A stretch of DNA of 64,000 nt from Stappia sp. TSB10P1A (GTDB lineage Bacteria; Pseudomonadota; Alphaproteobacteria; Rhizobiales; Stappiaceae): the NCBI RefSeq assembly GCF_900185725.1, contig NZ_FYAU01000036.1:124001-188000 (forward strand), written 5' to 3'. The position numbers and the translations under genes were made by a program. Below, one piece after another: positions 1 to 64,000 of the stretch (positions within the stretch are counted from its first letter, which is position 1; every line of letters starts with the position of its first letter). Below the pieces are notes generated by a model. It was not told where the DNA came from. It searched no databases and was given only the letters and a program-made list of their open reading frames with translations.

Positions 1-93
1 GCAAACCATGTCACTCACGCCCGCTGCCCCGATGGCCGGGCGATATCCTGACGATCCGGCCCGGTTGGTCCGGCCCCGATTGCGGCAGCGTCG

Positions 94-504
94 TCAGCGC
101 CTCTGTTCCCGCTCGCTCAAATAAAGCAGGATCAGATAGATCGCGATGGTCGTCAGATAGAAGGCGATCTCGTAGGGCCGGCGACCGTAGATGTCGGAAA
201 ACAACGTGTGCATGACGACCTGGCTGAGCGCCCTGGTCAGCCACATGACCGTGCCCCAGGAGACCGTCAACCAGAGGCCGATAGCCGCGACCAGGTCGAG
301 CACGGCGAAGAACACCGTCGCCGCCTGCCACTCGACCGGCATTTCCCAGAACCACTGGCCACGCCACGGCGTTATGCCGACGATGCGGCCCCAGTGGATG
401 AGACCGGCGAAGAGCAGCAGAATGGCCATCGCCCGCAGGTACAGGACCAGCGTGACCGACCAGGGCGGCCTGTTCTTCAGGAACTCGAGAAACAGCGCAG
501 TCAT
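94..504 (-). CDS. small integral membrane protein (possibly DUF6163)
   Basis: A 136-residue protein with about four hydrophobic segments: residues 20-38, a segment after the tryptophan-rich stretch near 55, one near 70-85, and a C-terminal helix ending in a charged SEREQRR tail. Its size and pattern resemble the small alphaproteobacterial membrane family that I remember as DUF6163, but this name is from memory. The start at 504 has a GGAAAGG-like ribosome site just upstream. It lies 34 bases downstream of the hydroxyisobutyryl-CoA hydrolase gene on the same strand, so it may be co-transcribed. No catalytic motif is visible and no function is proposed. Confidence 0.6.
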   Translation of the reverse strand: MTALFLEFLKNRPPWSVTLVLYLRAMAILLLFAGLIHWGRIVGITPWRGQWFWEMPVEWQAATVFFAVLDLVAAIGLWLTVSWGTVMWLTRALSQVVMHTLFSDIYGRRPYEIAFYLTTIAIYLILLYLSEREQRR

Positions 505-538
505 GAAAAGCCTTTCCGCCCCCTGCCGGAAGCACGCC

Positions 539-1600
539 TCACACGTCGAGGTCGCCGCTCTCGGGCCGCTCGAAATGCGCGAGAATGTCGGCCTCCGTCA
601 CATCGGCAAGATGGGTTGGTGACCAGCGCGGCGCATTGTCCTTGTCGACGATCACCGCTCGCACGCCCTCATAGAAGTCGGCCCCCTGGAGGATGTGACT
701 GAGGATCCGATATTCAAGGCGCATGCAAGCCTCGAAATCGAGCTCCGCGCCGCGTCGCAACTGCTGGAACGCCAGCATCACGCTGGTCGGCGACTTGGCG
801 CGGATTGTGTCCGCCAGACCTTGTGCCCAGTCCGCATCGGGGTCACCCGCCGCGCCAGCCAGCTCATCGAGAGCCTCGAGAATCTCGGCAACCGAAGCCC
901 GGCCAAAGATCTCGGCGATCCTCGGTGCACGCGCCGCGATTGGCGCCGCGCCGGCGTCATGGCGCCGCGAAAAACCGGCGATGACCTCGTCGACCGCGTC
1001 GGTCTCGGTCAGCGCGCTCGCCAGCGCCTCCATGTCGGTGGACGCAATTCCATGCGTGAGGATGCCGGTCCACAGCGCATCGGCCTGCTTGAGGCGGCCG
1101 GCGGAGAGCGCCGCCATCATGCCGGTCTCCTGCGGCATGCGTGGAAGGAACCAGGAGCCGCCCACATCGGGAAAGAACCCGATGCCGGTCTCCGGCATGG
1201 CGAAGGTCGTGCGCTCGGTGCCGACGCGGTGGCTGCCATGGACGGAAACCCCCACTCCGCCGCCCATGACGATCCCGTCGATGAGCGCGATATAGGGCTT
1301 CGGGAAGCGCTTGATGCGGACGTTCAGGCGATATTCGTCCGCGAAGAACCGTGCCCGCGTCGGATCGCCTGCCATGCCCTGGTCATAGATCTTGCGAATG
1401 TCGCCACCTGCGCAAAAGGCGCGATCTCCCGCCCCGCGCACGATCACGTGGCGCACCGCGTCGTCGCCTGCCCACCGCTCCAACTGATCGGCCATCGCGA
1501 GCACCATGCCGTGGTTCAGGGCGTTGAGCGCCTTCGGCCGGTTCAGGGTCATGACGCCGGCATGGCCGATCCGATCAAACAGAACTTCGGGTTCGCTCAT
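539..1600 (-). CDS. 3-hydroxyisobutyryl-CoA hydrolase (enoyl-CoA hydratase/isomerase fold)
   Basis: 353 residues of the crotonase superfamily. The oxyanion-hole motif CAGGD is at 63-67, GGGVG at 113-117 and PETGIGFFPD at 136-145. The last motif, with the length near 350 residues, is typical of 3-hydroxyisobutyryl-CoA hydrolase rather than a 260-residue enoyl-CoA hydratase. The enzyme cleaves 3-hydroxyisobutyryl-CoA to the free acid in valine breakdown. The adjacent acyl-CoA dehydrogenase upstream on the same strand (85-base gap) looks like the isobutyryl-CoA enzyme two steps earlier, which supports the call. The ATG at 1600 was preferred over a TTG one codon upstream because a GAGG site sits 7 bases from the ATG. 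A generic enoyl-CoA hydratase remains possible but less likely. Confidence 0.85.
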   Translation of the reverse strand: MSEPEVLFDRIGHAGVMTLNRPKALNALNHGMVLAMADQLERWAGDDAVRHVIVRGAGDRAFCAGGDIRKIYDQGMAGDPTRARFFADEYRLNVRIKRFPKPYIALIDGIVMGGGVGVSVHGSHRVGTERTTFAMPETGIGFFPDVGGSWFLPRMPQETGMMAALSAGRLKQADALWTGILTHGIASTDMEALASALTETDAVDEVIAGFSRRHDAGAAPIAARAPRIAEIFGRASVAEILEALDELAGAAGDPDADWAQGLADTIRAKSPTSVMLAFQQLRRGAELDFEACMRLEYRILSHILQGADFYEGVRAVIVDKDNAPRWSPTHLADVTEADILAHFERPESGDLDV

Positions 1601-1685
1601 CAAGTATCCTCAAAAATTCGCCGGAACTCTCGATTAATTCGAAACACATAGAGCGCATAATTCGCGGAACTACCGTCCTTCCAGG

Positions 1686-4062
<2,377 letters not shown>

Positions 4063-4064
4063 GC

Positions 4065-4087
4065 GCAGGCGTCAGGGAAGCGCCTGC
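4065..4087. terminator. hairpin between convergent hemB and MocR-type gene
   Basis: A 7-bp perfect inverted repeat (GCAGGCG / CGCCTGC) with a 9-base loop spans the gap between the two convergent stop codons. There is no T-tract on either strand, so it is only a possible bidirectional terminator. Confidence 0.3.
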
Positions 4088-5466
4088 AGGCTGCGCGGTG
4101 GTCGCGACATCAGGCCGGCGAGGTCTTCCAGCGCCCGCAGGAATGTGGCGTCGTCGGAGACGGAGCCGAGGCAGATGCGGACCGCATCCGGAGCGCCGCG
4201 CGGCTCGACCGCAAAGCAACGTCCCGGCGCCACCCGCACGCCGAGCGCCTCCGCCTCGGCGGCGAACGCATCCGCCGACCACCCACCGGTCAGGGGCAGC
4301 CAGGCAAGCCCGCCCTGCAGCGTTTCCGGCCGCAGGGCAGGAAACCGTTCATGGACAAGGGGCGCGCGCCTTGCCACTGCACGCCGGAGCCTCTCCAGCC
4401 TTCCCTCGAAGCGCGGATCGGCGAGAACATGCCCGGCCATGTGCGTCAGGACCGGAGACACCATCAGGCTGAGCGCGTTGTCGACAGCGAGAATCTGCCT
4501 GGTCAGCGGGCGCGGCGCCGCAACAAAGCCAACGCGCAGGATCGGTGCGACACATTTGGACAGTCCCGTCACCAGAACCGTTGCGTCAGGCAGAAGACCG
4601 GAAAACCCCGGCGATGATCCCGGCTCGCGCAGGAACCCGTAAACCTGATCCTCAATGATCACGATACCGTGCCGCTCGGCAACAGCCGCCAGTTCCCGGC
4701 AGCGGCGGAGCGACATCTGCCTGCCTGTCGGATTCTGGACCGATGGCATCAGGAAGACGCAGGAAATGCTGGAGCGGCGGCATAGAGCATCCAGCGCCTC
4801 CGGCTCCATGCCTTCCTGGTCCATTCGCACCGGATGCAGCCGCGCCCGCGCGGCACTGGCCGCACCGATCACTCCCGGATAGGTCAGGACATCGCAGGCA
4901 ATGCCGCCGCCATTTTCGGTGAGCGCCAGGAAGGTTGCGGCAATGGCGGCCTGGGCACCGGACGTTACGACAATCCGGTCGGGATCGGGAGATGCGCACC
5001 ATCTCCCGAGAAACGTCGACGCAACCTGCCGGATATCGGCATCGGCGCCCGGCGCCAGATAGGCAAGCGGCAGCGCGCCGCCGGCCAATGCCTGGCGCGC
5101 CGAGTCCATCGCATCCCCCAGCAGATCGGTCGCGTCGTCGAGCAGAAAGCTGTTCACCGCGAGATCGGTGACAGCACGCGCCGATGGTCCCGCAGGCTTG
5201 GGAAATCCGAGCTTCCTGTCGCCGGCCGTGATGAAGGTGCCGCGACCAACCTCCCCGTGCGCGAGGCCTGCAAGCTCCAGTGCACGATAGGCGCGGGCCA
5301 CGGTTCCAGGTGCGCAACCGAGCTTCCATGCCGCCTCGCGGATCGGCGGCAACCGGTCTCCGGGCTTCAGATTGCCGTGCTCGATCGCATCGCGCAAATG
5401 CGCTTCCAGCGCTCGCGTGGTGACAGTCGTTGCCGAGCCGGCCGGCAGATCCGCAAATATTGTCAT
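4072..5466 (-). CDS. MocR-type GntR/aminotransferase transcriptional regulator
   Basis: 464 residues in two parts. Residues 15-80 form a GntR winged helix-turn-helix (ALEAHLRDAI, GDRLPPIREAAWKLG, TVARAYRALELAGL). From about 100 on there is a class I aminotransferase-like fold, with PLP Schiff-base Lys304 in TGLSKC. MocR regulators sense an amino acid or PLP-related ligand and usually control a divergent gene. Here the divergent gene is a LysE-type exporter starting 99 bases away, so export of an amino acid is the likely output. An ACAAT-N6-ATTGT repeat directly upstream of its own start could be an autoregulatory site. The effector is unknown. Confidence 0.88.
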   Translation of the reverse strand: MTIFADLPAGSATTVTTRALEAHLRDAIEHGNLKPGDRLPPIREAAWKLGCAPGTVARAYRALELAGLAHGEVGRGTFITAGDRKLGFPKPAGPSARAVTDLAVNSFLLDDATDLLGDAMDSARQALAGGALPLAYLAPGADADIRQVASTFLGRWCASPDPDRIVVTSGAQAAIAATFLALTENGGGIACDVLTYPGVIGAASAARARLHPVRMDQEGMEPEALDALCRRSSISCVFLMPSVQNPTGRQMSLRRCRELAAVAERHGIVIIEDQVYGFLREPGSSPGFSGLLPDATVLVTGLSKCVAPILRVGFVAAPRPLTRQILAVDNALSLMVSPVLTHMAGHVLADPRFEGRLERLRRAVARRAPLVHERFPALRPETLQGGLAWLPLTGGWSADAFAAEAEALGVRVAPGRCFAVEPRGAPDAVRICLGSVSDDATFLRALEDLAGLMSRPPRSLQALP

Positions 5467-5470
5467 AGGA

Positions 5471-5486
5471 ACAATGTTACTATTGT
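5471..5486. promoter_or_regulatory. candidate MocR operator ACAAT-N6-ATTGT
   Basis: An inverted repeat with 5-base arms in the 99-base divergent gap between the MocR-type gene (start 5466) and the LysE-type gene (start 5566). It lies 5 bases from the regulator start and would cover its ribosome site or promoter. The location suggests autoregulation; the repeat alone is short enough to occur by chance. Confidence 0.35.
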
Positions 5487-5565
5487 ATCTCGCATTGGCT
5501 CAACTCAATTCTGGCGGCGCAGTCGGGCATTCGTTCGGCCTCGGTTCGTGGAAAGCCTCCGTCAG

Positions 5566-6186
5566 ATGTCTTCAGATCTCGTCATGCCTCTTGCCCAGTT
5601 CGGGCTGCTCGCACTGTTCGTCTCGGCCATGGTCGGATCCCCGGGTCCGGCGAACATGTCGCTGATGGCCAACAGCATGTCCTTTGGTGCGCGTCCCGCG
5701 CTTCCCTTCATGCTCGGGACCATGTCCGGTTTTCAGGTGATATACTGGCTCAACGTCGCCGGCCTCTTCGCGTTGCTGAAAGCCGCGCCGGAGGTGTTCG
5801 ACGTGCTGAGGGTGCTCTGCCTTGGATACATTTTGTATCTTGCCTGGGTGATCGTTCGCAGCCCGGTACAAGCCGGCAGCAAGGCGGGACACATCCCGGG
5901 ATACGGCCGGGGCTTCTGGGTGCATCCGCTCAATCCGAAAGCCTATGCGATGCAGATCGCAGGAATCAGTCAGTTCGTCTCGGCCGAGCGCTACTTCGCC
6001 GATGCGCTGATCCTGTCGCTGACGTTTCTGCTTCTCGGCGGTTTCCTGAACGGTTTGTGGCTGCTGGCGGGAAGCTGGATTCGCAGCAATACCGGGAACA
6101 TCGGTCTGCTGAACGGTTTGCGGATCGCTCTGGCCGGCCTGATGGTCGGGGCAACCATCCTGAGCTTGCAAATGATCCCGGCTTGA
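5566..6186 (+). CDS. LysE family amino-acid exporter
   Basis: 206 residues with five to six hydrophobic segments. The family signature is near the N terminus: GSPGPANMSLMANSMSFG, followed by a glycine-rich second helix. LysE/RhtB proteins are inner-membrane exporters of amino acids or analogues, driven by the proton gradient. It diverges from the MocR-type regulator and is followed directly by threonine ammonia-lyase: its TGA shares a base with an in-frame ATG of that gene. This suggests the exporter and the threonine-degrading enzyme are expressed together to handle excess amino acid. Start at 5566; an alternative ATG lies at 5584. The substrate is not predicted. Confidence 0.85.
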   Translation: MSSDLVMPLAQFGLLALFVSAMVGSPGPANMSLMANSMSFGARPALPFMLGTMSGFQVIYWLNVAGLFALLKAAPEVFDVLRVLCLGYILYLAWVIVRSPVQAGSKAGHIPGYGRGFWVHPLNPKAYAMQIAGISQFVSAERYFADALILSLTFLLLGGFLNGLWLLAGSWIRSNTGNIGLLNGLRIALAGLMVGATILSLQMIPA

Positions 6187-6227
6187 TGGCAGTTGGGCGC
6201 AACTTTTCGCGTAGCCGGACCACTCAC

Positions 6228-7451
6228 ATGCAAGTTTCCCTCGATACGATCGTTCAGGCTGCAAGGCTCATCGAGGGAGCCGTGATGCGCACGCCGTGCC
6301 TGCCGGCACCGAAACTTTCGCAACTGACCGGGGCGGAGGTTTTCGTCAAATACGAGAACCTGCAGGTCACCAACGCGTTCAAGGAGCGCGGCGCCCTCGT
6401 CAAGCTCTCCGCGCTTGCAGACGCCGAGCGCCGGCGCGGTGTCATCGCCATGTCGGCTGGCAATCATGCGCAAGCCGTCGCCTATCATGCCGCTCGGCTC
6501 GGGATTCCGGCCACCATCGTCATGCCGGAGCCGACCCCGTTCGTGAAGGTCGCGGCAACGCGCGGCTATGGAGCCCGTGTCGTACTTGCGGGCGAGGTCC
6601 TGGCCGATGCCCAGGCAGAGGCGGAGCGCATTGCCGACGAGGAAGGGCTCGTCTGGGTCCACCCCTATGACGACCCGGCAATCATCTCCGGCCAAGGCAC
6701 CATTGCACTGGAGATGCTGCAAGACCACCCGGACCTCGATTGCCTGGTCGTTCCGGTCGGTGGCGGCGGGCTGATCTCGGGGATCGCCGTCGCGGCCAGA
6801 GCCACCAGGCCCGACATCGAGATTGTCGGCGTGGAGGCCGCCCTCTACCCCTCCATGATCGGCGCCTTGCGCGGAGAACCGGTCACCTGTGGCGGTGCGA
6901 CGCTGGCCGAGGGCATTGCGGTCAAGAATGTCGGCAAGCTCACGCTCGAGATCGTTCGCCAGACCGTCAACGACATCCTGCTTGTCGACGAGGCAACGCT
7001 GGAGCGGGCGGTCAATGCCTATCTGACCCGGCAGAAGACCATGGCCGAGGGCGCGGGAGCGGCCGGTCTCGCCGCCCTGCTCGCCTATCCGGAGCGCTTT
7101 GCAGGTAAGCGTGTCGGTCTTGTCCTATGCGGCGGGAACATCGACCCACGCCTGCTCTCCTCGATCATGGTGCGGGAACTCGCCCGCGAGGGCCGCCTGC
7201 TCTCGATTCGCATCACCACCGCCGACCGTCCGGGCATTCTCGGGGAGATTGCGACCCTGATCGGCCGTCTTGGGGGAAACATCCTGGAGGTTTCCCACCA
7301 TCGGCTGTTTCTCAACGTGCCGGCCAAAGGCACGACCCTCGACGTCACGATGGAAACGCACGACCGCGATCACGCGGGCCGCATCCACGGGGCACTGGAA
7401 GCCGCCGGCCATTCCGTGCACCCGCTCGATCTCGGGGAATCCCGGATCTGA
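6228..7451 (+). CDS. ilvA: threonine ammonia-lyase (threonine dehydratase) with ACT domain
   Basis: 407 residues. The PLP fold-type II catalytic domain carries the Schiff-base lysine Lys52 in TNAFKERG, and the glycine loop VPVGGGGLISG binds PLP phosphate. A C-terminal ACT domain (from about residue 325, TADRPGILGEIATLIG) makes it the single-ACT type. It deaminates threonine (and serine) to 2-oxobutyrate, feeding isoleucine synthesis or catabolism. The start at 6228 gives the usual N terminus (MQVSLDTI). An upstream in-frame ATG at 6186, overlapping the stop of the exporter gene, would add 14 residues. The single ACT domain leaves open whether it is the biosynthetic or catabolic enzyme. Confidence 0.9.
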   Translation: MQVSLDTIVQAARLIEGAVMRTPCLPAPKLSQLTGAEVFVKYENLQVTNAFKERGALVKLSALADAERRRGVIAMSAGNHAQAVAYHAARLGIPATIVMPEPTPFVKVAATRGYGARVVLAGEVLADAQAEAERIADEEGLVWVHPYDDPAIISGQGTIALEMLQDHPDLDCLVVPVGGGGLISGIAVAARATRPDIEIVGVEAALYPSMIGALRGEPVTCGGATLAEGIAVKNVGKLTLEIVRQTVNDILLVDEATLERAVNAYLTRQKTMAEGAGAAGLAALLAYPERFAGKRVGLVLCGGNIDPRLLSSIMVRELAREGRLLSIRITTADRPGILGEIATLIGRLGGNILEVSHHRLFLNVPAKGTTLDVTMETHDRDHAGRIHGALEAAGHSVHPLDLGESRI

Positions 7452-7535
7452 TCGGCCGGCGACCGGCTTGCGCACAAGCGGTTTGACATAAGCCGCCCGC
7501 ATCACCACCTGCAGGGACGACAAGGAGGCTTGACG

Positions 7536-8033
7536 ATGTATGAGCGGAACGCGTCGGGTTCCGGCGGCGAGACAGACGACGGGCGCGGCATCCCCGGCCT
7601 CGATCCGAGACTGTTCGACGGTTTGCGGACGAATCGCATTCTTGCCTTCTTCATCGATGCGGCGGTCATCGTCGCCCTGACCCTTGCAGGCGGCCTGCTG
7701 CTTCTGTTCCTCGGCCTCTTCACGTTCGGCCTCGGCTGGCTGCTGTTCCCGGTGCTCGGCCCAGGCGTCGCGCTCGCCTATGTCAGCATCACGCTCGGCG
7801 GACCGCACAGTGCAACGCCCGGCATGCGGGCCATGGGGATCACCATGCGGATGCTGGACGGCCGGCGCCCCGACATGCTGATTGCGGCCATGCATGCCCT
7901 GCTGTTCTGGTTCTCCTTCAGCCTGCTCACGCCGCTCGTCCTGCTCGTCAGCTTCTTCAATGCGGAAAAGCGTCTGCTGCACGACATCGTGCTCGGCGTG
8001 GTGGTGGTGAACCGCGGGCGCGAAACGGATTGA
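7536..8033 (+). CDS. RDD family membrane protein
   Basis: 165 residues. After a polar N terminus, the RDD-type core begins with RTNRILAFFIDAAVIVALTL and shows three hydrophobic segments (about 37-62, 68-90, 120-140). The C-terminal AEKRLLHDIVLGVVVVNR motif closes the core. The Arg-Asp pair in the first segment defines the family, which is of largely unknown function (some members act in ion exchange). An AAGGAGG ribosome site at 7522-7528 decides for the ATG at 7536. It stands alone between ilvA and the SLC13-type permease. Confidence 0.85.
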   Translation: MYERNASGSGGETDDGRGIPGLDPRLFDGLRTNRILAFFIDAAVIVALTLAGGLLLLFLGLFTFGLGWLLFPVLGPGVALAYVSITLGGPHSATPGMRAMGITMRMLDGRRPDMLIAAMHALLFWFSFSLLTPLVLLVSFFNAEKRLLHDIVLGVVVVNRGRETD

Positions 8034-8193
8034 CCGCCAAATAGTCTTTGCAAGCAAATCCATTCTGAAGAGCAAGCGGTGGATGAGCTCATTGCCGCTT
8101 TGCGAAAGTGCGCCGCCCCATTAAAAAAGCACATGGCGCGTGCCGCGCTGCACGCAACTCGCGTGCTCCCCACCAAGGACACGAGCCCGCCAC

Positions 8194-10026
8194 ATGCTGC
8201 CGATCGATCCCGCGATGTTGCTGACCTTCGTGGTGATCGTGGCCACCGTCGTGCTCTACGCTCTGGAGCGCGTCGCCCTGGAGGTGGTCGCGCTCGGATC
8301 CGTCGTCGCTTTCCTTTTGATTTTCAGCTTTTTCCAACCGGCCGTTGGCACCGCCACGATCGGCCCGGCCGAATTGCTCGCCGGCTTCGCCAATCCCGCG
8401 CTGGTCACCGTCATCTGCCTGCTGATCGTCGGACAGGGGCTGTTCCAGACGGATGCGCTCGAAAAACCGGCCAAGATCATCGTCGACGCCACACGCAAAC
8501 GTCCGGTGCTGGCGGCGGCACCGATCCTCATCGCCGTCGCCGTGATCAGCGGCTTCCTGAACAATACCCCGGTCGTGGTCATGTTCCTGCCGATCTTGTC
8601 CGCCGTCGCCGCGGCGCAGGGCAAACCGGCGGCGCGGCTGCTGATGCCCCTGTCCTTCATCGCCATCCTCGGCGGAATGACCACGCTGATCGGCTCCTCG
8701 ACCAACCTGCTGGTCGCCGATGTGGCGGCCCGCACCAGCGATCTCCGGCTGGGCTTCTTCAGCTTCACCGGCATGGGCAGCATCCTGGCGAGCGTCGGCA
8801 TCCTCTATGTCCTGTTCGTCATGCCGTATCTCTTGAAGCCGCGGCGCTCGATGGCAGAAGAGTTGCAGGTCTCGTCCGGGAAACAGTTCATCGCCCAGAT
8901 CGGCATCACCGCCGGGCATCCTCTGGAAGGCGTCACCTCCGTCACCGGCCTGTTTCCCGCTCTGAAGGACATGACCGTCCGGCTCGTCCAGCGCGGCGAG
9001 CGACCGATCCTGCCGCCTTTCGAGAATGTCACCCTGATGCCGGGAGATACCGTGATCGTGGCCGCCACACGCCATGCGCTGACGGCCGCCCTCTCGCAAC
9101 GGCGCCCGTTGATGGCAACGGAAAGCGAGGAGCCGTCCGAGGTCGAGACGTCGTTGCCGCAGCGTTCGCTCACGCTTGCGGAAGTGGTGGTCGCTCCCGC
9201 CTCACGTCTATCGGGGCGCACGATCGCCCAGAGCGGCTTTCACAGCGAGACGGACTGCGTGGTGATGGGCGTTCAGCGCCGGTCGCGGATGCCGCGCATG
9301 GCGATGACGGAAATCCGGCTCGAGCCGGGAGACGTTCTTCTGGTCGCCGGCCACGCCTCCAGCGTCCAGAAGCTGCGCACGAACCGCGACGTGCTGCTGC
9401 TCGACTGGTCGACCGCAGAGCTGCCGCCGCGGCGCATGGCCCCGCGAGCGCTCGCCATCTTCGCGCTGATGGTGGCGGCCAGCGCCAGCGGCCTCGTCCC
9501 CATCGTCATCGCCTCGATCACGGCGACCCTGGCGATGGTGCTGTCCGGGTGCCTCAACACGCGGCAGGCGCTGCGCGCGGTAGACAGCCGGATATTCATG
9601 CTCATTGGCGCCTCCATCGCGGCTGCCAGCGCCCTGGAAGTCACCGGCGGAGCCAGCATGATCGCCGATCTCCTGGTGCTGGCACTTGAGGGTCAGCGGC
9701 CGATGGTGATGCTGTCCTCCCTCTTCCTGCTGGTCATGCTGCTGACCAACGTTCTGTCGAACAACGCAACTGCGGTGCTGTTCACACCAATCGCCGTCAA
9801 CATGGCGATCCAGAGCGGCATGCCGGTGGAAGCCTTCGTCACCTGCGTCATCTTCGCCGCCAACTGCTCCTTCGCGACGCCGATCGGCTACCAGACCAAC
9901 CTGATCGTCATGGGGCCCGGCCACTACCGGTTTTCGGATTTTATCGTCGCCGGCACACCGCTCGCGCTGTTGCTCTGGCTGACTTTCACTTTTGTCGCAC
10001 CCATATATTATGGCTTCTCGATGTAG
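8194..10026 (+). CDS. SLC13/CitT-type permease with two TrkA-C domains
   Basis: 610 residues. The transmembrane halves carry the repeated family motif (NNTPVVVMFLPI with SSTNLLV, and NNATAVLFTPIA with GYQTNLIVMGPG). Between them, at about residues 210-410, are two soluble TrkA-C-type domains with ISGHPLEG/LMPGDTVIVAA-like spacing. This architecture is that of the SLC13/divalent anion symporter branch (YfbS-like), often annotated as sulfate, dicarboxylate or sodium-linked transport. The substrate is not evident. The start at 8194 follows an AAGGA site, and a promoter must lie in the 160-base gap upstream. Confidence 0.85.
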   Translation: MLPIDPAMLLTFVVIVATVVLYALERVALEVVALGSVVAFLLIFSFFQPAVGTATIGPAELLAGFANPALVTVICLLIVGQGLFQTDALEKPAKIIVDATRKRPVLAAAPILIAVAVISGFLNNTPVVVMFLPILSAVAAAQGKPAARLLMPLSFIAILGGMTTLIGSSTNLLVADVAARTSDLRLGFFSFTGMGSILASVGILYVLFVMPYLLKPRRSMAEELQVSSGKQFIAQIGITAGHPLEGVTSVTGLFPALKDMTVRLVQRGERPILPPFENVTLMPGDTVIVAATRHALTAALSQRRPLMATESEEPSEVETSLPQRSLTLAEVVVAPASRLSGRTIAQSGFHSETDCVVMGVQRRSRMPRMAMTEIRLEPGDVLLVAGHASSVQKLRTNRDVLLLDWSTAELPPRRMAPRALAIFALMVAASASGLVPIVIASITATLAMVLSGCLNTRQALRAVDSRIFMLIGASIAAASALEVTGGASMIADLLVLALEGQRPMVMLSSLFLLVMLLTNVLSNNATAVLFTPIAVNMAIQSGMPVEAFVTCVIFAANCSFATPIGYQTNLIVMGPGHYRFSDFIVAGTPLALLLWLTFTFVAPIYYGFSM

Positions 10027-10054
10027 TGAGACGCGCTGAGCGGGAAGGACGCAC

Positions 10055-10825
10055 TTGACGCGACATCCGACCGACACACCGCAATTCTACCTGACTGCGC
10101 CGTCGCCTTGCCCCTACCTGCCTGGCAAGCAGGAGAGAAAGGTCTTCACGCATCTCGTCGGCTCGCGGGCGCAAATCCTCAACGACGTGCTCACCCAGGG
10201 CGGGTTCCGCCGCAGCCAGAACATCGCCTATCGTCCCGCCTGCGAGAACTGCCGCGCCTGCGTCTCCATCCGGGTGCGTGTCGATGATTTTCGCTGGACC
10301 CGATCCTTCCGCCGCCTGTGGAAGCGAAACGCGGATCTGGTGGGCAGCATCAGCGATCCGGCCCCCTCGTCGCAGCAATACGACCTTTTCCGCCGCTATC
10401 TCGACGCACGACACGCCAATGGCGGCATGTCGGATATGACCGTTCTCGACTATGCGATGATGATCGAGGACACCCATGTGGAGACGATGCTGATCGAATA
10501 CCGTCGACGGGGGCCGGATACGTTCCTCACCGGCCGTGGTGCCGGCCCGCTTCTCGCGGTCGCCCTTACCGATCGGCTGAGCGACGGACTGTCGATGGTC
10601 TATTCCTTCTTCGAGCCCGAAGCTCCGCTCCGAAGTCTCGGCACCCACCTGATCCTCGACCATGTGGAACGCGCAAGGGCGCTGGGTCTGCCCTATGTCT
10701 ATCTTGGCTACTGGGTGCAGGGCTCGCCCAAGATGGACTACAAGGCACGCTTCCAGCCGCAGGATCATCTTGGCCCGCGCGGCTGGTTTTCCGCCGCGGA
10801 GCCCGACGCAGAACCGTCCACCTGA
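10055..10825 (+). CDS. bpt: aspartate/glutamate leucyltransferase (bacterial ATE-type)
   Basis: 256 residues beginning at a TTG codon with a GGGAAGG site upstream. The N terminus [18 protein letters not shown], the ACENCRAC cysteine cluster and the C-terminal [20 protein letters not shown] match the bacterial aminoacyl-tRNA:protein transferase family. In alphaproteobacteria, bpt enzymes transfer Leu (or Arg) from tRNA to N-terminal acidic residues, marking proteins for ClpS/ClpAP degradation. It converges on the uracil-DNA glycosylase gene with only 24 bases between stops. Confidence 0.93.
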
Positions 10826-10849
10826 TCGCATCGGCGTGATGTGATCGCC

Positions 10850-11518
10850 TCAATCGTCCCGCGCCGCATCCACCTGCACACGCACCGCCGCAAAGACGTC
10901 GCGGAACATCTCGCGGGTCAACCGGCCGGTGTTGGTGTTGTAGCGGGAGCAATGATAGCTGTCGAACAGAACGGGTCCTGACGAAAGCTCGTGCCGCGCG
11001 TTGTGGCCGAAAGGGTGGGCCGCGCGCCTGACACCCAGGGCTGACAGCGTCGCATCATGCGCAATACGCCCGAGCGCCACCACAGCCTTGAGCGAAGGCA
11101 AGGCCTCGAAGGTCTGCGCGAGATAGGGCAGACAGGTTCGGATTTCCGCCCCTGTCGGCTTGTTCTCCGGCGGAACGCATCTCACTGCATTGGTGATGGC
11201 GGCATCAACGAGTTCGAGCCCGTCATCCGGTCGCGCCTGGTACTGGCCACGCGCAAAGCCGAAATCCACCAACGTCTCGTAGAGGAGATCCCCGGCATAG
11301 TCGCCGGTAAACGGACGCCCGGTGCGGTTCGCGCCCCTCAGGCCCGGCGCAAGTCCGACGATCAGCAACCGGGGCCGCTCGGAGGCGAAGGTTGGAACAG
11401 GCGCGTTGTGCCAGACAGGCTGCTCCGCCCTGTGCCGCTCGCGAAAGGCCACGAGACGCGGGCAGAACGGGCAGTCCCGTCCAGGATCAGGCAGGTCTGA
11501 CACCGCGACCTGCCTCAA
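10850..11518 (-). CDS. uracil-DNA glycosylase, family 5 (UDGb) type
   Basis: 222 residues. Cys16 and Cys19 in DCPFCPRL, plus Cys in RCVPPENKP and a later Cys in SYHCSRYNT, are the four ligands expected for the [4Fe-4S] cluster of family 4/5 enzymes. Motif A is GLAPGLRGANRTGRPFTGD, which lacks the usual catalytic Asp/Glu/Asn pattern of families 1-4 and fits family 5. The C-terminal motif SYH-(6)-NTGRLT fits as well. It removes uracil and some deaminated purines from DNA. Its ATG overlaps the stop of the NYN-domain gene by 4 bases, so the two are translationally coupled. Confidence 0.88.
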   Translation of the reverse strand: MRQVAVSDLPDPGRDCPFCPRLVAFRERHRAEQPVWHNAPVPTFASERPRLLIVGLAPGLRGANRTGRPFTGDYAGDLLYETLVDFGFARGQYQARPDDGLELVDAAITNAVRCVPPENKPTGAEIRTCLPYLAQTFEALPSLKAVVALGRIAHDATLSALGVRRAAHPFGHNARHELSSGPVLFDSYHCSRYNTNTGRLTREMFRDVFAAVRVQVDAARDD

Positions 11519-12111
11519 TAATCGTCGTCTTCTTCCACCTCGGCGCGGCGCGGCGCCGGCCGTGCCGGCCGCTCGGCGGGATCGCGTCCGACCTTCTTGG
11601 CAAGATTCGCGAGGTCGATGAAATGATCGGCCTGCCGTCTCAGGTCGTCGGCAATCATCGGCGGCTGGGTCTGCAAGGTGGAGACGACACTGACCTTTCG
11701 GCCCTTGCGCTGCAGGGCCTCGACCAGCGGACGAAAATCGCCGTCGCCGGAAAACAGGACGATGTGATCGACATGCTCGACGATTTCCATGGCATCGACC
11801 GCAAGCTCGATATCCATGTTGCCCTTGATCTTGCGACGCCCGGTCGAGTCCACGAACTCCTTCACCGGCTTGGTGACAACTTTGTAGCCATTGTAATCCA
11901 GCCAGTCGATCAGCGGACGGATCGACGAATATTCCTGGTCCTCGATCAGAGCCGTATAGTAATACGCCCTCAAAAGATACCCAGTCTTCTGGAATTCCTG
12001 AAGCAGCATCTTGTAGTCAATATCAAATCCAATACTGCGCGCAGTCGAATACAGGTTCGCGCCGTCAATGAACAACGCAACCTTCTCTCGTGGATCGAAC
12101 ATCTCGTACAA
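11515..12111 (-). CDS. NYN domain (LabA/DUF88-like) protein
   Basis: 198 residues. The PIN-like NYN core begins with VALFIDGANLYSTARSIGFDIDY and continues with KGNMDIELAVDAMEI and HIVLFSGDGDFRPLVEAL. The acidic residues Asp18, Asp in NMDIEL and the SGDGDF pair are the expected metal-binding set of this nuclease-like fold. Related proteins are called LabA or NicB-type; most are uncharacterised and presumed RNA-processing nucleases. It heads a two-gene unit with the uracil-DNA glycosylase (4-base overlap) and diverges from rpoZ across 441 bases. The C terminus is a low-complexity Pro/Arg/Asp tail. Confidence 0.85.
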   Translation of the reverse strand: MYEMFDPREKVALFIDGANLYSTARSIGFDIDYKMLLQEFQKTGYLLRAYYYTALIEDQEYSSIRPLIDWLDYNGYKVVTKPVKEFVDSTGRRKIKGNMDIELAVDAMEIVEHVDHIVLFSGDGDFRPLVEALQRKGRKVSVVSTLQTQPPMIADDLRRQADHFIDLANLAKKVGRDPAERPARPAPRRAEVEEDDDY

Positions 12112-12552
12112 TACCTTTCATTGCAATGCAGGGCGACCACCACCCCGAGGGAGAAGCGCACCCAAGGGAAAGTCAGCGAGCTGCCTTGTGACGCGGGTTC
12201 GCCCACCGCGTCAGGAGTTGAGGCTCGACTCGACATCGTTTTCGGATCGACCTGCAATCCGGATTTCCATCCGGCTTCCGTGCCCATGGGATGCAATCCT
12301 GCAAGCATCCCGTCTTTTTGCTTTGGACGGTACACTCAACCGTCTGTGAGTATTTCCACCTACACCATTTTGCCATAAAGCGGCAACTGAGCTTCTGCAG
12401 GTTTAAGGAAAGAGTCTACAGGAAAACATGGCGAAATTAGAAACGTGATTAAAAAACAAAACCGTAGCCTCCTTCCTCGTAAGGCTTGCGTCTTGCGGTG
12501 CAACACAGTACATATCGCCGCTTGCTGACAACCGTTTAAATGGAGCATACCT
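12112..12552. other. 441-base divergent intergenic region, NYN gene / rpoZ
   Basis: No convincing gene is seen. The stretch must hold the divergent promoters of the NYN-UDG pair and rpoZ. A weak candidate for rpoZ is CTTGCG (12485-12490) with TACATA (12509-12514) at 18-base spacing, about 38 bases before the rpoZ ATG. The 12400-12470 part is locally A-rich compared with the rest of the window. No clear hairpin terminator was found. Confidence 0.4.
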
Positions 12553-12960
12553 ATGGCGCGCGTGACAGTCGAAGACTGCATCGACAAGGTCGAGAACCGC
12601 TTCGAACTGGTGCTGCTTGCGAGCCATCGGGCCCGGATGATTTCCAACGGCTCGCCGTTGACCATCGATCGCGACAACGACAAGAATCCTGTCGTTGCCC
12701 TGCGGGAGGTCGCCGAGCAGACCATCAGCCCCGAGGATCTGAAGGAAGATCTGATCCACTCGCTGCAGAAGTATGTCGAGGTGGACGAGCCGGAGGCGGA
12801 AGCCGTTCCGATGGTCCCCAACACCTCCTCGCAGAGTCAAGGCGGAACCGAGGTCAACGCCGTCGACGACAGCTCGGTCGAGTTCGACCGCATGTCCGAG
12901 GAAGATCTGCTGCGCGGCCTCGAGGGCCTTGTGCCGCCGGAGCGCAAGGACGACATCTGA
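12553..12960 (+). CDS. rpoZ: RNA polymerase omega subunit
   Basis: 135 residues. The conserved N-terminal half ([28 protein letters not shown], then [12 protein letters not shown]) is omega, which binds the beta-prime subunit and helps RNA polymerase assembly. The acidic C-terminal extension is usual in alphaproteobacteria. It sits immediately upstream of the (p)ppGpp synthase/hydrolase gene, the classic rpoZ-spoT arrangement. A GGAG site lies 7-8 bases before the ATG. Confidence 0.95.
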
Positions 12961-13090
12961 ACGCGGACGCCTGGCGGCGTATGCCGCCGAGCGACGGCGT
13001 GCGGTCGTCTGTCCCTGCAGTCGTCTGTCGTGGCGTCCCGTGGGACAGCGGCATGGTCTCGGCCGCACCGATGTGTGAGGCGTTTCCGCA

Positions 13091-15304
13091 ATGATGCGGC
13101 AATATGAGCTGGTCGAGAAGGTCCAGCGATACAATCCGAATGCCGACGAGGCGCTTCTCAACAAGGCGTATGTCTATGCCATGCAGAAGCATGGCACCCA
13201 GAAGCGCGCGTCGGGAGATCCCTACTTCTCCCACCCTCTCGAAGTCGCCGCGATTCTCACGGATCTGCGTCTCGACGATGCGACCATTGCTGTCGCCCTG
13301 CTGCACGACACCATCGAGGACACATCCGCGACCCGCGACGAGATCGACAGGATGTTCGGTCCCGAGATCGGCAAGCTCGTCGACGGACTGACCAAGATCA
13401 AGCGTCTCGACCTTGCATCCAAGCGCGCGAAGCAGGCGGAAAACTTCCGCAAGCTGCTTCTTGCGATCGCCGATGACGTGCGTGTCCTGCTCGTCAAGCT
13501 GGCGGACCGGCTCCACAACATGCGTACGCTCCACCATATGCCGGAGCACAAGCGCGGCCGGATCGCCGAGGAGACGATGGAGATCTATGCGCCGCTCGCC
13601 GGACGCATGGGCATGCACGACATGCGCGAGGAACTGGAGGACATCGCCTTCAGGACCCTCAATCCGGATGCCTATTCCACGATCACCGATCGGCTGACGG
13701 CGCTTCGCGACAAGAACAAGAGCCTGATCACCGACATCGAGCACGACCTGATGGCGCGCTTGGAAGAGCGTGGCATCGCGGCTCTGGTCAAGGGGCGGGA
13801 GAAGCGGCCCTACTCGATCTTCCGCAAGATGCAGTCGAAGTCGATCGCCTTCGAACAATTGTCGGACATCTACGGGTTTCGCGTGGTGGTCGGCACGGTC
13901 GAGGCCTGTTACCGGGTACTCGGCGTGGTCCACACAACCTGGCCGGCGGTGCCCGATCGCTTCAAGGACTATCTGTCAACTCCCAAGCAGAACGACTACC
14001 GGTCGATCCACACGACCGTCGTCGGTCCCAGCCGTCAGCGCGTCGAGTTGCAGATCCGCACAACGGCGATGGACCGCGTCGCCGAATACGGGATCGCCGC
14101 GCACGCGCTCTACAAGGATGGCGAGCTGGGCGGCAGAAACATCAACAAGCTCAACGACGAAAGCCGCGCCTACGAATGGCTGCGGCGCACGATCGAGTTG
14201 CTGTCGCAGGGTGATACGCCCGAAGAATTCCTCGAAAACACCAAGCTGGAGCTGTTCCACGACCAGGTGTTCTGTTTCACACCGAAGGGCCGACTGATCG
14301 CCCTGCCCCGCGGCGCAACGCCCATCGACTTCGCCTATGCGGTCCACACCGATATCGGCAACACCTGCGTCGGCGCCAAGGTCAATGGCCAGATCATGCC
14401 GCTCGTCACCGAGCTTCGCAACGGCGACGAGGTCGACATCGTTCGCAGCCAGGCACAGACGCCGCCTCCGGCCTGGGAATCGATCGCCGTTACCGGCAAG
14501 GCCCGCGCCGCGATCCGTCGCGCGACCCGCGAGAACGCCCGCCAGCAATATGGCTCGCTGGGCCGGCACATTCTCGAAAGGGCGTTCCGTCGGGCAGGGC
14601 ATGCGTTCAACGAGGAGCGGATCGAAGGGGCGCTGCCCGATCTCGGCTTCAGCGCGCTTGCGGATCTGCTCGCCGCGGTCGGACGCGGCGAAATGCGGGC
14701 GCACGAGATCGTCACCACCCTTTACCCGGATTACCAGGACGACCGTCTGCCAAATGCGATGCAGTCCGGCGAGCCGGGCTGGTTCGGCCTTGAGTCTGGA
14801 AGCGGCATGAAGTTCCGCATCCCGGATGGCGAGGACGGCCGCCACGGCGAGGGATCACTGCCGATTCGCGGATTGTCCGGCGATCTTCCCGTCTCCTTTG
14901 CGCCGGAAGGAGGCGCCGTCCCCGGCGATCGTATCGTCGGCATCCTGACACCGGGCGTCGGCGTCACCATATATCCGATACAGTCGCCGGCACTTCAGGC
15001 GTTCGAGGATGAAACGGATCGTTGGCTGGACGTTCGCTGGGACATGGGCGGAGAGAAGCGGGAACGCTTCCCGGCGCGCATCAATGTCTACGCCCTCAAC
15101 GAACCTGGATCTCTCGCGACGATTGCCGCAACGATTGCCGAATTGGGTGGTAATATCGACAATCTGAAAATGCTGCGACGGGCCGCAGATTTTCATGAAA
15201 TCCTTATCGATCTTGAGGTATGGGATCTGAAGCACTTGAATCGCATCATCAATCAGCTACGGGCAAAGCCGAATGTGTCCAGCGTCACACGCGAGATCGG
15301 CTGA
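13091..15304 (+). CDS. rsh: bifunctional (p)ppGpp synthetase/hydrolase Rsh
   Basis: 737 residues with the full long-RSH order. The HD hydrolase domain has His48 in YFSHPLEV and His72/Asp73 plus ED at 77-78 in LLHDTIED. The synthetase domain follows (KRPYSIFRKMQ, DIYGFRVVV, KQNDYRSIHTTV), then TGS near 395-455 and a C-terminal ACT domain near 660-737 (NEPGSLATIAATIAELGG). Both active sites look intact, so one protein both makes and degrades (p)ppGpp, as in most alphaproteobacteria. It follows rpoZ by 130 bases. Two adjacent ATG codons make the start uncertain by one residue. Confidence 0.95.
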   Translation: MMRQYELVEKVQRYNPNADEALLNKAYVYAMQKHGTQKRASGDPYFSHPLEVAAILTDLRLDDATIAVALLHDTIEDTSATRDEIDRMFGPEIGKLVDGLTKIKRLDLASKRAKQAENFRKLLLAIADDVRVLLVKLADRLHNMRTLHHMPEHKRGRIAEETMEIYAPLAGRMGMHDMREELEDIAFRTLNPDAYSTITDRLTALRDKNKSLITDIEHDLMARLEERGIAALVKGREKRPYSIFRKMQSKSIAFEQLSDIYGFRVVVGTVEACYRVLGVVHTTWPAVPDRFKDYLSTPKQNDYRSIHTTVVGPSRQRVELQIRTTAMDRVAEYGIAAHALYKDGELGGRNINKLNDESRAYEWLRRTIELLSQGDTPEEFLENTKLELFHDQVFCFTPKGRLIALPRGATPIDFAYAVHTDIGNTCVGAKVNGQIMPLVTELRNGDEVDIVRSQAQTPPPAWESIAVTGKARAAIRRATRENARQQYGSLGRHILERAFRRAGHAFNEERIEGALPDLGFSALADLLAAVGRGEMRAHEIVTTLYPDYQDDRLPNAMQSGEPGWFGLESGSGMKFRIPDGEDGRHGEGSLPIRGLSGDLPVSFAPEGGAVPGDRIVGILTPGVGVTIYPIQSPALQAFEDETDRWLDVRWDMGGEKRERFPARINVYALNEPGSLATIAATIAELGGNIDNLKMLRRAADFHEILIDLEVWDLKHLNRIINQLRAKPNVSSVTREIG

Positions 15305-15351
15305 CCGGGCATCGCCGCTGGCGGACGTACAAGAGGACGTGAAGACGAGGC

Positions 15352-15945
15352 ATGCTTTTCAAACGTCGTGACAAGCCGAACCATCTGGAACGCCTGCGCG
15401 TCGCAGTCTGGCCGCGTCACAGCTTCGCTCGCTCCGCCCGCTACTTCTCGAAGCGTGTGCTGAGGCTGACAGCCAGCCCGAATGCGATCGCCCTCGGCTT
15501 CGCCGCCGGCGCCTTTGCCTCGATCACGCCCTTCATCGGGCTGCATTTCCTTCTGAGCTTCGTTCTCGCCTTCATCGTCGGCGGAAACATGGTCGCCGCC
15601 GCCCTGGGGACAGCGGTGGGCAATCCCCTCACCTTTCCCTTCATCTGGGCCTCGACCTACAAGGTCGGCTCCATGATCATCTATGGCGAGGCCAAGACCC
15701 TCGACCACCGCACCATCGACAGGCATCTGGACGGAGGCTTTCTCGAGAAGTCGCTGGATACGCTCCTGCCGCTGATCAAGCCGATGCTGGTGGGGGCGGT
15801 CCCGCTCGGCCTGCTGACCGCGACGATCTTCTATTTCCTGGTGTTCTACAGCGTGCGCGCCTATCAACGCTCGCGCCGTCTCAAGCTGGCATCGCGCCGG
15901 CTCCCCGGCGGCGTCAAGGGCGCAACGCACGACGCCGACGCCTGA
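15352..15945 (+). CDS. DUF2062 membrane protein
   Basis: 197 residues. The DUF2062 core begins near residue 40 (SPNAIALGFAAGAFASITPFIG), continues with GGNMVAAALGTAVGNPLTFPFIW, and ends with a hydrophobic segment near 155-175. Two to three membrane helices are expected. The family is of unknown function and commonly sits between rsh and pdxJ in Hyphomicrobiales, as here. The Arg/Lys-rich C terminus should be cytosolic. Confidence 0.88.
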   Translation: MLFKRRDKPNHLERLRVAVWPRHSFARSARYFSKRVLRLTASPNAIALGFAAGAFASITPFIGLHFLLSFVLAFIVGGNMVAAALGTAVGNPLTFPFIWASTYKVGSMIIYGEAKTLDHRTIDRHLDGGFLEKSLDTLLPLIKPMLVGAVPLGLLTATIFYFLVFYSVRAYQRSRRLKLASRRLPGGVKGATHDADA

Positions 15946-16059
15946 CGCGGCGAGAGCGACCCCGCCAGTCGCTTTCCCGTTGAAGACAGGAGATGGAAGC
16001 CACATAGTGGCGCAAACCTGCCTTCCGGTTCGACAGACCGACCTCCCCAGGAGTTTCCC

Positions 16060-16818
16060 ATGCTCAGTCAGCGCCTGCGTCTTGGCGTCAACATCGATCA
16101 CGTGGCAACGATCCGCAACGCGCGCGGCGGCCGGTTTCCCGATCCGGTGCGTGCCGCGCATCTCGCGGCCCAGGCCGGCGCCGACGGCATCACGGCGCAT
16201 CTGCGCGAAGACCGCCGCCACATCTCCGACCACGACATCGCGCGACTGAGCAAGGAAATCGACCTGCCGCTGAATTTCGAGATGGCGGCAACCGAGGAAA
16301 TGCTGAAGATCGCTCTCGAGGCGCGCCCGCACGCGGCGTGCATCGTGCCGGAAAAGCGCGAGGAACGGACGACCGAAGGCGGCCTCGACGCACGCGGCCA
16401 GCATAACCACCTGAAGCCCTTGATCGCGGCCCTTGCCGACAACGGTACGCGCGTCTCGCTGTTCATCGAGGCCGACAAGGCTCAACTCGATGCCGCAGTC
16501 GCCCTTGGCGCACCCGTGGTGGAACTGCATACCGGTCGCTATTGCGATCTTCACAATGACGGCGACGCGAAAGCGGCAGCCCTGGAACTCGACCGGATCC
16601 GCGAGGCCGCCCGGTACGGCGTGGCATTGGGGCTGGAGGTCCATGCTGGACACGGCCTTGCCTTTGACACTGTGGAAGGCGTCGCGGCGATCCCTGAGCT
16701 TGCCGAGTTGAACATCGGCCACTTCCTCGTCGGCGAAGGCATCTTCATCGGCCTGGAAGCGGCAATCCGCGAAATGCGGCGGCGGATGGATGCGGGGCGG
16801 GCAAGCGCCAGACCCTGA
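16060..16818 (+). CDS. pdxJ: pyridoxine 5'-phosphate synthase
   Basis: 252 residues, a TIM barrel. Conserved features are [18 protein letters not shown] at the N terminus, the [14 protein letters not shown] active-site segment, [16 protein letters not shown], and [15 protein letters not shown]. It condenses 1-deoxyxylulose 5-phosphate with 3-amino-2-oxopropyl phosphate to give pyridoxine 5'-phosphate. In many related genomes it is followed by acpS and lepB; here lepB follows 222 bases later with no acpS. Confidence 0.96.
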
Positions 16819-17040
16819 AAATTCCGCGGGAAACCAGCGCGGACCCTGCGCCCTGGCGCGGCGCGCGGCGTTTGCATTGCGTCAATTGGGGCAAGCCGGT
16901 ACAAGCCTTGGAGACAAGGCGCAGTCCCTTTCCCGAATCCAGCCGAAGATCAGCGGCGATGCGGCACGGGCGGGACTGCCTCCCAGACGGGCCGCAAGCC
17001 ATCAGGCCGGCGCCGGGGAGCGACCGTCACGAAGGAAAAA

Positions 17041-17793
17041 ATGAGCGTGTCCGACGATAGCAAGAGCAAGGAAGGTGGCCTCTACGAGACCGTGAAGGTG
17101 CTTGTGCAGGCGCTGCTGCTGGCCCTGGTGGTGCGGACCCTGCTGTTCCAGCCCTTCAATATCCCGTCCGGCTCGATGATGGATACGCTGCTTATCGGCG
17201 ACTATCTCTTCGTGTCGAAATACAGCTACGGCTACTCCCGATACTCGTTCCCTTACGGGCTCGTTCCGATGGAGGGGCGCATCTGGGCGAGCGAACCGGA
17301 GCGCGGCGACGTCGCCGTTTTCAAGCTGCCGAAGGATACCTCCGTCGACTACATCAAGCGCGTCATCGGTCTGCCCGGCGACGAAATCCAGATGATCGAC
17401 GGGGTTCTGCATATCAACGGCACGGCGGTGGAACGGACCCAGATCGACGATTTCATCACGACAGACCAGTTCGGCAATGTGCGGCGTGTTCCCCGCTATC
17501 GGGAAACGCTGCCCAACGGGGTCACCTACGACACGCTAGACCTGACGACCCGGGGCACCTGGGACAATACCGGCATCTACAAGGTGCCGCCCGGCCACTA
17601 CTTCATGATGGGCGACAACCGCGACAACTCCACCGACAGCCGTGTCCTGTCCGCCGTCGGCTATGTTCCCTTCGAGAATTTTGTCGGCCGCGCGGAGATG
17701 CTGTTCTTCTCCGTCGACGAGGATGCGTCGGCCTGGATGTTCTGGAAGTGGCCCTGGACCGTGCGCGGCAGCCGGCTGTTCAAGCTGCTGTGA
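17041..17793 (+). CDS. lepB: signal peptidase I
   Basis: 250 residues. An N-terminal membrane anchor (about 20-36) precedes the catalytic domain. The nucleophile is Ser45 in PSGSMMDTL, and the general-base lysine is Lys106 in DYIKRVIGLPGDE. Box E is MGDNRDNSTDSR. It cleaves signal peptides from Sec and Tat substrates at the outer face of the inner membrane. It heads the lepB-rnc-era-recO run (24-base gap to rnc). Confidence 0.96.
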   Translation: MSVSDDSKSKEGGLYETVKVLVQALLLALVVRTLLFQPFNIPSGSMMDTLLIGDYLFVSKYSYGYSRYSFPYGLVPMEGRIWASEPERGDVAVFKLPKDTSVDYIKRVIGLPGDEIQMIDGVLHINGTAVERTQIDDFITTDQFGNVRRVPRYRETLPNGVTYDTLDLTTRGTWDNTGIYKVPPGHYFMMGDNRDNSTDSRVLSAVGYVPFENFVGRAEMLFFSVDEDASAWMFWKWPWTVRGSRLFKLL

Positions 17794-17817
17794 AGCAGGT
17801 GGCCTAGAGACCTCGAC

Positions 17818-18534
17818 ATGAACTCCGATGTGCAGAAAAAGGCCGAGGCGCAATTGCAGAAGCGCCTCGGCCATGATTTTCGCGACAGTGAGCTTCTCGC
17901 GCGCGCCCTGACCCATGGCAGCGCCACCGCGCGCAGCGGGCCGGCGGCAAGCTACCAGCGTCTGGAGTTCCTTGGCGACCGGGTGCTCGGGCTCGCGGTC
18001 GCGACGATGCTGCATCGCAGCTTTCCCAGGGCCGAGGAAGGCGAGTTGGCGCGGCGGCTGAACCAGCTTGTGCGCAAGGAGACCTGCGCGGAAGTCGCCA
18101 GGGACCTGAAGCTCGGCGATGCCATCCGCCTTGGCGAGAGCGAGGCTCAGACCGGCGGCAAGCGCAAGATGGCGATCCTCGCCGACGTCTGCGAGGCGGT
18201 GATTGCCGCCGTTTATCTGGACGGCGGGCTCGAGGCGGCGCAAACTCTGATCGAGCGCCACTGGGGACCACGGATGACCGGCTATACCGGCCCGTTGCGC
18301 GATGCCAAGACGATGCTGCAGGAATGGGCGCAAGGACGCGGCAAGGCCGCCCCGCGATACGTGATGACGGAGCGCAGCGGCCCGGACCACGCGCCCAGCT
18401 TCACCGTCCAGGTGGAGATCGACGGATACGAGCCGGCCACGGGAACCGGCGGATCGAAACGGCTCGCGGAACAGCGGGCGGCAGAGACGGCTCTCCTGCG
18501 GGAAGGCGTCTGGACGGAGACGGATATCAAGTGA
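17818..18534 (+). CDS. rnc: ribonuclease III
   Basis: 238 residues. The catalytic domain signature is RLEFLGDRVLGL with Glu50 and Asp54; the second acidic pair is Asp123/Glu126 in ADVCEAVIAAVYLDGG. The C-terminal double-stranded RNA-binding domain (from about 165) ends with GGSKRLAEQRAAETALL. It processes rRNA precursors and structured mRNAs. Its stop overlaps a GTG of era by 4 bases. Confidence 0.96.
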   Translation: MNSDVQKKAEAQLQKRLGHDFRDSELLARALTHGSATARSGPAASYQRLEFLGDRVLGLAVATMLHRSFPRAEEGELARRLNQLVRKETCAEVARDLKLGDAIRLGESEAQTGGKRKMAILADVCEAVIAAVYLDGGLEAAQTLIERHWGPRMTGYTGPLRDAKTMLQEWAQGRGKAAPRYVMTERSGPDHAPSFTVQVEIDGYEPATGTGGSKRLAEQRAAETALLREGVWTETDIK

Positions 18535-18569
18535 GCACCAGCGACCAGGCCCCGACCGAGGGCACCGGC

Positions 18570-19484
18570 ATGTCCCCCGAGACGAACGAGACCGCCACCA
18601 GGGCCGGTTTCGTCGCGCTGATCGGGGCGCCGAATGCCGGCAAGTCGACCCTGCTCAATGCCCTTGTCGGCGTGAAGGTCTCCATCGTTACCCACAAGGT
18701 GCAGACGACGCGCACCCTGGTGCGCGGCATCGCCATGCACGGGGCCTCGCAGGTGATCTTCGTCGACACGCCGGGCATCTTCCGTCCCACGCGGCGACTG
18801 GAGCGCGCCATGGTAGACACCGCCTGGGGCGGCGCGCGCGAGGCCGACGTGGTTGCCCTGCTGATCGATGCGCGCAAGGGCATCGACGATCAGGTCGCCA
18901 GCATTCTGGAACGGCTCGCGGATGTGAAGCTGCCGAAGCTGCTGATCCTCAACAAGATCGACGTCACCAGGCGCGAGAAACTGCTGGCGCTGGCGCAGAA
19001 GGCCAACGACATCGTCCAGTTCGACAAGACCTTCATGGTGTCGGCCGTCACCGGCTCCGGTCTCGACGACCTGATGGAAGATCTCGCCGAGCGCGTCCCA
19101 CCAAGCCCCTGGCTCTATCCGGAGGACCAGGCCTCGGACCTGCCGATGCGCATGCTGGCTGCCGAGATCACTCGCGAGAAACTGTTCCTGCGCCTGCATC
19201 AGGAACTCCCCTACATGTCGACGGTGGAGACCGAGGCCTGGGAGCAGCGCAAGGACGGTTCGGTCCGTATCGAGCAGACGATCTATGTCGAGCGCGACAG
19301 CCAGAAGATGATCGTGCTCGGCCAGGGCGGACGCACCATCAAGGCGATCTCGCAGGCCGCCCGCGCCGAAATCGCCGAGGCCGCCGGCTGCCCGGTCCAC
19401 CTGTTCCTCTTCGTCAAGGTGCGCGAGAACTGGTCCGACGACCCCGAGCGCTACCGCGAGATGGGCCTGGAGTTCCCAAGGTAG
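18570..19484 (+). CDS. era: GTPase Era
   Basis: 304 residues from the ATG at 18570, which has a GAGGG site 8 bases upstream. A GTG at 18531 overlapping the rnc stop would add 13 residues and is also plausible. The G1 motif GAPNAGKST, the DTPGIF G3 motif and NKID G4 motif form the GTPase domain, followed by a C-terminal KH domain (GQGGRTIKAISQAARAEI). Era binds 16S rRNA 3' ends and acts in 30S subunit maturation. Confidence 0.95.
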   Translation: MSPETNETATRAGFVALIGAPNAGKSTLLNALVGVKVSIVTHKVQTTRTLVRGIAMHGASQVIFVDTPGIFRPTRRLERAMVDTAWGGAREADVVALLIDARKGIDDQVASILERLADVKLPKLLILNKIDVTRREKLLALAQKANDIVQFDKTFMVSAVTGSGLDDLMEDLAERVPPSPWLYPEDQASDLPMRMLAAEITREKLFLRLHQELPYMSTVETEAWEQRKDGSVRIEQTIYVERDSQKMIVLGQGGRTIKAISQAARAEIAEAAGCPVHLFLFVKVRENWSDDPERYREMGLEFPR

Positions 19485-19512
19485 CACCTCTCACCGATCT
19501 GGCCGCATACTC

Positions 19513-20295
19513 ATGGAATGGAGCGCTGACGGTATCATCCTGGCGACGAGGAAACACGGCGAGAGCAGCCTGATCCTCGAGGCGATGACGCGCGAGCGCG
19601 GCCGGCATCTGGGTCTCGTGCGCGGCGGGCGCAGCCGGCGCATGCAGGCGGCACTGCAGCCGGGAAATCGCGTCGGCCTCGTCTGGCGGGCCCGCCTCGA
19701 CGATCACCTCGGTCTCTACGCCATCGAGCCGCTGGAACTGCGCGCCGCCCAGTTGATGACCAGTTCGACCGGCGTCTACGGCATCCAGGCGCTCGCGGCC
19801 CTGCTGCACTTCCTCCCTGAACGCGATCCGCATCCGCAGCTTCATGACGGGCTCGAGGCGATCATCGCCCATCTGCACGAGCCGCTGGTCGCCGGTGCGC
19901 TGATGGTGCATTTCGAATTGCAGGTCCTTGCCGAGCTCGGCTTCGGGCTGGACCTGACGGAATGCGCCGCAACGGGACGCAGCGACGACCTGATCTACGT
20001 GTCGCCGAAATCGGGACGCGCGGTCTGCCGCGAGGCGGGGCTTCCTTACGCCCCTCGCCTGCTGCCCCTGCCGCCGTTTCTGGCGCCGGCGACATCGTCG
20101 GCACGCGAGGGCGGTATCGCTTCCGAACCTTCCGGGACGCTTCCCGATCGCAAGGCGCTGGAGGATGCCTTCCACCTCACCGGCTACTTTCTCGACCGGC
20201 ATGTTCTCGCCCCGCGCCTGCTACAGATGTCTCCGGCCCGCGACGGGTTCATCGAGGCGATCAAGCGCCAGCTCCAAGAGGCGGAAAGCGGCTGA
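19513..20295 (+). CDS. recO: DNA repair protein RecO
   Basis: 260 residues. The N-terminal OB-fold (MEWSADGIILATRKHGESS, RERGRHLGLVRGGRSR) is typical of RecO, and the helical C-terminal part carries the VHFELQVLAELGFGLDL region. RecO helps load RecA on SSB-coated DNA in the RecFOR pathway. It lies 28 bases after era, in the conserved order, and is followed by parC. Confidence 0.93.
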   Translation: MEWSADGIILATRKHGESSLILEAMTRERGRHLGLVRGGRSRRMQAALQPGNRVGLVWRARLDDHLGLYAIEPLELRAAQLMTSSTGVYGIQALAALLHFLPERDPHPQLHDGLEAIIAHLHEPLVAGALMVHFELQVLAELGFGLDLTECAATGRSDDLIYVSPKSGRAVCREAGLPYAPRLLPLPPFLAPATSSAREGGIASEPSGTLPDRKALEDAFHLTGYFLDRHVLAPRLLQMSPARDGFIEAIKRQLQEAESG

Positions 20296-20358
20296 AAACC
20301 GCCATTGGTGACGGCTCGCGCATTGCCTCGGACCGCGAATGCCTGTAGCGAGTAAGGC

Positions 20359-22608
20359 ATGGGAAAAGACCTGATTCAGCCGGGCGGCATCGAGCCTGTC
20401 GACCTTCGTTCGGCGCTCGAGGAGCGCTACCTCTCCTACGCGCTGTCGACCATCACCCACCGCGCGCTGCCGGATGTACGCGACGGGCTGAAGCCCGTGC
20501 ATCGTCGCCTCCTCTATGCGATGCGGCTGCTCAAGCTCGATCCGAATGCCGGCTTCAAGAAATGCGCCCGCGTCGTCGGCGACGTCATGGGTAAATATCA
20601 CCCGCATGGCGACCAGGCGATCTACGACGCGCTCGTCCGCCTGGCGCAGGACTTTGCCGTCCGCTACCCGATGGTCGACGGTCAGGGCAACTTCGGCAAT
20701 ATCGACGGCGATAGCGCGGCGGCCATGCGCTACACGGAAGCGCGCCTCACCGACATCGCCGTGCGCACCCTCGACGGGTTGGATGAGGACGCGGTCGACT
20801 TCCGCGAGACCTATGACGGGCTCGACAAGGAGCCCGTGGTGCTGCCGGGCGGGTTTCCCAATCTGCTGGCGAACGGCGCGGCCGGCATCGCCGTCGGCAT
20901 GGCGACCTCCATTCCGCCACATAATATCGGCGAGCTCTGCGCCGCCGCGCAGCATCTGATCAAGACGCCCGGTGCCTCGACCGAAGACCTGCTGCAATTC
21001 ATCCAAGGGCCGGACTTTCCGACCGGCGGCATTCTGGTCAAGAGCGACGCGGCCTACCTGGAGGCCTATGAGACCGGCCGCGGCGGCTTCCGCGTGCGGG
21101 CTCGCTGGGAGGTCGAGGATCTTGGCCGCGGCACCTGGCAGGTCGTGGTCACCGAGATCCCCTATCAGGTGCAGAAGTCGCGGCTGATCGAGAAGATCGC
21201 GGAGTTGCTGCAGGCCCGCAAGCTGCCGCTGCTCGATGACGTTCGCGACGAGTCCGCCGAGGATGTCCGCCTCGTCCTCGTGCCGCGCAGCAAGAATGTC
21301 GATGCGGCGCTGCTGATGGAGTCGCTGTTCAAGCTCACCGACCTGGAGAACCGCTTCTCGCTCAACATGAACGTCCTGTCGGGCGGCCGCATTCCCATGG
21401 TGATGGGGATCAAGCAGGCCCTGCAGGAGTGGCTCGACCACCGCAAGGACGTCCTGGTTCGCCGTTCGCAGCACCGACTGGCGCAGATCGAGCATCGGTT
21501 GGAAGTGCTCGGCGGCTACCTTATCGCCTATCTCAACCTCGACGAGGTAATCCGCATCATCCGCGAGGAGGACGATGCCAAGGTGTCGCTGAAGGCGGCC
21601 TTCGGCCTGACGGACGTGCAGGCCGAGGCGATCCTCAACATGCGGCTGCGCTCGCTGCGCAAGCTCGAGGAACTCGAGATCCGCAAGGAGCACGACAAGC
21701 TCACTGCCGAGCGCGACGAGTTGCTGACGCTGCTTGGCTCCGAGGCGCGCCAGTGGACGAAGATCGGCAAGCAGATCGGCGAGATGGCCAAGGCCTACGG
21801 ACCGGAAACACCGCTCGGCAAGCGCCGCACGACTTTCGGCGATGCGCCCGATCACGACCTGACAGACATTCATCAGGCGATGATCGAGAAGGAACCGATC
21901 ACCGTCGTCATCTCGCAAAAAGGTTGGATCCGGGCCCTGAAAGGGCATCAGTCCGACCTCTCCTCGCTGACCTTCAAGCAGGACGACAGTCTGAAACTGC
22001 ACCTTTTGGCGGAGACGACGGACAAGCTGCTCGTCTTCACCACCGGCGGCAAGTTCTTCACGCTCGGCGCCGACAAGCTGCCGGGCGGGCGCGGCCATGG
22101 CGAGCCGATCCGCCTGATGGTCGACATGGAGGAAGGTCAGGACGTCATCGACGTCTTTGTCTATCGCGGCGACCGGAAGCTTCTCGTCGTCTCCGACGAA
22201 GCGCGCGGCTTCGTGGTCAACGAGGCCGATGTCGTCGCCAATACCCGCAAGGGCAAGCAGGTCCTCAATGTGACGCCGCCGATCGAGGCGCGGCTCTGCG
22301 TTGCCGCCGAGGGCGACCATGTGGCGATCATCGGGCGCAACCGGAAGCTGCTCGTCTTCCCGTTGGCACAGGTTGCGGAGATGGCACGTGGGCGCGGCGT
22401 GCGGCTGCAGCGCTATCGCGACGGCGGCGTGTCCGACGTGACGGTGTTCAAGGCCGAGGACGGCCTGTCCTGGGTCGACTCGTCCGGACGCAGCTTCAAC
22501 CGCAAGATGGACGAGTTGACGGATTGGCGCGGCGACCGCGCCCAGGCAGGACGCCTGCCCCCCAACGGCTTTCCGCGCACGAACACGTTCGGCCGCCGCA
22601 CGCTGTGA
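20359..22608 (+). CDS. parC: DNA topoisomerase IV subunit A
   Basis: 749 residues. The winged-helix/tower region begins with [20 protein letters not shown]; the catalytic Arg124-Tyr125 pair is in [10 protein letters not shown], within the DNA-breaking domain. A beta-pinwheel occupies the last ~230 residues. The length (about 750, shorter than GyrA) and the ParC-type N terminus ([11 protein letters not shown]) favour topoisomerase IV over gyrase. With ParE it decatenates daughter chromosomes. It lies directly after recO, as in other Hyphomicrobiales. Confidence 0.94.
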
Positions 22609-22627
22609 CGAGAGGGAGTGTCTGCCA

Positions 22628-23059
22628 ATGACCCGCCCCACACCGCTGACCCGTGACGATTTCCGCCTGTTCCGGTCGATCCCGACGCGCTGGATGGATG
22701 TCGACATCTACGGCCACGTCAACAATGTCGAGTATCTGAGCTATTTCGATACAGCGGTGAACGGCTGGCTGATCGAAGAAGGCGTGCTCGATCCGCGAGG
22801 CTCCGAGACGGTGTTTCTCGTCGTCGAGACGCAATGCGCCTATTTCTCGGAACTGACTTTTCCCGGCACAGTGACGGCCGGGGTCAGGGTCGCCCGGCTC
22901 GGGGGCTCGTCGGTGACGTATGAGATCGCACTCTTTGCCGGCGAAGAACATGCCGCCAGCGCGCAAGGCCGCTTCGTCCATGTTCAGGTCGATCGATCCA
23001 CAAGGCGTCCGGTTCCGATCGACAGCGAAAGGCGCGCGCTGTTGAGCACGATCCTCTAA
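22628..23059 (+). CDS. acyl-CoA thioesterase, hot-dog fold (4-hydroxybenzoyl-CoA thioesterase type)
   Basis: 143 residues, a single hot-dog domain. The catalytic segment PTRWMDVDIYGHVNNVEYLSYF carries the Asp of the 4HBT family active site in the D-x-Y-G-H-V-N-N pattern. It hydrolyses a small acyl-CoA; the natural substrate is unknown. It follows parC by 19 bases and may be co-transcribed with it. It converges on smpB. Confidence 0.85.
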   Translation: MTRPTPLTRDDFRLFRSIPTRWMDVDIYGHVNNVEYLSYFDTAVNGWLIEEGVLDPRGSETVFLVVETQCAYFSELTFPGTVTAGVRVARLGGSSVTYEIALFAGEEHAASAQGRFVHVQVDRSTRRPVPIDSERRALLSTIL

Positions 23060-23127
23060 AATCCGGATCTCGTGAACTTCGAGTAAGTTGTGGAAGTTTT
23101 CTGAAGTAAAATATCAGGAACAAAGCA

Positions 23128-23146
23128 AAAACGCGCACTGCGTTTT
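23128..23146. terminator. bidirectional hairpin terminator candidate
   Basis: AAAACGC and GCGTTTT form a 7-bp stem around a 5-base loop, with an A-tract on one side and a T-tract on the other. It lies between the convergent thioesterase and smpB genes, so it could stop transcription from both sides. The GC core is short. Confidence 0.45.
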
Positions 23147-23175
23147 CCACCACTCACCCAGAGTTTTCCCCCAGC

Positions 23176-23661
23176 TTATCCAGCGTTTTTCAACAGGCGC
23201 GCCTTTTCCCGGTTCCAGTCGCGCTGACGCTCGGTCTCGCGCTTGTCGTGCAGCTTCTTGCCGCGCGCAAGTGCGAGCTCGACCTTGGCCCGTCCCTTTT
23301 CGTTGAAATAGAGCTTCAGGGGAACGATCGTCTTGCCGTCCTTGTCGACGGCGAGGGCGAGCTTAGCCATTTCCCGCTTGTGCAACAGGAGCTTGCGCTT
23401 GCGGCGCGGCTCATGGTTGAAGCGGTTGGCCTGCAGGTATTCGGGAATGTAGGAATTGATCAGCCAGAACTCCCCGCCCTCGAAGCTGGCGTAGGATTCG
23501 GCAATCATCGACTTGCCCTCGCGCAGCGCCTTGACCTCGGTCCCCTTGAGCTCGATCCCCGCTTCCAGCGTGTCCTCGATCTCATAGTTGAACCGGGCCT
23601 TGCGGTTGTCGGCGATAAGCTTGCGGTTGCTGTCGGCGGCGCTCTTTTGGGCCATTTTCAT
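23176..23661 (-). CDS. smpB: SsrA-binding protein
   Basis: 161 residues. The beta-barrel core shows [32 protein letters not shown] and [24 protein letters not shown]. The basic C-terminal tail ([11 protein letters not shown]) is the part that reads the empty A-site. SmpB delivers tmRNA to stalled ribosomes. Two in-frame ATGs (23661 and 23655) leave the start uncertain by two residues. dapA lies upstream on the same strand, an arrangement common in alphaproteobacteria. Confidence 0.95.
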
Positions 23662-23669
23662 TTACCGGC

Positions 23670-23696
23670 GCCGGGCAGCGGATCACGCCGCCCGGC
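23670..23696 (-). terminator. hairpin downstream of dapA
   Basis: A stem of 7 bp (GCCGGGC/GCCCGGC) with an inner 3-bp extension and a short loop lies 12 bases after the dapA stop and just before smpB. No T-tract follows it. It may be a weak terminator, a processing site or an attenuator between the two genes. Confidence 0.3.
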
Positions 23697-23708
23697 AAAC
23701 CGTCCTTG

Positions 23709-24587
23709 TCAGTTGAGCAGACCCGCATGGGTCATGGCATCGCGAATTGCAGCCTTGGTCGGCTCGGAGACCGGAACCAGCGGCAGGCGCAGCTCGTTCT
23801 CGAGCTTGCCGAGCAGCGACAGGGCGTATTTCGCCCCGGTCGGGTTCGGCTCGATGAACAGCGCATTGTGCAGCGGTGCCAGCCGATCCTGGATCGACAA
23901 GGCCGTTGCGAAATCGCCTGCCAGCATCGCCTCCTGGAACTGCGAACAGAGCCGCGGCGCAACATTCGCCGTGACCGAGATGCAGCCCGTCCCGCCATGG
24001 GCGTTGAAGCCGAGCGCGGTGATATCCTCGCCCGACAACTGGACGAAATCCGGCCCGCACAGCTCGCGCTGGCGGCTGGCACGCGACATGTTCGCAGTTG
24101 CGTCCTTCACACCCTTGATGTTGCGCGACGTCCTGAACAGCTCCGCCATCGTCTCCGGTTGCATGTCGATCACCGACCGGCCGGGGATGTTGTAGATGTA
24201 GATGGGGATGCCGACGACAGCATCGATGGCCCGATAGTGGGCGATCAGACCAGCCTGGTTCGGCTTGTTGTAATAGGGCGTCACGATCAGCAGGGCGTCC
24301 GCGCCGGCCTTCTCCGCATGGGTGGCGAAGTCAATGGCCTCGACGGTGTTGTTCGAGCCCGCGCCCGCCATCACCGGCACGCGGCCGGCGGCGGCCTCGA
24401 TGCACAATTCAATGACGCGCTTGTGCTCGTCATGGCTCAGCGTCGGGCTCTCGCCAGTGGTGCCCACCGGCACAAGCCCATGGCTGCCCTCTTTTATCTG
24501 CCAATCCACAAACTCCTGGAACGCTTTCTCGTCGACCGCTCCATTGCGAAACGGCGTGACGAGTGCGGGGATGGATCCCTTGAACAT
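23709..24587 (-). CDS. dapA: 4-hydroxy-tetrahydrodipicolinate synthase
   Basis: 292 residues, a TIM barrel. [14 protein letters not shown] is the substrate-binding loop, [12 protein letters not shown] follows, and the Schiff-base lysine lies in [10 protein letters not shown]. Tyr in [11 protein letters not shown] is the conserved catalytic tyrosine. It condenses pyruvate with aspartate semialdehyde in the lysine/diaminopimelate pathway. The ATG at 24587 gives [13 protein letters not shown], the usual N terminus, with an AAGAGG site upstream. Confidence 0.95.
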
Positions 24588-24815
24588 GCTGGACCTCTTG
24601 GAGTGTGGCGTTTGACCGGACAGGCTGTCCGGGTGGCGCACAATAGTCGGCGCGCGGGACTGACGCAACATTGAGCCGGACTTCTCCCGCGGTCGCGGCA
24701 ATCGCACTTGTCGCGGCAGTTTCCGACGTCGTCTCGCGTGGGAGCCGGAACACGGCGGGGCTCGAGAGACGAGACCGAGATTGCCCGCCCCCGATGAGTT
24801 CCGGGCAGGGTAGAC

Positions 24816-26918
24816 TCATCGGAGGTCGAGCGTCACGCGGGCGGAATTGCCATCCGCGTCGATGACCGAGATGGTGGACGCGCCGGGTCCGTCCGGTTGC
24901 CAGACCAGCGATGTCGCAAAGGGCCCGCTCGCCACCGGTGCCCCGTTGGCGAGCCAGAGGAACGGCGCCCGGCCCCTGCGGAGCTTCACCACCAGCGCCG
25001 CATCGCGGCCCTCGCCAAGTCCCAGGTCCACTGTCGCTCCGTCCGGCGGGAAGAATATCTCGGGCCCACGCCGGGCATGCTGGCCGTCCGGACGCACCAC
25101 CGTGCGAGCGTAGCGCATGGGCGCTGGCACCGCATCCACCAGCGGATCGAAATCGCGAGGCGGCCTTGGCAACGGTGTGCGCCGCGCGGCCACACGCTGA
25201 AACGCGTCGAACAGCAGCGGCGCCGCCGACTTGTAGCCGGTCAATCCCGGCACCGGCGTTCCATCGGCACGCCCGACCCAGACGCCGATGGTGTGACGAC
25301 CGTCGAACCCGATTGCCCATGCATCACGGTAGCCGTAGGACGTCCCGGTCTTGTAGGCGATGCCGGCACCATTCGCCGTATCGGGCGGCGGCACTTCCGA
25401 CAAGATGTCGGCGATCCGCCAGGCCGCGGTCTCGGACAGGAAGCGGCGGCCCTCCGGCAGCAGCGCCTCTCCGCTCCCCTCGGCAAGGCTCTCGCGCAGC
25501 GGAACCGCCACGCCGCCGCGCGCGATGCCGGCATAGAGGGCCACCAGGTCGCGCAGCGAGATGCCGAACCCGCCAAGCGCGGCCGCAAGTCCCGGCGCCT
25601 CTCCGGCGGGGAAGCGCGGCGAGGTGCCGGCCCGCTTAAGCCGCGACACGAACCGGGCAACGCCGACCGCATCGAGCAGCGCGACCGCTGGCACGTTGAG
25701 CGAGGCGGTCAGGGCTTCGCGGACACGAACCGTGCCTTGAAAGGAAAGATCGAAATTCGTCGGGCTGTAACCGGCGACGGTGGTCGGCCGATCCTCGATC
25801 AGGCTGTCGGGATGCGCCACCCCCTGTTCAAAGGCCAGAGCATAGATCAGCGGCTTCAGCGTTGAACCGGGCGAGCGGATGGCGCCCGTCATATCCACAT
25901 GGCCGCGCCGTGCCTGCGACAGCAGCCCGGCCGATCCGACCCGCGCCAGGATCTCGCCGCTGCCGTGGTCGGCAACGATCACGGCCGCCGACACATGGCT
26001 GCCGAGCCGTCCGGCGCGCTCGGCGACCAGCGCCTCGAGCCGGGCCTGCACGTCCGCATCGATGGTCAGGCGCTGATCGGCCGCTTCGCTGCGGGCGAGT
26101 GCCTGTCGTGTCGCATGGGGCGCAAGCATCGGCACTGGCCGGCGCGTGCGGGGGATGGCCTCCTTCTGCGCGGCGACCACATCCTCGTGGGAGAGCAGAC
26201 CCGCTGCCTGCGCCGCCGCCAGCACCCGATCGCGTGCGACGCGCGCCGCATCGGGAAACCGATCCGGCCTGCGTGCCTCGGGCGACTGCGGCAAGGCCAC
26301 GAGCAGCGCGGCCTGCGCCGGCGTCAGTCGGGCAGGCTCCTTGCCGAACCATGCGTGGCTGGCCGCCCGCACGCCCTCGATATTGCCGCCGAACGGGGCG
26401 CGAGCGAGGTAGAGCGACAGGATCTCCCGCTTGTCCAGATGGCGCTCCAGCGCAAGCGCCAGCACGATCTGCCGCCACTTCGACACAGGCGTGCGCGTCG
26501 GCGTCTCCGTCAGCAGCCGCGCGGTCTGCATGGTCAGCGTCGAGGCGCCCGACACGATGCGTCCGTTCGCCAGCGACTGGGCGGCGGCCCGCAGGATCGC
26601 CAGCGGGTCGACACCATGATGATCGTTGAACCGTCGATCCTCATAGGCCAAGAGCAGGCTCAGATAGAGCGGATCCACATCCTCGGGGGAAGCCGGCATC
26701 CGCCAGCGGTCATCCGCCGTCTGGAAGGCGCGCAACAGCCGGCCATTCCGGTCGCTCACCGACCGGGACATCTCGACGGCGCCGGGCAGACCCTCCCGAT
26801 CCAGCGTGGCAACCTGGACCGCCAGCGCCGCGGCGAGCGCGGCAAGACCCAAGAGGCCGGCGCAGCACAGGCCAATCGCCAGCCGCCGCACCCGCCTGCC
26901 AGGTTTCGCCTGCCTCAT
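24816..26918 (-). CDS. pbpC: penicillin-binding protein 1C
   Basis: 700 residues. After an N-terminal membrane anchor comes the GT51 glycosyltransferase (LAYEDRRFNDHHGVDP, SGASTLTMQTARL). The transpeptidase has SPGSTLKPLIYAL (active Ser, Lys), SLN and KTGTSYGYRDAWAIGFDG. The last ~90 residues form the BiPBP_C domain specific to PBP1C (FFPPDGATVDL and later strands). It polymerises glycan and may crosslink peptidoglycan in the periplasm. It is 24 bases downstream of the alpha-2-macroglobulin gene, the widespread pbpC/yfhM pairing. Confidence 0.94.
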   Translation of the reverse strand: MRQAKPGRRVRRLAIGLCCAGLLGLAALAAALAVQVATLDREGLPGAVEMSRSVSDRNGRLLRAFQTADDRWRMPASPEDVDPLYLSLLLAYEDRRFNDHHGVDPLAILRAAAQSLANGRIVSGASTLTMQTARLLTETPTRTPVSKWRQIVLALALERHLDKREILSLYLARAPFGGNIEGVRAASHAWFGKEPARLTPAQAALLVALPQSPEARRPDRFPDAARVARDRVLAAAQAAGLLSHEDVVAAQKEAIPRTRRPVPMLAPHATRQALARSEAADQRLTIDADVQARLEALVAERAGRLGSHVSAAVIVADHGSGEILARVGSAGLLSQARRGHVDMTGAIRSPGSTLKPLIYALAFEQGVAHPDSLIEDRPTTVAGYSPTNFDLSFQGTVRVREALTASLNVPAVALLDAVGVARFVSRLKRAGTSPRFPAGEAPGLAAALGGFGISLRDLVALYAGIARGGVAVPLRESLAEGSGEALLPEGRRFLSETAAWRIADILSEVPPPDTANGAGIAYKTGTSYGYRDAWAIGFDGRHTIGVWVGRADGTPVPGLTGYKSAAPLLFDAFQRVAARRTPLPRPPRDFDPLVDAVPAPMRYARTVVRPDGQHARRGPEIFFPPDGATVDLGLGEGRDAALVVKLRRGRAPFLWLANGAPVASGPFATSLVWQPDGPGASTISVIDADGNSARVTLDLR

Positions 26919-26942
26919 CCGCCTGCCTTTCCCGCCCCACCG

Positions 26943-29900
26943 TCAGCGCAGCGGGCCGAGCACTTCCAGCCGCCCGGTGTCGGTGCGGGCCGCAAGATCG
27001 GGCCGATACATGTCTTCCACCGTCGCGGGCGGATGGGCGAAGCTGCCCGGCAGCGCCGCGCGTGCCAGATAGGCGAAGGTCATCACGTCGAGGTTCTGCT
27101 GCGTTTCGTCCAGCGCAACCACGAAGCGGTCGTCACGGAACTCGACATGTTCCGTGTTGTCCACCGTCGACAACCAGTCCAGGCCACCAAGGTCACCAGA
27201 GCGCACCAGCCGCGGGTTGTCGATGACGAGGCCCGCCGGCAGACGGTCCACCACCATGATCCGCCCCCTGCCCGGCCGATCACGGGTGACCGTCAGCACC
27301 ACGGCCACGCGGGTGTTGAGCGGCACCGCTTCGGTAGACAGTTCATTGCCGTCGAGATCGTAGAACGCTCGGGTGATGCTGTAGCCGGTACCACCGGCAG
27401 GCTCCGGCTCGACCGGCCGGCCGCTGACGGTGATCACCACATCGGTGGCCTTGTCGCCGCGGTTTTCGATCCGCATCGGCTGTGCGGACACCGCCGTGCC
27501 CGCAAGCCGCCTGTCGAGCCGACCGGACACCGGAGATCCATCCACGGCAAAGCGCGCGGCCTCCGCCTTCTTCTCCAGTTCATGACCGGCAAGCAGCAGC
27601 CAGGCCATGTCCTGCGTCGAAAGCACGGGCGTCGCGTCCTGCCGATTGGCGACATCGCGTGTCAGGGCCGCCGCATCAACGGACGTGGCGCTGGCGCGGG
27701 TCACATAAGCCAGCACACCGGCATTGTCGCGCAACACGGTGCCATAGTCCGAACGGTAGCTGAGCATCTCGACGCGCCCGCTCTCCCCGACCGCGGCAGC
27801 GAAAGCACGCTCCGCGCGGCCGGCTTCGCCGTAAAGCGCGAGCGCGGCGGCGATCTGCGATTTGGCGAGCGACGTTGCGAAATCGTCGAGTTTCACATCC
27901 GCGTAGTAACGCAGATCTCCGATCGAGGCGCGTCCGGCGCTGGCCAGAACGTAGAGCGCATAGGCGATCGCCTCGCCGCCATCGTTGAAATCGGACGCAT
28001 AGGCGATGCGGTTCTCCAGGTTCTCCAGTGCGGACTCCAGGGCAAGCGAGGGGATGTCGTAGTCCCGCTCACGTGCCCGCAGCAGGAAATCGGTCACATA
28101 GGCATCGAGCCACGTGTCCTGAGACCCGAAGCTCGACCACAGGCCGAAGGACCCGTTCGAGCTCTGGTTTCCAAGCACACGAACGATTGCCTGCTCCACC
28201 CGCTTGCGCACCTCGCCATCGGTCTCCAACCCGCTCGCGACGGCGAGTTCGTTCAGATAGAGCAGCGGCAGCGCCCGGCTCGTCACCTGTTCGGTGCAGC
28301 CATAGGGATACCGATCAAGGGCGGCGAGCAGGCCCGGAATGTCGATCCGGGCGGCGCCGCCGGCCGAGACCGTCACGCTGGCGCCGGACGGCACGATGCC
28401 GGCGAGCGTGCCGCCGTCCAACGTCAGGCCGGCCCCGGCCGCGAGCGTCACGAAGGAGCGACGCATCAAGGGGGGCATGGTGTCGCGAACGCCGAGAGCC
28501 AAGGTCTTTTCCGCGACCGGGCCATCCGGCCCGGCGAGCGTCAGCGTCAGGGACGCATCTCCCGTGCCTGTGTCGGCCATCAGCGGAATGCGCAGGGTCT
28601 GCCGTTCGCCGGCGGCAAGCGTCAGCGTGCGGGAGGCGTCCTCCGCCTGCAACCAGACCGGCCCATCGACGATGGTCTGCAACACATAGTCACCTGCCTG
28701 CCCCTCGACATTGTCGATCTCGACCAGAAGACGCGACTGATCCTCCGGTGCAAGGAAGCGCGGCAGGGTGGCGGTGACAACGAGCGGATCGCGCACGGTC
28801 ACCTCACGCTCGGCATGCCCGACGCCGCTTTCGCTCCAGGCGACGGCGGTCAGACGCACCGTTCCGTTGAAGTCCGGCACCTCAAAGGAGACCATGGCGC
28901 GTCCGTCGGCGTCGGTCTCAACAACGCCCGAGAACAGCGCCATCGGCTCTTCCTGCGGCGGCGGCACGGCGGACGCCAGTCCGCCGCCATCGCCGCCGGA
29001 CCGCACCACACCGAGATCGCCCACGGTCCGGTCGATGAGTTCGCCGTAGTAGTCGCGGATTTCCATACCAAGACGCCGCTGGCCAAAGTACCAGCCGGCC
29101 GGATCCGGGGTCTGGAAACGGGTGAGGTTGAGAATGCCGACATCGACCGCGGCAACCGTCACGAAGGCCGGCGTGCCGGCAGGCTGGCCCTGGATCGTCA
29201 GGCCGACTTCCATGGTCGAACGCGGGCGCAGCGTGGCCGGCGCCTCGATCTCGACCGTGTGGCGACGCTCGCCCGGATCGACGGAAAGCCACTGCAGGCC
29301 GAGCGCCCGCGAAGGCATCCGCTTCGCCTCGACATCCATCGGACGCAGCAGCGTCGCGGTGACGTAGACACCGCTGCTCCAGTCATCGGTGACGGTGAGA
29401 TCGATCTCCGTCTCCCCCTGCGCCACTTCGACCACGCGGCTTTCGATCAGCCGATCCGCCATCACCGACACCAGAGCAGTGCCGTCGAAACGAGGCTTCA
29501 ACCGCAACTTCGCCGTCTCGCCAGACCGGTAAGCCGTCTTGTCGAGGCCGACATCCAGCACATCCGGCGTCTGCGACGACGCCGAGGAGACGTACCAGCC
29601 GGCATTGAAGGTGAGGCTCGTCGCTGCCGGCTCGCGCCCGTTGGCAACCACTTCAAGGCGATACTCACCCCACTTCACCGGCACCGACAGACGGGCCAAG
29701 CCGTCCTTGGTGACGGCAAGGTCGCCACTTGCGATCTTGCGGCTCGTCGTTACCGGCTCGAAGGACCAACGTCCATCCGACCTGTACCACTGGTAGCGGG
29801 TGTCGATGTTCAGGAGCGTCCACTGGACGTCCGCCGAGATCCGCTCGCCTTGCGCGTCAAGGGCAATGATCTCGAACTCGGCCGGAGCTCCCTCGTCGAC

Positions 29901-32456
29901 GCCCCCGTCGAACGCCGGCTTGACACCGATCCTGCGACCGTCGGCGACGACCGGCAGGTCGAGGCCGCGCTCAACATAGCGCCCGCCGGCTTCGACCACC
30001 CGGGTGATCACCGTGGCCGTGTAGCCGGCAGTCGTCGGCTGCAACTGCGGCACGGGAAGCGTGAAGCTCGCCTTGCCGTCGTCATCGGTCGAGATCCCGT
30101 CGGGAAGGGACGCCCGTTCCGGCCAGATCTGCTCGTCGGCGAGACCGAACGTGTAGCCCGGATAGGCCGGCGACTGCCGGGTCGGGGACACCACGACCTC
30201 TCCTTCGATGCGCTGTCCCGAGGCGGGGGCACCGTAGAGGAACTTCGCTTCCAGCGAGACGGTCGGCGGCGTCTCCGGGTCGAAGGCCTTGGCCTCGGTC
30301 TGCGGCGTGAAATCCACCCGTTCCGGCTGATAATCCTCCACCAGGAACGACAGGCGCGCCAAGGCCTCTCCCTTCGGGTCCGCGTGGATCCTGACCGACC
30401 AACTCCCTTGCTGCGCGGTGGCAGGAACCTGCAGGGCGTGAGATCGCCCGCCGGCGCCAGCGTCACCGATCATCACGCGGCTGTGCTCGACCCCATCGGG
30501 ACGCTCATAAATGAAGGTCAGGGGCAAGTCGGTCGTCGCCCGGGCATCGCGGTCGCGGGCCATCGCGCCGACATGCACCGTCTCGCCCGGGCGGAAGACG
30601 CCACGATCAAGCCAGGCGAACACATCGACGGGACCTGGCGCCGCGCGGCCTTCAACGCCCCGGTCGGACAGATCGAAGGCCGGCTTGGTCAGATCGAGAA
30701 AGGCATAGTCGCCATTTTCGGAAGTTTCGGCACTGACCAGCGCCGGTGCCCTGCCGCCCGTCCCGCGCGACAGGCCCGGCGGAAACCGCGCGAAGCCGTC
30801 CGCATCGCTGGTGGCCTCGCCCAGCACCTCGTTGTTGACCGCGACCAGACGAATTTTCGCTCCCTCGACAGGCCCGGCATCGGACAGCCTGCGAACGACG
30901 ACCGCCGTTTCCTGTGATCCGGTATAGGCGCTGACGCCAAGATCCGAGACGAGGAACCATTGGGTTGCGTGAGCTCCCCAGGCGTTCTGCGTGTCGCCGC
31001 GGGGCCGGGCGACCATCGCGTAGATGCCCGGCTGCATGGTCAGCCCGAACTCGGCGACGGGAACCGCGGTGGTCACATCCTGGTTCAGGCGGAGTTCGGT
31101 TTCGACCGTTCCCGACCACAGCTTTTCACCATACTCGTCGCGGACCTGCTCGGAGCGATAGTTGTCGAGCTGCGACAGGATCCGGCGATCGCGCAGGGCG
31201 GGCGAAAGGCCGCGCTCGCCGATGCGGTAGATCTCCGCCTCGACGGTGTTGGTGTTGACGGTAACCAGAGGGATCGTGGCGCCCTCGCCCGAGGGCAGAA
31301 CATAGGCACGACCGAGGAAGCGCACGGAGGGCTCGCGGTCGCGGACATAAACGGTCAGTTCGGCCGACTTGTCCAGCGTCTCGCCATCCGCCGACGGGAC
31401 ACCCGAGCGCAGCAGCACTCCGTAGCGCTCGCCGTGCCGAATGCCGTCAATGCAGATCTGGGCACCGTCTCCCTCGATGGAAACCGATCCCGCGCCGGTC
31501 ACCTGCACGAAGGGCGAGAAATCCAGCCCCCTCTGCAGGGTTTCGGAAAAGACGACGCAGATGCGCGGTGTCGCCGCATCGGAATCGACCTGATGGTCGA
31601 GAATGCGGAAGCCGTAGCTCGCCACCATCTGGTCGTAACGCTGACGGCGCGTCGATGTCTCCTCAAGCGCGAGGGCGGCCCGCAGGGCTTTGATCGCCGG
31701 CTTGTACAGTTGGCGGCGCTCCAGCGCCGAGACGAGAATATCGAGGGCCTGGACACGCTCGTCCTGGCTGCCGGACACCAGATAGGCGTTGATCGCGGCA
31801 CCGGTTGCATCGGCCTCCACCTGGCGCTGTCGCTGCCAGTCCGAGGGCCGCTGAGCCAGCAACGATCCGGCCAGTCCTGTCCACAGGTCCGGGCGTTCGG
31901 CATCGACCGTCAGGGCACGGGCGAACTGGCGTTCGGCCTCATCGAAATCGCGGCTGCCAAAGGCCGCGCGCGCCTGGTTTTCCAACTGGCCGACGCTTTC
32001 TCCGCCCGCCCTGAAATCGCGTGGCAACCGCCGGGCATAGGCCGCCGCATCGCTCACCAGCGAGCCGGACAGGAAGGCCAGTTCGTCGCCACGCGCCTTG
32101 CGGCTTGCATCGTCGCGCCGCGCCACCGTGACGATGCGCCCGGCCACAGCGCCCGTGAAGGCCTGCAACTGGCCCACATCGGATTTCATGAAACACCAGC
32201 GCGCCGAGGTGTTGTAGGTGAAGGCGCGGCACTGCCTGCTCTCCAGGCACGCCGCCTTGCAGGTGTCGAGGTCGACGTCCTTGAGCGTCTCGAAATCCGC
32301 GCCGAAATAGTCGGCATTGTCGATCGTGACGATCCGTCGCTCCGACGCGTCCTGGGCCTGTGCCTGCGGAGCTTCCGTCACACCCAAGACCAGCAGGCCG
32401 GCGAGCGCCGGAACCACCAGGCCGCCGAGGCCGAAGAACCCGAACTTGCCGCGCAT
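26943..32456 (-). CDS. bacterial alpha-2-macroglobulin with N-terminal PAN/Apple domain
   Basis: 1837 residues. A signal-type N terminus (hydrophobic stretch ending near 40, then QAQAQDASE) precedes a PAN/Apple-like module (about 45-105: ADYFGADFETLKDVDLDTCKAAC, Cys pairs). MG-type domains follow, then a thioester motif YGCTEQ with the Cys near residue 1387, and a receptor-like C-terminal region. Bacterial alpha-2-macroglobulins are periplasmic and are thought to trap invading proteases and protect the cell wall when it is breached. The start at 32456 was chosen for the signal peptide and a GGGGAAGGGG site; an upstream 77-codon extension is not convincing. It is paired with pbpC. Confidence 0.92.
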   Translation of the reverse strand: MRGKFGFFGLGGLVVPALAGLLVLGVTEAPQAQAQDASERRIVTIDNADYFGADFETLKDVDLDTCKAACLESRQCRAFTYNTSARWCFMKSDVGQLQAFTGAVAGRIVTVARRDDASRKARGDELAFLSGSLVSDAAAYARRLPRDFRAGGESVGQLENQARAAFGSRDFDEAERQFARALTVDAERPDLWTGLAGSLLAQRPSDWQRQRQVEADATGAAINAYLVSGSQDERVQALDILVSALERRQLYKPAIKALRAALALEETSTRRQRYDQMVASYGFRILDHQVDSDAATPRICVVFSETLQRGLDFSPFVQVTGAGSVSIEGDGAQICIDGIRHGERYGVLLRSGVPSADGETLDKSAELTVYVRDREPSVRFLGRAYVLPSGEGATIPLVTVNTNTVEAEIYRIGERGLSPALRDRRILSQLDNYRSEQVRDEYGEKLWSGTVETELRLNQDVTTAVPVAEFGLTMQPGIYAMVARPRGDTQNAWGAHATQWFLVSDLGVSAYTGSQETAVVVRRLSDAGPVEGAKIRLVAVNNEVLGEATSDADGFARFPPGLSRGTGGRAPALVSAETSENGDYAFLDLTKPAFDLSDRGVEGRAAPGPVDVFAWLDRGVFRPGETVHVGAMARDRDARATTDLPLTFIYERPDGVEHSRVMIGDAGAGGRSHALQVPATAQQGSWSVRIHADPKGEALARLSFLVEDYQPERVDFTPQTEAKAFDPETPPTVSLEAKFLYGAPASGQRIEGEVVVSPTRQSPAYPGYTFGLADEQIWPERASLPDGISTDDDGKASFTLPVPQLQPTTAGYTATVITRVVEAGGRYVERGLDLPVVADGRRIGVKPAFDGGVDEGAPAEFEIIALDAQGERISADVQWTLLNIDTRYQWYRSDGRWSFEPVTTSRKIASGDLAVTKDGLARLSVPVKWGEYRLEVVANGREPAATSLTFNAGWYVSSASSQTPDVLDVGLDKTAYRSGETAKLRLKPRFDGTALVSVMADRLIESRVVEVAQGETEIDLTVTDDWSSGVYVTATLLRPMDVEAKRMPSRALGLQWLSVDPGERRHTVEIEAPATLRPRSTMEVGLTIQGQPAGTPAFVTVAAVDVGILNLTRFQTPDPAGWYFGQRRLGMEIRDYYGELIDRTVGDLGVVRSGGDGGGLASAVPPPQEEPMALFSGVVETDADGRAMVSFEVPDFNGTVRLTAVAWSESGVGHAEREVTVRDPLVVTATLPRFLAPEDQSRLLVEIDNVEGQAGDYVLQTIVDGPVWLQAEDASRTLTLAAGERQTLRIPLMADTGTGDASLTLTLAGPDGPVAEKTLALGVRDTMPPLMRRSFVTLAAGAGLTLDGGTLAGIVPSGASVTVSAGGAARIDIPGLLAALDRYPYGCTEQVTSRALPLLYLNELAVASGLETDGEVRKRVEQAIVRVLGNQSSNGSFGLWSSFGSQDTWLDAYVTDFLLRARERDYDIPSLALESALENLENRIAYASDFNDGGEAIAYALYVLASAGRASIGDLRYYADVKLDDFATSLAKSQIAAALALYGEAGRAERAFAAAVGESGRVEMLSYRSDYGTVLRDNAGVLAYVTRASATSVDAAALTRDVANRQDATPVLSTQDMAWLLLAGHELEKKAEAARFAVDGSPVSGRLDRRLAGTAVSAQPMRIENRGDKATDVVITVSGRPVEPEPAGGTGYSITRAFYDLDGNELSTEAVPLNTRVAVVLTVTRDRPGRGRIMVVDRLPAGLVIDNPRLVRSGDLGGLDWLSTVDNTEHVEFRDDRFVVALDETQQNLDVMTFAYLARAALPGSFAHPPATVEDMYRPDLAARTDTGRLEVLGPLR

Positions 32457-32714
32457 GCCTACCCCTTCCCCCGATCTTCCGGCCTGGTTTGACGGCCCGT
32501 TGAGAGACCATTCCACCCCCGGGTGCTCCGGTGCCGATGCGGTTCGCATTTCCAAGGAGGCAGATCCGAGCACGCAATCGTGACAAGTCCAAGACCAAAA
32601 TTGCACCGCGAGCGGTTCTGCACCCAAACCGGAGGCCTGTGACGGGAAATCCGCCGAGACAGACCCGCGATGATCCCCTAGAAGCACAGAAAGCTCGCAT
32701 CAGGAGAAGCACTT

Positions 32715-33413
32715 ATGGCCGCACTCGACAACTTCCCGATCACCCGCCGCTGGCCGGCGACGCATCCCGACCGGCTGCAGCTCTATTCGCTTGCCACGCC
32801 GAACGGCATCAAGGTGTCCGCCGCGCTGGAAGAGCTCGGCCTTCCCTACGAGGCGCACAAGGTGTCGTTTGAGACGAACGATCAGATGACACCTGAATTC
32901 CTGTCGCTAAACCCCAACAACAAGATCCCCGCGATCCTTGATCCCGACGGTCCGGGCGGCGCGCCGCTGGCGCTGTTCGAGAGCGGGGCGATCCTGCTCT
33001 ATCTCGCCGACAAGACCGGAAAGCTGATCCCGGCCGATCCGGCCGAGCGCTACCACTGCATCCAGTGGCTGATGTGGCAGATGGGCGGACTCGGGCCGAT
33101 GTTCGGGCAACTCGGCCATTTTCATCATTTCGCGGCCGACAAGGTCAAGGATCCCTATCCGCGCGAACGCTATACGGCGGAAGCAAAACGCCTGCTCGCG
33201 GTGCTGGAGCAGCGGCTGGACGGGCGCGCTTATATCATGGGCAACGACTACACCATCGCCGATATCGCGGTGTGGCCCTGGATCCGCACGCTGGGCGGCT
33301 TCTACGGTGCCGGCGAGATCACCGGCCTCGACAAGCTCGCCAATGTCCAGCGCTGGTTCGCCGACTGCTCGCAGCGCCCGGCCTCGGTTCGCGGTATTTC
33401 CATTCCCGCCTGA
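32715..33413 (+). CDS. glutathione S-transferase (YfcG/YghU-like)
   Basis: 232 residues. The N-terminal thioredoxin-like domain has the TPNGIKVS motif (instead of a Tyr/Ser/Cys active residue) and NKIPAILD with ESGAILLYLADKTGKL for glutathione binding. The C-terminal helical domain contains DYTIADIAVWPW. TPNG-type members have disulfide-bond reductase activity in E. coli. It converges with a paralogous transferase. An ATG with AGGAG upstream (32700-32715) fits. Confidence 0.88.
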   Translation: MAALDNFPITRRWPATHPDRLQLYSLATPNGIKVSAALEELGLPYEAHKVSFETNDQMTPEFLSLNPNNKIPAILDPDGPGGAPLALFESGAILLYLADKTGKLIPADPAERYHCIQWLMWQMGGLGPMFGQLGHFHHFAADKVKDPYPRERYTAEAKRLLAVLEQRLDGRAYIMGNDYTIADIAVWPWIRTLGGFYGAGEITGLDKLANVQRWFADCSQRPASVRGISIPA

Positions 33414-33422
33414 GACCCGCAA

Positions 33423-33453
33423 TCCCATGTCCGCCACTCAGGCGGGCATGGGA
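33423..33453. terminator. hairpin between convergent glutathione transferase genes
   Basis: A 13-bp stem (TCCCATGTCCGCC / GGCGGGCATGGGA, one G-T pair) closes a 5-base loop. It covers the stop and last codons of the downstream minus-strand gene and starts 10 bases after the plus-strand stop. No T-tract follows on either strand, but the position fits a shared terminator. Confidence 0.45.
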
Positions 33454-34070
33454 ATCTCGGCGGAAACACTCGGCACGTCGTAGCCGCGCTGGACCGCTGG
33501 CCGCGCCGCAACTTCGAGATACCAGCGCCGGACATTGGGATATTCCGCAAAATCGACCCCCTGCCATGCGAACCGACTGGCCCATGGCCAGATCGACATG
33601 TCGGCGATCGAATAGTCGCCAGCTACGAACTGGTGCTCGGAAAGCTGGCGGTCGAGCACGCGATAGAGCCGTCTCGCCTCGTTGGCATACCGCTCTTCGG
33701 CGTAAGGCGCCTTGCCCGGATGGAAATGCAGGAAATGATGGGCCTGGCCGAGCATCGGTCCGAAGCCGCCCATCTGCCACATCAGCCATTCGATGACGCG
33801 CAGGCGTTCCGGCCCCTCGGGCGGCAGGAACCGCCCGGTCTTGTCGGCGAGATAGAGCAGAATGGCTCCGGACTCCATCAGGCTGACACCAGCCTCCCGG
33901 TCGATGATCGCCGGGATCTTGCTGTTCGGCGAAATATGGACGAAGGCCGGCGCGTATTGCTCCGAATTGGTGATGTCGATCGGGAAGACCGTGTAGGGAA
34001 GCCCGCTCTCCTCCAGCATGATCGAGACCTTGCGGCCGTTTGGCGTGCTCCAAGTGTAGAGATCGATCAT
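33438..34070 (-). CDS. glutathione S-transferase, paralogue of the neighbour
   Basis: 210 residues from the ATG at 34070, which has a GGAG site 9 bases upstream. An earlier ATG at 34079 and a longer N-terminal extension are possible but not supported. It carries the same landmarks as the convergent gene: TPNGRKVS, SKIPAIID, ESGAILLYLADKTGRF, and DYSIADMSIWPW. The two proteins are clearly paralogous. It likely acts on disulfides or electrophiles in the cytosol; specificity is unknown. Confidence 0.87.
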   Translation of the reverse strand: MIDLYTWSTPNGRKVSIMLEESGLPYTVFPIDITNSEQYAPAFVHISPNSKIPAIIDREAGVSLMESGAILLYLADKTGRFLPPEGPERLRVIEWLMWQMGGFGPMLGQAHHFLHFHPGKAPYAEERYANEARRLYRVLDRQLSEHQFVAGDYSIADMSIWPWASRFAWQGVDFAEYPNVRRWYLEVAARPAVQRGYDVPSVSAEIPMPA

Positions 34071-34341
34071 GTCCCGCATCTCCGAAAGTTCGAACCCAGC
34101 GGGCCTCGATTCTGCCGCCACGCGCCGTTCCGTCCAGACACGGCCAGCGGGAAAGTGCCCGAGCCGGGGGGAACACGCAAGCGTCATACAGTCATGACTC
34201 ACCGTCTGCTATTGTTCACCGCACGCAGACAGTGAATTCAGCAGGGCGCGGTTGATGACGCAACGCGTTCATACGATTTCCACGGCAGGCCGCCCGACGC
34301 GGTCAGCGCCGATCCCTTAACAGCAATGCCAGGAGTTTTTC

Positions 34342-34917
34342 ATGATCCGTCTTTCCGCCGCCGTGCTCGCGGTCGCCCTTGCCGCCGCTCCCGCGATCGC
34401 CGAACCGGTTGCCTATGATTTCGACAAGTCCCACGCCAACCTGACCTTCTCGTACAACCATCTCGGCTATTCGACCACGGATGGCCGCTTCGGCGACTGG
34501 AACGGCGAACTGGTGATCGATCAGGAGACGCCGGCCAACTCCAGCATTTCCCTGACGGTGAACGTCGACAGCCTCGATACGTTCTGGGGCGAGCGCGACC
34601 AGCACCTCAAGGGCTCCGACTTCTTCGAGGTGACGGCCCATCCGACCGCCACGTTCGTCTCCACCAGCGTGGAGAAGACCGGCGAGAAGACCCTTTCCGT
34701 CGCTGGCGATCTGACCATCAAGGGCGTCACCAAGCCGGCAACCTTCGACGTCACGATCAACGCGATCGGCGAACACCCGATGGAGAAGGTCCCGGCGGTT
34801 GGATTTGACGCGACCACGGTGGTCAAGCGGTCGGACTTCGGCATGGATATGTTCGTGCCGTTCGTGAGCGACGAGGTGACGATCTCCTTCAGCGCCGAGG
34901 CACTGCAGGCCAAGTAA
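34342..34917 (+). CDS. YceI family periplasmic protein
   Basis: 191 residues with a signal peptide (about residues 1-20, ending AAPAIAEP). The YceI lipocalin-like barrel follows: FDKSHANLTFSYNHLGYSTTDGRF, DQHLKGSDFFEVTAHPTATF, GDLTIKGVTKPATFDV. Related proteins bind polyisoprenoids in the periplasm. It is the first of a YceI-cytochrome b561-YceI group. AGGAG precedes the ATG. Confidence 0.9.
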   Translation: MIRLSAAVLAVALAAAPAIAEPVAYDFDKSHANLTFSYNHLGYSTTDGRFGDWNGELVIDQETPANSSISLTVNVDSLDTFWGERDQHLKGSDFFEVTAHPTATFVSTSVEKTGEKTLSVAGDLTIKGVTKPATFDVTINAIGEHPMEKVPAVGFDATTVVKRSDFGMDMFVPFVSDEVTISFSAEALQAK

Positions 34918-34925
34918 GGTTTCAG

Positions 34926-34959
34926 GCGGGAGACGGGCGCCTCCCCGTCCGTCTCCCGC
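34926..34959 (+). terminator. strong hairpin after first YceI gene
   Basis: A perfect 11-bp inverted repeat (GCGGGAGACGG / CCGTCTCCCGC) with a 12-base loop begins 8 bases after the YceI stop and lies before the cytochrome b561 gene. It is followed by ATTCTC rather than a T-tract. It could be a partial terminator or an mRNA 3'-end stabiliser setting YceI above the downstream genes. Confidence 0.45.
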
Positions 34960-34989
34960 ATTCTCACGGCAGCAGGAACGGAAGCCGTC

Positions 34990-35577
34990 ATGCAACTGCG
35001 CAACACTCGTTCAGGCTATGGTCTTGTCGCCATCCTCTTCCATTGGATGATGGCACTTCTCATCATCGGGCTGTTCCTGTTCGGCAAGTACATGACCGGG
35101 CTCGACCCGATGGCGCCGGATACTTTCGCGCTCTACCAGTTGCACAAGTCGCTCGGCTTCGTGGTGCTCGCCCTCGTGCTCGCCCGGCTTGCCTGGCGGC
35201 TGGCAAATCCGTCTCCCGCACTGCCCGAGACGATGCCGGGTATCGAGCGGCTGGCGGCCCATCTCGGGCATGCGGGCCTCTATGCGCTGATGCTGGCGAT
35301 CCCGCTGTCGGGTTGGCTGATGGTTTCCGCCTCTCCCTGGGGAATTCCGACGGTCGGTTTCGACATCTTGCCTGTCCCGCACCTGCCGGTGCCGGACGCT
35401 CTGGGCAGCAAGGCGGAAGCGGAGCGTACGCTCAAGGGCCTGCATGAATTGCTGGCCAACAGTCTTCTGCTCCTGGTCGTGCTGCATGTCGCCGCCGCGC
35501 TCAAGCACCACTTCCTCAACCGGGACGACGTCCTGCGGCGCATGGTCCGCACCGGAAGCGAGACCCACCCGCGCTGA
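34990..35577 (+). CDS. cytochrome b561 family protein
   Basis: 195 residues with four membrane helices. Histidines positioned for two b-type hemes are seen in LFHWMMALLIIGLF, YQLHKSLGFVVLA and VVLHVAAALKHHFL. Bacterial b561 proteins move electrons between quinol and a partner. It sits between two YceI genes, a recurrent arrangement. The start at 34990 (MQLRNTRSGYGLVAILFHW) is the usual N terminus of this family. Confidence 0.9.
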   Translation: MQLRNTRSGYGLVAILFHWMMALLIIGLFLFGKYMTGLDPMAPDTFALYQLHKSLGFVVLALVLARLAWRLANPSPALPETMPGIERLAAHLGHAGLYALMLAIPLSGWLMVSASPWGIPTVGFDILPVPHLPVPDALGSKAEAERTLKGLHELLANSLLLLVVLHVAAALKHHFLNRDDVLRRMVRTGSETHPR

Positions 35578-35670
35578 CGCCCAAACCGAGGCAGGTACCG
35601 CACCGGACCCACGACCTTCCCTCCCGGGAGCGCCTGGACGCGGCACCGTTCAACCACGAGGTTTACCACA

Positions 35671-36240
35671 ATGTTCTCCCCTCTCCGAACTGTGCACACG
35701 CACGCTCTCGGCCTGGCGTTCGCCGCGCTCCTTGCGGCTGGTCCGGCCACAGCCAGCACCTGGACTGTCGACCAGGCCGAAAGCAGCCTGTCCTTCGTCG
35801 CGACGCAGAACGGCAACTCCGTTGAGGGCCGTTTCCAGGAGTGGACCGCCGAGATCGAATTCGATCCTGAAAACCTCGACGGCTCCCACATTCGCGCGGT
35901 GATCAACACCGTATCTGTCGGCACAGGCCAGCCGCAGGTCGATCAGACGCTGGTCAGCGGTTCGTGGTTCGATCCGTCGACCCATCCTCAGGCCATCTTC
36001 GAATCGTCGCGGATTACCGCGCTCGGCGACGGGCGTTACGAGGCGGCCGGAGAGCTTTCGGTCAAGGGCAAGGCCGTGCCCCTCACCCTCCCCTTCACGC
36101 TGGAGATCGATGGCGACACCGCCCGCGCTCAGGCGGAAGTTCCGGTCCTGCGGCTGGTCTTTGGCATCGGCTCCGACATTCCCGCCTCGACCGTCGGTGA
36201 CGAAGTCGCCGTAAAACTGGTCATCACCGCCACCCGATAG
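35671..36240 (+). CDS. YceI family periplasmic protein (second copy)
   Basis: 189 residues with a signal peptide (ends near residue 28, AAGPATAS). The core has [40 protein letters not shown] and [16 protein letters not shown]. It belongs to a different YceI branch from the upstream copy (shorter loops, Q-rich). It lies 93 bases after the cytochrome b561 gene and may share its transcript. Confidence 0.88.
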
Positions 36241-36377
36241 CAGGTCCTGGAAGCGCGGCGCCCGTCGCGTTTCCCACTACTGGCGGGCTGCGGCGCAAGT
36301 CGACTTGGCGGGAGGCGACGGGATGGCGTACAAGGCAACCCAACCTATCCACCTCAGCTTCCAGCCAAGGCAGATCG

Positions 36378-38012
36378 ATGTCCGAGACCACCCCTCCCGA
36401 CTATCGCCATTCCACGCTGTTTCCACTGGGTGCGGATCCCACTCCCTATCGCAAGCTGACATCCGATCACGTCTCGACCGCCACCTTCAACGGTGAGGAC
36501 GTTCTGATGGTCGCGCCTGAGGGCCTCCGCATTCTCGCGGAGGAAGCCTTCGCAGATATCAATCACTACCTGCGCCCCGGACACCTTGAGCAGTTGCGCA
36601 AGATCCTCGACGATCCCGAAGCGACCGAAAACGACAAGTTCGTCGCCTTCGACCTGCTGAAGAACGCCAACATCTCCGCGCATGGGGTGCTGCCGATGTG
36701 TCAGGACACCGGCACCGCCATCATCATGGGCAAGAAGGGTCGCCGCGTGTGGACCGACGGCAGCGACGAGGCGCGGCTCGCGGAAGGTGCACGCGACGCC
36801 TACTTCAAGAAGAACCTGCGCTATTCGCAGCTCGCGCCGCTGTCGATGTTCGAGGAAAAGAACACGTCCAACAACATGCCGGCCCAGGTCGAGCTCTACA
36901 GCGAGGGGGACGATGCCTACAAGTTCCTCTTCATGGCGAAGGGCGGCGGTTCGGCCAACAAGACGTTCCTCTATCAGGGCACCCCGTCGCTGCTGACCCC
37001 GGACCGGCTGGTCGAGTTCATCAAGGAGAAGATCCTGACGCTCGGCACGGCCGCCTGTCCGCCGTATCACCTTGCCATCGTCATCGGCGGCACCTCGGCG
37101 GAGATGACGCTGAAGACCGTCAAGCTCGCCTCCGCGCGCTATCTCGACCAGTTGCCGACAGCCGGCTCCGAGCTGGGGCATGCATTCCGCGACCTGGAGA
37201 TGGAAGAGCAGATCCACAAGCTGACGCAGGCGACCGGCGTCGGCGCGCAGTTCGGCGGCAAGTATTTCTGCCACGATGTCCGGGTCATCCGCCTGCCGCG
37301 CCACGGCGCATCGCTGCCCATCGGCATCGGCGTGTCCTGCTCGGCCGATCGGCAGGCGCTCGGCAAGATCACGCGTGACGGCATCTATCTGGAGCAGCTC
37401 GAGCGAGAGCCGCACAAGTACATGCCGGAGGTGACCGACGACACGCTCTCCGATCATGTGGTGAAGATCGACCTTACCCGGCCGATGCCGGAGATTCTCG
37501 CCGAACTGACGCGGCACCCGATCAAGACCCGCCTGTCGCTGAGCGGCCCGCTGATCGTCGCCCGCGACCTTGCCCACGCCAAGCTGCGCGAACGTCTGGA
37601 AAGCGGCCAGCCGCTGCCGGACTATTTCAAGAACCATCCGATCTATTATGCCGGCCCCGCAAAGACGCCGGAGGGCTATGCCTCCGGCTCGTTCGGTCCG
37701 ACCACCGCCGGCCGCATGGATGCCTATGTGGATCAGTTCCAGGCTGCCGGCGGCTCGATGGTGATGCTCGCCAAGGGCAACCGCTCCGCCCAGGTGCGCC
37801 GTGCCTGCCAGGCCCATGGCGGCTTCTATCTCGGCTCCATCGGCGGCCCGGCCGCCCGCCTTGCCCAGGACTGCATCAAGAAGGTCGAGGTGGTCGAGTT
37901 CCCCGAACTCGGCATGGAGGCGATCTGGCGTATCGAGGTCGAGGACTTCCCCGCCTTCATTGTCATCGACGACAAGGGCAATGACTTCTTCAAGGAGTTG
38001 AACCTCGGCTGA
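36378..38012 (+). CDS. fumA: fumarate hydratase class I
   Basis: 544 residues. Class I fumarases use an oxygen-sensitive [4Fe-4S] cluster. The fold is recognised by [17 protein letters not shown] near residue 105 (cluster Cys), [27 protein letters not shown] and, in the C-terminal part, [24 protein letters not shown]. It interconverts fumarate and malate. No class II fumarase lies in the window. It is a single-gene unit after the second YceI gene. Confidence 0.94.
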
Positions 38013-38337
38013 AGCTGAAATCCCTTGCCTCATTCCGGTGTGACGGCGGCACCTTGCCCCCTTGGGCGGAAAACTCACGATCATGTGACCGCCGTCACGC
38101 CAACCCTCGTCCGTTTGCGGCAGTTTCTGTCCTGTCGAGACCTTTGCATTAACTGCATTGCAAGGGACAATGGGAAGTATCGTCGACGAGCCAGATCGGC
38201 AGGCAGTGCCACGCGGACCCCTTGCCGAAGACCTTTCGGCAGCCTCGCCTCCCCATCAGGGACGGCATCGGCTTCCACCGCGGTGTAGCATGGGGTCAGT
38301 GGCTGGTTCGCATGACCATCGGATGGGGAACCTGACT
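38013..38337. other. 325-base intergenic region before L,D-transpeptidase
   Basis: No convincing gene is seen. The only feature noted is TGCATTAACTGCATTGCA near 38145-38165, a short direct/inverted repeat of uncertain meaning. The promoter of the downstream L,D-transpeptidase should lie here. Longer in-frame upstream starts for that gene exist but would precede its signal peptide with unrelated sequence. Confidence 0.35.
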
Positions 38338-38928
38338 ATGCGCTTTTTCAAACTGCTTGCCGTGACGCTCGTCGCCGCGACCATCGCGACGCCTGCGGCT
38401 GCGAACAGCTTCTTTGATCCCGCAACCCGCAAGTGGGTGGAATACAACCCCCACGGCACGCAGAGCGGCAAGTCGCCGATCCCGCGGGAACGCATCCGTT
38501 ATGACGGCCCCCACGCGCCGGGCACGATCATCATCGATACGGGCGAGCGCCGCCTGTACCATGTGCAGGAGAATGGCCGCGCGATGAAATACGGCATCGG
38601 CGTCGGCCGCGAGGGCTTCCAGTGGGCCGGCACCCAGCGGATCACCCGCAAGGCGGAGTGGCCGGGCTGGACGCCGCCGCCGCAGATGCGGGCCCGCGAA
38701 CGTGCCAAGGGCCGCGTGCTGCCGGCGCATATGCCGGGCGGACCGAACAACCCGCTGGGCGCCCGCGCCATGTATCTCGGCAACACGCTCTACCGGATCC
38801 ACGGCTCGAACGAGCCCTGGACCATCGGTACCGCCGTCTCATCCGGCTGCATCCGCATGGCCAACGAAGATGTGATTCATCTTTACGAGAACGTCGATAT
38901 CGGCACCCGTGTCGTGGTCAAGCGCTGA
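38338..38928 (+). CDS. L,D-transpeptidase (YkuD domain)
   Basis: 196 residues from the ATG at 38338, which starts a signal peptide (MRFFKLLAVTLVAATIATPAAA). The YkuD catalytic segment is HGSNEPWTIGTAVSSGCIRM, with His, Gly and the nucleophilic Cys. Members crosslink meso-DAP residues in peptidoglycan or attach lipoproteins to it. A second, paralogous enzyme lies 1 kb downstream on the opposite strand. A strong terminator follows. Confidence 0.92.
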   Translation: MRFFKLLAVTLVAATIATPAAANSFFDPATRKWVEYNPHGTQSGKSPIPRERIRYDGPHAPGTIIIDTGERRLYHVQENGRAMKYGIGVGREGFQWAGTQRITRKAEWPGWTPPPQMRARERAKGRVLPAHMPGGPNNPLGARAMYLGNTLYRIHGSNEPWTIGTAVSSGCIRMANEDVIHLYENVDIGTRVVVKR

Positions 38929-38953
38929 GCCTCACGGGTTCCAGCGGTCTGAA

Positions 38954-38981
38954 GGGGCTGGCGGGTTCGCCGGCCCCTTTT
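38954..38981 (+). terminator. Rho-independent terminator after L,D-transpeptidase
   Basis: A 10-bp stem (GGGGCTGGCG / CGCCGGCCCC, one G-T pair) with a GGTT loop is followed by TTTT. It begins 25 bases after the stop of the L,D-transpeptidase gene. Confidence 0.8.
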
Positions 38982-39066
38982 GCATTGACCGGCAACCGAC
39001 CAGCGGCGATCCTGAGCCGGATCGGGCATAAGCACGCGCAGTTGGGGCCGCGCGGTTGAGGCACGG

Positions 39067-39525
39067 ATGGCAGCCATGGCCGGGTACAGGTGGTCACATC
39101 GGCACGAGAAGGCTGGACGGCCGCGCCGGCTCATGGTGATGATCGGCCTCGGCTGCCAACTGGCTGTCCTACCTCCCGGCGGGCCGGGGCCGGCAAGCGC
39201 CCAGCAGGACACGGCGCTGGCCCAACGCGGCGAGGCCTTGTCACGGCTCCACTGTGCCCGCTGTCACGTGGTGACTCCGGAGAACCGCATGACGGGCATC
39301 TCCTCCACCCCGTCCTTCATGATCATGATCAGCGCGCTTGAAGACTGGCACGAACGCTTCGAGACCTTCCTCGCGCGACGCCCGCATCCAGCCCACCTGC
39401 GCTTCGAGAACGAGCCCGAACGCCCACCCGACAGTCCGGCCACCCTCGCTGAGGTCGTTCTCACCTCCGACGATCTGGAAGCGATCCTCGCCTATGCGGA
39501 AACGCTCGCGATCAGCTTGCGCTGA
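39067..39525 (+). CDS. small c-type cytochrome
   Basis: 152 residues. A signal-like stretch (Arg-rich then hydrophobic, ending near residue 45 at ASAQQD) is followed by heme motif CARCH at about residue 63-67. The rest is short (about 90 residues) for a class I cytochrome, with candidate axial Met residues in MTGISSTPSFMIM. A periplasmic electron carrier is likely. Its partner is unknown. An alternative start at about 39133 would shorten the N terminus. Confidence 0.7.
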   Translation: MAAMAGYRWSHRHEKAGRPRRLMVMIGLGCQLAVLPPGGPGPASAQQDTALAQRGEALSRLHCARCHVVTPENRMTGISSTPSFMIMISALEDWHERFETFLARRPHPAHLRFENEPERPPDSPATLAEVVLTSDDLEAILAYAETLAISLR

Positions 39526-39527
39526 TC

Positions 39528-40223
39528 TCAGCCGAGCACAACCACCTTGGCTCCGACATTCACCCGGTCGTAAAGATCGATGATGTCCTGGTGCCACATG
39601 CGAATGCATCCTGACGATGCGTTCGTACCGATCGAGCGGGGCTGGTTGGTGCCGTGGATGCGGTAGAGCGTGTCCACGTTGCCCTGCCACAGATACAGGC
39701 CCCGCGCGCCGATCGGGTTGCTTGGGCCACCCTCCTGACCGTCCCGGTACTTTTCAAGCGATGGGTCGCGGTCGATCATCTCGGCCGGCGGAAACCACTT
39801 CGGCCACTCCCGCTTGAAGCGGATCGTCGCATCGCCCGACCAGGCGAAGCCGGCCCGGCCGACACCGATCCCATAGCGGATCGCGGTGCCGCCCGGCTGG
39901 ATGAGATACAGAAACTTGGCGTGGGGATCGACCACAACCGTCCCCGGCTCGTGCCGGCTGACATAACGCACCGTCTGCCGGAGATATTTCGGGTCGAACT
40001 CTTTCCAGGGAATGGCCGGGATGTTGAAGCCACCGTCGCGCCGGGCCGCATAGGCCAGCGCATAATCGGGCTTGCCCTCGGTGGTGATTTCCAGGCCCGC
40101 GTTGCGGATCGCCCCGCCCTTGCTCTGGCAGGCAGCCAGAAGCAGCGGCAGACCAATCAGCAGCGCGCGGCGGCTCAACCCCTTCGCTTGTCCGGCTTCG
40201 CCTAGCCCGAAACCCGGGGTCAT
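39528..40223 (-). CDS. L,D-transpeptidase lipoprotein
   Basis: 231 residues. The N terminus LLIGLPLLLAACQSK is a lipoprotein signal with Cys at the lipobox, so the mature protein should be anchored to a membrane. The YkuD catalytic motif HGTNQPRSIGTNASSGCIRM is intact. It is paralogous to the secreted enzyme upstream at 38338. The start at 40223 was chosen to give a lipoprotein signal; the frame stays open further upstream but without signal character. Its stop lies 2 bases from the convergent cytochrome. Confidence 0.9.
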   Translation of the reverse strand: MTPGFGLGEAGQAKGLSRRALLIGLPLLLAACQSKGGAIRNAGLEITTEGKPDYALAYAARRDGGFNIPAIPWKEFDPKYLRQTVRYVSRHEPGTVVVDPHAKFLYLIQPGGTAIRYGIGVGRAGFAWSGDATIRFKREWPKWFPPAEMIDRDPSLEKYRDGQEGGPSNPIGARGLYLWQGNVDTLYRIHGTNQPRSIGTNASSGCIRMWHQDIIDLYDRVNVGAKVVVLG

Positions 40224-40314
40224 CGCTCCATCACCGCTCACGATCCGCACTCTCCGAAATGATTCTCTCAAATTAACTATGCCGATGATTCCGCACACCT
40301 GTCGACGCTCCGAT

Positions 40315-40686
40315 TCAACGCTTCGGCTCGCGTGAGAGCCCCTTCTCCTCCAGTTCGCGCAGGTAGCCGCCCCAGAGCTCCTCGCGGTCATGGGCAAGTT
40401 TCAGGAAATAGTCCCAGGAGAAGATCCCTGTATTGTGCAGATCGTCGAAATGAAGGCGCACCGCATAGTTGCCGACCGGATCGATCTGGAGAATTGCGAC
40501 CTCCCGCTTGCCGGGCACGGTCTTGCGCTGAGCCGGCGAATGTCCCTGCACCTCGGCGGAGGGTGAGCAGACGCGCAGGTATTCGGCGGAAAACTCGTGC
40601 GCCGCACCGCTGTCGAACGTCACGGTCAACCGCTTCCGATCCTTGCTCAGACGGATCTCGGTCGGCCAGGGCTTGCTGTCGGTCAC
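40315..40686 (-). CDS. DUF971 domain protein
   Basis: 123 residues from a GTG at 40686 with a GGAAGGA site 8 bases upstream. The DUF971 pattern ([56 protein letters not shown]) is plain. The same fold forms the N-terminal domain of gamma-butyrobetaine hydroxylases and in other proteins accompanies Fe-S or molybdenum genes. It diverges from moaA across 226 bases, a neighbourhood I remember as common in alphaproteobacteria. Function is unknown. Confidence 0.88.
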
Positions 40687-40912
40687 GGTGCCAATCCTTC
40701 CGGGTTGCGTTGTCTTGCGTGCCGGCGACGATAGTGGCGCCTCGGCAAACTGCAAGGGCAGGTGTTGGGCACCAGCATCTCCTGCGCGCGCACAATTGAC
40801 GCAACTCTTCTTTCCGCTACCTTCATACCCAAATGGGAGGAGGCCGGATGCATCAGGCATCGGGATCCGCGTATCACGAGGCCGGACCAACCGACCGAGC
40901 GAGGAACACACG

Positions 40913-41914
40913 ATGTCCCAGCAGATGATCGACCCGTTCGGGCGAACAGTCAGCTATCTCCGCGTTTCCGTCACCGACCGCTGCGACTTCCGCTGTGTCT
41001 ACTGCATGGCCGAAGACATGACCTTCCTGCCCAAGCGGGAGGTACTGACTCTCGAGGAACTCGACCGGCTGTGCTCGGCTTTCATCGTCAAGGGCGTGCG
41101 CAAGCTGCGTCTGACCGGCGGCGAACCGCTGGTCCGCAAGAACATCATGAGCCTGATCCGCTCGCTCTCGCGCCATATCGACAGCGGCGATCTCGAGGAG
41201 CTCACGATCACCACCAACGGATCGCAGCTCGCCCGGTATGCAGCGGAACTCAGCGACTGCGGCGTGCGGCGCATCAACGTCTCCATAGACACGCTCGACC
41301 CGGCCCGCTTTCGGGCGATCACCCGCTGGGGCGACCTTGCCAAAGTCATGGATGGCATCCGCGCCGCCACCGAGGCCGGCCTGTCGATCAAGATCAACAT
41401 GGTCGCCCTTAAAGGCGTGAACGATCATGAGATTGTTCCCATGATCGAATGGTGCCACGGCAACGGCTACGATCTGACCTTGATCGAGACCATGCCGCTC
41501 GGCGAGATCGAGGAAGACAGAACCGACCAGTATCTCCCGCTTTCGCTGGTTCGTGCCAATCTGGCAGAGCATCTGACGCTGGAGGACATCCCGTACAAGA
41601 CCGGCGGCCCTGCCCGCTACGTGCGCATCGCCGAGACCGGCGGGCGTCTCGGCTTCATCACGCCGATGACCCATAATTTCTGCGAGACCTGCAACCGCGT
41701 CCGCATCACCTGCACTGGCATGCTCTACATGTGTCTCGGCCAGGACGACAGCGCGGACCTGCGTGCCGCGCTCCGGGCTTCCGAAAGCGACGCCCTTCTG
41801 CACACCGCCATCGACGAGGCGATCGGCCGCAAACCCAAGGGCCACGACTTCATCATCGATCGGCGCACCCGCCAGCCTGCCGTCAGCCGTCACATGAGCG
41901 TAACCGGCGGCTGA
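40913..41914 (+). CDS. moaA: GTP 3',8-cyclase MoaA
   Basis: 333 residues. The radical SAM cluster cysteines are Cys24, Cys28 and Cys31 in [11 protein letters not shown]. The C-terminal [4Fe-4S] cluster is in [12 protein letters not shown]. The protein ends with a GG dipeptide needed for activity in MoaA. It starts molybdenum cofactor synthesis from GTP. The presence of FDH, fdhD and mobA in the same region ties it to molybdo- or tungsto-enzyme supply. Confidence 0.95.
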
Positions 41915-41915
41915 G

Positions 41916-42254
41916 ATGGCGGCGGCGCGCGATAGTCGGCAGTTGCGCCCGCGAGGGATCGACGGTCGCGGCGCAAGGATTGCCGCTCTCGCGGTGGCGG
42001 TCTGTCTGGCCGCGGCGATGGTGTGGATCGGCAAAGTCGGGTTTGCCGGCGTTGCCATGACACCGTTCGAAGGCGACGGCCCCGTTCGCGCCGGACTGGC
42101 CGCGGGCGCCGATCCTCGGCTTGACGCCTGTCTTGCCGAGCGTCTCGGCGCGGTCGATCAGATGCGCCGGGATGGGCTGGTCGACGCGGCGCGCTACGAC
42201 ACGTTCCGGGCGCGCGCCGTCAGCTATTGCGAGGCTCAGTTTCCGCCGCAATAG
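41916..42254 (+). CDS. small membrane-anchored protein of unknown function
   Basis: 112 residues starting 2 bases after the moaA stop. One hydrophobic helix (about 24-45) follows an Arg-rich N terminus, then a periplasmic-type domain with two cysteines (DACLAER and SYCEAQF) spaced about 35 residues apart. No family is recognised. The tight spacing suggests co-translation with moaA. It converges on the DUF3306 gene. Confidence 0.6.
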   Translation: MAAARDSRQLRPRGIDGRGARIAALAVAVCLAAAMVWIGKVGFAGVAMTPFEGDGPVRAGLAAGADPRLDACLAERLGAVDQMRRDGLVDAARYDTFRARAVSYCEAQFPPQ

Positions 42255-42275
42255 GCTCGCCGCCGGGTCGTCTCG

Positions 42276-43055
42276 TCAGGTGAAGCGGACCCGCCGCCGC
42301 GCGGGGCGGACAGGCTCTGACGCGGCAGACGAGTGCGGACGCACCGTGTCGTCAGTCTCGCGGGTCGCCGGCGCGGCGAGTTGGAGACCCGCCTCCCCGC
42401 GCTCGTCTTCCCCTTCGCATGCACCCGCCACCTGGTCTTGCGGATCCTCGCCTCCGCGCTCGGCAGCGTCAGGGAGCAGCGCCTCGGCGCGCTCCGGTGT
42501 GTCCTGCACGGGTTCACCGGAAACGAGGTCACCGGAAGCGAGGTCACCGGCACGGTCCGGAGCGGGCACTCCGTCGACGCTGTCCGCGACCGCCTCCAAG
42601 TTTTCGTCGACTTCGGCCATCCAGCCATAACCCTTGCCAACCTGCCAGGACGAACGGACGCCGTGCGCGAAGGTCTCGACCTTGCGATAGTCCTCGTCGT
42701 AATCGTTGAGCCCATCAAGGCAGGCCAGCACAGGGTTCGACCGCCACAACCTGCGCAAGGCGGCATTTTTCAGTTGGGTGGAAACTCCGTCCTTCAGAAA
42801 GACCGAATAATCGGATTCAAAGCCGAGCGTCTCCAGATCGACGGACTCGGCCGCGGCCTGGTTGGCAGCGGCAGTCTCCTCCTGCGAAGGCCTTTCCAGC
42901 GCCGCGTCGCCCTGCGCAGTGGTATCGGCATCTGCCGCCCCAGCCGGCTCCATCCCCGCCAGATCGTCACTCCCAGCGGTTCTCTCCTGCTGTCGTGCCG
43001 CCTGCTTGCGCTGCGACCACCGCGACAAGAATCCGCTGTCGGCCTCTCTCGTCAC
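42276..43055 (-). CDS. DUF3306 domain protein
   Basis: 259 residues from a GTG at 43055 that overlaps the DUF3305 stop by 4 bases. The conserved N-terminal part (DSGFLSRWSQRKQAARQ, later LKNAALRRLWRSNPVLACLDGLNDYDEDY) is the DUF3306 signature; the rest is acidic, low-complexity and Arg-rich at the end. DUF3305 and DUF3306 genes accompany formate dehydrogenase operons in many alpha- and betaproteobacteria. Their role is not established; a link to FDH maturation or electron transfer is inferred from context. Confidence 0.82.
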   Translation of the reverse strand: MTREADSGFLSRWSQRKQAARQQERTAGSDDLAGMEPAGAADADTTAQGDAALERPSQEETAAANQAAAESVDLETLGFESDYSVFLKDGVSTQLKNAALRRLWRSNPVLACLDGLNDYDEDYRKVETFAHGVRSSWQVGKGYGWMAEVDENLEAVADSVDGVPAPDRAGDLASGDLVSGEPVQDTPERAEALLPDAAERGGEDPQDQVAGACEGEDERGEAGLQLAAPATRETDDTVRPHSSAASEPVRPARRRVRFT

Positions 43056-43567
43056 TGATCCCGCTCCTCCTTGCGGCCGAGCGGCGAGAAGATCGGCTCC
43101 TTGCCGAAAATCTGCTTCTCCAACTCGACACGGTCGCGGCGGCGCTTGCGGAAGGCGGGCGCCTCCGGCAGGGAGCCAAGATACTGAGCCATCCAGGCGA
43201 CCGTTTCCCGCGGCATCGGCACGCGCTCGACGAGGCCTTCGGCACTGTCGAGTACCCCTTGCGCTTCGTACGGATCCGCCGTCACGCCGCGCACCCTGTA
43301 GGGCGGATTCCTCGCCACGATCTCGTCGTCCAGCATCGCCCATATCGACGGCTCGCCGGTCTCGATATTGGCGTCATAGGCCTCGACCATCTTGTGATGC
43401 AGGACCAGCATGTGCGGCGAAGACAGGTAGCGGGTGACGCCGTCCTGGTCCTGGATCACCGTCCAGCCTTCGGTCGGCGGCGCATCGGGGATCACCTCGA
43501 CGACCGCCCAGGACCAGTCCGCCCATTTTGACGGCGATGGGCGGCGTTCGAGCACGATACCGAACAT
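43052..43567 (-). CDS. DUF3305 domain protein
   Basis: 171 residues from the ATG at 43567, which has an AGGGAAG site upstream. The family pattern (IVLERRPSPSKWADWSWAVVEVI, VTRYLSSPHMLVLHHKM, ETVAWMAQYLGSLPEAPAFRKRRR) is clear. It is translationally coupled to the DUF3306 gene. The divergent gene across a 252-base gap encodes the large Fe-S protein, so this pair and that protein probably form one functional set with the FDH. Function is unknown. Confidence 0.82.
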   Translation of the reverse strand: MFGIVLERRPSPSKWADWSWAVVEVIPDAPPTEGWTVIQDQDGVTRYLSSPHMLVLHHKMVEAYDANIETGEPSIWAMLDDEIVARNPPYRVRGVTADPYEAQGVLDSAEGLVERVPMPRETVAWMAQYLGSLPEAPAFRKRRRDRVELEKQIFGKEPIFSPLGRKEERDQ

Positions 43568-43819
43568 CGCTGTCACTTCCCTGTGCACCTGACGTCCTCC
43601 CGGTAGACCGCAGTCCGGATGCTCTCCCCGACAGTATGACTCTGGAGCACATGCGCGACAAAGACAATCCGGCCCCTCCACGGCGTTCGCCAGCCACTGG
43701 ACTTGCGTCCTCCAGGCGAAGGGGGAAAACTCTTCGTAACTGCGCTAGTGTCCGGCGGAGCAATCATAAGGCGCGGCGGCTTGCCAGACAGGCTGAGGCC
43801 GTATGCGGGGAGGAACGAC

Positions 43820-45859
43820 ATGGCTTCGAGCAACCCCAGAATCCTGCTGTGCAATTGCGAGAAGACCATGCGTCTCGACGCGCACCGCATCGCCGGTCTG
43901 GAGAAGGACCACATCATCCACACCCAGTTGTGCCGGGCCCAGATGACCTCCTTCGAAAAAGCGCTCGCGACCGGCGAACCGCTGCTGGTGGCGTGCACGC
44001 AGGAGGCCCCGCTTTTCCAGGAAATCGCCGAGGAGCGCGGCGCCGATCAGGATCTCTCCTTCGTCAACATCCGCGAACGGGCGGGCTGGTGCCCTGCCTC
44101 AAGCGATCCGCATCCGAAGATCTCCGCGCTTCTCGCCGAAGCCCTGACGCCGGTCGAACCCGCCGTGCTGCACTCGATCGACTCGGACGGGGTCTGCCTC
44201 GTCTACGGCGCCGGCCAGCAGGCGCTCGACGCGGCGCGGGCGCTGGAGGGGCGACTGTCCGTCTCGCTGCTGCTCAGCGACGCGTCCGACATTCTCCTGC
44301 CCAGCACTCTGGAGATCCCCGTCCATGCCGGCCGCATCCGCACCGTTGCCGGTTCGCTCGGGGATTTCTCGGTGACCGTCGACGGCTATGCCCAGATGCT
44401 GCCTTCTTCGCGAGGAGCCCCGTCCTTCGCGCTGCCGCGCGACGGAGCGAAGGCGACATGCAGTCTCATTCTCGACCTTTCCGGAGACACTCCGCTCGTC
44501 AGCGCGCCGGCAAAGCGCGACGGCTATGTCCGCGTCGATCCGGGCGCTCCGGCGGCGGTGGCGCGGGCCCTGTTCGACTTGGCGGACATGGTCGGCACCT
44601 TCGAGAAGCCGCTCTATGTCACCTATGACGCCTCGATCTGCGTGCATGGCCGCTCCGGCAAAACCGGCTGCACCAACTGTCTCGATGCCTGTCCCGCCGG
44701 CGCGATTTCCAGCATGGGACGCGAAATCGCCATCGATCCGGGCATCTGCGGCGGATGCGGTTCCTGCGCCGCCCATTGCCCCACCGGGGCGGTCAGCTAT
44801 CGCTATCCCGATCGCCGCGGCGAGATCCGCCGCCTCCAGGCTCTCATCGGCACCTATCGCGAGGCGGGCGGCAGCAACGCGGTGCTTCTCGTCCATGACG
44901 GCCAGCATGGCGGCGACCTGATCAACGCGCTCGCCCGCTTCGGCGAGGGATTGCCGGGCAATGTCCTGCCGCATGCCGTCCACTCGGTCACCAGTTTCGG
45001 CCACGACGCGGTCCTCGCCGCCACCCTTGCCGGCGCCAGGCGCATCGTCTTCCTCTGTCCGCCGACCAAGGCGCACGAACTCGATGCGCTGCGAATGGAA
45101 ATCGAGCTTTGCGCGAGCCTGCTGTCCGGCATGGGCTACGTCGCCGCCGACATGTTCACCATCGCCGTGGAAGACGATCCGGACCGTCTCGATGGACACT
45201 TCGCCCTGCCCGCGCCTGGTCCCGCCATCAGGCCGACGAGCGTCGACCCGGTCGGCACCAAGCGCGATGTTGCGCGCAGCGCCATTGCCCGTCTGCTGGA
45301 AGGCGCCCCTTCGGCGCAAGACATCATCGCCCTGCCCTCGCATGCGCCCTATGGCCGGATCCGCATCGCCGCGAAGGGCTGCACGCTGTGCCTTGCCTGC
45401 GTCTCGGCCTGTCCCACGGCGGCCCTGTCCGACAACCCCGACAAACCGCAGGTGAGCCTGACGGAAGCCGCCTGCGTCCAGTGCGGGCTTTGCGCCAACA
45501 CCTGTCCGGAGCAGGTGATCACGCTGGAGGCCCGCTACAACGCCACACCGGCTGCGATGAGGCCGCAGGTGCTGCACGAGGAGGAGCCGGCCACCTGCGT
45601 GTCCTGCGGCAAAGCTTTCGGCACGAAAGCCTCCATCGCCCGCATCCGTGAGAAGCTCTCCGGCAAGCATTGGATGTTCCAGCGCGCCGAGCAGATCGCC
45701 CTGATCGAGATGTGCGACGACTGCCGGATTTCGGCTCAGTGGGAGATGGAGGACACGCCGCTGCGCGGCGGAGCGCGTCCGAGAGTGGTCACCACCGACG
45801 ACTATCTCGCGCTCGACAGGGAGGCGCTGACCGCGGAGGACTTCCTTAAGGACAGTTGA
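43820..45859 (+). CDS. multi-[4Fe-4S] protein of the FDH region
   Basis: 679 residues from the ATG at 43820 with GGGGAGGAA upstream. The N terminus (RILLCNCEKTMRLD, later LLVACTQEAPLFQEIAEERG) resembles the HdrA-type N-terminal domain by eye. Four [4Fe-4S] ferredoxin motifs follow: CTNCLDACP (after CVHGRSGKTG), CGGCGSCAAHCP, CTLCLACVSACP and CVQCGLCANTCP. A middle stretch (VLLVHDGQHGGDLINAL, AGARRIVFLCPP) recalls the MvhD-type hydrogenase iron-sulfur domain. A C-terminal CVSCGK/CDDCRI pair may bind another metal. It is probably a cytosolic electron-transfer partner of the FDH system; the similarity calls are visual. Confidence 0.8.
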   Translation: MASSNPRILLCNCEKTMRLDAHRIAGLEKDHIIHTQLCRAQMTSFEKALATGEPLLVACTQEAPLFQEIAEERGADQDLSFVNIRERAGWCPASSDPHPKISALLAEALTPVEPAVLHSIDSDGVCLVYGAGQQALDAARALEGRLSVSLLLSDASDILLPSTLEIPVHAGRIRTVAGSLGDFSVTVDGYAQMLPSSRGAPSFALPRDGAKATCSLILDLSGDTPLVSAPAKRDGYVRVDPGAPAAVARALFDLADMVGTFEKPLYVTYDASICVHGRSGKTGCTNCLDACPAGAISSMGREIAIDPGICGGCGSCAAHCPTGAVSYRYPDRRGEIRRLQALIGTYREAGGSNAVLLVHDGQHGGDLINALARFGEGLPGNVLPHAVHSVTSFGHDAVLAATLAGARRIVFLCPPTKAHELDALRMEIELCASLLSGMGYVAADMFTIAVEDDPDRLDGHFALPAPGPAIRPTSVDPVGTKRDVARSAIARLLEGAPSAQDIIALPSHAPYGRIRIAAKGCTLCLACVSACPTAALSDNPDKPQVSLTEAACVQCGLCANTCPEQVITLEARYNATPAAMRPQVLHEEEPATCVSCGKAFGTKASIARIREKLSGKHWMFQRAEQIALIEMCDDCRISAQWEMEDTPLRGGARPRVVTTDDYLALDREALTAEDFLKDS

Positions 45860-45908
45860 CGCCCCGCCGGTTCGCGCAACGTGGTGAACAGCGTCTCCCG
45901 GACGATCC

Positions 45909-46211
45909 TCAGGCGCTGCCGGCCGGCGGGTCGAGTTCCGGATCCGCGAGGTTCTGGCGCAGCATCTCGCGATAGCTCTCCACCATCTGAGTGACGAACT
46001 CCTCGTGATCCTCGACCCCGATCACCGCCTTGGCGACATGCGCGTTGTAACGCGCGGCGGCCCAGAGGAAGGCCATTTGCAGGTCGGTGGCGGCGATCTT
46101 GCGGTTCTCGCGATTGGCCAAGTCGATGAACCTTGCGGCCACCTGCAGGAAGCCTGTCGTGTCGAGCGTCCCCGTCGCACGACCAGCGCGCCGATCCTGT
46201 CTGTTGGTCAT
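45909..46211 (-). CDS. DUF3144-like protein
   Basis: 100 residues from the ATG at 46211. The core FIDLANRENRKIAATDLQ, FLWAAARYNA, and the ending YREMLRQNLADPE match the small helical DUF3144 family by pattern. It converges on the multi-[4Fe-4S] gene 49 bases away and lies 118 bases downstream of the MFS transporter. No function is known. Confidence 0.6.
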   Translation of the reverse strand: MTNRQDRRAGRATGTLDTTGFLQVAARFIDLANRENRKIAATDLQMAFLWAAARYNAHVAKAVIGVEDHEEFVTQMVESYREMLRQNLADPELDPPAGSA

Positions 46212-46329
46212 TGGCTTGTCCTCGCTTTCGGCCCCGTCGTGACGGCGCGGCGCCCGGTTTTCGACGTTCGTGTCTCCCCCGGCCGGCAACCCGCGGCCCG
46301 TGCTTCCCGAAACACTGGCCGGGCGTTCC

Positions 46330-47556
46330 CTAACAGTCGGAGGGCTCCAGCAGACGTGCGACGACCCCCGAACCGACGGCGATACAGCAGCAGACGGCCA
46401 TGACCAGAACCAGCGGCCAGATCGTGCCCGGCCACAGCACGCCGGACAAGAGCCAACCAACCAGCGCCGACGTGATCGCGCCCGCGCCGATCTGCATGCT
46501 GCCGGTGAAGCCCGAGGCCGCGCCGGCAAGATCCGGGCGAACACTCACGGCACCGGCAATCGCATTTGGCAGCGACATGCCGTTGCCGAGCCCGACCACG
46601 AACATCGGACCGAACAGCGACAATGGATGCAGGTGCCCCATCCAGAACGCGGCCGCGATCGCCAGCACCGCGACGCTCAGGACGGCATTGCCGCCATTGA
46701 TCATCCGGCCGATGCCGATCCGGGCGGAGAACCGGCCCGACGTCCAGTTGCCGATGATGTAGCCGCCAGCCACCAGCATGAAATAGAGGCCATAGGTCGA
46801 CGGCGTCATGTGCAGCAGTTCGGCGGCAATGAAGGGAGCTCCGCCAAGGAAGGAGAAGAACACCGCCGACGTGAAGGCGGAGGTCATCGCATAGCTCATG
46901 AACAGCGAGGACCGGGCAAGCACGGCATAGCTCTGCGCCAGCCCCCTCAGGCCGCCTCCCGCCGGCGTGCGGTTGTGGTTCGTCTCGTGCAGTTCGAACC
47001 AGGCCCAGACGAAGACAACGATGCCCAGCACCACCATCAGATAGGAACTGGTCCGCCAGCCAAAATTCTCGTCCAGAGCGCCGCCGAGCGCCGGTCCGAT
47101 CATCGGCGCCACCGCCAGCCCCATCGTCACGTAGCCGATCATGCTGGCCGCTTGGCTGCGATCGAAGAGATCGCGCACGATGGCGCGTCCGAGCACGATG
47201 CCGGCGCAGCCGCCGGCCGCCTGCAGCACCCGACCCACCAGCATCGTCTCGATCGTATCCGCCAGGGTGCAGACGGTGCTGCCGAGAATGAAGATCGCCA
47301 GCCCCCACAGCAGCACCGGTCTGCGGCCGTGCCGATCCGACAACGGGCCGATGCCGATCTGGGCGACGGCAACGGCTGCCAGATAGAGCGACAGCGTGAG
47401 CTGCACCATGCCGGCAGTCGTCCCGAAAATGCCGACCAGCGTCGGCATCGACGGCAGGTAGATATTGAGGGCAAGCGGATTGACGGCTGAGACGGCAACA
47501 AGAAGCGCGATTGTCGGGCGCCGCTCCGAGAGTGCCGGGGATAAGGGTTTTGTCAT
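46330..47556 (-). CDS. Bcr/CflA family drug:H+ antiporter (MFS)
   Basis: 408 residues with twelve hydrophobic segments. The MFS motif A between helices 2 and 3 reads GPLSDRHGRRPVLLWG, and helix 1 (NIYLPSMPTL) is typical of Bcr/CflA. Members export bicyclomycin, chloramphenicol, cysteine or sulfonamides. It follows the DMT transporter by 56 bases on the same strand. The ribosome site before 47556 is weak. Confidence 0.88.
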   Translation of the reverse strand: MTKPLSPALSERRPTIALLVAVSAVNPLALNIYLPSMPTLVGIFGTTAGMVQLTLSLYLAAVAVAQIGIGPLSDRHGRRPVLLWGLAIFILGSTVCTLADTIETMLVGRVLQAAGGCAGIVLGRAIVRDLFDRSQAASMIGYVTMGLAVAPMIGPALGGALDENFGWRTSSYLMVVLGIVVFVWAWFELHETNHNRTPAGGGLRGLAQSYAVLARSSLFMSYAMTSAFTSAVFFSFLGGAPFIAAELLHMTPSTYGLYFMLVAGGYIIGNWTSGRFSARIGIGRMINGGNAVLSVAVLAIAAAFWMGHLHPLSLFGPMFVVGLGNGMSLPNAIAGAVSVRPDLAGAASGFTGSMQIGAGAITSALVGWLLSGVLWPGTIWPLVLVMAVCCCIAVGSGVVARLLEPSDC

Positions 47557-47612
47557 AGGAACTGCTTTACGGCGTGCGAAGCGTGAATGGCAAGTTTCGG
47601 CAGGTCTGAAAG

Positions 47613-48515
47613 TCAGCGCGGCAGGTCCGCCGTCGCGGCCGGGCCGGCCGCGTTGAGCTTCTTGCGCTCGCGCATCAGGCTGTACAGTCCGGTGGCAACG
47701 ACGATGGCAATGCCGGCAAGCGTCGGCAGGTCCGGAACATCGCCCCATACGACAAAGCCGATGATGATCGCCCAGACGATGATCGAATAGCGGAACGGAG
47801 CGACCAGCGAGATGTCGCCGATGCGCATCGCGTTGATGATGGCGACAAATCCGATGAGAATGAACAGAGCGGCCGCCGCCAGGAATGTCAGGTCCAGCAG
47901 GGTCGGCATGACCCATGTCTCGCCCAGCGACAGCGCCATCCCGGTCACCGTGACGCCGACCAGGGTCGCGAAAGTGACGCCGAGTGTCGGCACGCTCTTC
48001 GGCAGAACGTTGGTTGCGAGGTCGCGCAGCGCCATGAAGAGCACGCTGGCGAGCGCAATCAGGGCCCATGCGTTGAACCCCTCCATGCCCGGACGCACGA
48101 TCAGCAGCACGCCGCAAAAACCGACTGCGATCGCGGTCCAGCGTCGCCAGCCGACCGGCGCTCCCAGGAAGACGGCAGCGCCCGCCGTGACCAGCAGCGG
48201 CAGCGCCTGAAGGATGGCCGTTGCGTTGGCGATCTCCATGTTGAAGAGCGCCGTGAGATAGAGGACAGTCGCCGTCACCTCGGCAAACACCCGCAGGCCG
48301 ACAATCCGGTTCACCAACAGAGAAAACCGCCGGACCTCGCCGTTGAAAACGGCAAGGGCAAGAACCAGGACCAGCGCCATCATTCCGCGCACGAACATGA
48401 TCTCGCCAAGCGGCAAACGCTCGGAGACCAGCTTCACGAAACTGTCGTTCACGATGAACCCGGCCATGGCAAGCATCATGAACAGGATGGCACGGCCGTT
48501 TTCCGAGGCGATCAT
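47613..48515 (-). CDS. EamA/DMT family transporter
   Basis: 300 residues with ten hydrophobic segments in two EamA repeats (first repeat GRAILFMMLAMAGFIVNDSFVKL, second from about residue 150). DMT transporters carry diverse small metabolites. The gene lies 47 bases after the DUF6352-like gene, so it may be transcribed with the FDH tail, but nothing else links it to that system. Confidence 0.86.
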   Translation of the reverse strand: MIASENGRAILFMMLAMAGFIVNDSFVKLVSERLPLGEIMFVRGMMALVLVLALAVFNGEVRRFSLLVNRIVGLRVFAEVTATVLYLTALFNMEIANATAILQALPLLVTAGAAVFLGAPVGWRRWTAIAVGFCGVLLIVRPGMEGFNAWALIALASVLFMALRDLATNVLPKSVPTLGVTFATLVGVTVTGMALSLGETWVMPTLLDLTFLAAAALFILIGFVAIINAMRIGDISLVAPFRYSIIVWAIIIGFVVWGDVPDLPTLAGIAIVVATGLYSLMRERKKLNAAGPAATADLPR

Positions 48516-48562
48516 GGCAGGGGTCCGGTGGCTTGCGGGCGTAACGACCGCGGGCGGGGCAG

Positions 48563-49579
48563 TCAGTTTCGGCGCCGAACTGGCAGGTTTGTCAATAGGT
48601 TCTGCGGCTTCATGCGCACGATATTGTCCGCTCCCATTGCCAGCCCCATCCAGACCGGCTTGCCGCGCATGCTGTCGATGGCATCGCCCCGGCTGTCGAA
48701 GTCCAGACGGAACAGGGCGACGATCCGACCGAGATCTTCATCCCCGACCGGTTTTCCCTCATAAAGGGCATTGAGGATGCGGGTCGCCTCGGCGTCCAGT
48801 CCGACATGCCAGGACCAGCGCTCGTCGCGGATCGATTGCTGCGGCTGGATGCGGACCGAAACGCCATGGAAATGGGCGATCCAGCTTTCCAGAACCCTCG
48901 CGAAGGCATCGAGGGCCGGTTCGGTGAACCGGACGTCGATGGCGGTATCGAAGCGGTCCGAACGGTCCCAGTAGATCGGGGCATTGTCTTCGGTCAGGAC
49001 ATCGAGCGAGACGGAGGGCAGCGGCGTACCGGCTTCGGCCAGCAATGCCCCCAGGCCTCCCAGACCGCCGGTGCGCGAATAGGTCTCGACAGTTTCGGCA
49101 TCCGCCAGCATGAGTTGCCCGTCCGCCGTGGTTGCCGCCTGCTCGCGGAACAGCAGTTCGCCGGCGCGCAAACGCAGAGGATCGGCGACCTTGCGCAGGA
49201 TATTGTGGGCGATGAGGTGCACCAACTGATCGATGAACATCGGCGGAATCGCGATGCCGTTGCCCGCCTGGAACAGGGCGGCATAGCCGCTTTCGATGCT
49301 GCCATGCGCCAGCAGGTGATCCCGGAACCGCAACACGATACGATAGTTGTCCGCCGCGTCCGGGTCCGCGATGGCCGCAAGGTCCTGTTCGCCGACGGGA
49401 GCGAAAGGGTCCGCCATCAGCCTCTCGAACAGGCGGTGCTCGGCGACGCAGGAGTCTTCCACCGGGTGGAGTTCGGGCCGCGTGTAATAGGCACGCAGGA
49501 AATCCGGCGTCACGGCGAGATGGCCATGCGCGTCACGCGTCAGGAGATGCATCCCCGAGGACTTCCAGAATTGCGGCAT
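48563..49579 (-). CDS. uncharacterised protein of the FDH tail (possibly DUF6352)
   Basis: 338 residues, no signal peptide or membrane helix, probably cytosolic. It opens with MPQFWKSSGMHLL and contains VTPDFLRAYYTRPELHPVEDSC, AGNGIAIPPMFIDQLVHLIAHNIL and SIRDERWSWHVGLDAEATRIL. I recall such proteins as DUF6352, but this is from memory. Its ATG overlaps the stop of the preceding gene in TGATG, so it is translationally coupled. It is the last gene of the tightly packed tail. No enzyme motif is recognised; the conserved His/Glu in the HLIAHN stretch could bind a metal, which is speculation. Confidence 0.7.
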   Translation of the reverse strand: MPQFWKSSGMHLLTRDAHGHLAVTPDFLRAYYTRPELHPVEDSCVAEHRLFERLMADPFAPVGEQDLAAIADPDAADNYRIVLRFRDHLLAHGSIESGYAALFQAGNGIAIPPMFIDQLVHLIAHNILRKVADPLRLRAGELLFREQAATTADGQLMLADAETVETYSRTGGLGGLGALLAEAGTPLPSVSLDVLTEDNAPIYWDRSDRFDTAIDVRFTEPALDAFARVLESWIAHFHGVSVRIQPQQSIRDERWSWHVGLDAEATRILNALYEGKPVGDEDLGRIVALFRLDFDSRGDAIDSMRGKPVWMGLAMGADNIVRMKPQNLLTNLPVRRRN

Positions 49580-50064
49580 CACTCGTCCTCGGACACGTCC
49601 CAGATCCGGGCATGGGACCCGTCGCCCGCGCGCTCCACCAGGTGCAGGCTCTCGCGGATCGATCCGTCCTCGTCGATCTCGCGGCTGATCGCCAGCAGCG
49701 CATCGAGGTCCAGTTCCGCGGCAATTTCGGCGGCGTCGTCCAGTTCTGCCTCGGCCACCGACCGCGCGGCCTCCAGAGACGGAGCGCCATGTTCGGCGAC
49801 GAAATGCTCCGAAAGTCGCTCGATCAGTCGCTCGCGCTCCCCGTCTGGCAGGTCGGCCGGGGTCGCCAGCGTCGCCCAGCCGAAATTCTCCAGAGACAGG
49901 AACCCGGAAACAAAGGCCTGGCGCAGTTTCCCGGTCAGCCCCTCGTCTGTATAGGCGCGAAACGCGAAAGTTCCGGGGATCACCCAGTCGCCCGCTTCCG
50001 CCGCCTGCGGGAACACCTTCGTGTCCGATGCATCGAGCCGGATCGCCTTCAACAGCCGTGTCAT
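49579..50064 (-). CDS. uncharacterised small protein of the FDH tail (possibly DUF6505)
   Basis: 161 residues, soluble and acidic. The N terminus reads RLLKAIRLDASDTKVFPQAA, followed by DWVIPGTFAFR and LSLENFGWATLATPAD, and the rest is helical and Glu/Asp-rich. I recall this as DUF6505 but cannot verify it. Its start overlaps the stop of the ligase-like gene by 4 bases (50061-50064) and its stop overlaps the next start. This chain of overlaps argues for a common assembly task. No function is proposed. Confidence 0.7.
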   Translation of the reverse strand: MTRLLKAIRLDASDTKVFPQAAEAGDWVIPGTFAFRAYTDEGLTGKLRQAFVSGFLSLENFGWATLATPADLPDGERERLIERLSEHFVAEHGAPSLEAARSVAEAELDDAAEIAAELDLDALLAISREIDEDGSIRESLHLVERAGDGSHARIWDVSEDE

Positions 50065-50882
50065 CGGTCAATCACCTCACTGTGGAGCGCCAGCGCAGCA
50101 TCCAGGCTGTCGAGCCGGTCAAGTTGATCCAGGTGCCGGTCGAGCGGCACCGCCACCACCGTCACCGGTTCTGCGTCCATTGGCCTGAGGAGCAGGTTTC
50201 CGGCTTCGTCGAGCCCCAGAAACGTGCCACGCAGGTCGCCATCCGGGTCGGGCAGCACGACCTCACCCTTATAGCCATCTGCCCGAAACAGCCAGTTCTC
50301 AACGACCGGGCCAAACCCCTCGACCTCCCAGGTGTGGAGCCACGTCATCAGGTGGCGCGCCAGGGCCTCCACCGCGAGCGTGCCATCGAGATCCGCCGCC
50401 CCCTCGTCGGAAAGGCTGGTCAGATGCGGGATCTCTCCGGGCTCCACGTCTCCGCCGACCGGGGCAAGGCGCATCTCGATGCCGACCACCAGCCACAGCG
50501 GCGCGCCCTCCTCGTCCAGGTCTGCCGACTGCCGGAACCGGGCCCGTCCGACCCGCGCTCCGTTCGCACGCAGCGTGGCTGGCCAGACATAGGTCAAGGC
50601 AACTTCCGGCGGGATGAGCGTGCCGATCGCATCTGTGCTCGCGACCATGGCAAGAAACAGCATCTCGGCGCAGCGCGTGGGCGGCACATCAGGTTCCAGC
50701 ACAAGGGCGATCCGCAAGTGGCTCCGGCTCTCGGACCACAGCAGGTCGCCGGCGGAGTAGCGGCCGGCTTCCGCGCCGGAGACCGCTGCGTCGAAAGGGT
50801 GCTCGCAAGCTGGCCTCCTGTGCCCGGCCAGCAAGGGCGGCAGGCGTGGGTCGGAAGGCGCTTTGTCCTTTTGTTCCGGCAC
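50061..50882 (-). CDS. biotin/lipoate protein ligase-like protein, catalytic residues not seen
   Basis: 273 residues. The region around 36-130 aligns by eye with the BPL/LplA fold: LLWSESRSHLRIALVLEPD parallels the biotin ligase W-S-G-NL-SL-L-P strand, and TYVWPATLRANGARVGRARF parallels KWPND-L-NG-K-AG. The adenylate-binding GRGRRG loop is absent, KWPND reads VWPAT (99-103), and the catalytic lysine position reads Arg or Ala (NGARVGR, 107-113). The C-terminal ~70 residues (GEVVLPDPDGDLRGTFLGLDEAGNLLLRP) look like the SH3-like cap (DUF4444 type). It may be a pseudoenzyme used as a scaffold. It lies in the overlapping FDH-tail run. Confidence 0.72.
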   Translation of the reverse strand: MPEQKDKAPSDPRLPPLLAGHRRPACEHPFDAAVSGAEAGRYSAGDLLWSESRSHLRIALVLEPDVPPTRCAEMLFLAMVASTDAIGTLIPPEVALTYVWPATLRANGARVGRARFRQSADLDEEGAPLWLVVGIEMRLAPVGGDVEPGEIPHLTSLSDEGAADLDGTLAVEALARHLMTWLHTWEVEGFGPVVENWLFRADGYKGEVVLPDPDGDLRGTFLGLDEAGNLLLRPMDAEPVTVVAVPLDRHLDQLDRLDSLDAALALHSEVIDR

Positions 50883-50940
50883 GATGCAGGCATTCCTTCA
50901 AAAAATGATTCCGCAGCCTCCCGACAGGTCCGGCAAGGTC

Positions 50941-51132
50941 TCAGCCGAGATCGATCTGACCTGTCACAACATGTTCGAACTCCTGTCCATCCAGTGTCAG
51001 CACCACCCGGGCGGACAACGTGCCCGTCGTCAGGCCGGCCTCGCGAACATGAGTCTCCAGCGCCTGTTGCGAGGTGACGCCGACCTGCTTGAGGAACTTC
51101 CTCAGAGACATGTTGAAGGTCTCGTCGTTCAT
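50941..51132 (-). CDS. 63-residue protein of the FDH tail (possibly DUF6494)
   Basis: 63 residues from the ATG at 51132 (MNDETFNMSLRKFLKQVG). The sequence is one helix (SLRKFLKQVGVTSQQALETHVREAG) followed by two or three beta strands (LSARVVLTLDGQEFEHVVTGQIDLG). I recall it as DUF6494, from memory. It sits between the protease gene and the ligase-like gene, 58 bases before the latter. An AGGAGAAA site precedes the start. Function is unknown. Confidence 0.75.
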   Translation of the reverse strand: MNDETFNMSLRKFLKQVGVTSQQALETHVREAGLTTGTLSARVVLTLDGQEFEHVVTGQIDLG

Positions 51133-51156
51133 GGTTTTCTCCTGATGCCTGGGGCG

Positions 51157-51180
51157 GGGCAAAGGCGAAACCTTTCGCCC
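51157..51180 (-). other. intra-operon hairpin before the 63-residue gene
   Basis: GGGC-AAAGG and CCTTT-(C)-GCCC form a 9-bp stem with one bulged base around CGAAA. It lies in the 115-base gap between the HtrA-like gene and the 63-residue gene, just upstream of the latter's ribosome site. There is no T-tract. It could attenuate or protect the mRNA. Confidence 0.35.
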
Positions 51181-51247
51181 GCCTCCCGTTGAGATTGTGA
51201 ATCACCAATCTGCGATGAAGAGTCCGCGCAGTCGAGCAAGCTATTGA

Positions 51248-52201
51248 TCAGTCTGCAACTTTCAGATCCACTTGAAGTTCTGAGTCTTCCCGGCGGACGA
51301 TCAGCCGGCCGCGCGCATCGCGGCGCTCCAGGCGCCCGCGAAACGCCGCCAGCTTGCTGACGGATACGCCGTCGATCGAGAGGATGACGTCACCGGGCGC
51401 AAGGCCGGCCCGGTGTGCGGCTCCGTCCTCATCAACGGAAATCACTTCGAGACCCGCCTTGTCGGGACCGGGCCGCGTTGGCCGCACCTGCGCGCCGAGA
51501 CTGCGACGCGGGCTGGCGAACGTGATCGCGGCCTCGATCACGTGCTCAGCGAGCGCCGCCGAGACAGCGAAGTTCACTCCGATATCGCCGTCCCCGGACT
51601 TGGTGAAGATCGCCGAGAGAATGCCCACGATCCTCCCTTCGCTATCAATCAGAGCGCCGCCCGACGCGCCCGGATTGACCGCCGCGTCGGTCTGGATGAA
51701 GTCCTCGACCGCATTGAACCCGACGCCGCCCCTCGCCGTTGCCGATACCACGCCGCAACTCAACGAGATCCCAAGGCCAAAGCCATTGCCGAGCGCGCAT
51801 ACCGGAGCACCCAGGCCGGGCTGCGGCGCAAAGACGAGTGGCGGCAGGGCCTCGGGCGCGCGCAGAATGGCGAGGTCGGTCTCGGCATCCCGGAAGATGA
51901 TTTCCGCCGGAAGAACGCGGCCGTCGGAAAAGCGCAGGCGAACACCCCGGGCCTGACCAAGCACGTGATCGGCGGTGAGCAGCATGGTGCCGTCGCCGAT
52001 CGCCACGGCCGAGCCTTCCGGTTCTTCCGCATTGGCACGGCCTTCGGGCCAGTCCGGCAGCACGGCAACCACCGCGGCCTGCGCGCGCTCCAGCAGGTTC
52101 GCCGGTGCCGGCTGTGCTGATGCGCCCACGCCCGCGAAGATCGTCAGTGGCGCGGCACAAAAAAACGCGCGCAAGATGCCTGGGCGGACGTGCACGGTCA
52201 T
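51248..52201 (-). CDS. HtrA-like S1C serine protease with PDZ domain
   Basis: 317 residues with an N-terminal signal peptide (cleavage near residue 29, GASAQP). The trypsin-like triad is visible: His79 in TADHVLG, Asp109 in ETDLAILR and Ser180 in NPGASGGALID. One PDZ domain follows at about 225-310 (AGLAPGDVILSIDGV). Such periplasmic proteases degrade or chaperone damaged proteins. It is a shorter form with one PDZ. Its ATG overlaps the stop of a 54-residue membrane protein gene, so it is part of the FDH tail. It may serve quality control of the exported complex; this is inference. Confidence 0.9.
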   Translation of the reverse strand: MTVHVRPGILRAFFCAAPLTIFAGVGASAQPAPANLLERAQAAVVAVLPDWPEGRANAEEPEGSAVAIGDGTMLLTADHVLGQARGVRLRFSDGRVLPAEIIFRDAETDLAILRAPEALPPLVFAPQPGLGAPVCALGNGFGLGISLSCGVVSATARGGVGFNAVEDFIQTDAAVNPGASGGALIDSEGRIVGILSAIFTKSGDGDIGVNFAVSAALAEHVIEAAITFASPRRSLGAQVRPTRPGPDKAGLEVISVDEDGAAHRAGLAPGDVILSIDGVSVSKLAAFRGRLERRDARGRLIVRREDSELQVDLKVAD

Positions 52202-52362
52202 TTACCCGGTCGCTTGCCGCTGTCCGGCGAAAGCCGCACCGCACCCGCCGTCTGCGATGTGTAGACGGAGGCCGACGAGTAATCCAGTTCGCGGGTGAGA
52301 TAGGCCCACGCCCCCGTCCCGATCACGACGAGCGCAACAAGTGCGCTGACGAACGCCTTCAT
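52198..52362 (-). CDS. 54-residue single-helix membrane protein
   Basis: 54 residues. It starts with an N-terminal hydrophobic helix (KAFVSALVALVVIGTGAWAYL, here broken by the Lys at position 2) and has a short periplasmic-type tail (TRELDYSSASVYTSQTAG, then SPDSGKRPGK). Its ATG overlaps the stop of the WD40-cytochrome c gene (ATGA) and its stop overlaps the start of the protease gene. The exact double overlap and clean signal/anchor argue that this is a real gene. No family is recognised. It could anchor or regulate its neighbours. Confidence 0.7.
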   Translation of the reverse strand: MKAFVSALVALVVIGTGAWAYLTRELDYSSASVYTSQTAGAVRLSPDSGKRPGK

Positions 52363-53747
52363 TGCTTTTGTTCTCCCTCGCTGCCGACCCCGCCGGCATC
52401 GGGCGCGGTCGCTCGTTTGAGATAGACCACCAGCGCGTTACGCTCCTCGTCGTTCGTCAGGCGCTGAAGCGGCATCTTGGACCCCGGCGTCACGATATCC
52501 GGGCCATGGTCGAAGAGATCGGAGATCGTCTGCTCGGTCCAGATGAAGTCGAGACGGCGCAGCGCTTCCGAATAGGGATAGCCCGGCAGTGTTCCGACCC
52601 GTCGTCCGAAGACGCCGTAGAGCGTCGGGCCGGCGCGGTTGCCGTCATCCGGCGTCAGCGTGTGGCAGACGGAACATTTTCGCGCGAATTGCCGTCGTCC
52701 CGGATCCTCGTCCTCGGCCACCTGGAAGCGGCGCGGAAAGGCGCTCTCGACCGGCTCGAAGGCCTTGCGGGGAGCCACCTGCCAGACATTCACATGGTCG
52801 TCGAGGCCGGCATACAGGGCTACCGAACCGTCGCCCGGCAGGGCCGTGCCCCAGATCGGACCGTAAGGGTTCTCGAACTCCTCCAGCCCCTCCCATCCGT
52901 CCGTTGCATAGACGCGGATGCGTCCGTCGCCACCGCCACTGGCAAGGCGGTGCCCATCGCCCGACAGCGCCAGCGACAGGACGGGCCGCTCGTGGCTGGC
53001 GAGCTGCTTGAAGACCGCGCCTTGCGCGATGTCGACCACCGCCACCTCACCGTCGGCGGCGCCAAAAACAAGGTGCTGCCCACCGGGCAGCAGGCGCATC
53101 ACATTGATGGCCCAGCCATGCGAGTAGACCTCTTGCAGAAACTCGCCGCTCTCCCGGTCGAAGAGCCGGATCGCGCCGTCATAGGAGGCCGTATAGACGC
53201 GGGCTCCGTCTTCGGAGAAGGCGACGGCATTGACGGTGCCGCGGTGGCCGCGCAGCACGGCGCGCTCGGTCAGCCGGTCGCTCTCCAGAGTGTAAATCCT
53301 GGCCGTCCAGTCCCAGGACGCGGTCGCCGCGAAGCGGCCATCCGGGCTGACGGCGACCGCCAGCATCTTGTCGTCGCCGGTATCGGTCCGGTCGAGCATC
53401 GTCCCCGTATCAAGGTCCCAGAGGATCACCGCCCCATCGTCCCCGACCGACACCGCACGGCCCGCACCGGCGAAGGCCGCATCATTGGCGGCGGCCTCGT
53501 GGCCGATCATGCGATGCAGGATCTTCGCCTCGCCCTCGCTGATGTCCCAAAGGATGACCGAATAGTCGAAGGACGCGGTGAGCACTTGCGCATCCTCCGG
53601 ATCGACCGTGACCGACCTTACCGGCCCGCCATGTCCTTGCAACCGCTCCGGCCATGTCGGCCCGCCGTCGTCTGCGGCTTCGCAGACGCCGGTAGCGGCC
53701 AACACCAGAGCGGCCGAAACCGCAAGACCCCTGATCGCCGCCGACAC
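52359..53747 (-). CDS. WD40 beta-propeller fused to a C-terminal cytochrome c domain
   Basis: 462 residues from a GTG at 53747 with a GGGAG site upstream. A signal peptide (about 1-24, ending GVCEAADD) is followed by seven WD40-like repeats (about 36-325: YSVILWDI, GAVILWDL, WTARIYTL, GAIRLFDR, GEVAVVDI, GRIRVYAT, DHVNVWQV). A C-terminal class I cytochrome c follows, with CSVCH at 358-362 and likely axial Met425 in SKMPLQ. Such propeller-cytochrome fusions occur beside formate dehydrogenases. It follows the cytochrome b gene by 14 bases and may be a periplasmic electron acceptor or docking subunit. Confidence 0.9.
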   Translation of the reverse strand: MSAAIRGLAVSAALVLAATGVCEAADDGGPTWPERLQGHGGPVRSVTVDPEDAQVLTASFDYSVILWDISEGEAKILHRMIGHEAAANDAAFAGAGRAVSVGDDGAVILWDLDTGTMLDRTDTGDDKMLAVAVSPDGRFAATASWDWTARIYTLESDRLTERAVLRGHRGTVNAVAFSEDGARVYTASYDGAIRLFDRESGEFLQEVYSHGWAINVMRLLPGGQHLVFGAADGEVAVVDIAQGAVFKQLASHERPVLSLALSGDGHRLASGGGDGRIRVYATDGWEGLEEFENPYGPIWGTALPGDGSVALYAGLDDHVNVWQVAPRKAFEPVESAFPRRFQVAEDEDPGRRQFARKCSVCHTLTPDDGNRAGPTLYGVFGRRVGTLPGYPYSEALRRLDFIWTEQTISDLFDHGPDIVTPGSKMPLQRLTNDEERNALVVYLKRATAPDAGGVGSEGEQKQ

Positions 53748-53761
53748 GTCGTGCTCCCGGG

Positions 53762-54919
53762 CTATTCGGCAGGCTGCGCCTCCGCCCCGCCGTTCTGTTC
53801 TCCCTCGCGGGCCATCACCTCATCCACCCACAGGGAATGATGCTCCTTCGCCCAGTTGAGATCGACCTCGCCCGATCCCATCGCATCGAAAGCCCCCTCC
53901 ATGCCGATCGTGCCGATATAGATATGCGCAAGGATCACGCAGATCAGGAAGACGCTCATGATCGAATGCCAGAGCGAAGCGAGTTGCTGCTCCTGCAACG
54001 GTGTCAGAGCGGTGGGGAGCTCGCTCCCGAACACCGTGTTGACCACTTCGAACGTGCCGGAGAAGAAGTGCGTGGTGTAGGGAAACAGCAATGTCCAGCC
54101 GGACAGGGAGATCGACACGCCGCACAGGATCGTCAGCCAGAAGATCACCTTCTGCCCGGCATTGAACTTCTTCGCCGGAGGATGGAGCCGGCGCGAGAGA
54201 ACACCGCCTCCCTGCAGCACCCATTTGATATCGGTTCGGTCCGGAAGATTGTGCCGCACCCACATCAGGAACACGATGACCAGGCCCGCCATGAAGGCGA
54301 AGGCAAGGTAATTGTGCAGGTACTTGCCGAACATGGTGATCGCTCCGAAGGCGTCCGGTCCGATCAAGGGCAGCAACACGTAACGGCCATACATGACATT
54401 GAGGCCGGTCAGCGCCAGCACGATGAAGGAGATTGCCAGCAGCCAGTGGCCGAAGCGCTCGACAGCGACGAAACGGGTAATGGTCCGGTCGGATCGCCCG
54501 TGCTCGATGCGAATGCGTCCGCGAATGGCGAAGAAAAGGCTCAGCGCCACGACCGTCGCCAGCAGCGCCCAACTGCCATAGAGGGCGAGTGGACCATTGC
54601 GGATCGAGCGCCAGAGTTCGCCCTCCGACTGCACCAGGGTCGCAGCGTTCCTGTCGGGGATCGACACGCTGCCGGCAACACCCTGTCGTACGGCGCGCCA
54701 CAGGTCGGTGTCGGAAACGGTGCCGCGCGTGTTTCCGGGAACCTGGCCCTGCACCGGCGACTCAGGCGCCGGGTCGAGTATGGGCTGCTGCGCCAGGGCC
54801 GGCGCCTGCATGGTCAGCGCCAGGAAGACCACCGCGACCGCAGCAAGAACAACCGCATGGAGACGCAGCGCAAGTGCGTGCGGCCAGCCGGCGTGGCGAA
54901 TGGTTCCCGTGTGGTTCAT
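53762..54919 (-). CDS. fdhC: formate dehydrogenase gamma subunit, cytochrome b556
   Basis: 385 residues. An N-terminal signal/anchor (HAVVLAAVAVVFLALT) precedes a periplasmic stretch of ~80 residues, followed by a helix near 115-130 and four core helices starting at HWLLAISFIVLALTG. Histidines positioned for two b hemes are seen in ERFGHWLLAI, KYLHNYLAF and ASLWHSIMSV/CVILAHIYIG. The subunit passes electrons from FdhB to the quinone pool. It is encoded after the small lipoprotein gene and before the WD40-cytochrome c gene. The long N-terminal extension is characteristic of the alphaproteobacterial type. Confidence 0.92.
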   Translation of the reverse strand: MNHTGTIRHAGWPHALALRLHAVVLAAVAVVFLALTMQAPALAQQPILDPAPESPVQGQVPGNTRGTVSDTDLWRAVRQGVAGSVSIPDRNAATLVQSEGELWRSIRNGPLALYGSWALLATVVALSLFFAIRGRIRIEHGRSDRTITRFVAVERFGHWLLAISFIVLALTGLNVMYGRYVLLPLIGPDAFGAITMFGKYLHNYLAFAFMAGLVIVFLMWVRHNLPDRTDIKWVLQGGGVLSRRLHPPAKKFNAGQKVIFWLTILCGVSISLSGWTLLFPYTTHFFSGTFEVVNTVFGSELPTALTPLQEQQLASLWHSIMSVFLICVILAHIYIGTIGMEGAFDAMGSGEVDLNWAKEHHSLWVDEVMAREGEQNGGAEAQPAE

Positions 54920-54973
54920 CCCAATCCCTCCCTTGCTCGTCCGGACGCTCGATCGCCAGTCTCCTGCCGCCCT

Positions 54974-55171
54974 TCAGAACCGCTGCCTGTTGGCACGCTC
55001 CTGCAGAGCACGGCGCTCCTCCGCGGTGAGCGGCGCGTCGTCCGCTCCCTGATAGACCCCCTTCTCCAGATGCAGCGGCCGGTTCTGCTCGTCCTCCCGG
55101 CATCCCGGCACGAACGCGAGCAGCGTGGCCGCGACGATCATCATGCCCCAGGCGGCTGGTCCCGATTTCAC
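54974..55171 (-). CDS. 65-residue putative lipoprotein of the FDH operon
   Basis: 65 residues from a GTG at 55171 that has AAGGAG 8 bases upstream. The hydrophobic segment MIVAATLLAFVPGC ends in a lipobox-like VPGC, so the mature protein should start at Cys and be lipidated. The mature part is short and charged (GVYQGADDAPLTAEERRALQERANRQRF). It sits between fdhB and the cytochrome b gene. It could tether the complex to the membrane; no family is certain. Confidence 0.65.
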   Translation of the reverse strand: MKSGPAAWGMMIVAATLLAFVPGCREDEQNRPLHLEKGVYQGADDAPLTAEERRALQERANRQRF

Positions 55172-55222
55172 GTCAAGCTCTCCTTGCTCAGGCTGCGGAA
55201 GGATCAAGGTCCAGCGACGAAC

Positions 55223-55242
55223 AAAGGCGGCCACCGGCCGCC
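55223..55242 (-). terminator. hairpin with U-rich tail downstream of fdhB
   Basis: On the minus strand GGCGGCC-GGT-GGCCGCC forms a perfect 7-bp stem followed by TTTGTT. It lies 35 bases after the fdhB stop, before the 65-residue gene. It could be a partial terminator that sets the ratio between fdhAB and the downstream genes. Confidence 0.5.
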
Positions 55243-55276
55243 CCTGCCCTTTTTCACGATCAACCGGTACATCCGG

Positions 55277-55876
55277 TCAGAAGCTTCCGGCCTTCTGCTC
55301 GTAGGCGGTGCCCCATCCCCAGGCGCCCGCGCCGAAGCCGCGCGCCACGACACGCTCGCGATAGATCGCCGAGACTACATCGCCGTCACCCGCCAGCAGC
55401 GCCTTGGTCGAGCACATTTCCGCGCAGAGCGGCAACTTGCCCTCCGCCAGGCGGTTGCGGCCATATTTGGCATATTCGACCGAGGAGTTGTCGGCTTCAG
55501 GACCGCCGGCGCAGAAGGTGCACTTGTCCATCTTGCCGCGCGAGCCGAAGTTGCCGGCCTGCGGATATTGCGGCGCGCCGAAGGGACAGGCGTAGAAGCA
55601 ATAGCCGCAGCCGATACACAGGTCCTTGGAATGGAGAACCACCCCCTCGTCGGTCTGATAGAAGCAATCGACCGGACAGACTGCCATGCAGGGCGCATCC
55701 GAGCAGTGCATGCAAGCGACCGAAATGGAGCGCTCGCCCGGCTTTCCGTCCTGCAGGGTCACCACGCGGCGGCGATTGATGCCCCAAGGCACTTCATGCT
55801 CGTTCTTGCAGGCGGTGACGCAGGCATTGCACTCGATGCAGCGCTCGGCGTCGCAGAGGAATTTCATTCGTGCCAT
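55277..55876 (-). CDS. fdhB: formate dehydrogenase beta subunit, [4Fe-4S] protein
   Basis: 199 residues with four ferredoxin-type clusters: CDAERCIECNACVTACKNEH, CMHCSDAPCMAVCP, CIGCGYCFYACPFG, and a final set with CTFC and CAEMC. Electrons pass from the FdhA molybdopterin through these to the cytochrome b subunit. Unlike E. coli FdnH/FdoH it has no C-terminal membrane helix, so it is the short (Fdh3B) type. It lacks a signal peptide and should leave the cell by co-export with FdhA through Tat. It is 12 bases after fdhA. Confidence 0.94.
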   Translation of the reverse strand: MARMKFLCDAERCIECNACVTACKNEHEVPWGINRRRVVTLQDGKPGERSISVACMHCSDAPCMAVCPVDCFYQTDEGVVLHSKDLCIGCGYCFYACPFGAPQYPQAGNFGSRGKMDKCTFCAGGPEADNSSVEYAKYGRNRLAEGKLPLCAEMCSTKALLAGDGDVVSAIYRERVVARGFGAGAWGWGTAYEQKAGSF

Positions 55877-55888
55877 GATCTCTCCCCC

Positions 55889-58786
55889 TTACGCCACACG
55901 CTCGATGCGACACAGCGTGGCCTTGGTTTCCTGCATCTGGGTGACGCTGTCGTAGCCATAGGTTTGTGCAGTGTTGGTTGCCTCGCCCAGCACGTAGGGG
56001 TCGGACCCGACCGGATACTTGCTCCGGAGATCCTCGCCCTGGTAGTGGCCGCCGAAGTGGAACGGCATGAAGGCGACGCCGACGCCGACGCGCTCGGTCA
56101 CCATCGCCATCACCTTGACCTTGCCGCCCTCCGGGCCGTGCACCCACACCATTTCCCTGTCGCGAATGCCCAGATCGTTGGCATCGCGCGGATTGATCTC
56201 GACGAACATGTCCTGCTGCAACTCGGCCAGCCACCGGTTGGAGCGGGTCTCGTCGCCGCCGCCCTCGTATTCCACCAGGCGTCCCGACGTCAGGATGATC
56301 GGGAAGTCCTGGGAATAGTCGTTCTCCTGGATCGACTTGTAGCGCGTTGGTACGCGCCAGAAGGTCTTGTCCTCGTAGGTCGCGTACTTGTCGAGCAGGT
56401 CGCGGCGATTGGTGTAGAGCGGTTCGCGGTGCAGCGGCACCGGATCCGGGAAGGTCCACACCACGGTGCGGGCCTTTGCATTGCCATAGGGGGCACAGCC
56501 GTGCTTGATCGCCACGCGCTGGATGCCGCCGGACAGGTCGATCTTCCAGTTGGCATTCTCGCCGCCGGCGGCCTCAATTTCGGCCCGCTCCTCGTCGGTC
56601 AGGTCGACATCCCAGCCAAGCTTCTGCAGCATGGCCATGGTGAACTCGGGATAGCCGTCCTCGATCTCCGAGCCAACCGGCCAGGACCCTTCCGCGAGCA
56701 GGTTGTCGCCGTTCCTCTCGACGCCGAAGCGGGCACGGAAGCCCATGCCGCCCTCCGCCACCGGAATGGACGTGTCATAAAGGACGGCCGAACCCGGATG
56801 CTTCATCTCCGGCGTACCCCAGCACGGCCATGGCAAGCCGTAATAATCGCCGTCGGCCGGACCGCCATTGGCGCGCAGCGTCGTGCGGTCGAACGTATGC
56901 TGGTTGGCCATGTGCAGCTTCAACCGCTCCGGCGACTGGCCGGTATAGCCGATGGTCCACATGCCGCGATTGTATTCGCGCGTCAGGTCCTCGATGAGCG
57001 GCTCCTCACCGTTCACTTCGATGTTCTTGAACATTCCTTCCGCGAAGCCGAACTTTTTCGCCAGCAGATAGGCGATGGTGTGATCGGTCTTGGATTCGAA
57101 CAGCGGCTCCATCACCTTCTCGCGCCATTGCAGCGAGCGGTTCGACGCCGTCACCGACCCGTAGGTCTCGAACTGGGTGGTCGCAGGCAGCAGATAGACA
57201 CCGTCCTTGCGATCGCTCAGCACCGCCGACATGGTCGGGAACGGGTCGATGATCACCAGCAGGTCGAGCTTCTCCATTGCCCGCTTCATGTCGGGCAGGC
57301 GGGTCTGCGAGTTCGGAGCGTGGCCCCAGAACACCATCGCCCGCGTGTTGTCCGGCTGGACCAGATTGTCCTTGTCCTCCAACACGCCGTCTATCCAGCG
57401 CGACACCGGGATGCCGGTCTCGAACATCATCGGGCGGTCCTTGCCGTCGGCGCCCTTCATGGTGGCGAAACGGCCCGCCAGATAGTCGTAATCGACATCC
57501 CACACCCGCGCCCAGTGACGCCAGGCCCCCTCGGCAAGACCGTAGTATCCGGGAAGGGAGTCGGCGACGACGCCGAAGTCCGTCGCGCCCTGGACGTTGT
57601 CATGGCCACGGAAGATGTTGGCGCCGCCACCCGACATGCCGATATTGCCGAGCGCTAATTGCAAGGCACAATAGGCACGCGTGTTGTTGTTGCCGTTGGT
57701 ATGCTGGGTTCCGCCCATGCACCAGACCAGCGTACCGGGACGGTTGTTGGCAAGCGTACGGGCAACGCGGCGCAACTGCGAACCGGGAACGCCCGTGACG
57801 CGCTCCGTTTCCTCGGGTGTCCACTTGGCCACCTCGGCGCGAATCTGATCCATGCCCCAGACGCGCTGGCGGATGTACTCCTTGTCCTCCCAGCCATTCT
57901 GGAAGATGTGCCAGAGAATCCCCCAGACGAGGGCCACGTCCGTGCCCGGACGGAAGCGGACATATTCGCTCGCGTGAGCCGCCGTGCGGGTAAACCGCGG
58001 ATCACAGACGATCAGCGGCGCAGCGTTCTCCTCCTTGGCCTTGAGGATGTGCAGCAGGGAAACGGGATGCGCCTCGGCGGGATTGCTGCCGATCAGGAGC
58101 ATCGCCTTGGACTTGTGCATGTCGTTGTAGGAGTTTGTCATCGCGCCGTAGCCCCAGGTGTTGGCAACACCTGCGACTGTGGTCGAGTGACAGATCCGCG
58201 CCTGGTGATCAACGTTGTTCGTGCCCCAGAACGCGGCGAACTTGCGCACCAGATAGGCCTGCTCGTTGTTGTGCTTGGCCGAGCCGAGCCAGTAGACGCT
58301 GTCGGGTCCGCTTTCGTCGCGGATCTTCAGCATCTGGTCGCCGATCTCGTCGATCGCCTGTTCCCAGGAGATCCGCTCCCACTTTCCGTTGACCAGCTTG
58401 GTGGGGTACTTGAGCCGCCGCTCGCCATGGGCGTGTTCGCGCACGGCCGCGCCCTTGGCGCAGTGCGAGCCGAGATTGAACGGGCTGTCGAAGCCCGGTT
58501 CCTGACCGGTCCAAACGCCGTCCTGAACCTCCGCCAACACCGTGCAGCCGACCGAGCAATGGGTGCAGATGGACTTCTTGATATCGACCCGTGCCCTGGT
58601 CGGCCCGGCCGCCTCCGCCTTGCGCACCATGGTGCCGGTCAGGGCTCCGGCGGCGGCCAGCCCGCCCGCGGCGAGGCCCGATCGACGCAGGAACATGCGG
58701 CGGTCCATCGCACTCGCACCGATTGCCTCGATGGCGGAAGCCAGGCTGGACCGACGTGCCGTCCCGCTCGTCTTCTTCCTCAGCAT
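55889..58786 (-). CDS. fdhA: formate dehydrogenase alpha subunit (Mo/W-bis-MGD), cysteine type
   Basis: 965 residues. The N terminus is a Tat signal (Arg29-Arg30 in DRRMFLRRSGLAAGG). The [4Fe-4S] cluster uses Cys74, Cys77, Cys81 and Cys109. The active-site residue that is Sec in E. coli is Cys199 here, in ARICHSTTVAGVAN, so no SECIS/TGA is needed. The C terminus is the molydopterin-dinucleotide-binding domain (INPRDANDLGIRD). It oxidises formate to CO2 in the periplasm. The ATG at 58786 was preferred over the GTG one codon upstream because of the GGGAG spacing. Confidence 0.95.
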   Translation of the reverse strand: MLRKKTSGTARRSSLASAIEAIGASAMDRRMFLRRSGLAAGGLAAAGALTGTMVRKAEAAGPTRARVDIKKSICTHCSVGCTVLAEVQDGVWTGQEPGFDSPFNLGSHCAKGAAVREHAHGERRLKYPTKLVNGKWERISWEQAIDEIGDQMLKIRDESGPDSVYWLGSAKHNNEQAYLVRKFAAFWGTNNVDHQARICHSTTVAGVANTWGYGAMTNSYNDMHKSKAMLLIGSNPAEAHPVSLLHILKAKEENAAPLIVCDPRFTRTAAHASEYVRFRPGTDVALVWGILWHIFQNGWEDKEYIRQRVWGMDQIRAEVAKWTPEETERVTGVPGSQLRRVARTLANNRPGTLVWCMGGTQHTNGNNNTRAYCALQLALGNIGMSGGGANIFRGHDNVQGATDFGVVADSLPGYYGLAEGAWRHWARVWDVDYDYLAGRFATMKGADGKDRPMMFETGIPVSRWIDGVLEDKDNLVQPDNTRAMVFWGHAPNSQTRLPDMKRAMEKLDLLVIIDPFPTMSAVLSDRKDGVYLLPATTQFETYGSVTASNRSLQWREKVMEPLFESKTDHTIAYLLAKKFGFAEGMFKNIEVNGEEPLIEDLTREYNRGMWTIGYTGQSPERLKLHMANQHTFDRTTLRANGGPADGDYYGLPWPCWGTPEMKHPGSAVLYDTSIPVAEGGMGFRARFGVERNGDNLLAEGSWPVGSEIEDGYPEFTMAMLQKLGWDVDLTDEERAEIEAAGGENANWKIDLSGGIQRVAIKHGCAPYGNAKARTVVWTFPDPVPLHREPLYTNRRDLLDKYATYEDKTFWRVPTRYKSIQENDYSQDFPIILTSGRLVEYEGGGDETRSNRWLAELQQDMFVEINPRDANDLGIRDREMVWVHGPEGGKVKVMAMVTERVGVGVAFMPFHFGGHYQGEDLRSKYPVGSDPYVLGEATNTAQTYGYDSVTQMQETKATLCRIERVA

Positions 58787-58921
58787 CACGTTTCTCCCTC
58801 GGTTGCGCAGCCTCGCGCCAAGGCGATGTCTGCTGCGCCTGGGCCCTGACGCGGGTGGCGCGGGTCCTTGTTTGCACCTGCGGCGACTGCGGCTTCAGTC
58901 TGCCTCACGGCTCTTTCGAGC

Positions 58922-59113
58922 TCAGAACCGCGCCGTGTCGTAGAAGGTCTTCACATGCTCGGTTTCCCGATAGCCGCTGCCGGCGGTCTTGGCCGCCTCT
59001 TCGGCCCCGGCCTCGCCCGTCACGAGCGTGGCCGTTCCGGCCACCGCGCCAAGTCCGGCCAGTTTCAGAAAACTCCGGCGATCCGCCTCGATCGCTGTAT
59101 CCTTGCGTCTCAT
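58922..59113 (-). CDS. small Tat-signal protein of formate dehydrogenase region
   Basis: 63 residues. The N-terminal half is a Tat signal (DRRSFLKLAGLGAVAGTATLVTG) and the rest is short and ends FYDTARF. This matches the small 'formate dehydrogenase region Tat target' family (TIGR02811 as I recall). Such proteins occur between the TorD-like gene and fdhA in FDH operons. The role is unknown; it might guide or occupy the export step. A degenerate 10-bp tandem repeat lies just upstream. Confidence 0.88.
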   Translation of the reverse strand: MRRKDTAIEADRRSFLKLAGLGAVAGTATLVTGEAGAEEAAKTAGSGYRETEHVKTFYDTARF

Positions 59114-59120
59114 GGCACCC

Positions 59121-59180
59121 TCTTGGTCCAGTCTTGCCCAGTCTCGCCTCGTTTAGTTTAGTCTCGTCCAGTCATCTGTC
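59121..59180. repeat. degenerate 10-bp tandem repeat
   Basis: Read on the plus strand, five decamers approximate GTCTYGYCCA (gtcttgccca, gtctcgcctc, gtttagttta, gtctcgtcca, gtcatctgtc). The array ends just upstream of the start of the small Tat-signal gene, in its leader. Confidence 0.5.
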
Positions 59181-59236
59181 TTGAGCGGCGCTCTGTGGCC
59201 GCCGCCGGTTCGCCCGGCGATTCCCGGGCACGATCC

Positions 59237-59911
59237 TCAGCCCGCCTTGCGGCGCTCTCCAAACAGCCTGTCGGCCTCGATCTCCAGGGCGATGAACGCC
59301 TGCCCCAGCCGCCCGAGCGCCGGGTAGAGGTCTCCGATGGCGGTCGTCGCCAGATCCTTGAAGAAATACGGCGCCCAGGTCGCCAGATGCGTGCGGAAGA
59401 AGCTGCTTTCCGCATCCTGATCGACGCCGAAGCTGCCATCGATGAGCCCGGCCATCACGGCGCACAGCGCGGCGATGTGGTCTTCCGGCTCGTGCACATC
59501 GGGATCGCGCTCGATCCCGAGGCGGCGCATGTCCTGCCGCAGCAATGCCAGCGGCTTCTCATTTAGAAAACCGGTCAGGTAATAGGATGCATAGGGGACG
59601 AGTTCGCCTCGCCCGACGCCGATGAAGAGGTCGTGGTAATCGCGCCTTAGCACCAACGGGTCAGCTTGAGACGCCGAGCGGGAGAGATCCGCCAGGCAGG
59701 CCCCGATGTCGCCCTCCAGCCGCGGCAGGCCGGCCACCGCGTTCAACCAGCCACAATCGACAGGGCCCTCGAGGCCGCTCGCCAGTATGCCGTAGAGAAT
59801 GGCCCGCTCCCGATCCTCGGCAACGATGCTCATCCTTCCGTCGACGTTGCTGCTGTCCGTCGCTACGGTACTCGCCTCGACGGCAGTCCCGGCACCCGGT
59901 CTGCTGGTCAT
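59237..59911 (-). CDS. TorD/DmsD-family molecular chaperone
   Basis: 224 residues, all-helical. Features of the TorD family are seen in RAILYGILASGLEGP, DYHDLFIGVGRGELVPYASYYLTGFLNEKPLA and EDHIAALCAVMAGLI. These cytosolic chaperones bind the Tat signal and apo-form of molybdoenzymes until cofactor insertion. It is the first gene of the FDH operon, 123 bases before the small Tat-signal gene. Start 59911 has a GGGAG site 9 bases upstream; an internal ATG at 59833 is possible. Confidence 0.88.
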   Translation of the reverse strand: MTSRPGAGTAVEASTVATDSSNVDGRMSIVAEDRERAILYGILASGLEGPVDCGWLNAVAGLPRLEGDIGACLADLSRSASQADPLVLRRDYHDLFIGVGRGELVPYASYYLTGFLNEKPLALLRQDMRRLGIERDPDVHEPEDHIAALCAVMAGLIDGSFGVDQDAESSFFRTHLATWAPYFFKDLATTAIGDLYPALGRLGQAFIALEIEADRLFGERRKAG

Positions 59912-59975
59912 CCAATGGCTCTCCCTCTATTGCAGAGTGTCATTTTGACCGGGCAGGTGCAAACGCTTTCGATTT

Positions 59976-59991
59976 TGCAACGCGCATGCCT
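59976..59991 (-). promoter_or_regulatory. sigma-54 (RpoN) promoter candidate for the FDH operon
   Basis: On the minus strand the sequence is AGGCATG-CGCG-TTGCA, against consensus TGGCACG-N4-TTGCA. The invariant GG and GC are exactly 10 bases apart. Transcription would start near 59965, giving a 5' leader of about 54 bases before the TorD-like start. Two mismatches fall in the least-conserved positions. Confidence 0.6.
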
Positions 59992-59993
59992 TT

Positions 59994-60010
59994 CTCATGT
60001 ATTTCATGAG
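59994..60010. promoter_or_regulatory. inverted repeat CTCATG-N5-CATGAG next to the promoter
   Basis: A perfect 6-bp inverted repeat with a 5-base spacer, centred about 37 bases upstream of the predicted start. It could bind a regulator of the FDH promoter, or arise by chance. Confidence 0.3.
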
Positions 60011-60080
60011 GTTGACGGAATTTTTCGGGACAAAAAGACGTAAAATGACACAAAATACACCGCCGTCGACGGCCATGCGG

Positions 60081-60095
60081 TTGTGCTCTGCACAA
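60081..60095. promoter_or_regulatory. candidate enhancer site TTGTGC-TCT-GCACAA
   Basis: A perfect 15-base inverted repeat centred about 123 bases upstream of the predicted start, the usual distance for sigma-54 activator (bEBP) binding. The identity of the activator is unknown; no such gene lies in this window. Confidence 0.4.
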
Positions 60096-60179
60096 ACGGC
60101 TTCCGGAGATTTGGCGTCCGACCTGAAAAGAGCGTCGGCGAGTCCGGTTCCGGAAAAGGCGAATCCGCCGCGAGCACGC

Positions 60180-60208
60180 AAAAGGCCTCGCGGATCGACC
60201 GCGAGGCC
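60180..60208 (-). terminator. Rho-independent terminator downstream of mrp
   Basis: On the minus strand a perfect 10-bp stem (GGCCTCGCGG / CCGCGAGGCC) with a 5-base loop is followed by TTTT. It lies 185 bases after the mrp stop and separates mrp transcription from the FDH operon. Confidence 0.7.
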
Positions 60209-60392
60209 CTCGCAAGACCACATCACAGGCGAAGCCGGCCCGGGTTCAGTCCGACCTGCGCATCTTCAGCAGGCTCTGAATCATGTCAGAAGCCGCAGGA
60301 AAAACCAGATCAGCAGATGATCTGCGGATCCCTGAACCTGCCGCTTGAGCGCGGGCCCGTCCGCGAAACGGGCCACATCTGTCAAATCCGCT

Positions 60393-61604
60393 TCACTGGC
60401 TCTCGATGACGATGCGCGGTGCGGCGCGCTGCCCGTCCTCGCGATTGCGCTCGATCTCGGCCCAGACCTTCGCCGCGATCTCGCGATAGATCGCGGCATG
60501 GGCCCCCTCCGGATCGGTCACCGTCACCGGCGTTCCCGCGTCGGAGTTGATGCGGATGGCCATGTCGAGCGGCACCTCGCCGAGGAACGGAACGCCCAGC
60601 TTCTCGGCCTCGGCGCGCGCGCCGCCATGGCCGAAGATGTCATGTCGTCCGCCGCAGTCGGGGCACAGGAAATAGCTCATGTTCTCGACGATGCCGAGCA
60701 GCGGCACGTCGACCCGACGGAACATGTTGAGCCCCTTGCGCGCGTCGATCAGCGCCAGATCCTGCGGCGTCGACACGATCACCGCGCCGGCCAGCGGCAC
60801 GTTCTGGGCCATGGTCAGTTGCGCATCGCCCGTGCCCGGCGGCATGTCGACCACCAGCACGTCGAGTTCGCCCCAGGCCACCTCGCGCAACATCTGGGTG
60901 ATGGCCGAGATCACCATCGGCCCACGCCAGATCATCGGGGTCTCCTCGTCCACCAGGAAGCCCATCGACATCACCTTGATGCCGTAGCCTTCCAGCGGCT
61001 TGAGGATGCGGCCCGACACCGGTTCCGGCCGGCCGGAAACACGAAAGAGCCGCGGGATCGACGGGCCGTAGATGTCCGCGTCGAGCACGCCGACCTTGAG
61101 CCCGTTCGCCTGCAACGCCAGGGCCAGGTTGCAGGTCGTCGTCGATTTGCCGACGCCGCCCTTGCCGGAGGCCACCGCGATGATCGCCTTCACGCCCGGC
61201 ACACCCGGCTTTGCCCCCTGCTCAGGCGCTGCAGGCGCCGCACGGCGCTGCATCGGCGGCGGCACGTTGCCGGCGTCGCGGGCGGCCGGCGCGGGTCTCA
61301 CGGCTGGTGCGCTCCCCCCCGCGCCGGGCCGCCGTTCGGACGTGAGCGCGGCCAGCACCTTTTCCACGCCCGCCAGCTTGCCGACCACCTTTTCGGCGGC
61401 CTGGCGCATGGGCTCCAGTTCCTCGGCGCGCTCCGCCGGGACGGTGATCGAGAAGATCACCCGCCCCTCGGAGATGAAAATATCCGAGACAAGGCCAAGC
61501 GACACGATGTCCCCCTCGAGATCCGGCCCCTTGACCTTGGAGAGCTCGGCAAGGACCTCTTCGCGCGTTGGCATTGCATCCCTCTTTTTCTTCCAGAACA
61601 TCAT
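60393..61604 (-). CDS. mrp: Mrp/ApbC iron-sulfur cluster carrier ATPase
   Basis: 403 residues. The N-terminal DUF59/MIP18-like domain (about 1-80) is followed by a Pro/Ala-rich linker. The P-loop ATPase domain has VASGKGGVGKSTTTCNLA, DADIYGPSIPRLF and PPGTGDAQLT, and the CPDCGG motif near residue 316 is the CxxC that binds a [4Fe-4S] cluster in this family. It carries Fe-S clusters to apo-enzymes. Position beside the FDH and multi-Fe-S genes may be more than chance. Confidence 0.93.
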   Translation of the reverse strand: MMFWKKKRDAMPTREEVLAELSKVKGPDLEGDIVSLGLVSDIFISEGRVIFSITVPAERAEELEPMRQAAEKVVGKLAGVEKVLAALTSERRPGAGGSAPAVRPAPAARDAGNVPPPMQRRAAPAAPEQGAKPGVPGVKAIIAVASGKGGVGKSTTTCNLALALQANGLKVGVLDADIYGPSIPRLFRVSGRPEPVSGRILKPLEGYGIKVMSMGFLVDEETPMIWRGPMVISAITQMLREVAWGELDVLVVDMPPGTGDAQLTMAQNVPLAGAVIVSTPQDLALIDARKGLNMFRRVDVPLLGIVENMSYFLCPDCGGRHDIFGHGGARAEAEKLGVPFLGEVPLDMAIRINSDAGTPVTVTDPEGAHAAIYREIAAKVWAEIERNREDGQRAAPRIVIESQ

Positions 61605-61834
61605 GACTTCCGTGCCCGTTCACATGGGCGGAACGTAAGGCTGCGCCCGCAAAGGTCAATTGCTTTCCCGCCGCAGCCGCCCGGCGTGCCCGCCCAACCG
61701 GCTGTTCCCTTGCGAAATCGCCGTTTTCCGCAAGATTTCAAGGTCACGTCAGCGGCTTCTTAACCATTGATGGAGACCTTGCGCGGCAAACTGCTGACAT
61801 GGCTGGGGTGCCTTGACGTGCAAGGATCGAGAAC

Positions 61835-62281
61835 ATGGTACTGAGTGCGATCTGTTATAGGGCCCCTCTTCGCGGCAGCCTGCTCGACGGACTGTCCGGC
61901 GCGGACATCGACCGTCTGCTTGACCGTTTCCGCCATCTCAACCGCCTCAATGGCGTCACCGGGGCGATCCTGCTCCATGGCGATCAGGTCGTCGTTTGGC
62001 TCGAAGGCGAAGCCTCGGGCCTGACCGACAGCCGGTCCAGCATTGTCGACGATCTGCGTCTTGGCGGAACCGGTCCGCTGTGCAGCGGTCCGCTGGCTGC
62101 CCGCCTGTTCCCGCATTGCTGGCTCTGTCTCGCCGACAGCCGGGTCGAGGTTCCCGCAGGAGTTGCCGAACTGGTGGAGCAGCCGGCCCCCGTCTCGCTC
62201 GACCAGGCCCGCAAGGCCATGCTTTGCGTCGCCGAACGGCTGGACGGGTGCCGCTACACCCGCGCTGCGATGCTGGTTTGA
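61835..62281 (+). CDS. degenerate BLUF-like protein
   Basis: 148 residues from the ATG at 61835 (AAGGAT site upstream). It follows the BLUF plan (ICYRAP, DRFRHLNRLNGVTGAILL, WLEGE) but the flavin-contacting Gln is Val in DQVVVWLEGE, and the first Asn of the NN pair is Leu. The Tyr at position 8 is retained. It probably no longer binds FAD for the canonical photocycle. It is next to a canonical BLUF gene on the same strand and looks like a diverged paralogue. Confidence 0.7.
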   Translation: MVLSAICYRAPLRGSLLDGLSGADIDRLLDRFRHLNRLNGVTGAILLHGDQVVVWLEGEASGLTDSRSSIVDDLRLGGTGPLCSGPLAARLFPHCWLCLADSRVEVPAGVAELVEQPAPVSLDQARKAMLCVAERLDGCRYTRAAMLV

Positions 62282-62307
62282 CGGGACCTTCCCCCGCAAG
62301 CCGCTTG

Positions 62308-62319
62308 CTTGCCGGCAAG
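62308..62319. repeat. 12-base palindrome CTTGCCGGCAAG
   Basis: A perfect palindrome between the two BLUF-type genes, 107 bases before the second start. It could be an operator or a short hairpin; there is no T-tract. Confidence 0.3.
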
Positions 62320-62414
62320 TTAATGATCACACGCAACAATTCGGAATTCCGCTTACCGAACGCGAAGGGGTTGTCACTAGACTGTCTGGCATGAACGACG
62401 CATCGAGGCAGTCC

Positions 62415-62873
62415 ATGACCATCACCCGGCTGAGCTACCGGAGCAGGATCAACTTCAGCGAGATGACACTGTCGCTCGACGAAGAAGTCGACCGCCTGCT
62501 CGCGGTCGCCCGCCGCAACAATGCCCGCGACGGAGTGACAGGAGCATTGCTGCTGGCCGGCAACACGTTCTTCCAGATCCTGGAGGGCGACGGCGACGCG
62601 GTGGAGAGTACCTATTCACGGATCGTCGACGACGCGCGCCACGGCGGTTGCCTGGTGCTCGACAGGCGCAGAGATACTTCGCGCCTGCTGCCCGACCTGC
62701 CGCTGTTCTTCGCAGATGCTCTCGATTCGCATGAGGGCGTTCTGTCGAGCCTCTACATTCCGATCTGCCAGGCGCCGGACCTTGCGAGCTACGACGATCT
62801 CGTCTCGGCGATCATCTTCAGCGCGGCCCGGCAAGTGCGCCAAGACAGGCAGCCGCGCGCGCTGTCCGCCTGA
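62415..62873 (+). CDS. BLUF domain blue-light sensor protein
   Basis: 152 residues. The BLUF domain spans about residues 1-95 and keeps the landmarks of flavin photoreceptors: Tyr in ITRLSYRS, NN in RRNNARDGVTGALLL and Gln in NTFFQILEGD. The C-terminal helices (about 95-152) could pass the signal to a partner. There is no attached enzymatic domain. The start at 62415 was chosen over an ATG at 62391 because GAGG lies 6 bases upstream. It may sense blue light or flavin state; the partner is unknown. Confidence 0.85.
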   Translation: MTITRLSYRSRINFSEMTLSLDEEVDRLLAVARRNNARDGVTGALLLAGNTFFQILEGDGDAVESTYSRIVDDARHGGCLVLDRRRDTSRLLPDLPLFFADALDSHEGVLSSLYIPICQAPDLASYDDLVSAIIFSAARQVRQDRQPRALSA

Positions 62874-62990
62874 TCGCATCGGCGCCCTTGCCAGCCTTGC
62901 CTCTCCTTCCCTAACCTGTGCGGCAACGCAGCCGCGCCGCAGCAGCGCCCCGCCCGGGCGGTGTTCGGCAGGCGTGGCAGGGAGGATGCC

Positions 62991-63935
62991 TTGCAAGACC
63001 CCCGGAAAGACCCCGAGTCAGATCGCTCGAAAGCCCCCCTTTCGGCGAGGCTCCCCGACTTTGTCGTCCGCCCCGATCCGCAGGACGCGCGCCTGTCCTC
63101 GCCCGTCACGGGCGTGGACCAGAACGGCCGCGAGGTCGAGATTCGCGTCGTTAGCGAGCGCGCGTTGACGCTCTATCTCAACGCGCAGGAGATCGTCACG
63201 ATGATGACGATCGGCGACCGGCCGGATCTGCTGGCGGTCGGCTATCTGCTGAATCAGAACATGCTGCGGCCGGACGACCGCATCACCGGCATCGATCATG
63301 ACGAGGATCTCGACGTCGTGGTCGTGCGCACCGAGCGCGCGACCGACTACGAGGAGAAGATGAAGAAGAAGGTGCGCACCTCCGGCTGCGCGCAAGGCAC
63401 CGTCTTCGGCGATGTGATGGAGCGTTTCGACGAGATCTCGCTCGATCCGGCCGCCCGCCTTCGCACCTCCTGGCTCCACGCCCTCACCCGCAAGATCAAT
63501 ACCCAGCCCTCGCTCTACCTGGAAGCCGGGGCGATCCACGGCTGCGTGCTGTGCCAGGAAGACCGGGCGGTCGCCTATATGGAAGACGTCGGACGGCACA
63601 ATGCCGTCGACAAGATCGCCGGCTGGATGTGGCTCAACCATGTCCCCCCGCAGGACAAGATCTTCTACACGACCGGCCGGCTGACCTCAGAGATGGTCAT
63701 CAAGACCGCGATGATGGGCATTCCCATCCTCGTCTCCCGCTCCGGCTTCACCGCCTGGGGCGTCGAGCTTGCCCGACGGGTCGGGCTGACGCTGGTCGGC
63801 CGGGCGCGCGGCCAGCGCTTCGTCGTGCTGTCGGGGCCTGAGCGGCTCGAGTACGACGCGCTGCCGGAGGCCGGTGACCGCGAGGACCCGCGCCATGCCC
63901 GCAAGGGCTCGCGCCGCGAGGACGACGCCGCATGA
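62991..63935 (+). CDS. fdhD: formate dehydrogenase accessory sulfurtransferase FdhD
   Basis: 314 residues from a TTG at 62991 with GGGAGGA 5-6 bases upstream; a GTG at 62961 is the alternative. FdhD moves sulfur from IscS to the molybdenum cofactor of FDH and is needed for activity. The conserved loop is SGCAQGT with Cys133, where E. coli has a CxxC pair. GCVLCQEDR, EDVGRHNAVDKIAGW and TTGRLTSEM are also conserved. It is directly coupled to mobA (4-base overlap). Confidence 0.94.
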   Translation: MQDPRKDPESDRSKAPLSARLPDFVVRPDPQDARLSSPVTGVDQNGREVEIRVVSERALTLYLNAQEIVTMMTIGDRPDLLAVGYLLNQNMLRPDDRITGIDHDEDLDVVVVRTERATDYEEKMKKKVRTSGCAQGTVFGDVMERFDEISLDPAARLRTSWLHALTRKINTQPSLYLEAGAIHGCVLCQEDRAVAYMEDVGRHNAVDKIAGWMWLNHVPPQDKIFYTTGRLTSEMVIKTAMMGIPILVSRSGFTAWGVELARRVGLTLVGRARGQRFVVLSGPERLEYDALPEAGDREDPRHARKGSRREDDAA

Positions 63936-64000
63936 GCACTGCAGGTCTCGCTGGATGCGTTCTTGCCGGCGGCCTTGCCCGCCGCATGGGTGGCGGCGAC
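63932..64000 (+). CDS. mobA: molybdenum cofactor guanylyltransferase, 5' part
   Basis: The first 23 codons only, cut by the window end. The nucleotide-binding motif LAGGLARRMGGGD identifies MobA, which adds GMP to molybdopterin to make the dinucleotide cofactor used by FdhA. Its ATG overlaps the fdhD stop in ATGA, so the two are co-translated. Confidence 0.8.
   Translation, partial: MSTAGLAGCVLAGGLARRMGGGD

Follow-up and report, generated by a model that had tools for sequence, protein, structure and literature searches.

Operons of the DmsD/TorD-fdhGHI type, with DUF3305, DUF3306, fer4 and fdh-tat genes, have already been described, as far as the sections of the source available to us go (Bay et al., 2015; PMC4464133). 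The locus considered here lies in a window of 64,000 nucleotides from Stappia sp. TSB10P1A (the whole stretch of DNA that was analysed); it encodes the same kind of enzyme, and the same upstream accessory genes are all present in the window. The same sections contain no mention of a seven-gene tail such as the one found here, or of its ligase-like protein, DUF6494, DUF6505 and DUF6352. In a second paper the genes fdh3ABC are named and, in the portion available, accessory genes go unmentioned (PMC12445348). The maturation proteins FdhD/FdhE and TorD/NarJ provide cytosolic help for a molybdoenzyme prior to Tat export, which resembles the role proposed below for part of the tail. FdhD and a TorD-type gene share the window with the tail, whereas its four proteins DUF6494, the ligase-like protein, DUF6505 and DUF6352 gave no TorD/NarJ or FdhD/FdhE match up to E 1. 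Part of the larger accessory set is already in print (PMC4464133). The enzyme and the wider accessory set in the window are as follows.

55889..58789, minus strand: fdhA, catalytic subunit (Pfam Molybdopterin and Molydop_binding; Tat-type RRMFLRR start)
55277..55876, minus strand: fdh3B, FDH3-type iron-sulfur subunit (NF038355, 344 bits, cut-off 240)
54974..55171, minus strand: small lipoprotein-like gene between fdh3B and the cytochrome b gene (open reading frame; no Pfam family over cut-off, searched with a longer 86-aa open reading frame)
53762..54919, minus strand: cytochrome b subunit (FDH gamma; TIGR01583, 155 bits, cut-off 116)
58922..59113, minus strand: 63-aa Tat-signal protein upstream of fdhA (open reading frame)
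59237..59911, minus strand: TorD/NarJ-type chaperone (PF02613, 103 bits)
60393..61604, minus strand: Mrp/ApbC-type Fe-S carrier (PF10609, 344 bits)
62961..63935, plus strand: FdhD sulfurtransferase (PF02634, 258 bits)
43703..45859, plus strand: 718-aa multi-4Fe-4S protein, a frequent member of FDH3 clusters
43052..43567, minus strand: DUF3305 (PF11749, 111 bits)
42276..43055, minus strand: DUF3306 (PF11748, 88 bits)

The beta subunit scores above the curated NF038355 cut-off for FDH3, which makes the window enzyme an FDH3-type formate dehydrogenase, comparable to FDH3 of Methylorubrum extorquens. Among fdhA homologues, Cys occupies what we take to be the active-site position in 73/75, and an RRxF[LI] motif is found in 69/75 (the pattern is unreadable in two). 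Most of the 25 rows listed for the small lipoprotein-like family have a lipobox-like Cys. A homologue of the Tat-signal protein, annotated in Salipiger as “twin-arginine translocation signal domain-containing protein”, is the next gene upstream of fdhA in 61 adjacencies (both locus sets pooled, near relatives included). The locus set centred on DUF6352 comprises 80 loci, the best 80 of at least 580 relatives, and leans towards the window; the multi-4Fe-4S protein is present in 36 of these best 80. The Mrp/ApbC-type carrier possibly belongs to the set: apbC is annotated between DUF6494 and the ligase-like gene in Salipiger, a Mrp match has this position in three further loci (L107, L108, L109) and one adjoins the ligase-like gene in another three (L246, L247, L250). 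Only 12 of the best 80 loci have such a match, and most of the mapped FDH3 loci lack one. Salipiger has mobA/mobB/glp/fdhD separated from the module by the genes of a second formate dehydrogenase, of the soluble type, which these cofactor genes may serve instead. The tail belongs to a larger set, with the multi-FeS protein, DUF3305/3306, TorD and the Tat peptide as further members.

Downstream of the cytochrome b gene, seven genes follow on the minus strand from 53747 to 48563.

53747-52359, minus strand: WD40 beta-propeller fused to a one-haem cytochrome c, 462 aa (Pfam WD40; N-terminal hydrophobic segment)
52362-52198, minus strand: 54-aa single-TM protein of the MKAF...VRL family (open reading frame; Pfam search, no match over cut-off)
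52201-51248, minus strand: HtrA/Deg-like protease with one PDZ domain, 317 aa (Pfam Trypsin_2 and PDZ)
51132-50941, minus strand: DUF6494, 63 aa (PF20104, 89 bits, cut-off 24)
50882-50061, minus strand: pseudo biotin/lipoate ligase, 273 aa (BPL_LplA_LipB_2, PF16917, 186 bits, cut-off 27)
50064-49579, minus strand: DUF6505, 161 aa (PF20115, 156 bits, cut-off 24)
49579-48563, minus strand: DUF6352, 338 aa (PF19879, 301 bits, cut-off 25)

The layout agrees with the preliminary description, which had claimed seven same-strand genes after cytochrome b with four neighbouring pairs overlapping by 1-4 bases: all seven open reading frames are found within the limits it gave, and the sequence shows overlaps of 4 (ATGA), 4 (ATGA), 4 (ATGA) and 1 (TGATG) bases. 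Its division into two or three secreted or membrane-bound and four cytosolic-looking proteins also holds, the first three having a hydrophobic N-terminal segment, which at the threshold used is not seen in the last four. The whole window was scanned for Rfam families and tRNAs without a match. Among the best 80 loci, which were picked for DUF6352 and hence biased towards the tail, 31 cytochrome b genes have 7 kb or more of sequence behind them, and 11 of these are followed by the complete tail; in the second locus set this holds for none of 13 such genes. Spacing is at most 50 nt in 41/44 adjacencies of the pseudo-ligase and DUF6505 and in 40/42 of DUF6505 and DUF6352, and the 54-mer comes directly after the WD40-cytochrome c in 37 adjacencies (all with both locus sets pooled and near relatives included). 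This recurrence of gene order across loci indicates that the arrangement is not due to chance.

Do these genes belong to the enzyme, or only to its neighbourhood? In a class sample of 190 genomes, FDH3 is present in 25/26 genomes with DUF6352 (raw 23/26), 18/19 with DUF6505 (raw 17), 21/21 with the pseudo-ligase (raw 19) and 18/18 with the WD40-cytochrome c (raw; the limit of E 1e-60 was chosen by the analyst and misses a weaker copy in genome G007). The adjusted counts are kinder than the raw ones, since the fdhA check behind them covered five genomes (G007, G127, G071, G119, G001); the two DUF6352 genomes added have an FDH3 fdhA on broken contigs and a beta subunit that is not over cut-off. 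With kinship handled by even sampling only, Fisher's p for DUF6352 against FDH3 is 2e-22 raw, 5e-26 with these two genomes added and 5e-15 among the 75 genomes of at least 3.3 Mb, a size cut applied by hand. A phylum sample of 219 genomes, which overlaps partly with the class sample and was searched for DUF6352 and DUF6505, places 12/12 DUF6352 and 17/17 DUF6505 genomes within those with FDH3. In the samples searched, DUF6352, DUF6505, the pseudo-ligase and the WD40-cytochrome c are almost confined to FDH3 genomes, the pattern being nearly strict for the first three. Wide occurrence without FDH, named beforehand as the finding that would speak against a dedicated module, is not what is seen for these four families, whose co-occurrence with FDH3 strongly supports the claim of a module dedicated to an exported formate dehydrogenase. 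DUF6494 departs from that claim, as only 21 of 32 class genomes with it have FDH3 (raw 19) and 11 do not.

The association extends to genomes where the genes are apart. No FDH gene lies in the stretch examined at 33 of the best 80 DUF6352 loci (of at least 580 relatives); an FDH3 beta subunit is encoded elsewhere in 28 of these 33 genomes, against a background of 27/190 in the class sample, and in 16/16 of those with at least 8.4 kb on both sides. At the other 17 solo loci one flank or both are short, so that these are not proven unlinked, and two of the 33 (L187 and L198) share FDH3 coordinates with class-sample genomes G051 and G028 and are not new evidence. In the single-contig genome G028, FDH lies at ~1.27 Mb, DUF6352 at ~1.55 Mb, DUF6505 at ~1.65 Mb and DUF6494 at ~0.71 Mb. 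Nothing pointing to FDH emerged from the neighbours that solo DUF6352 genes have in common.

The association also has exceptions. Five solo-DUF6352 genomes among the best 80 have no FDH3 match, all labelled MAG and all with short flanks. G007 has no FDH3 match, yet WD40-cytochrome c and 54-mer matches lie beside its DUF6352 gene. The sole DUF6505 miss in the class sample is G119, with an internal stop in DUF6505 and no FDH3; a weak DUF6505 match in G091, below cut-off, was left out. Conversely, 7 of the 26 FDH3 genomes of the phylum sample have neither DUF6352 nor DUF6505, six of them belonging to one fdhA clade with a different gene order, and the same holds for class-sample genome G075. Among the 29 FDH3 genomes of the class, DUF6352 is absent from 4, DUF6505 from 11, the pseudo-ligase from 8 and DUF6494 from 8, so none of the families is universally needed. 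The link of the tail families to FDH3 is nevertheless well supported and, because the genes follow FDH3 between genomes even when apart, the uncharacterised block probably contributes to the assembly or the working of the enzyme.

Although it belongs to PF16917, the ligase-like protein of the preliminary description has lost residues on which an active ligase depends. The glycine/arginine nucleotide loop, which we take to be GRGRxGR in active ligases, is absent in 20/20 and 40/40 rows of two alignments that both include the window (one of 20/21 class-sample genomes, with L095 of G157 left out; the other of 39/44 rows plus the window, from the best 80 of at least 580 relatives). The column assumed to hold the catalytic lysine of biotin/lipoate ligases, set by L114, is not Lys in 20/20 and 38/40 rows and is Arg in the window. 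Thus, in comparison with BirA and LplA, the family membership is shared and the loop is lost, with the lysine left in two rows only. An active ligase requiring a biotin or lipoyl acceptor is ruled out by these losses; with the sequence family kept and the chemistry lost, the protein most likely acts by binding. L114 (G159) and L115 (G087), in which the GRGRxGR loop is seen along with the lysine, were left out as apparent true ligases. Genomes were counted from a score gap, at 125 bits or more, and lower-scoring matches were excluded by score alone. The nearest solved chain is PDB 3bfm (E 4e-32, query residues 14-236), deposited as a “biotin protein ligase-like protein of unknown function”.

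The DUF families are named nowhere in the literature searched. The AlphaFold model of DUF6352 is confident (pLDDT 92.7, pTM 0.90) and that of DUF6505 has a pLDDT of 88.1; neither has a match at E <= 0.001 in a PDB fold search, and DUF6352 and DUF6494 are without match in a PDB sequence search. The match of DUF6505 to the designed protein Octarellin V.1 (PDB sequence search, E 2e-4), with some weaker ones, was set aside as chance helix similarity, no stretch passing alone. Profile comparison gave nothing for a common origin of DUF6505 with either DUF6352 or the pseudo-ligase. DUF6352 has 31 invariant columns among 69 sequences (68 of the best 80 loci plus the window), with many invariant charged residues. 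The DUF6505 alignment holds 29/30 rows from the best 80 relatives plus the window, and four family alignments of the second locus set hold 23/25, 16/18, 21/23 (one listed twice) and 29/30 rows, each plus the window.

What, then, might the module do? The preliminary description had suggested assembly, quality control or electron transfer. The reading that we favour, with some reserve, is a two-layer system dedicated to the Tat-exported, Cys-type FDH3, whose cytosolic layer would mature FdhA/FdhB. This layer would consist of DUF6494, the pseudo-ligase, DUF6505 and DUF6352, joined in some lineages by the Fe-S carrier ApbC/Mrp. Beside TorD and FdhD, it could hold the apo FdhA/FdhB subunits before Tat export and aid the insertion of Fe-S clusters and/or the molybdenum cofactor. 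The pseudo-ligase would most likely bind a partner protein or cofactor, and DUF6352, rich in invariant charged residues, seems the likeliest of the set to bind a cofactor or catalyse. On the periplasmic side, the WD40-cytochrome c could plausibly accept electrons from the FDH/cytochrome b complex or act as its docking platform, with the 54-mer as a putative small membrane partner and HtrA as a lineage-specific protease. A bolder version is tentative and rather doubtful: periplasmic formate dehydrogenases would receive their cofactor or clusters through an insertion pathway not yet described, with DUF6352 and DUF6505 as proteins of new fold, the biotin-ligase fold, stripped of its catalytic residues, passing on cofactor or apo-enzyme, and ApbC/Mrp giving the Fe-S clusters. 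Cofactor delivery to metal formate dehydrogenases is a practical question for production in other hosts, and families that track one FDH class so tightly narrow the genes worth testing to a few; they may help to explain poor heterologous FDH expression. Three Pfam DUFs and 3bfm, solved with its function unknown at deposition, also gain a shared, testable context.

Alternatively, the cytosolic proteins could regulate FDH, sensing formate, cofactor or the state of the enzyme and tuning its expression or activity. Four soluble proteins, one a ligase-family member stripped of catalytic residues, could bind a ligand and signal, and they are dispensable in some FDH3 lineages; however, none contains a DNA-binding or signalling Pfam domain over cut-off and an Fe-S carrier gene neighbours them in several lineages, which leaves regulation unlikely. 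It is similarly improbable that the module serves not the enzyme but the FDH3-dependent metabolism that follows formate (C1 or CO2 use). From co-occurrence alone, assembly factors and pathway partners look alike, but the linked genes are interleaved with those for FDH subunits and maturation, and no recurring pathway enzyme is seen in maps that covered only 20 window families.

A mainly periplasmic quality control by HtrA, the 54-mer and the WD40-cytochrome c, with the cytosolic genes as passengers, would draw on the conservation of the HtrA triad in all readable rows (His 22/22, Asp 22/22, Ser 23/23) and on the overlap of the HtrA and 54-mer genes in 9/16 adjacencies (both locus sets pooled, near relatives included). 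One CxxCH is found in 45/48 WD40-cytochrome c homologues, and the 54-mer family has 35 rows. HtrA shares Trypsin_2, PDZ and the intact triad with Deg/HtrA serine proteases; it reaches the cut-off of none of the NCBIfam models in its match list (for example degP_htrA_DO, 176 bits against 416) and is not a member of the named subfamilies DegP, DegQ or DegS. Unlike the Deg/HtrA proteases at large, it is restricted to some FDH3 operons: it occurs in 21 of the best 80 loci (of at least 580 relatives), 20 times on the DUF6352 strand, and in one mapped locus set its only matches are the window and an opposite-strand gene in L070. Absent from most FDH3 loci mapped, HtrA was rejected as a core part and is better regarded as lineage-limited and optional. 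The proposal of a tail module is supported in part, HtrA falling outside the general set, and the tracking of FDH3 across genomes by DUF6352, DUF6505 and the pseudo-ligase makes the quality-control reading distinctly improbable.

Hitchhiking in a shared operon, inherited together without functional link, would suit genes that are contiguous in the window's relatives and blocks that occur on plasmids, but is highly improbable given that DUF6352 tracks FDH3 when unlinked (the 28/33 and 16/16 above, and G028) and that removing linked genomes did the opposite of abolishing the association. Among plasmids, DUF6505 is on 78 records and the FDH3 beta subunit on 96; in the commonest genera, Pseudosulfitobacter (47) and Sulfitobacter (14), the two genes have equal counts, not matched record by record, and the beta subunit has no DUF6505 match on Azospirillum plasmids (10), among others. 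A single region of a Methylobacterium bullatum plasmid contains FDH3 together with DUF6352, DUF6505 and the pseudo-ligase.

The minus strand of the window (G000:C49:124001-188000) carries an FDH3-type formate dehydrogenase, whose fdh3B scores 344 bits against a cut-off of 240. The transcription order is a TorD-type gene, a gene for a 63-residue Tat protein, fdhA, fdh3B, a small lipoprotein-like gene, the cytochrome b gene and a tail of seven genes, which belong to the families WD40-cytochrome c, a 54-residue membrane protein (54-mer, no Pfam family), Trypsin_2/PDZ (HtrA), DUF6494, BPL_LplA_LipB_2 (PF16917, here the pseudo-ligase), DUF6505 and DUF6352. The tail genes overlap by 4, 4, 4 and 1 bases, in agreement with the preliminary description, and their order is conserved across loci. 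The window's DUF6352 protein shares 88-89% identity with its counterpart in Stappia indica SBBC 49. The window also contains FdhD, an Mrp/ApbC-type gene, a multi-4Fe-4S protein, DUF3305, DUF3306 and MoaA. The small lipoprotein-like gene of the operon has no Pfam family above the cut-off; its 25 family rows across loci share a KGxYxG-like motif:

54974-55171, minus strand, small lipoprotein-like gene between fdh3B and the cytochrome b gene

The gene set is real and dedicated to FDH3, and is of a known kind, that of molybdoenzyme accessory genes, but most of the families in it are undescribed. The same 190 class genomes were searched once per family, and FDH3 beta lies above the cut-off in 27. 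DUF6352 occurs in 26 genomes, 23 of them among these 27; two of the three exceptions have an FDH3 fdhA on broken contigs, and the remaining one, G007, is a draft assembly of 810 contigs in which WD40-cytochrome c and 54-mer matches adjoin DUF6352. The pseudo-ligase is found in 21 genomes, all with FDH3 (raw count 19), and WD40-cytochrome c, counted at E 1e-60 or better, in 18, all inside the raw FDH3 set. DUF6505 is above the cut-off in 19 genomes, 18 with FDH3. The remaining match (L129:5365-5793, from the 1.9 Mb genome G119) has an internal stop and looks like a relic left after loss of the enzyme. The association was kept for all four families tested in the 75 genomes of at least 3.3 Mb (DUF6352, p 5e-15). 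In a partly overlapping phylum sample of 219 genomes, FDH3 occurs in 26, and every genome with DUF6352 (12) or DUF6505 (17) falls inside that set.

The suggestion of a dedicated formate dehydrogenase module thus stands for DUF6352, DUF6505, the pseudo-ligase and WD40-cytochrome c, at least one of the first three being present in 28 of 29 FDH3 class genomes. It does not hold for the tail as a whole. DUF6494 occurs in 32 class genomes, 21 with FDH3 (raw count 19) and 11 without. HtrA, its triad kept, is present in 21 of the best 80 DUF6352 loci (drawn from at least 580 relatives and leaning towards the window), on the DUF6352 strand in 20; in the other mapped locus set its sole occurrences are those of the window and L070, the latter on the opposite strand.

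Could linkage alone explain the association? It does not, because genomes with a solitary DUF6352 mostly carry FDH3 elsewhere. Among the best 80 loci, 33 have no formate dehydrogenase or module gene in the surveyed stretch around DUF6352 (two of these genomes duplicate class-sample genomes, judged by coordinates), and 28 of the 33 have FDH3 beta elsewhere, 27 above the cut-off and one as an incomplete match that covers 90 positions and begins at base 2 of its contig. FDH3 beta was not found in the other five (L164, L178, L193, L207, L209), all titled metagenome-assembled genomes. FDH3 is present in 16/16 genomes with at least 8.4 kb surveyed on both sides and in 12/17 with short flanks. Likewise, the formate dehydrogenase and module genes of G028, a single contig, are scattered across about 0.9 Mb. 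Solitary DUF6352 has neighbours common to several lineages (L164, L177, L178, L186, L189, L191, L192, L198, L203 and others), presumably MlaD-type, DUF2155-type and NrdJ-type genes, and DUF6352 therefore appears to occupy a long-established place on the chromosome, separate from formate dehydrogenase. One solitary copy (L166) lies in a metagenome assembly titled Bordetella parapertussis, a species name that is probably wrong.

The set belongs to most sampled FDH3 lineages, not all. DUF6352 and DUF6505 are both absent from 7/26 phylum-sample FDH3 genomes, six of which group in a single fdhA clade; their genes are arranged differently, and their FDH3 beta scores are 308-323 bits, versus 326-403 in the seven other formate dehydrogenase clusters of the same profile search. 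G287 (phylum sample) and G075 (class sample, with DUF6494 but no DUF6352, DUF6505 or pseudo-ligase) are separate cases. On the fdhA tree the absence takes 3 changes, against a shuffled mean of 7.5. In the six-genome clade (L236-L239, L241, L242) the multi-4Fe-4S gene lies inside the operon, in the order DUF3306, multi-4Fe-4S, TorD.

BirA and LplA perform biotin and lipoate ligase chemistry. PF16917 scores in the class sample split into a formate dehydrogenase-linked group of at least 125 bits and lower matches, assumed to be ordinary ligases. Aligned against two ligases with intact motifs, the pseudo-ligase lacks the nucleotide loop in 20/20 class-locus rows and 40/40 rows of the best 80 loci, and the catalytic lysine in 20/20 and 38/40 (the window counted in both sets), which predicts that activity is lost. 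The PDB entry of the nearest solved chain, 3bfm, describes a protein of unknown function. Across 69 DUF6352 sequences, 31 columns are invariant, many with charged residues. Its AlphaFold model (pLDDT 92.7, pTM 0.90) and that of DUF6505 (pLDDT 88.1) gave no Foldseek match in the PDB at E ≤0.001 (best 0.28 and 0.07), though such an absence does not establish that the folds are new. Ten DUF6494 loci from the 11 class genomes without FDH3 were viewed, and in five the surroundings include genes for succinate dehydrogenase or for cytochrome c maturation: a gene with sdhB domains less than 0.4 kb away (L119, L122, L125), an adjoining ccmH with ccmF close by (L123), or ccmF at a distance of 2.7 kb (L121). 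These neighbours hint at a wider, respiratory role.

WD40-cytochrome c has a single CxxCH in 45/48 rows, and the 54-mer family is single-TM with a VRL-type tail in most members listed. DUF6494, the pseudo-ligase, DUF6505 and DUF6352 have no secretion-like segment, as their cytosolic appearance had suggested, and are proposed to act in the cytosol on apo-FdhA/FdhB, ahead of Tat export. The argument comes from apbC/Mrp genes among the pseudo-ligase neighbours: apbC (Salipiger) or Mrp matches (L107-L109) lie between DUF6494 and the pseudo-ligase, and Mrp matches adjoin the latter in L246, L247 and L250, although Mrp occurs in only 12 of the best 80 loci, which limits the argument. It is limited too by the arrangement in Salipiger, where mobA, mobB, glp and fdhD (FdhD has a sulfur-transfer role) lie within 14 kb of the module, beyond a second formate dehydrogenase, which they may serve instead.

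DUF3305, DUF3306, fer4 and a Tat peptide are reported to accompany TorD/DmsD-fdh operons (Bay et al. 2015, PMC4464133). The names DUF6494, DUF6505 and DUF6352 were not found in the literature searched, and public plasmid annotation already places these families beside FDH3 or one another; as far as the searches reach, the tail genes are thus annotated but not discussed. Plasmid records number 78 with DUF6505 and 96 with FDH3 beta. In marine Rhodobacterales, FDH3 and DUF6505 are often plasmid-borne, as in NZ_CP014598.1 (L234).
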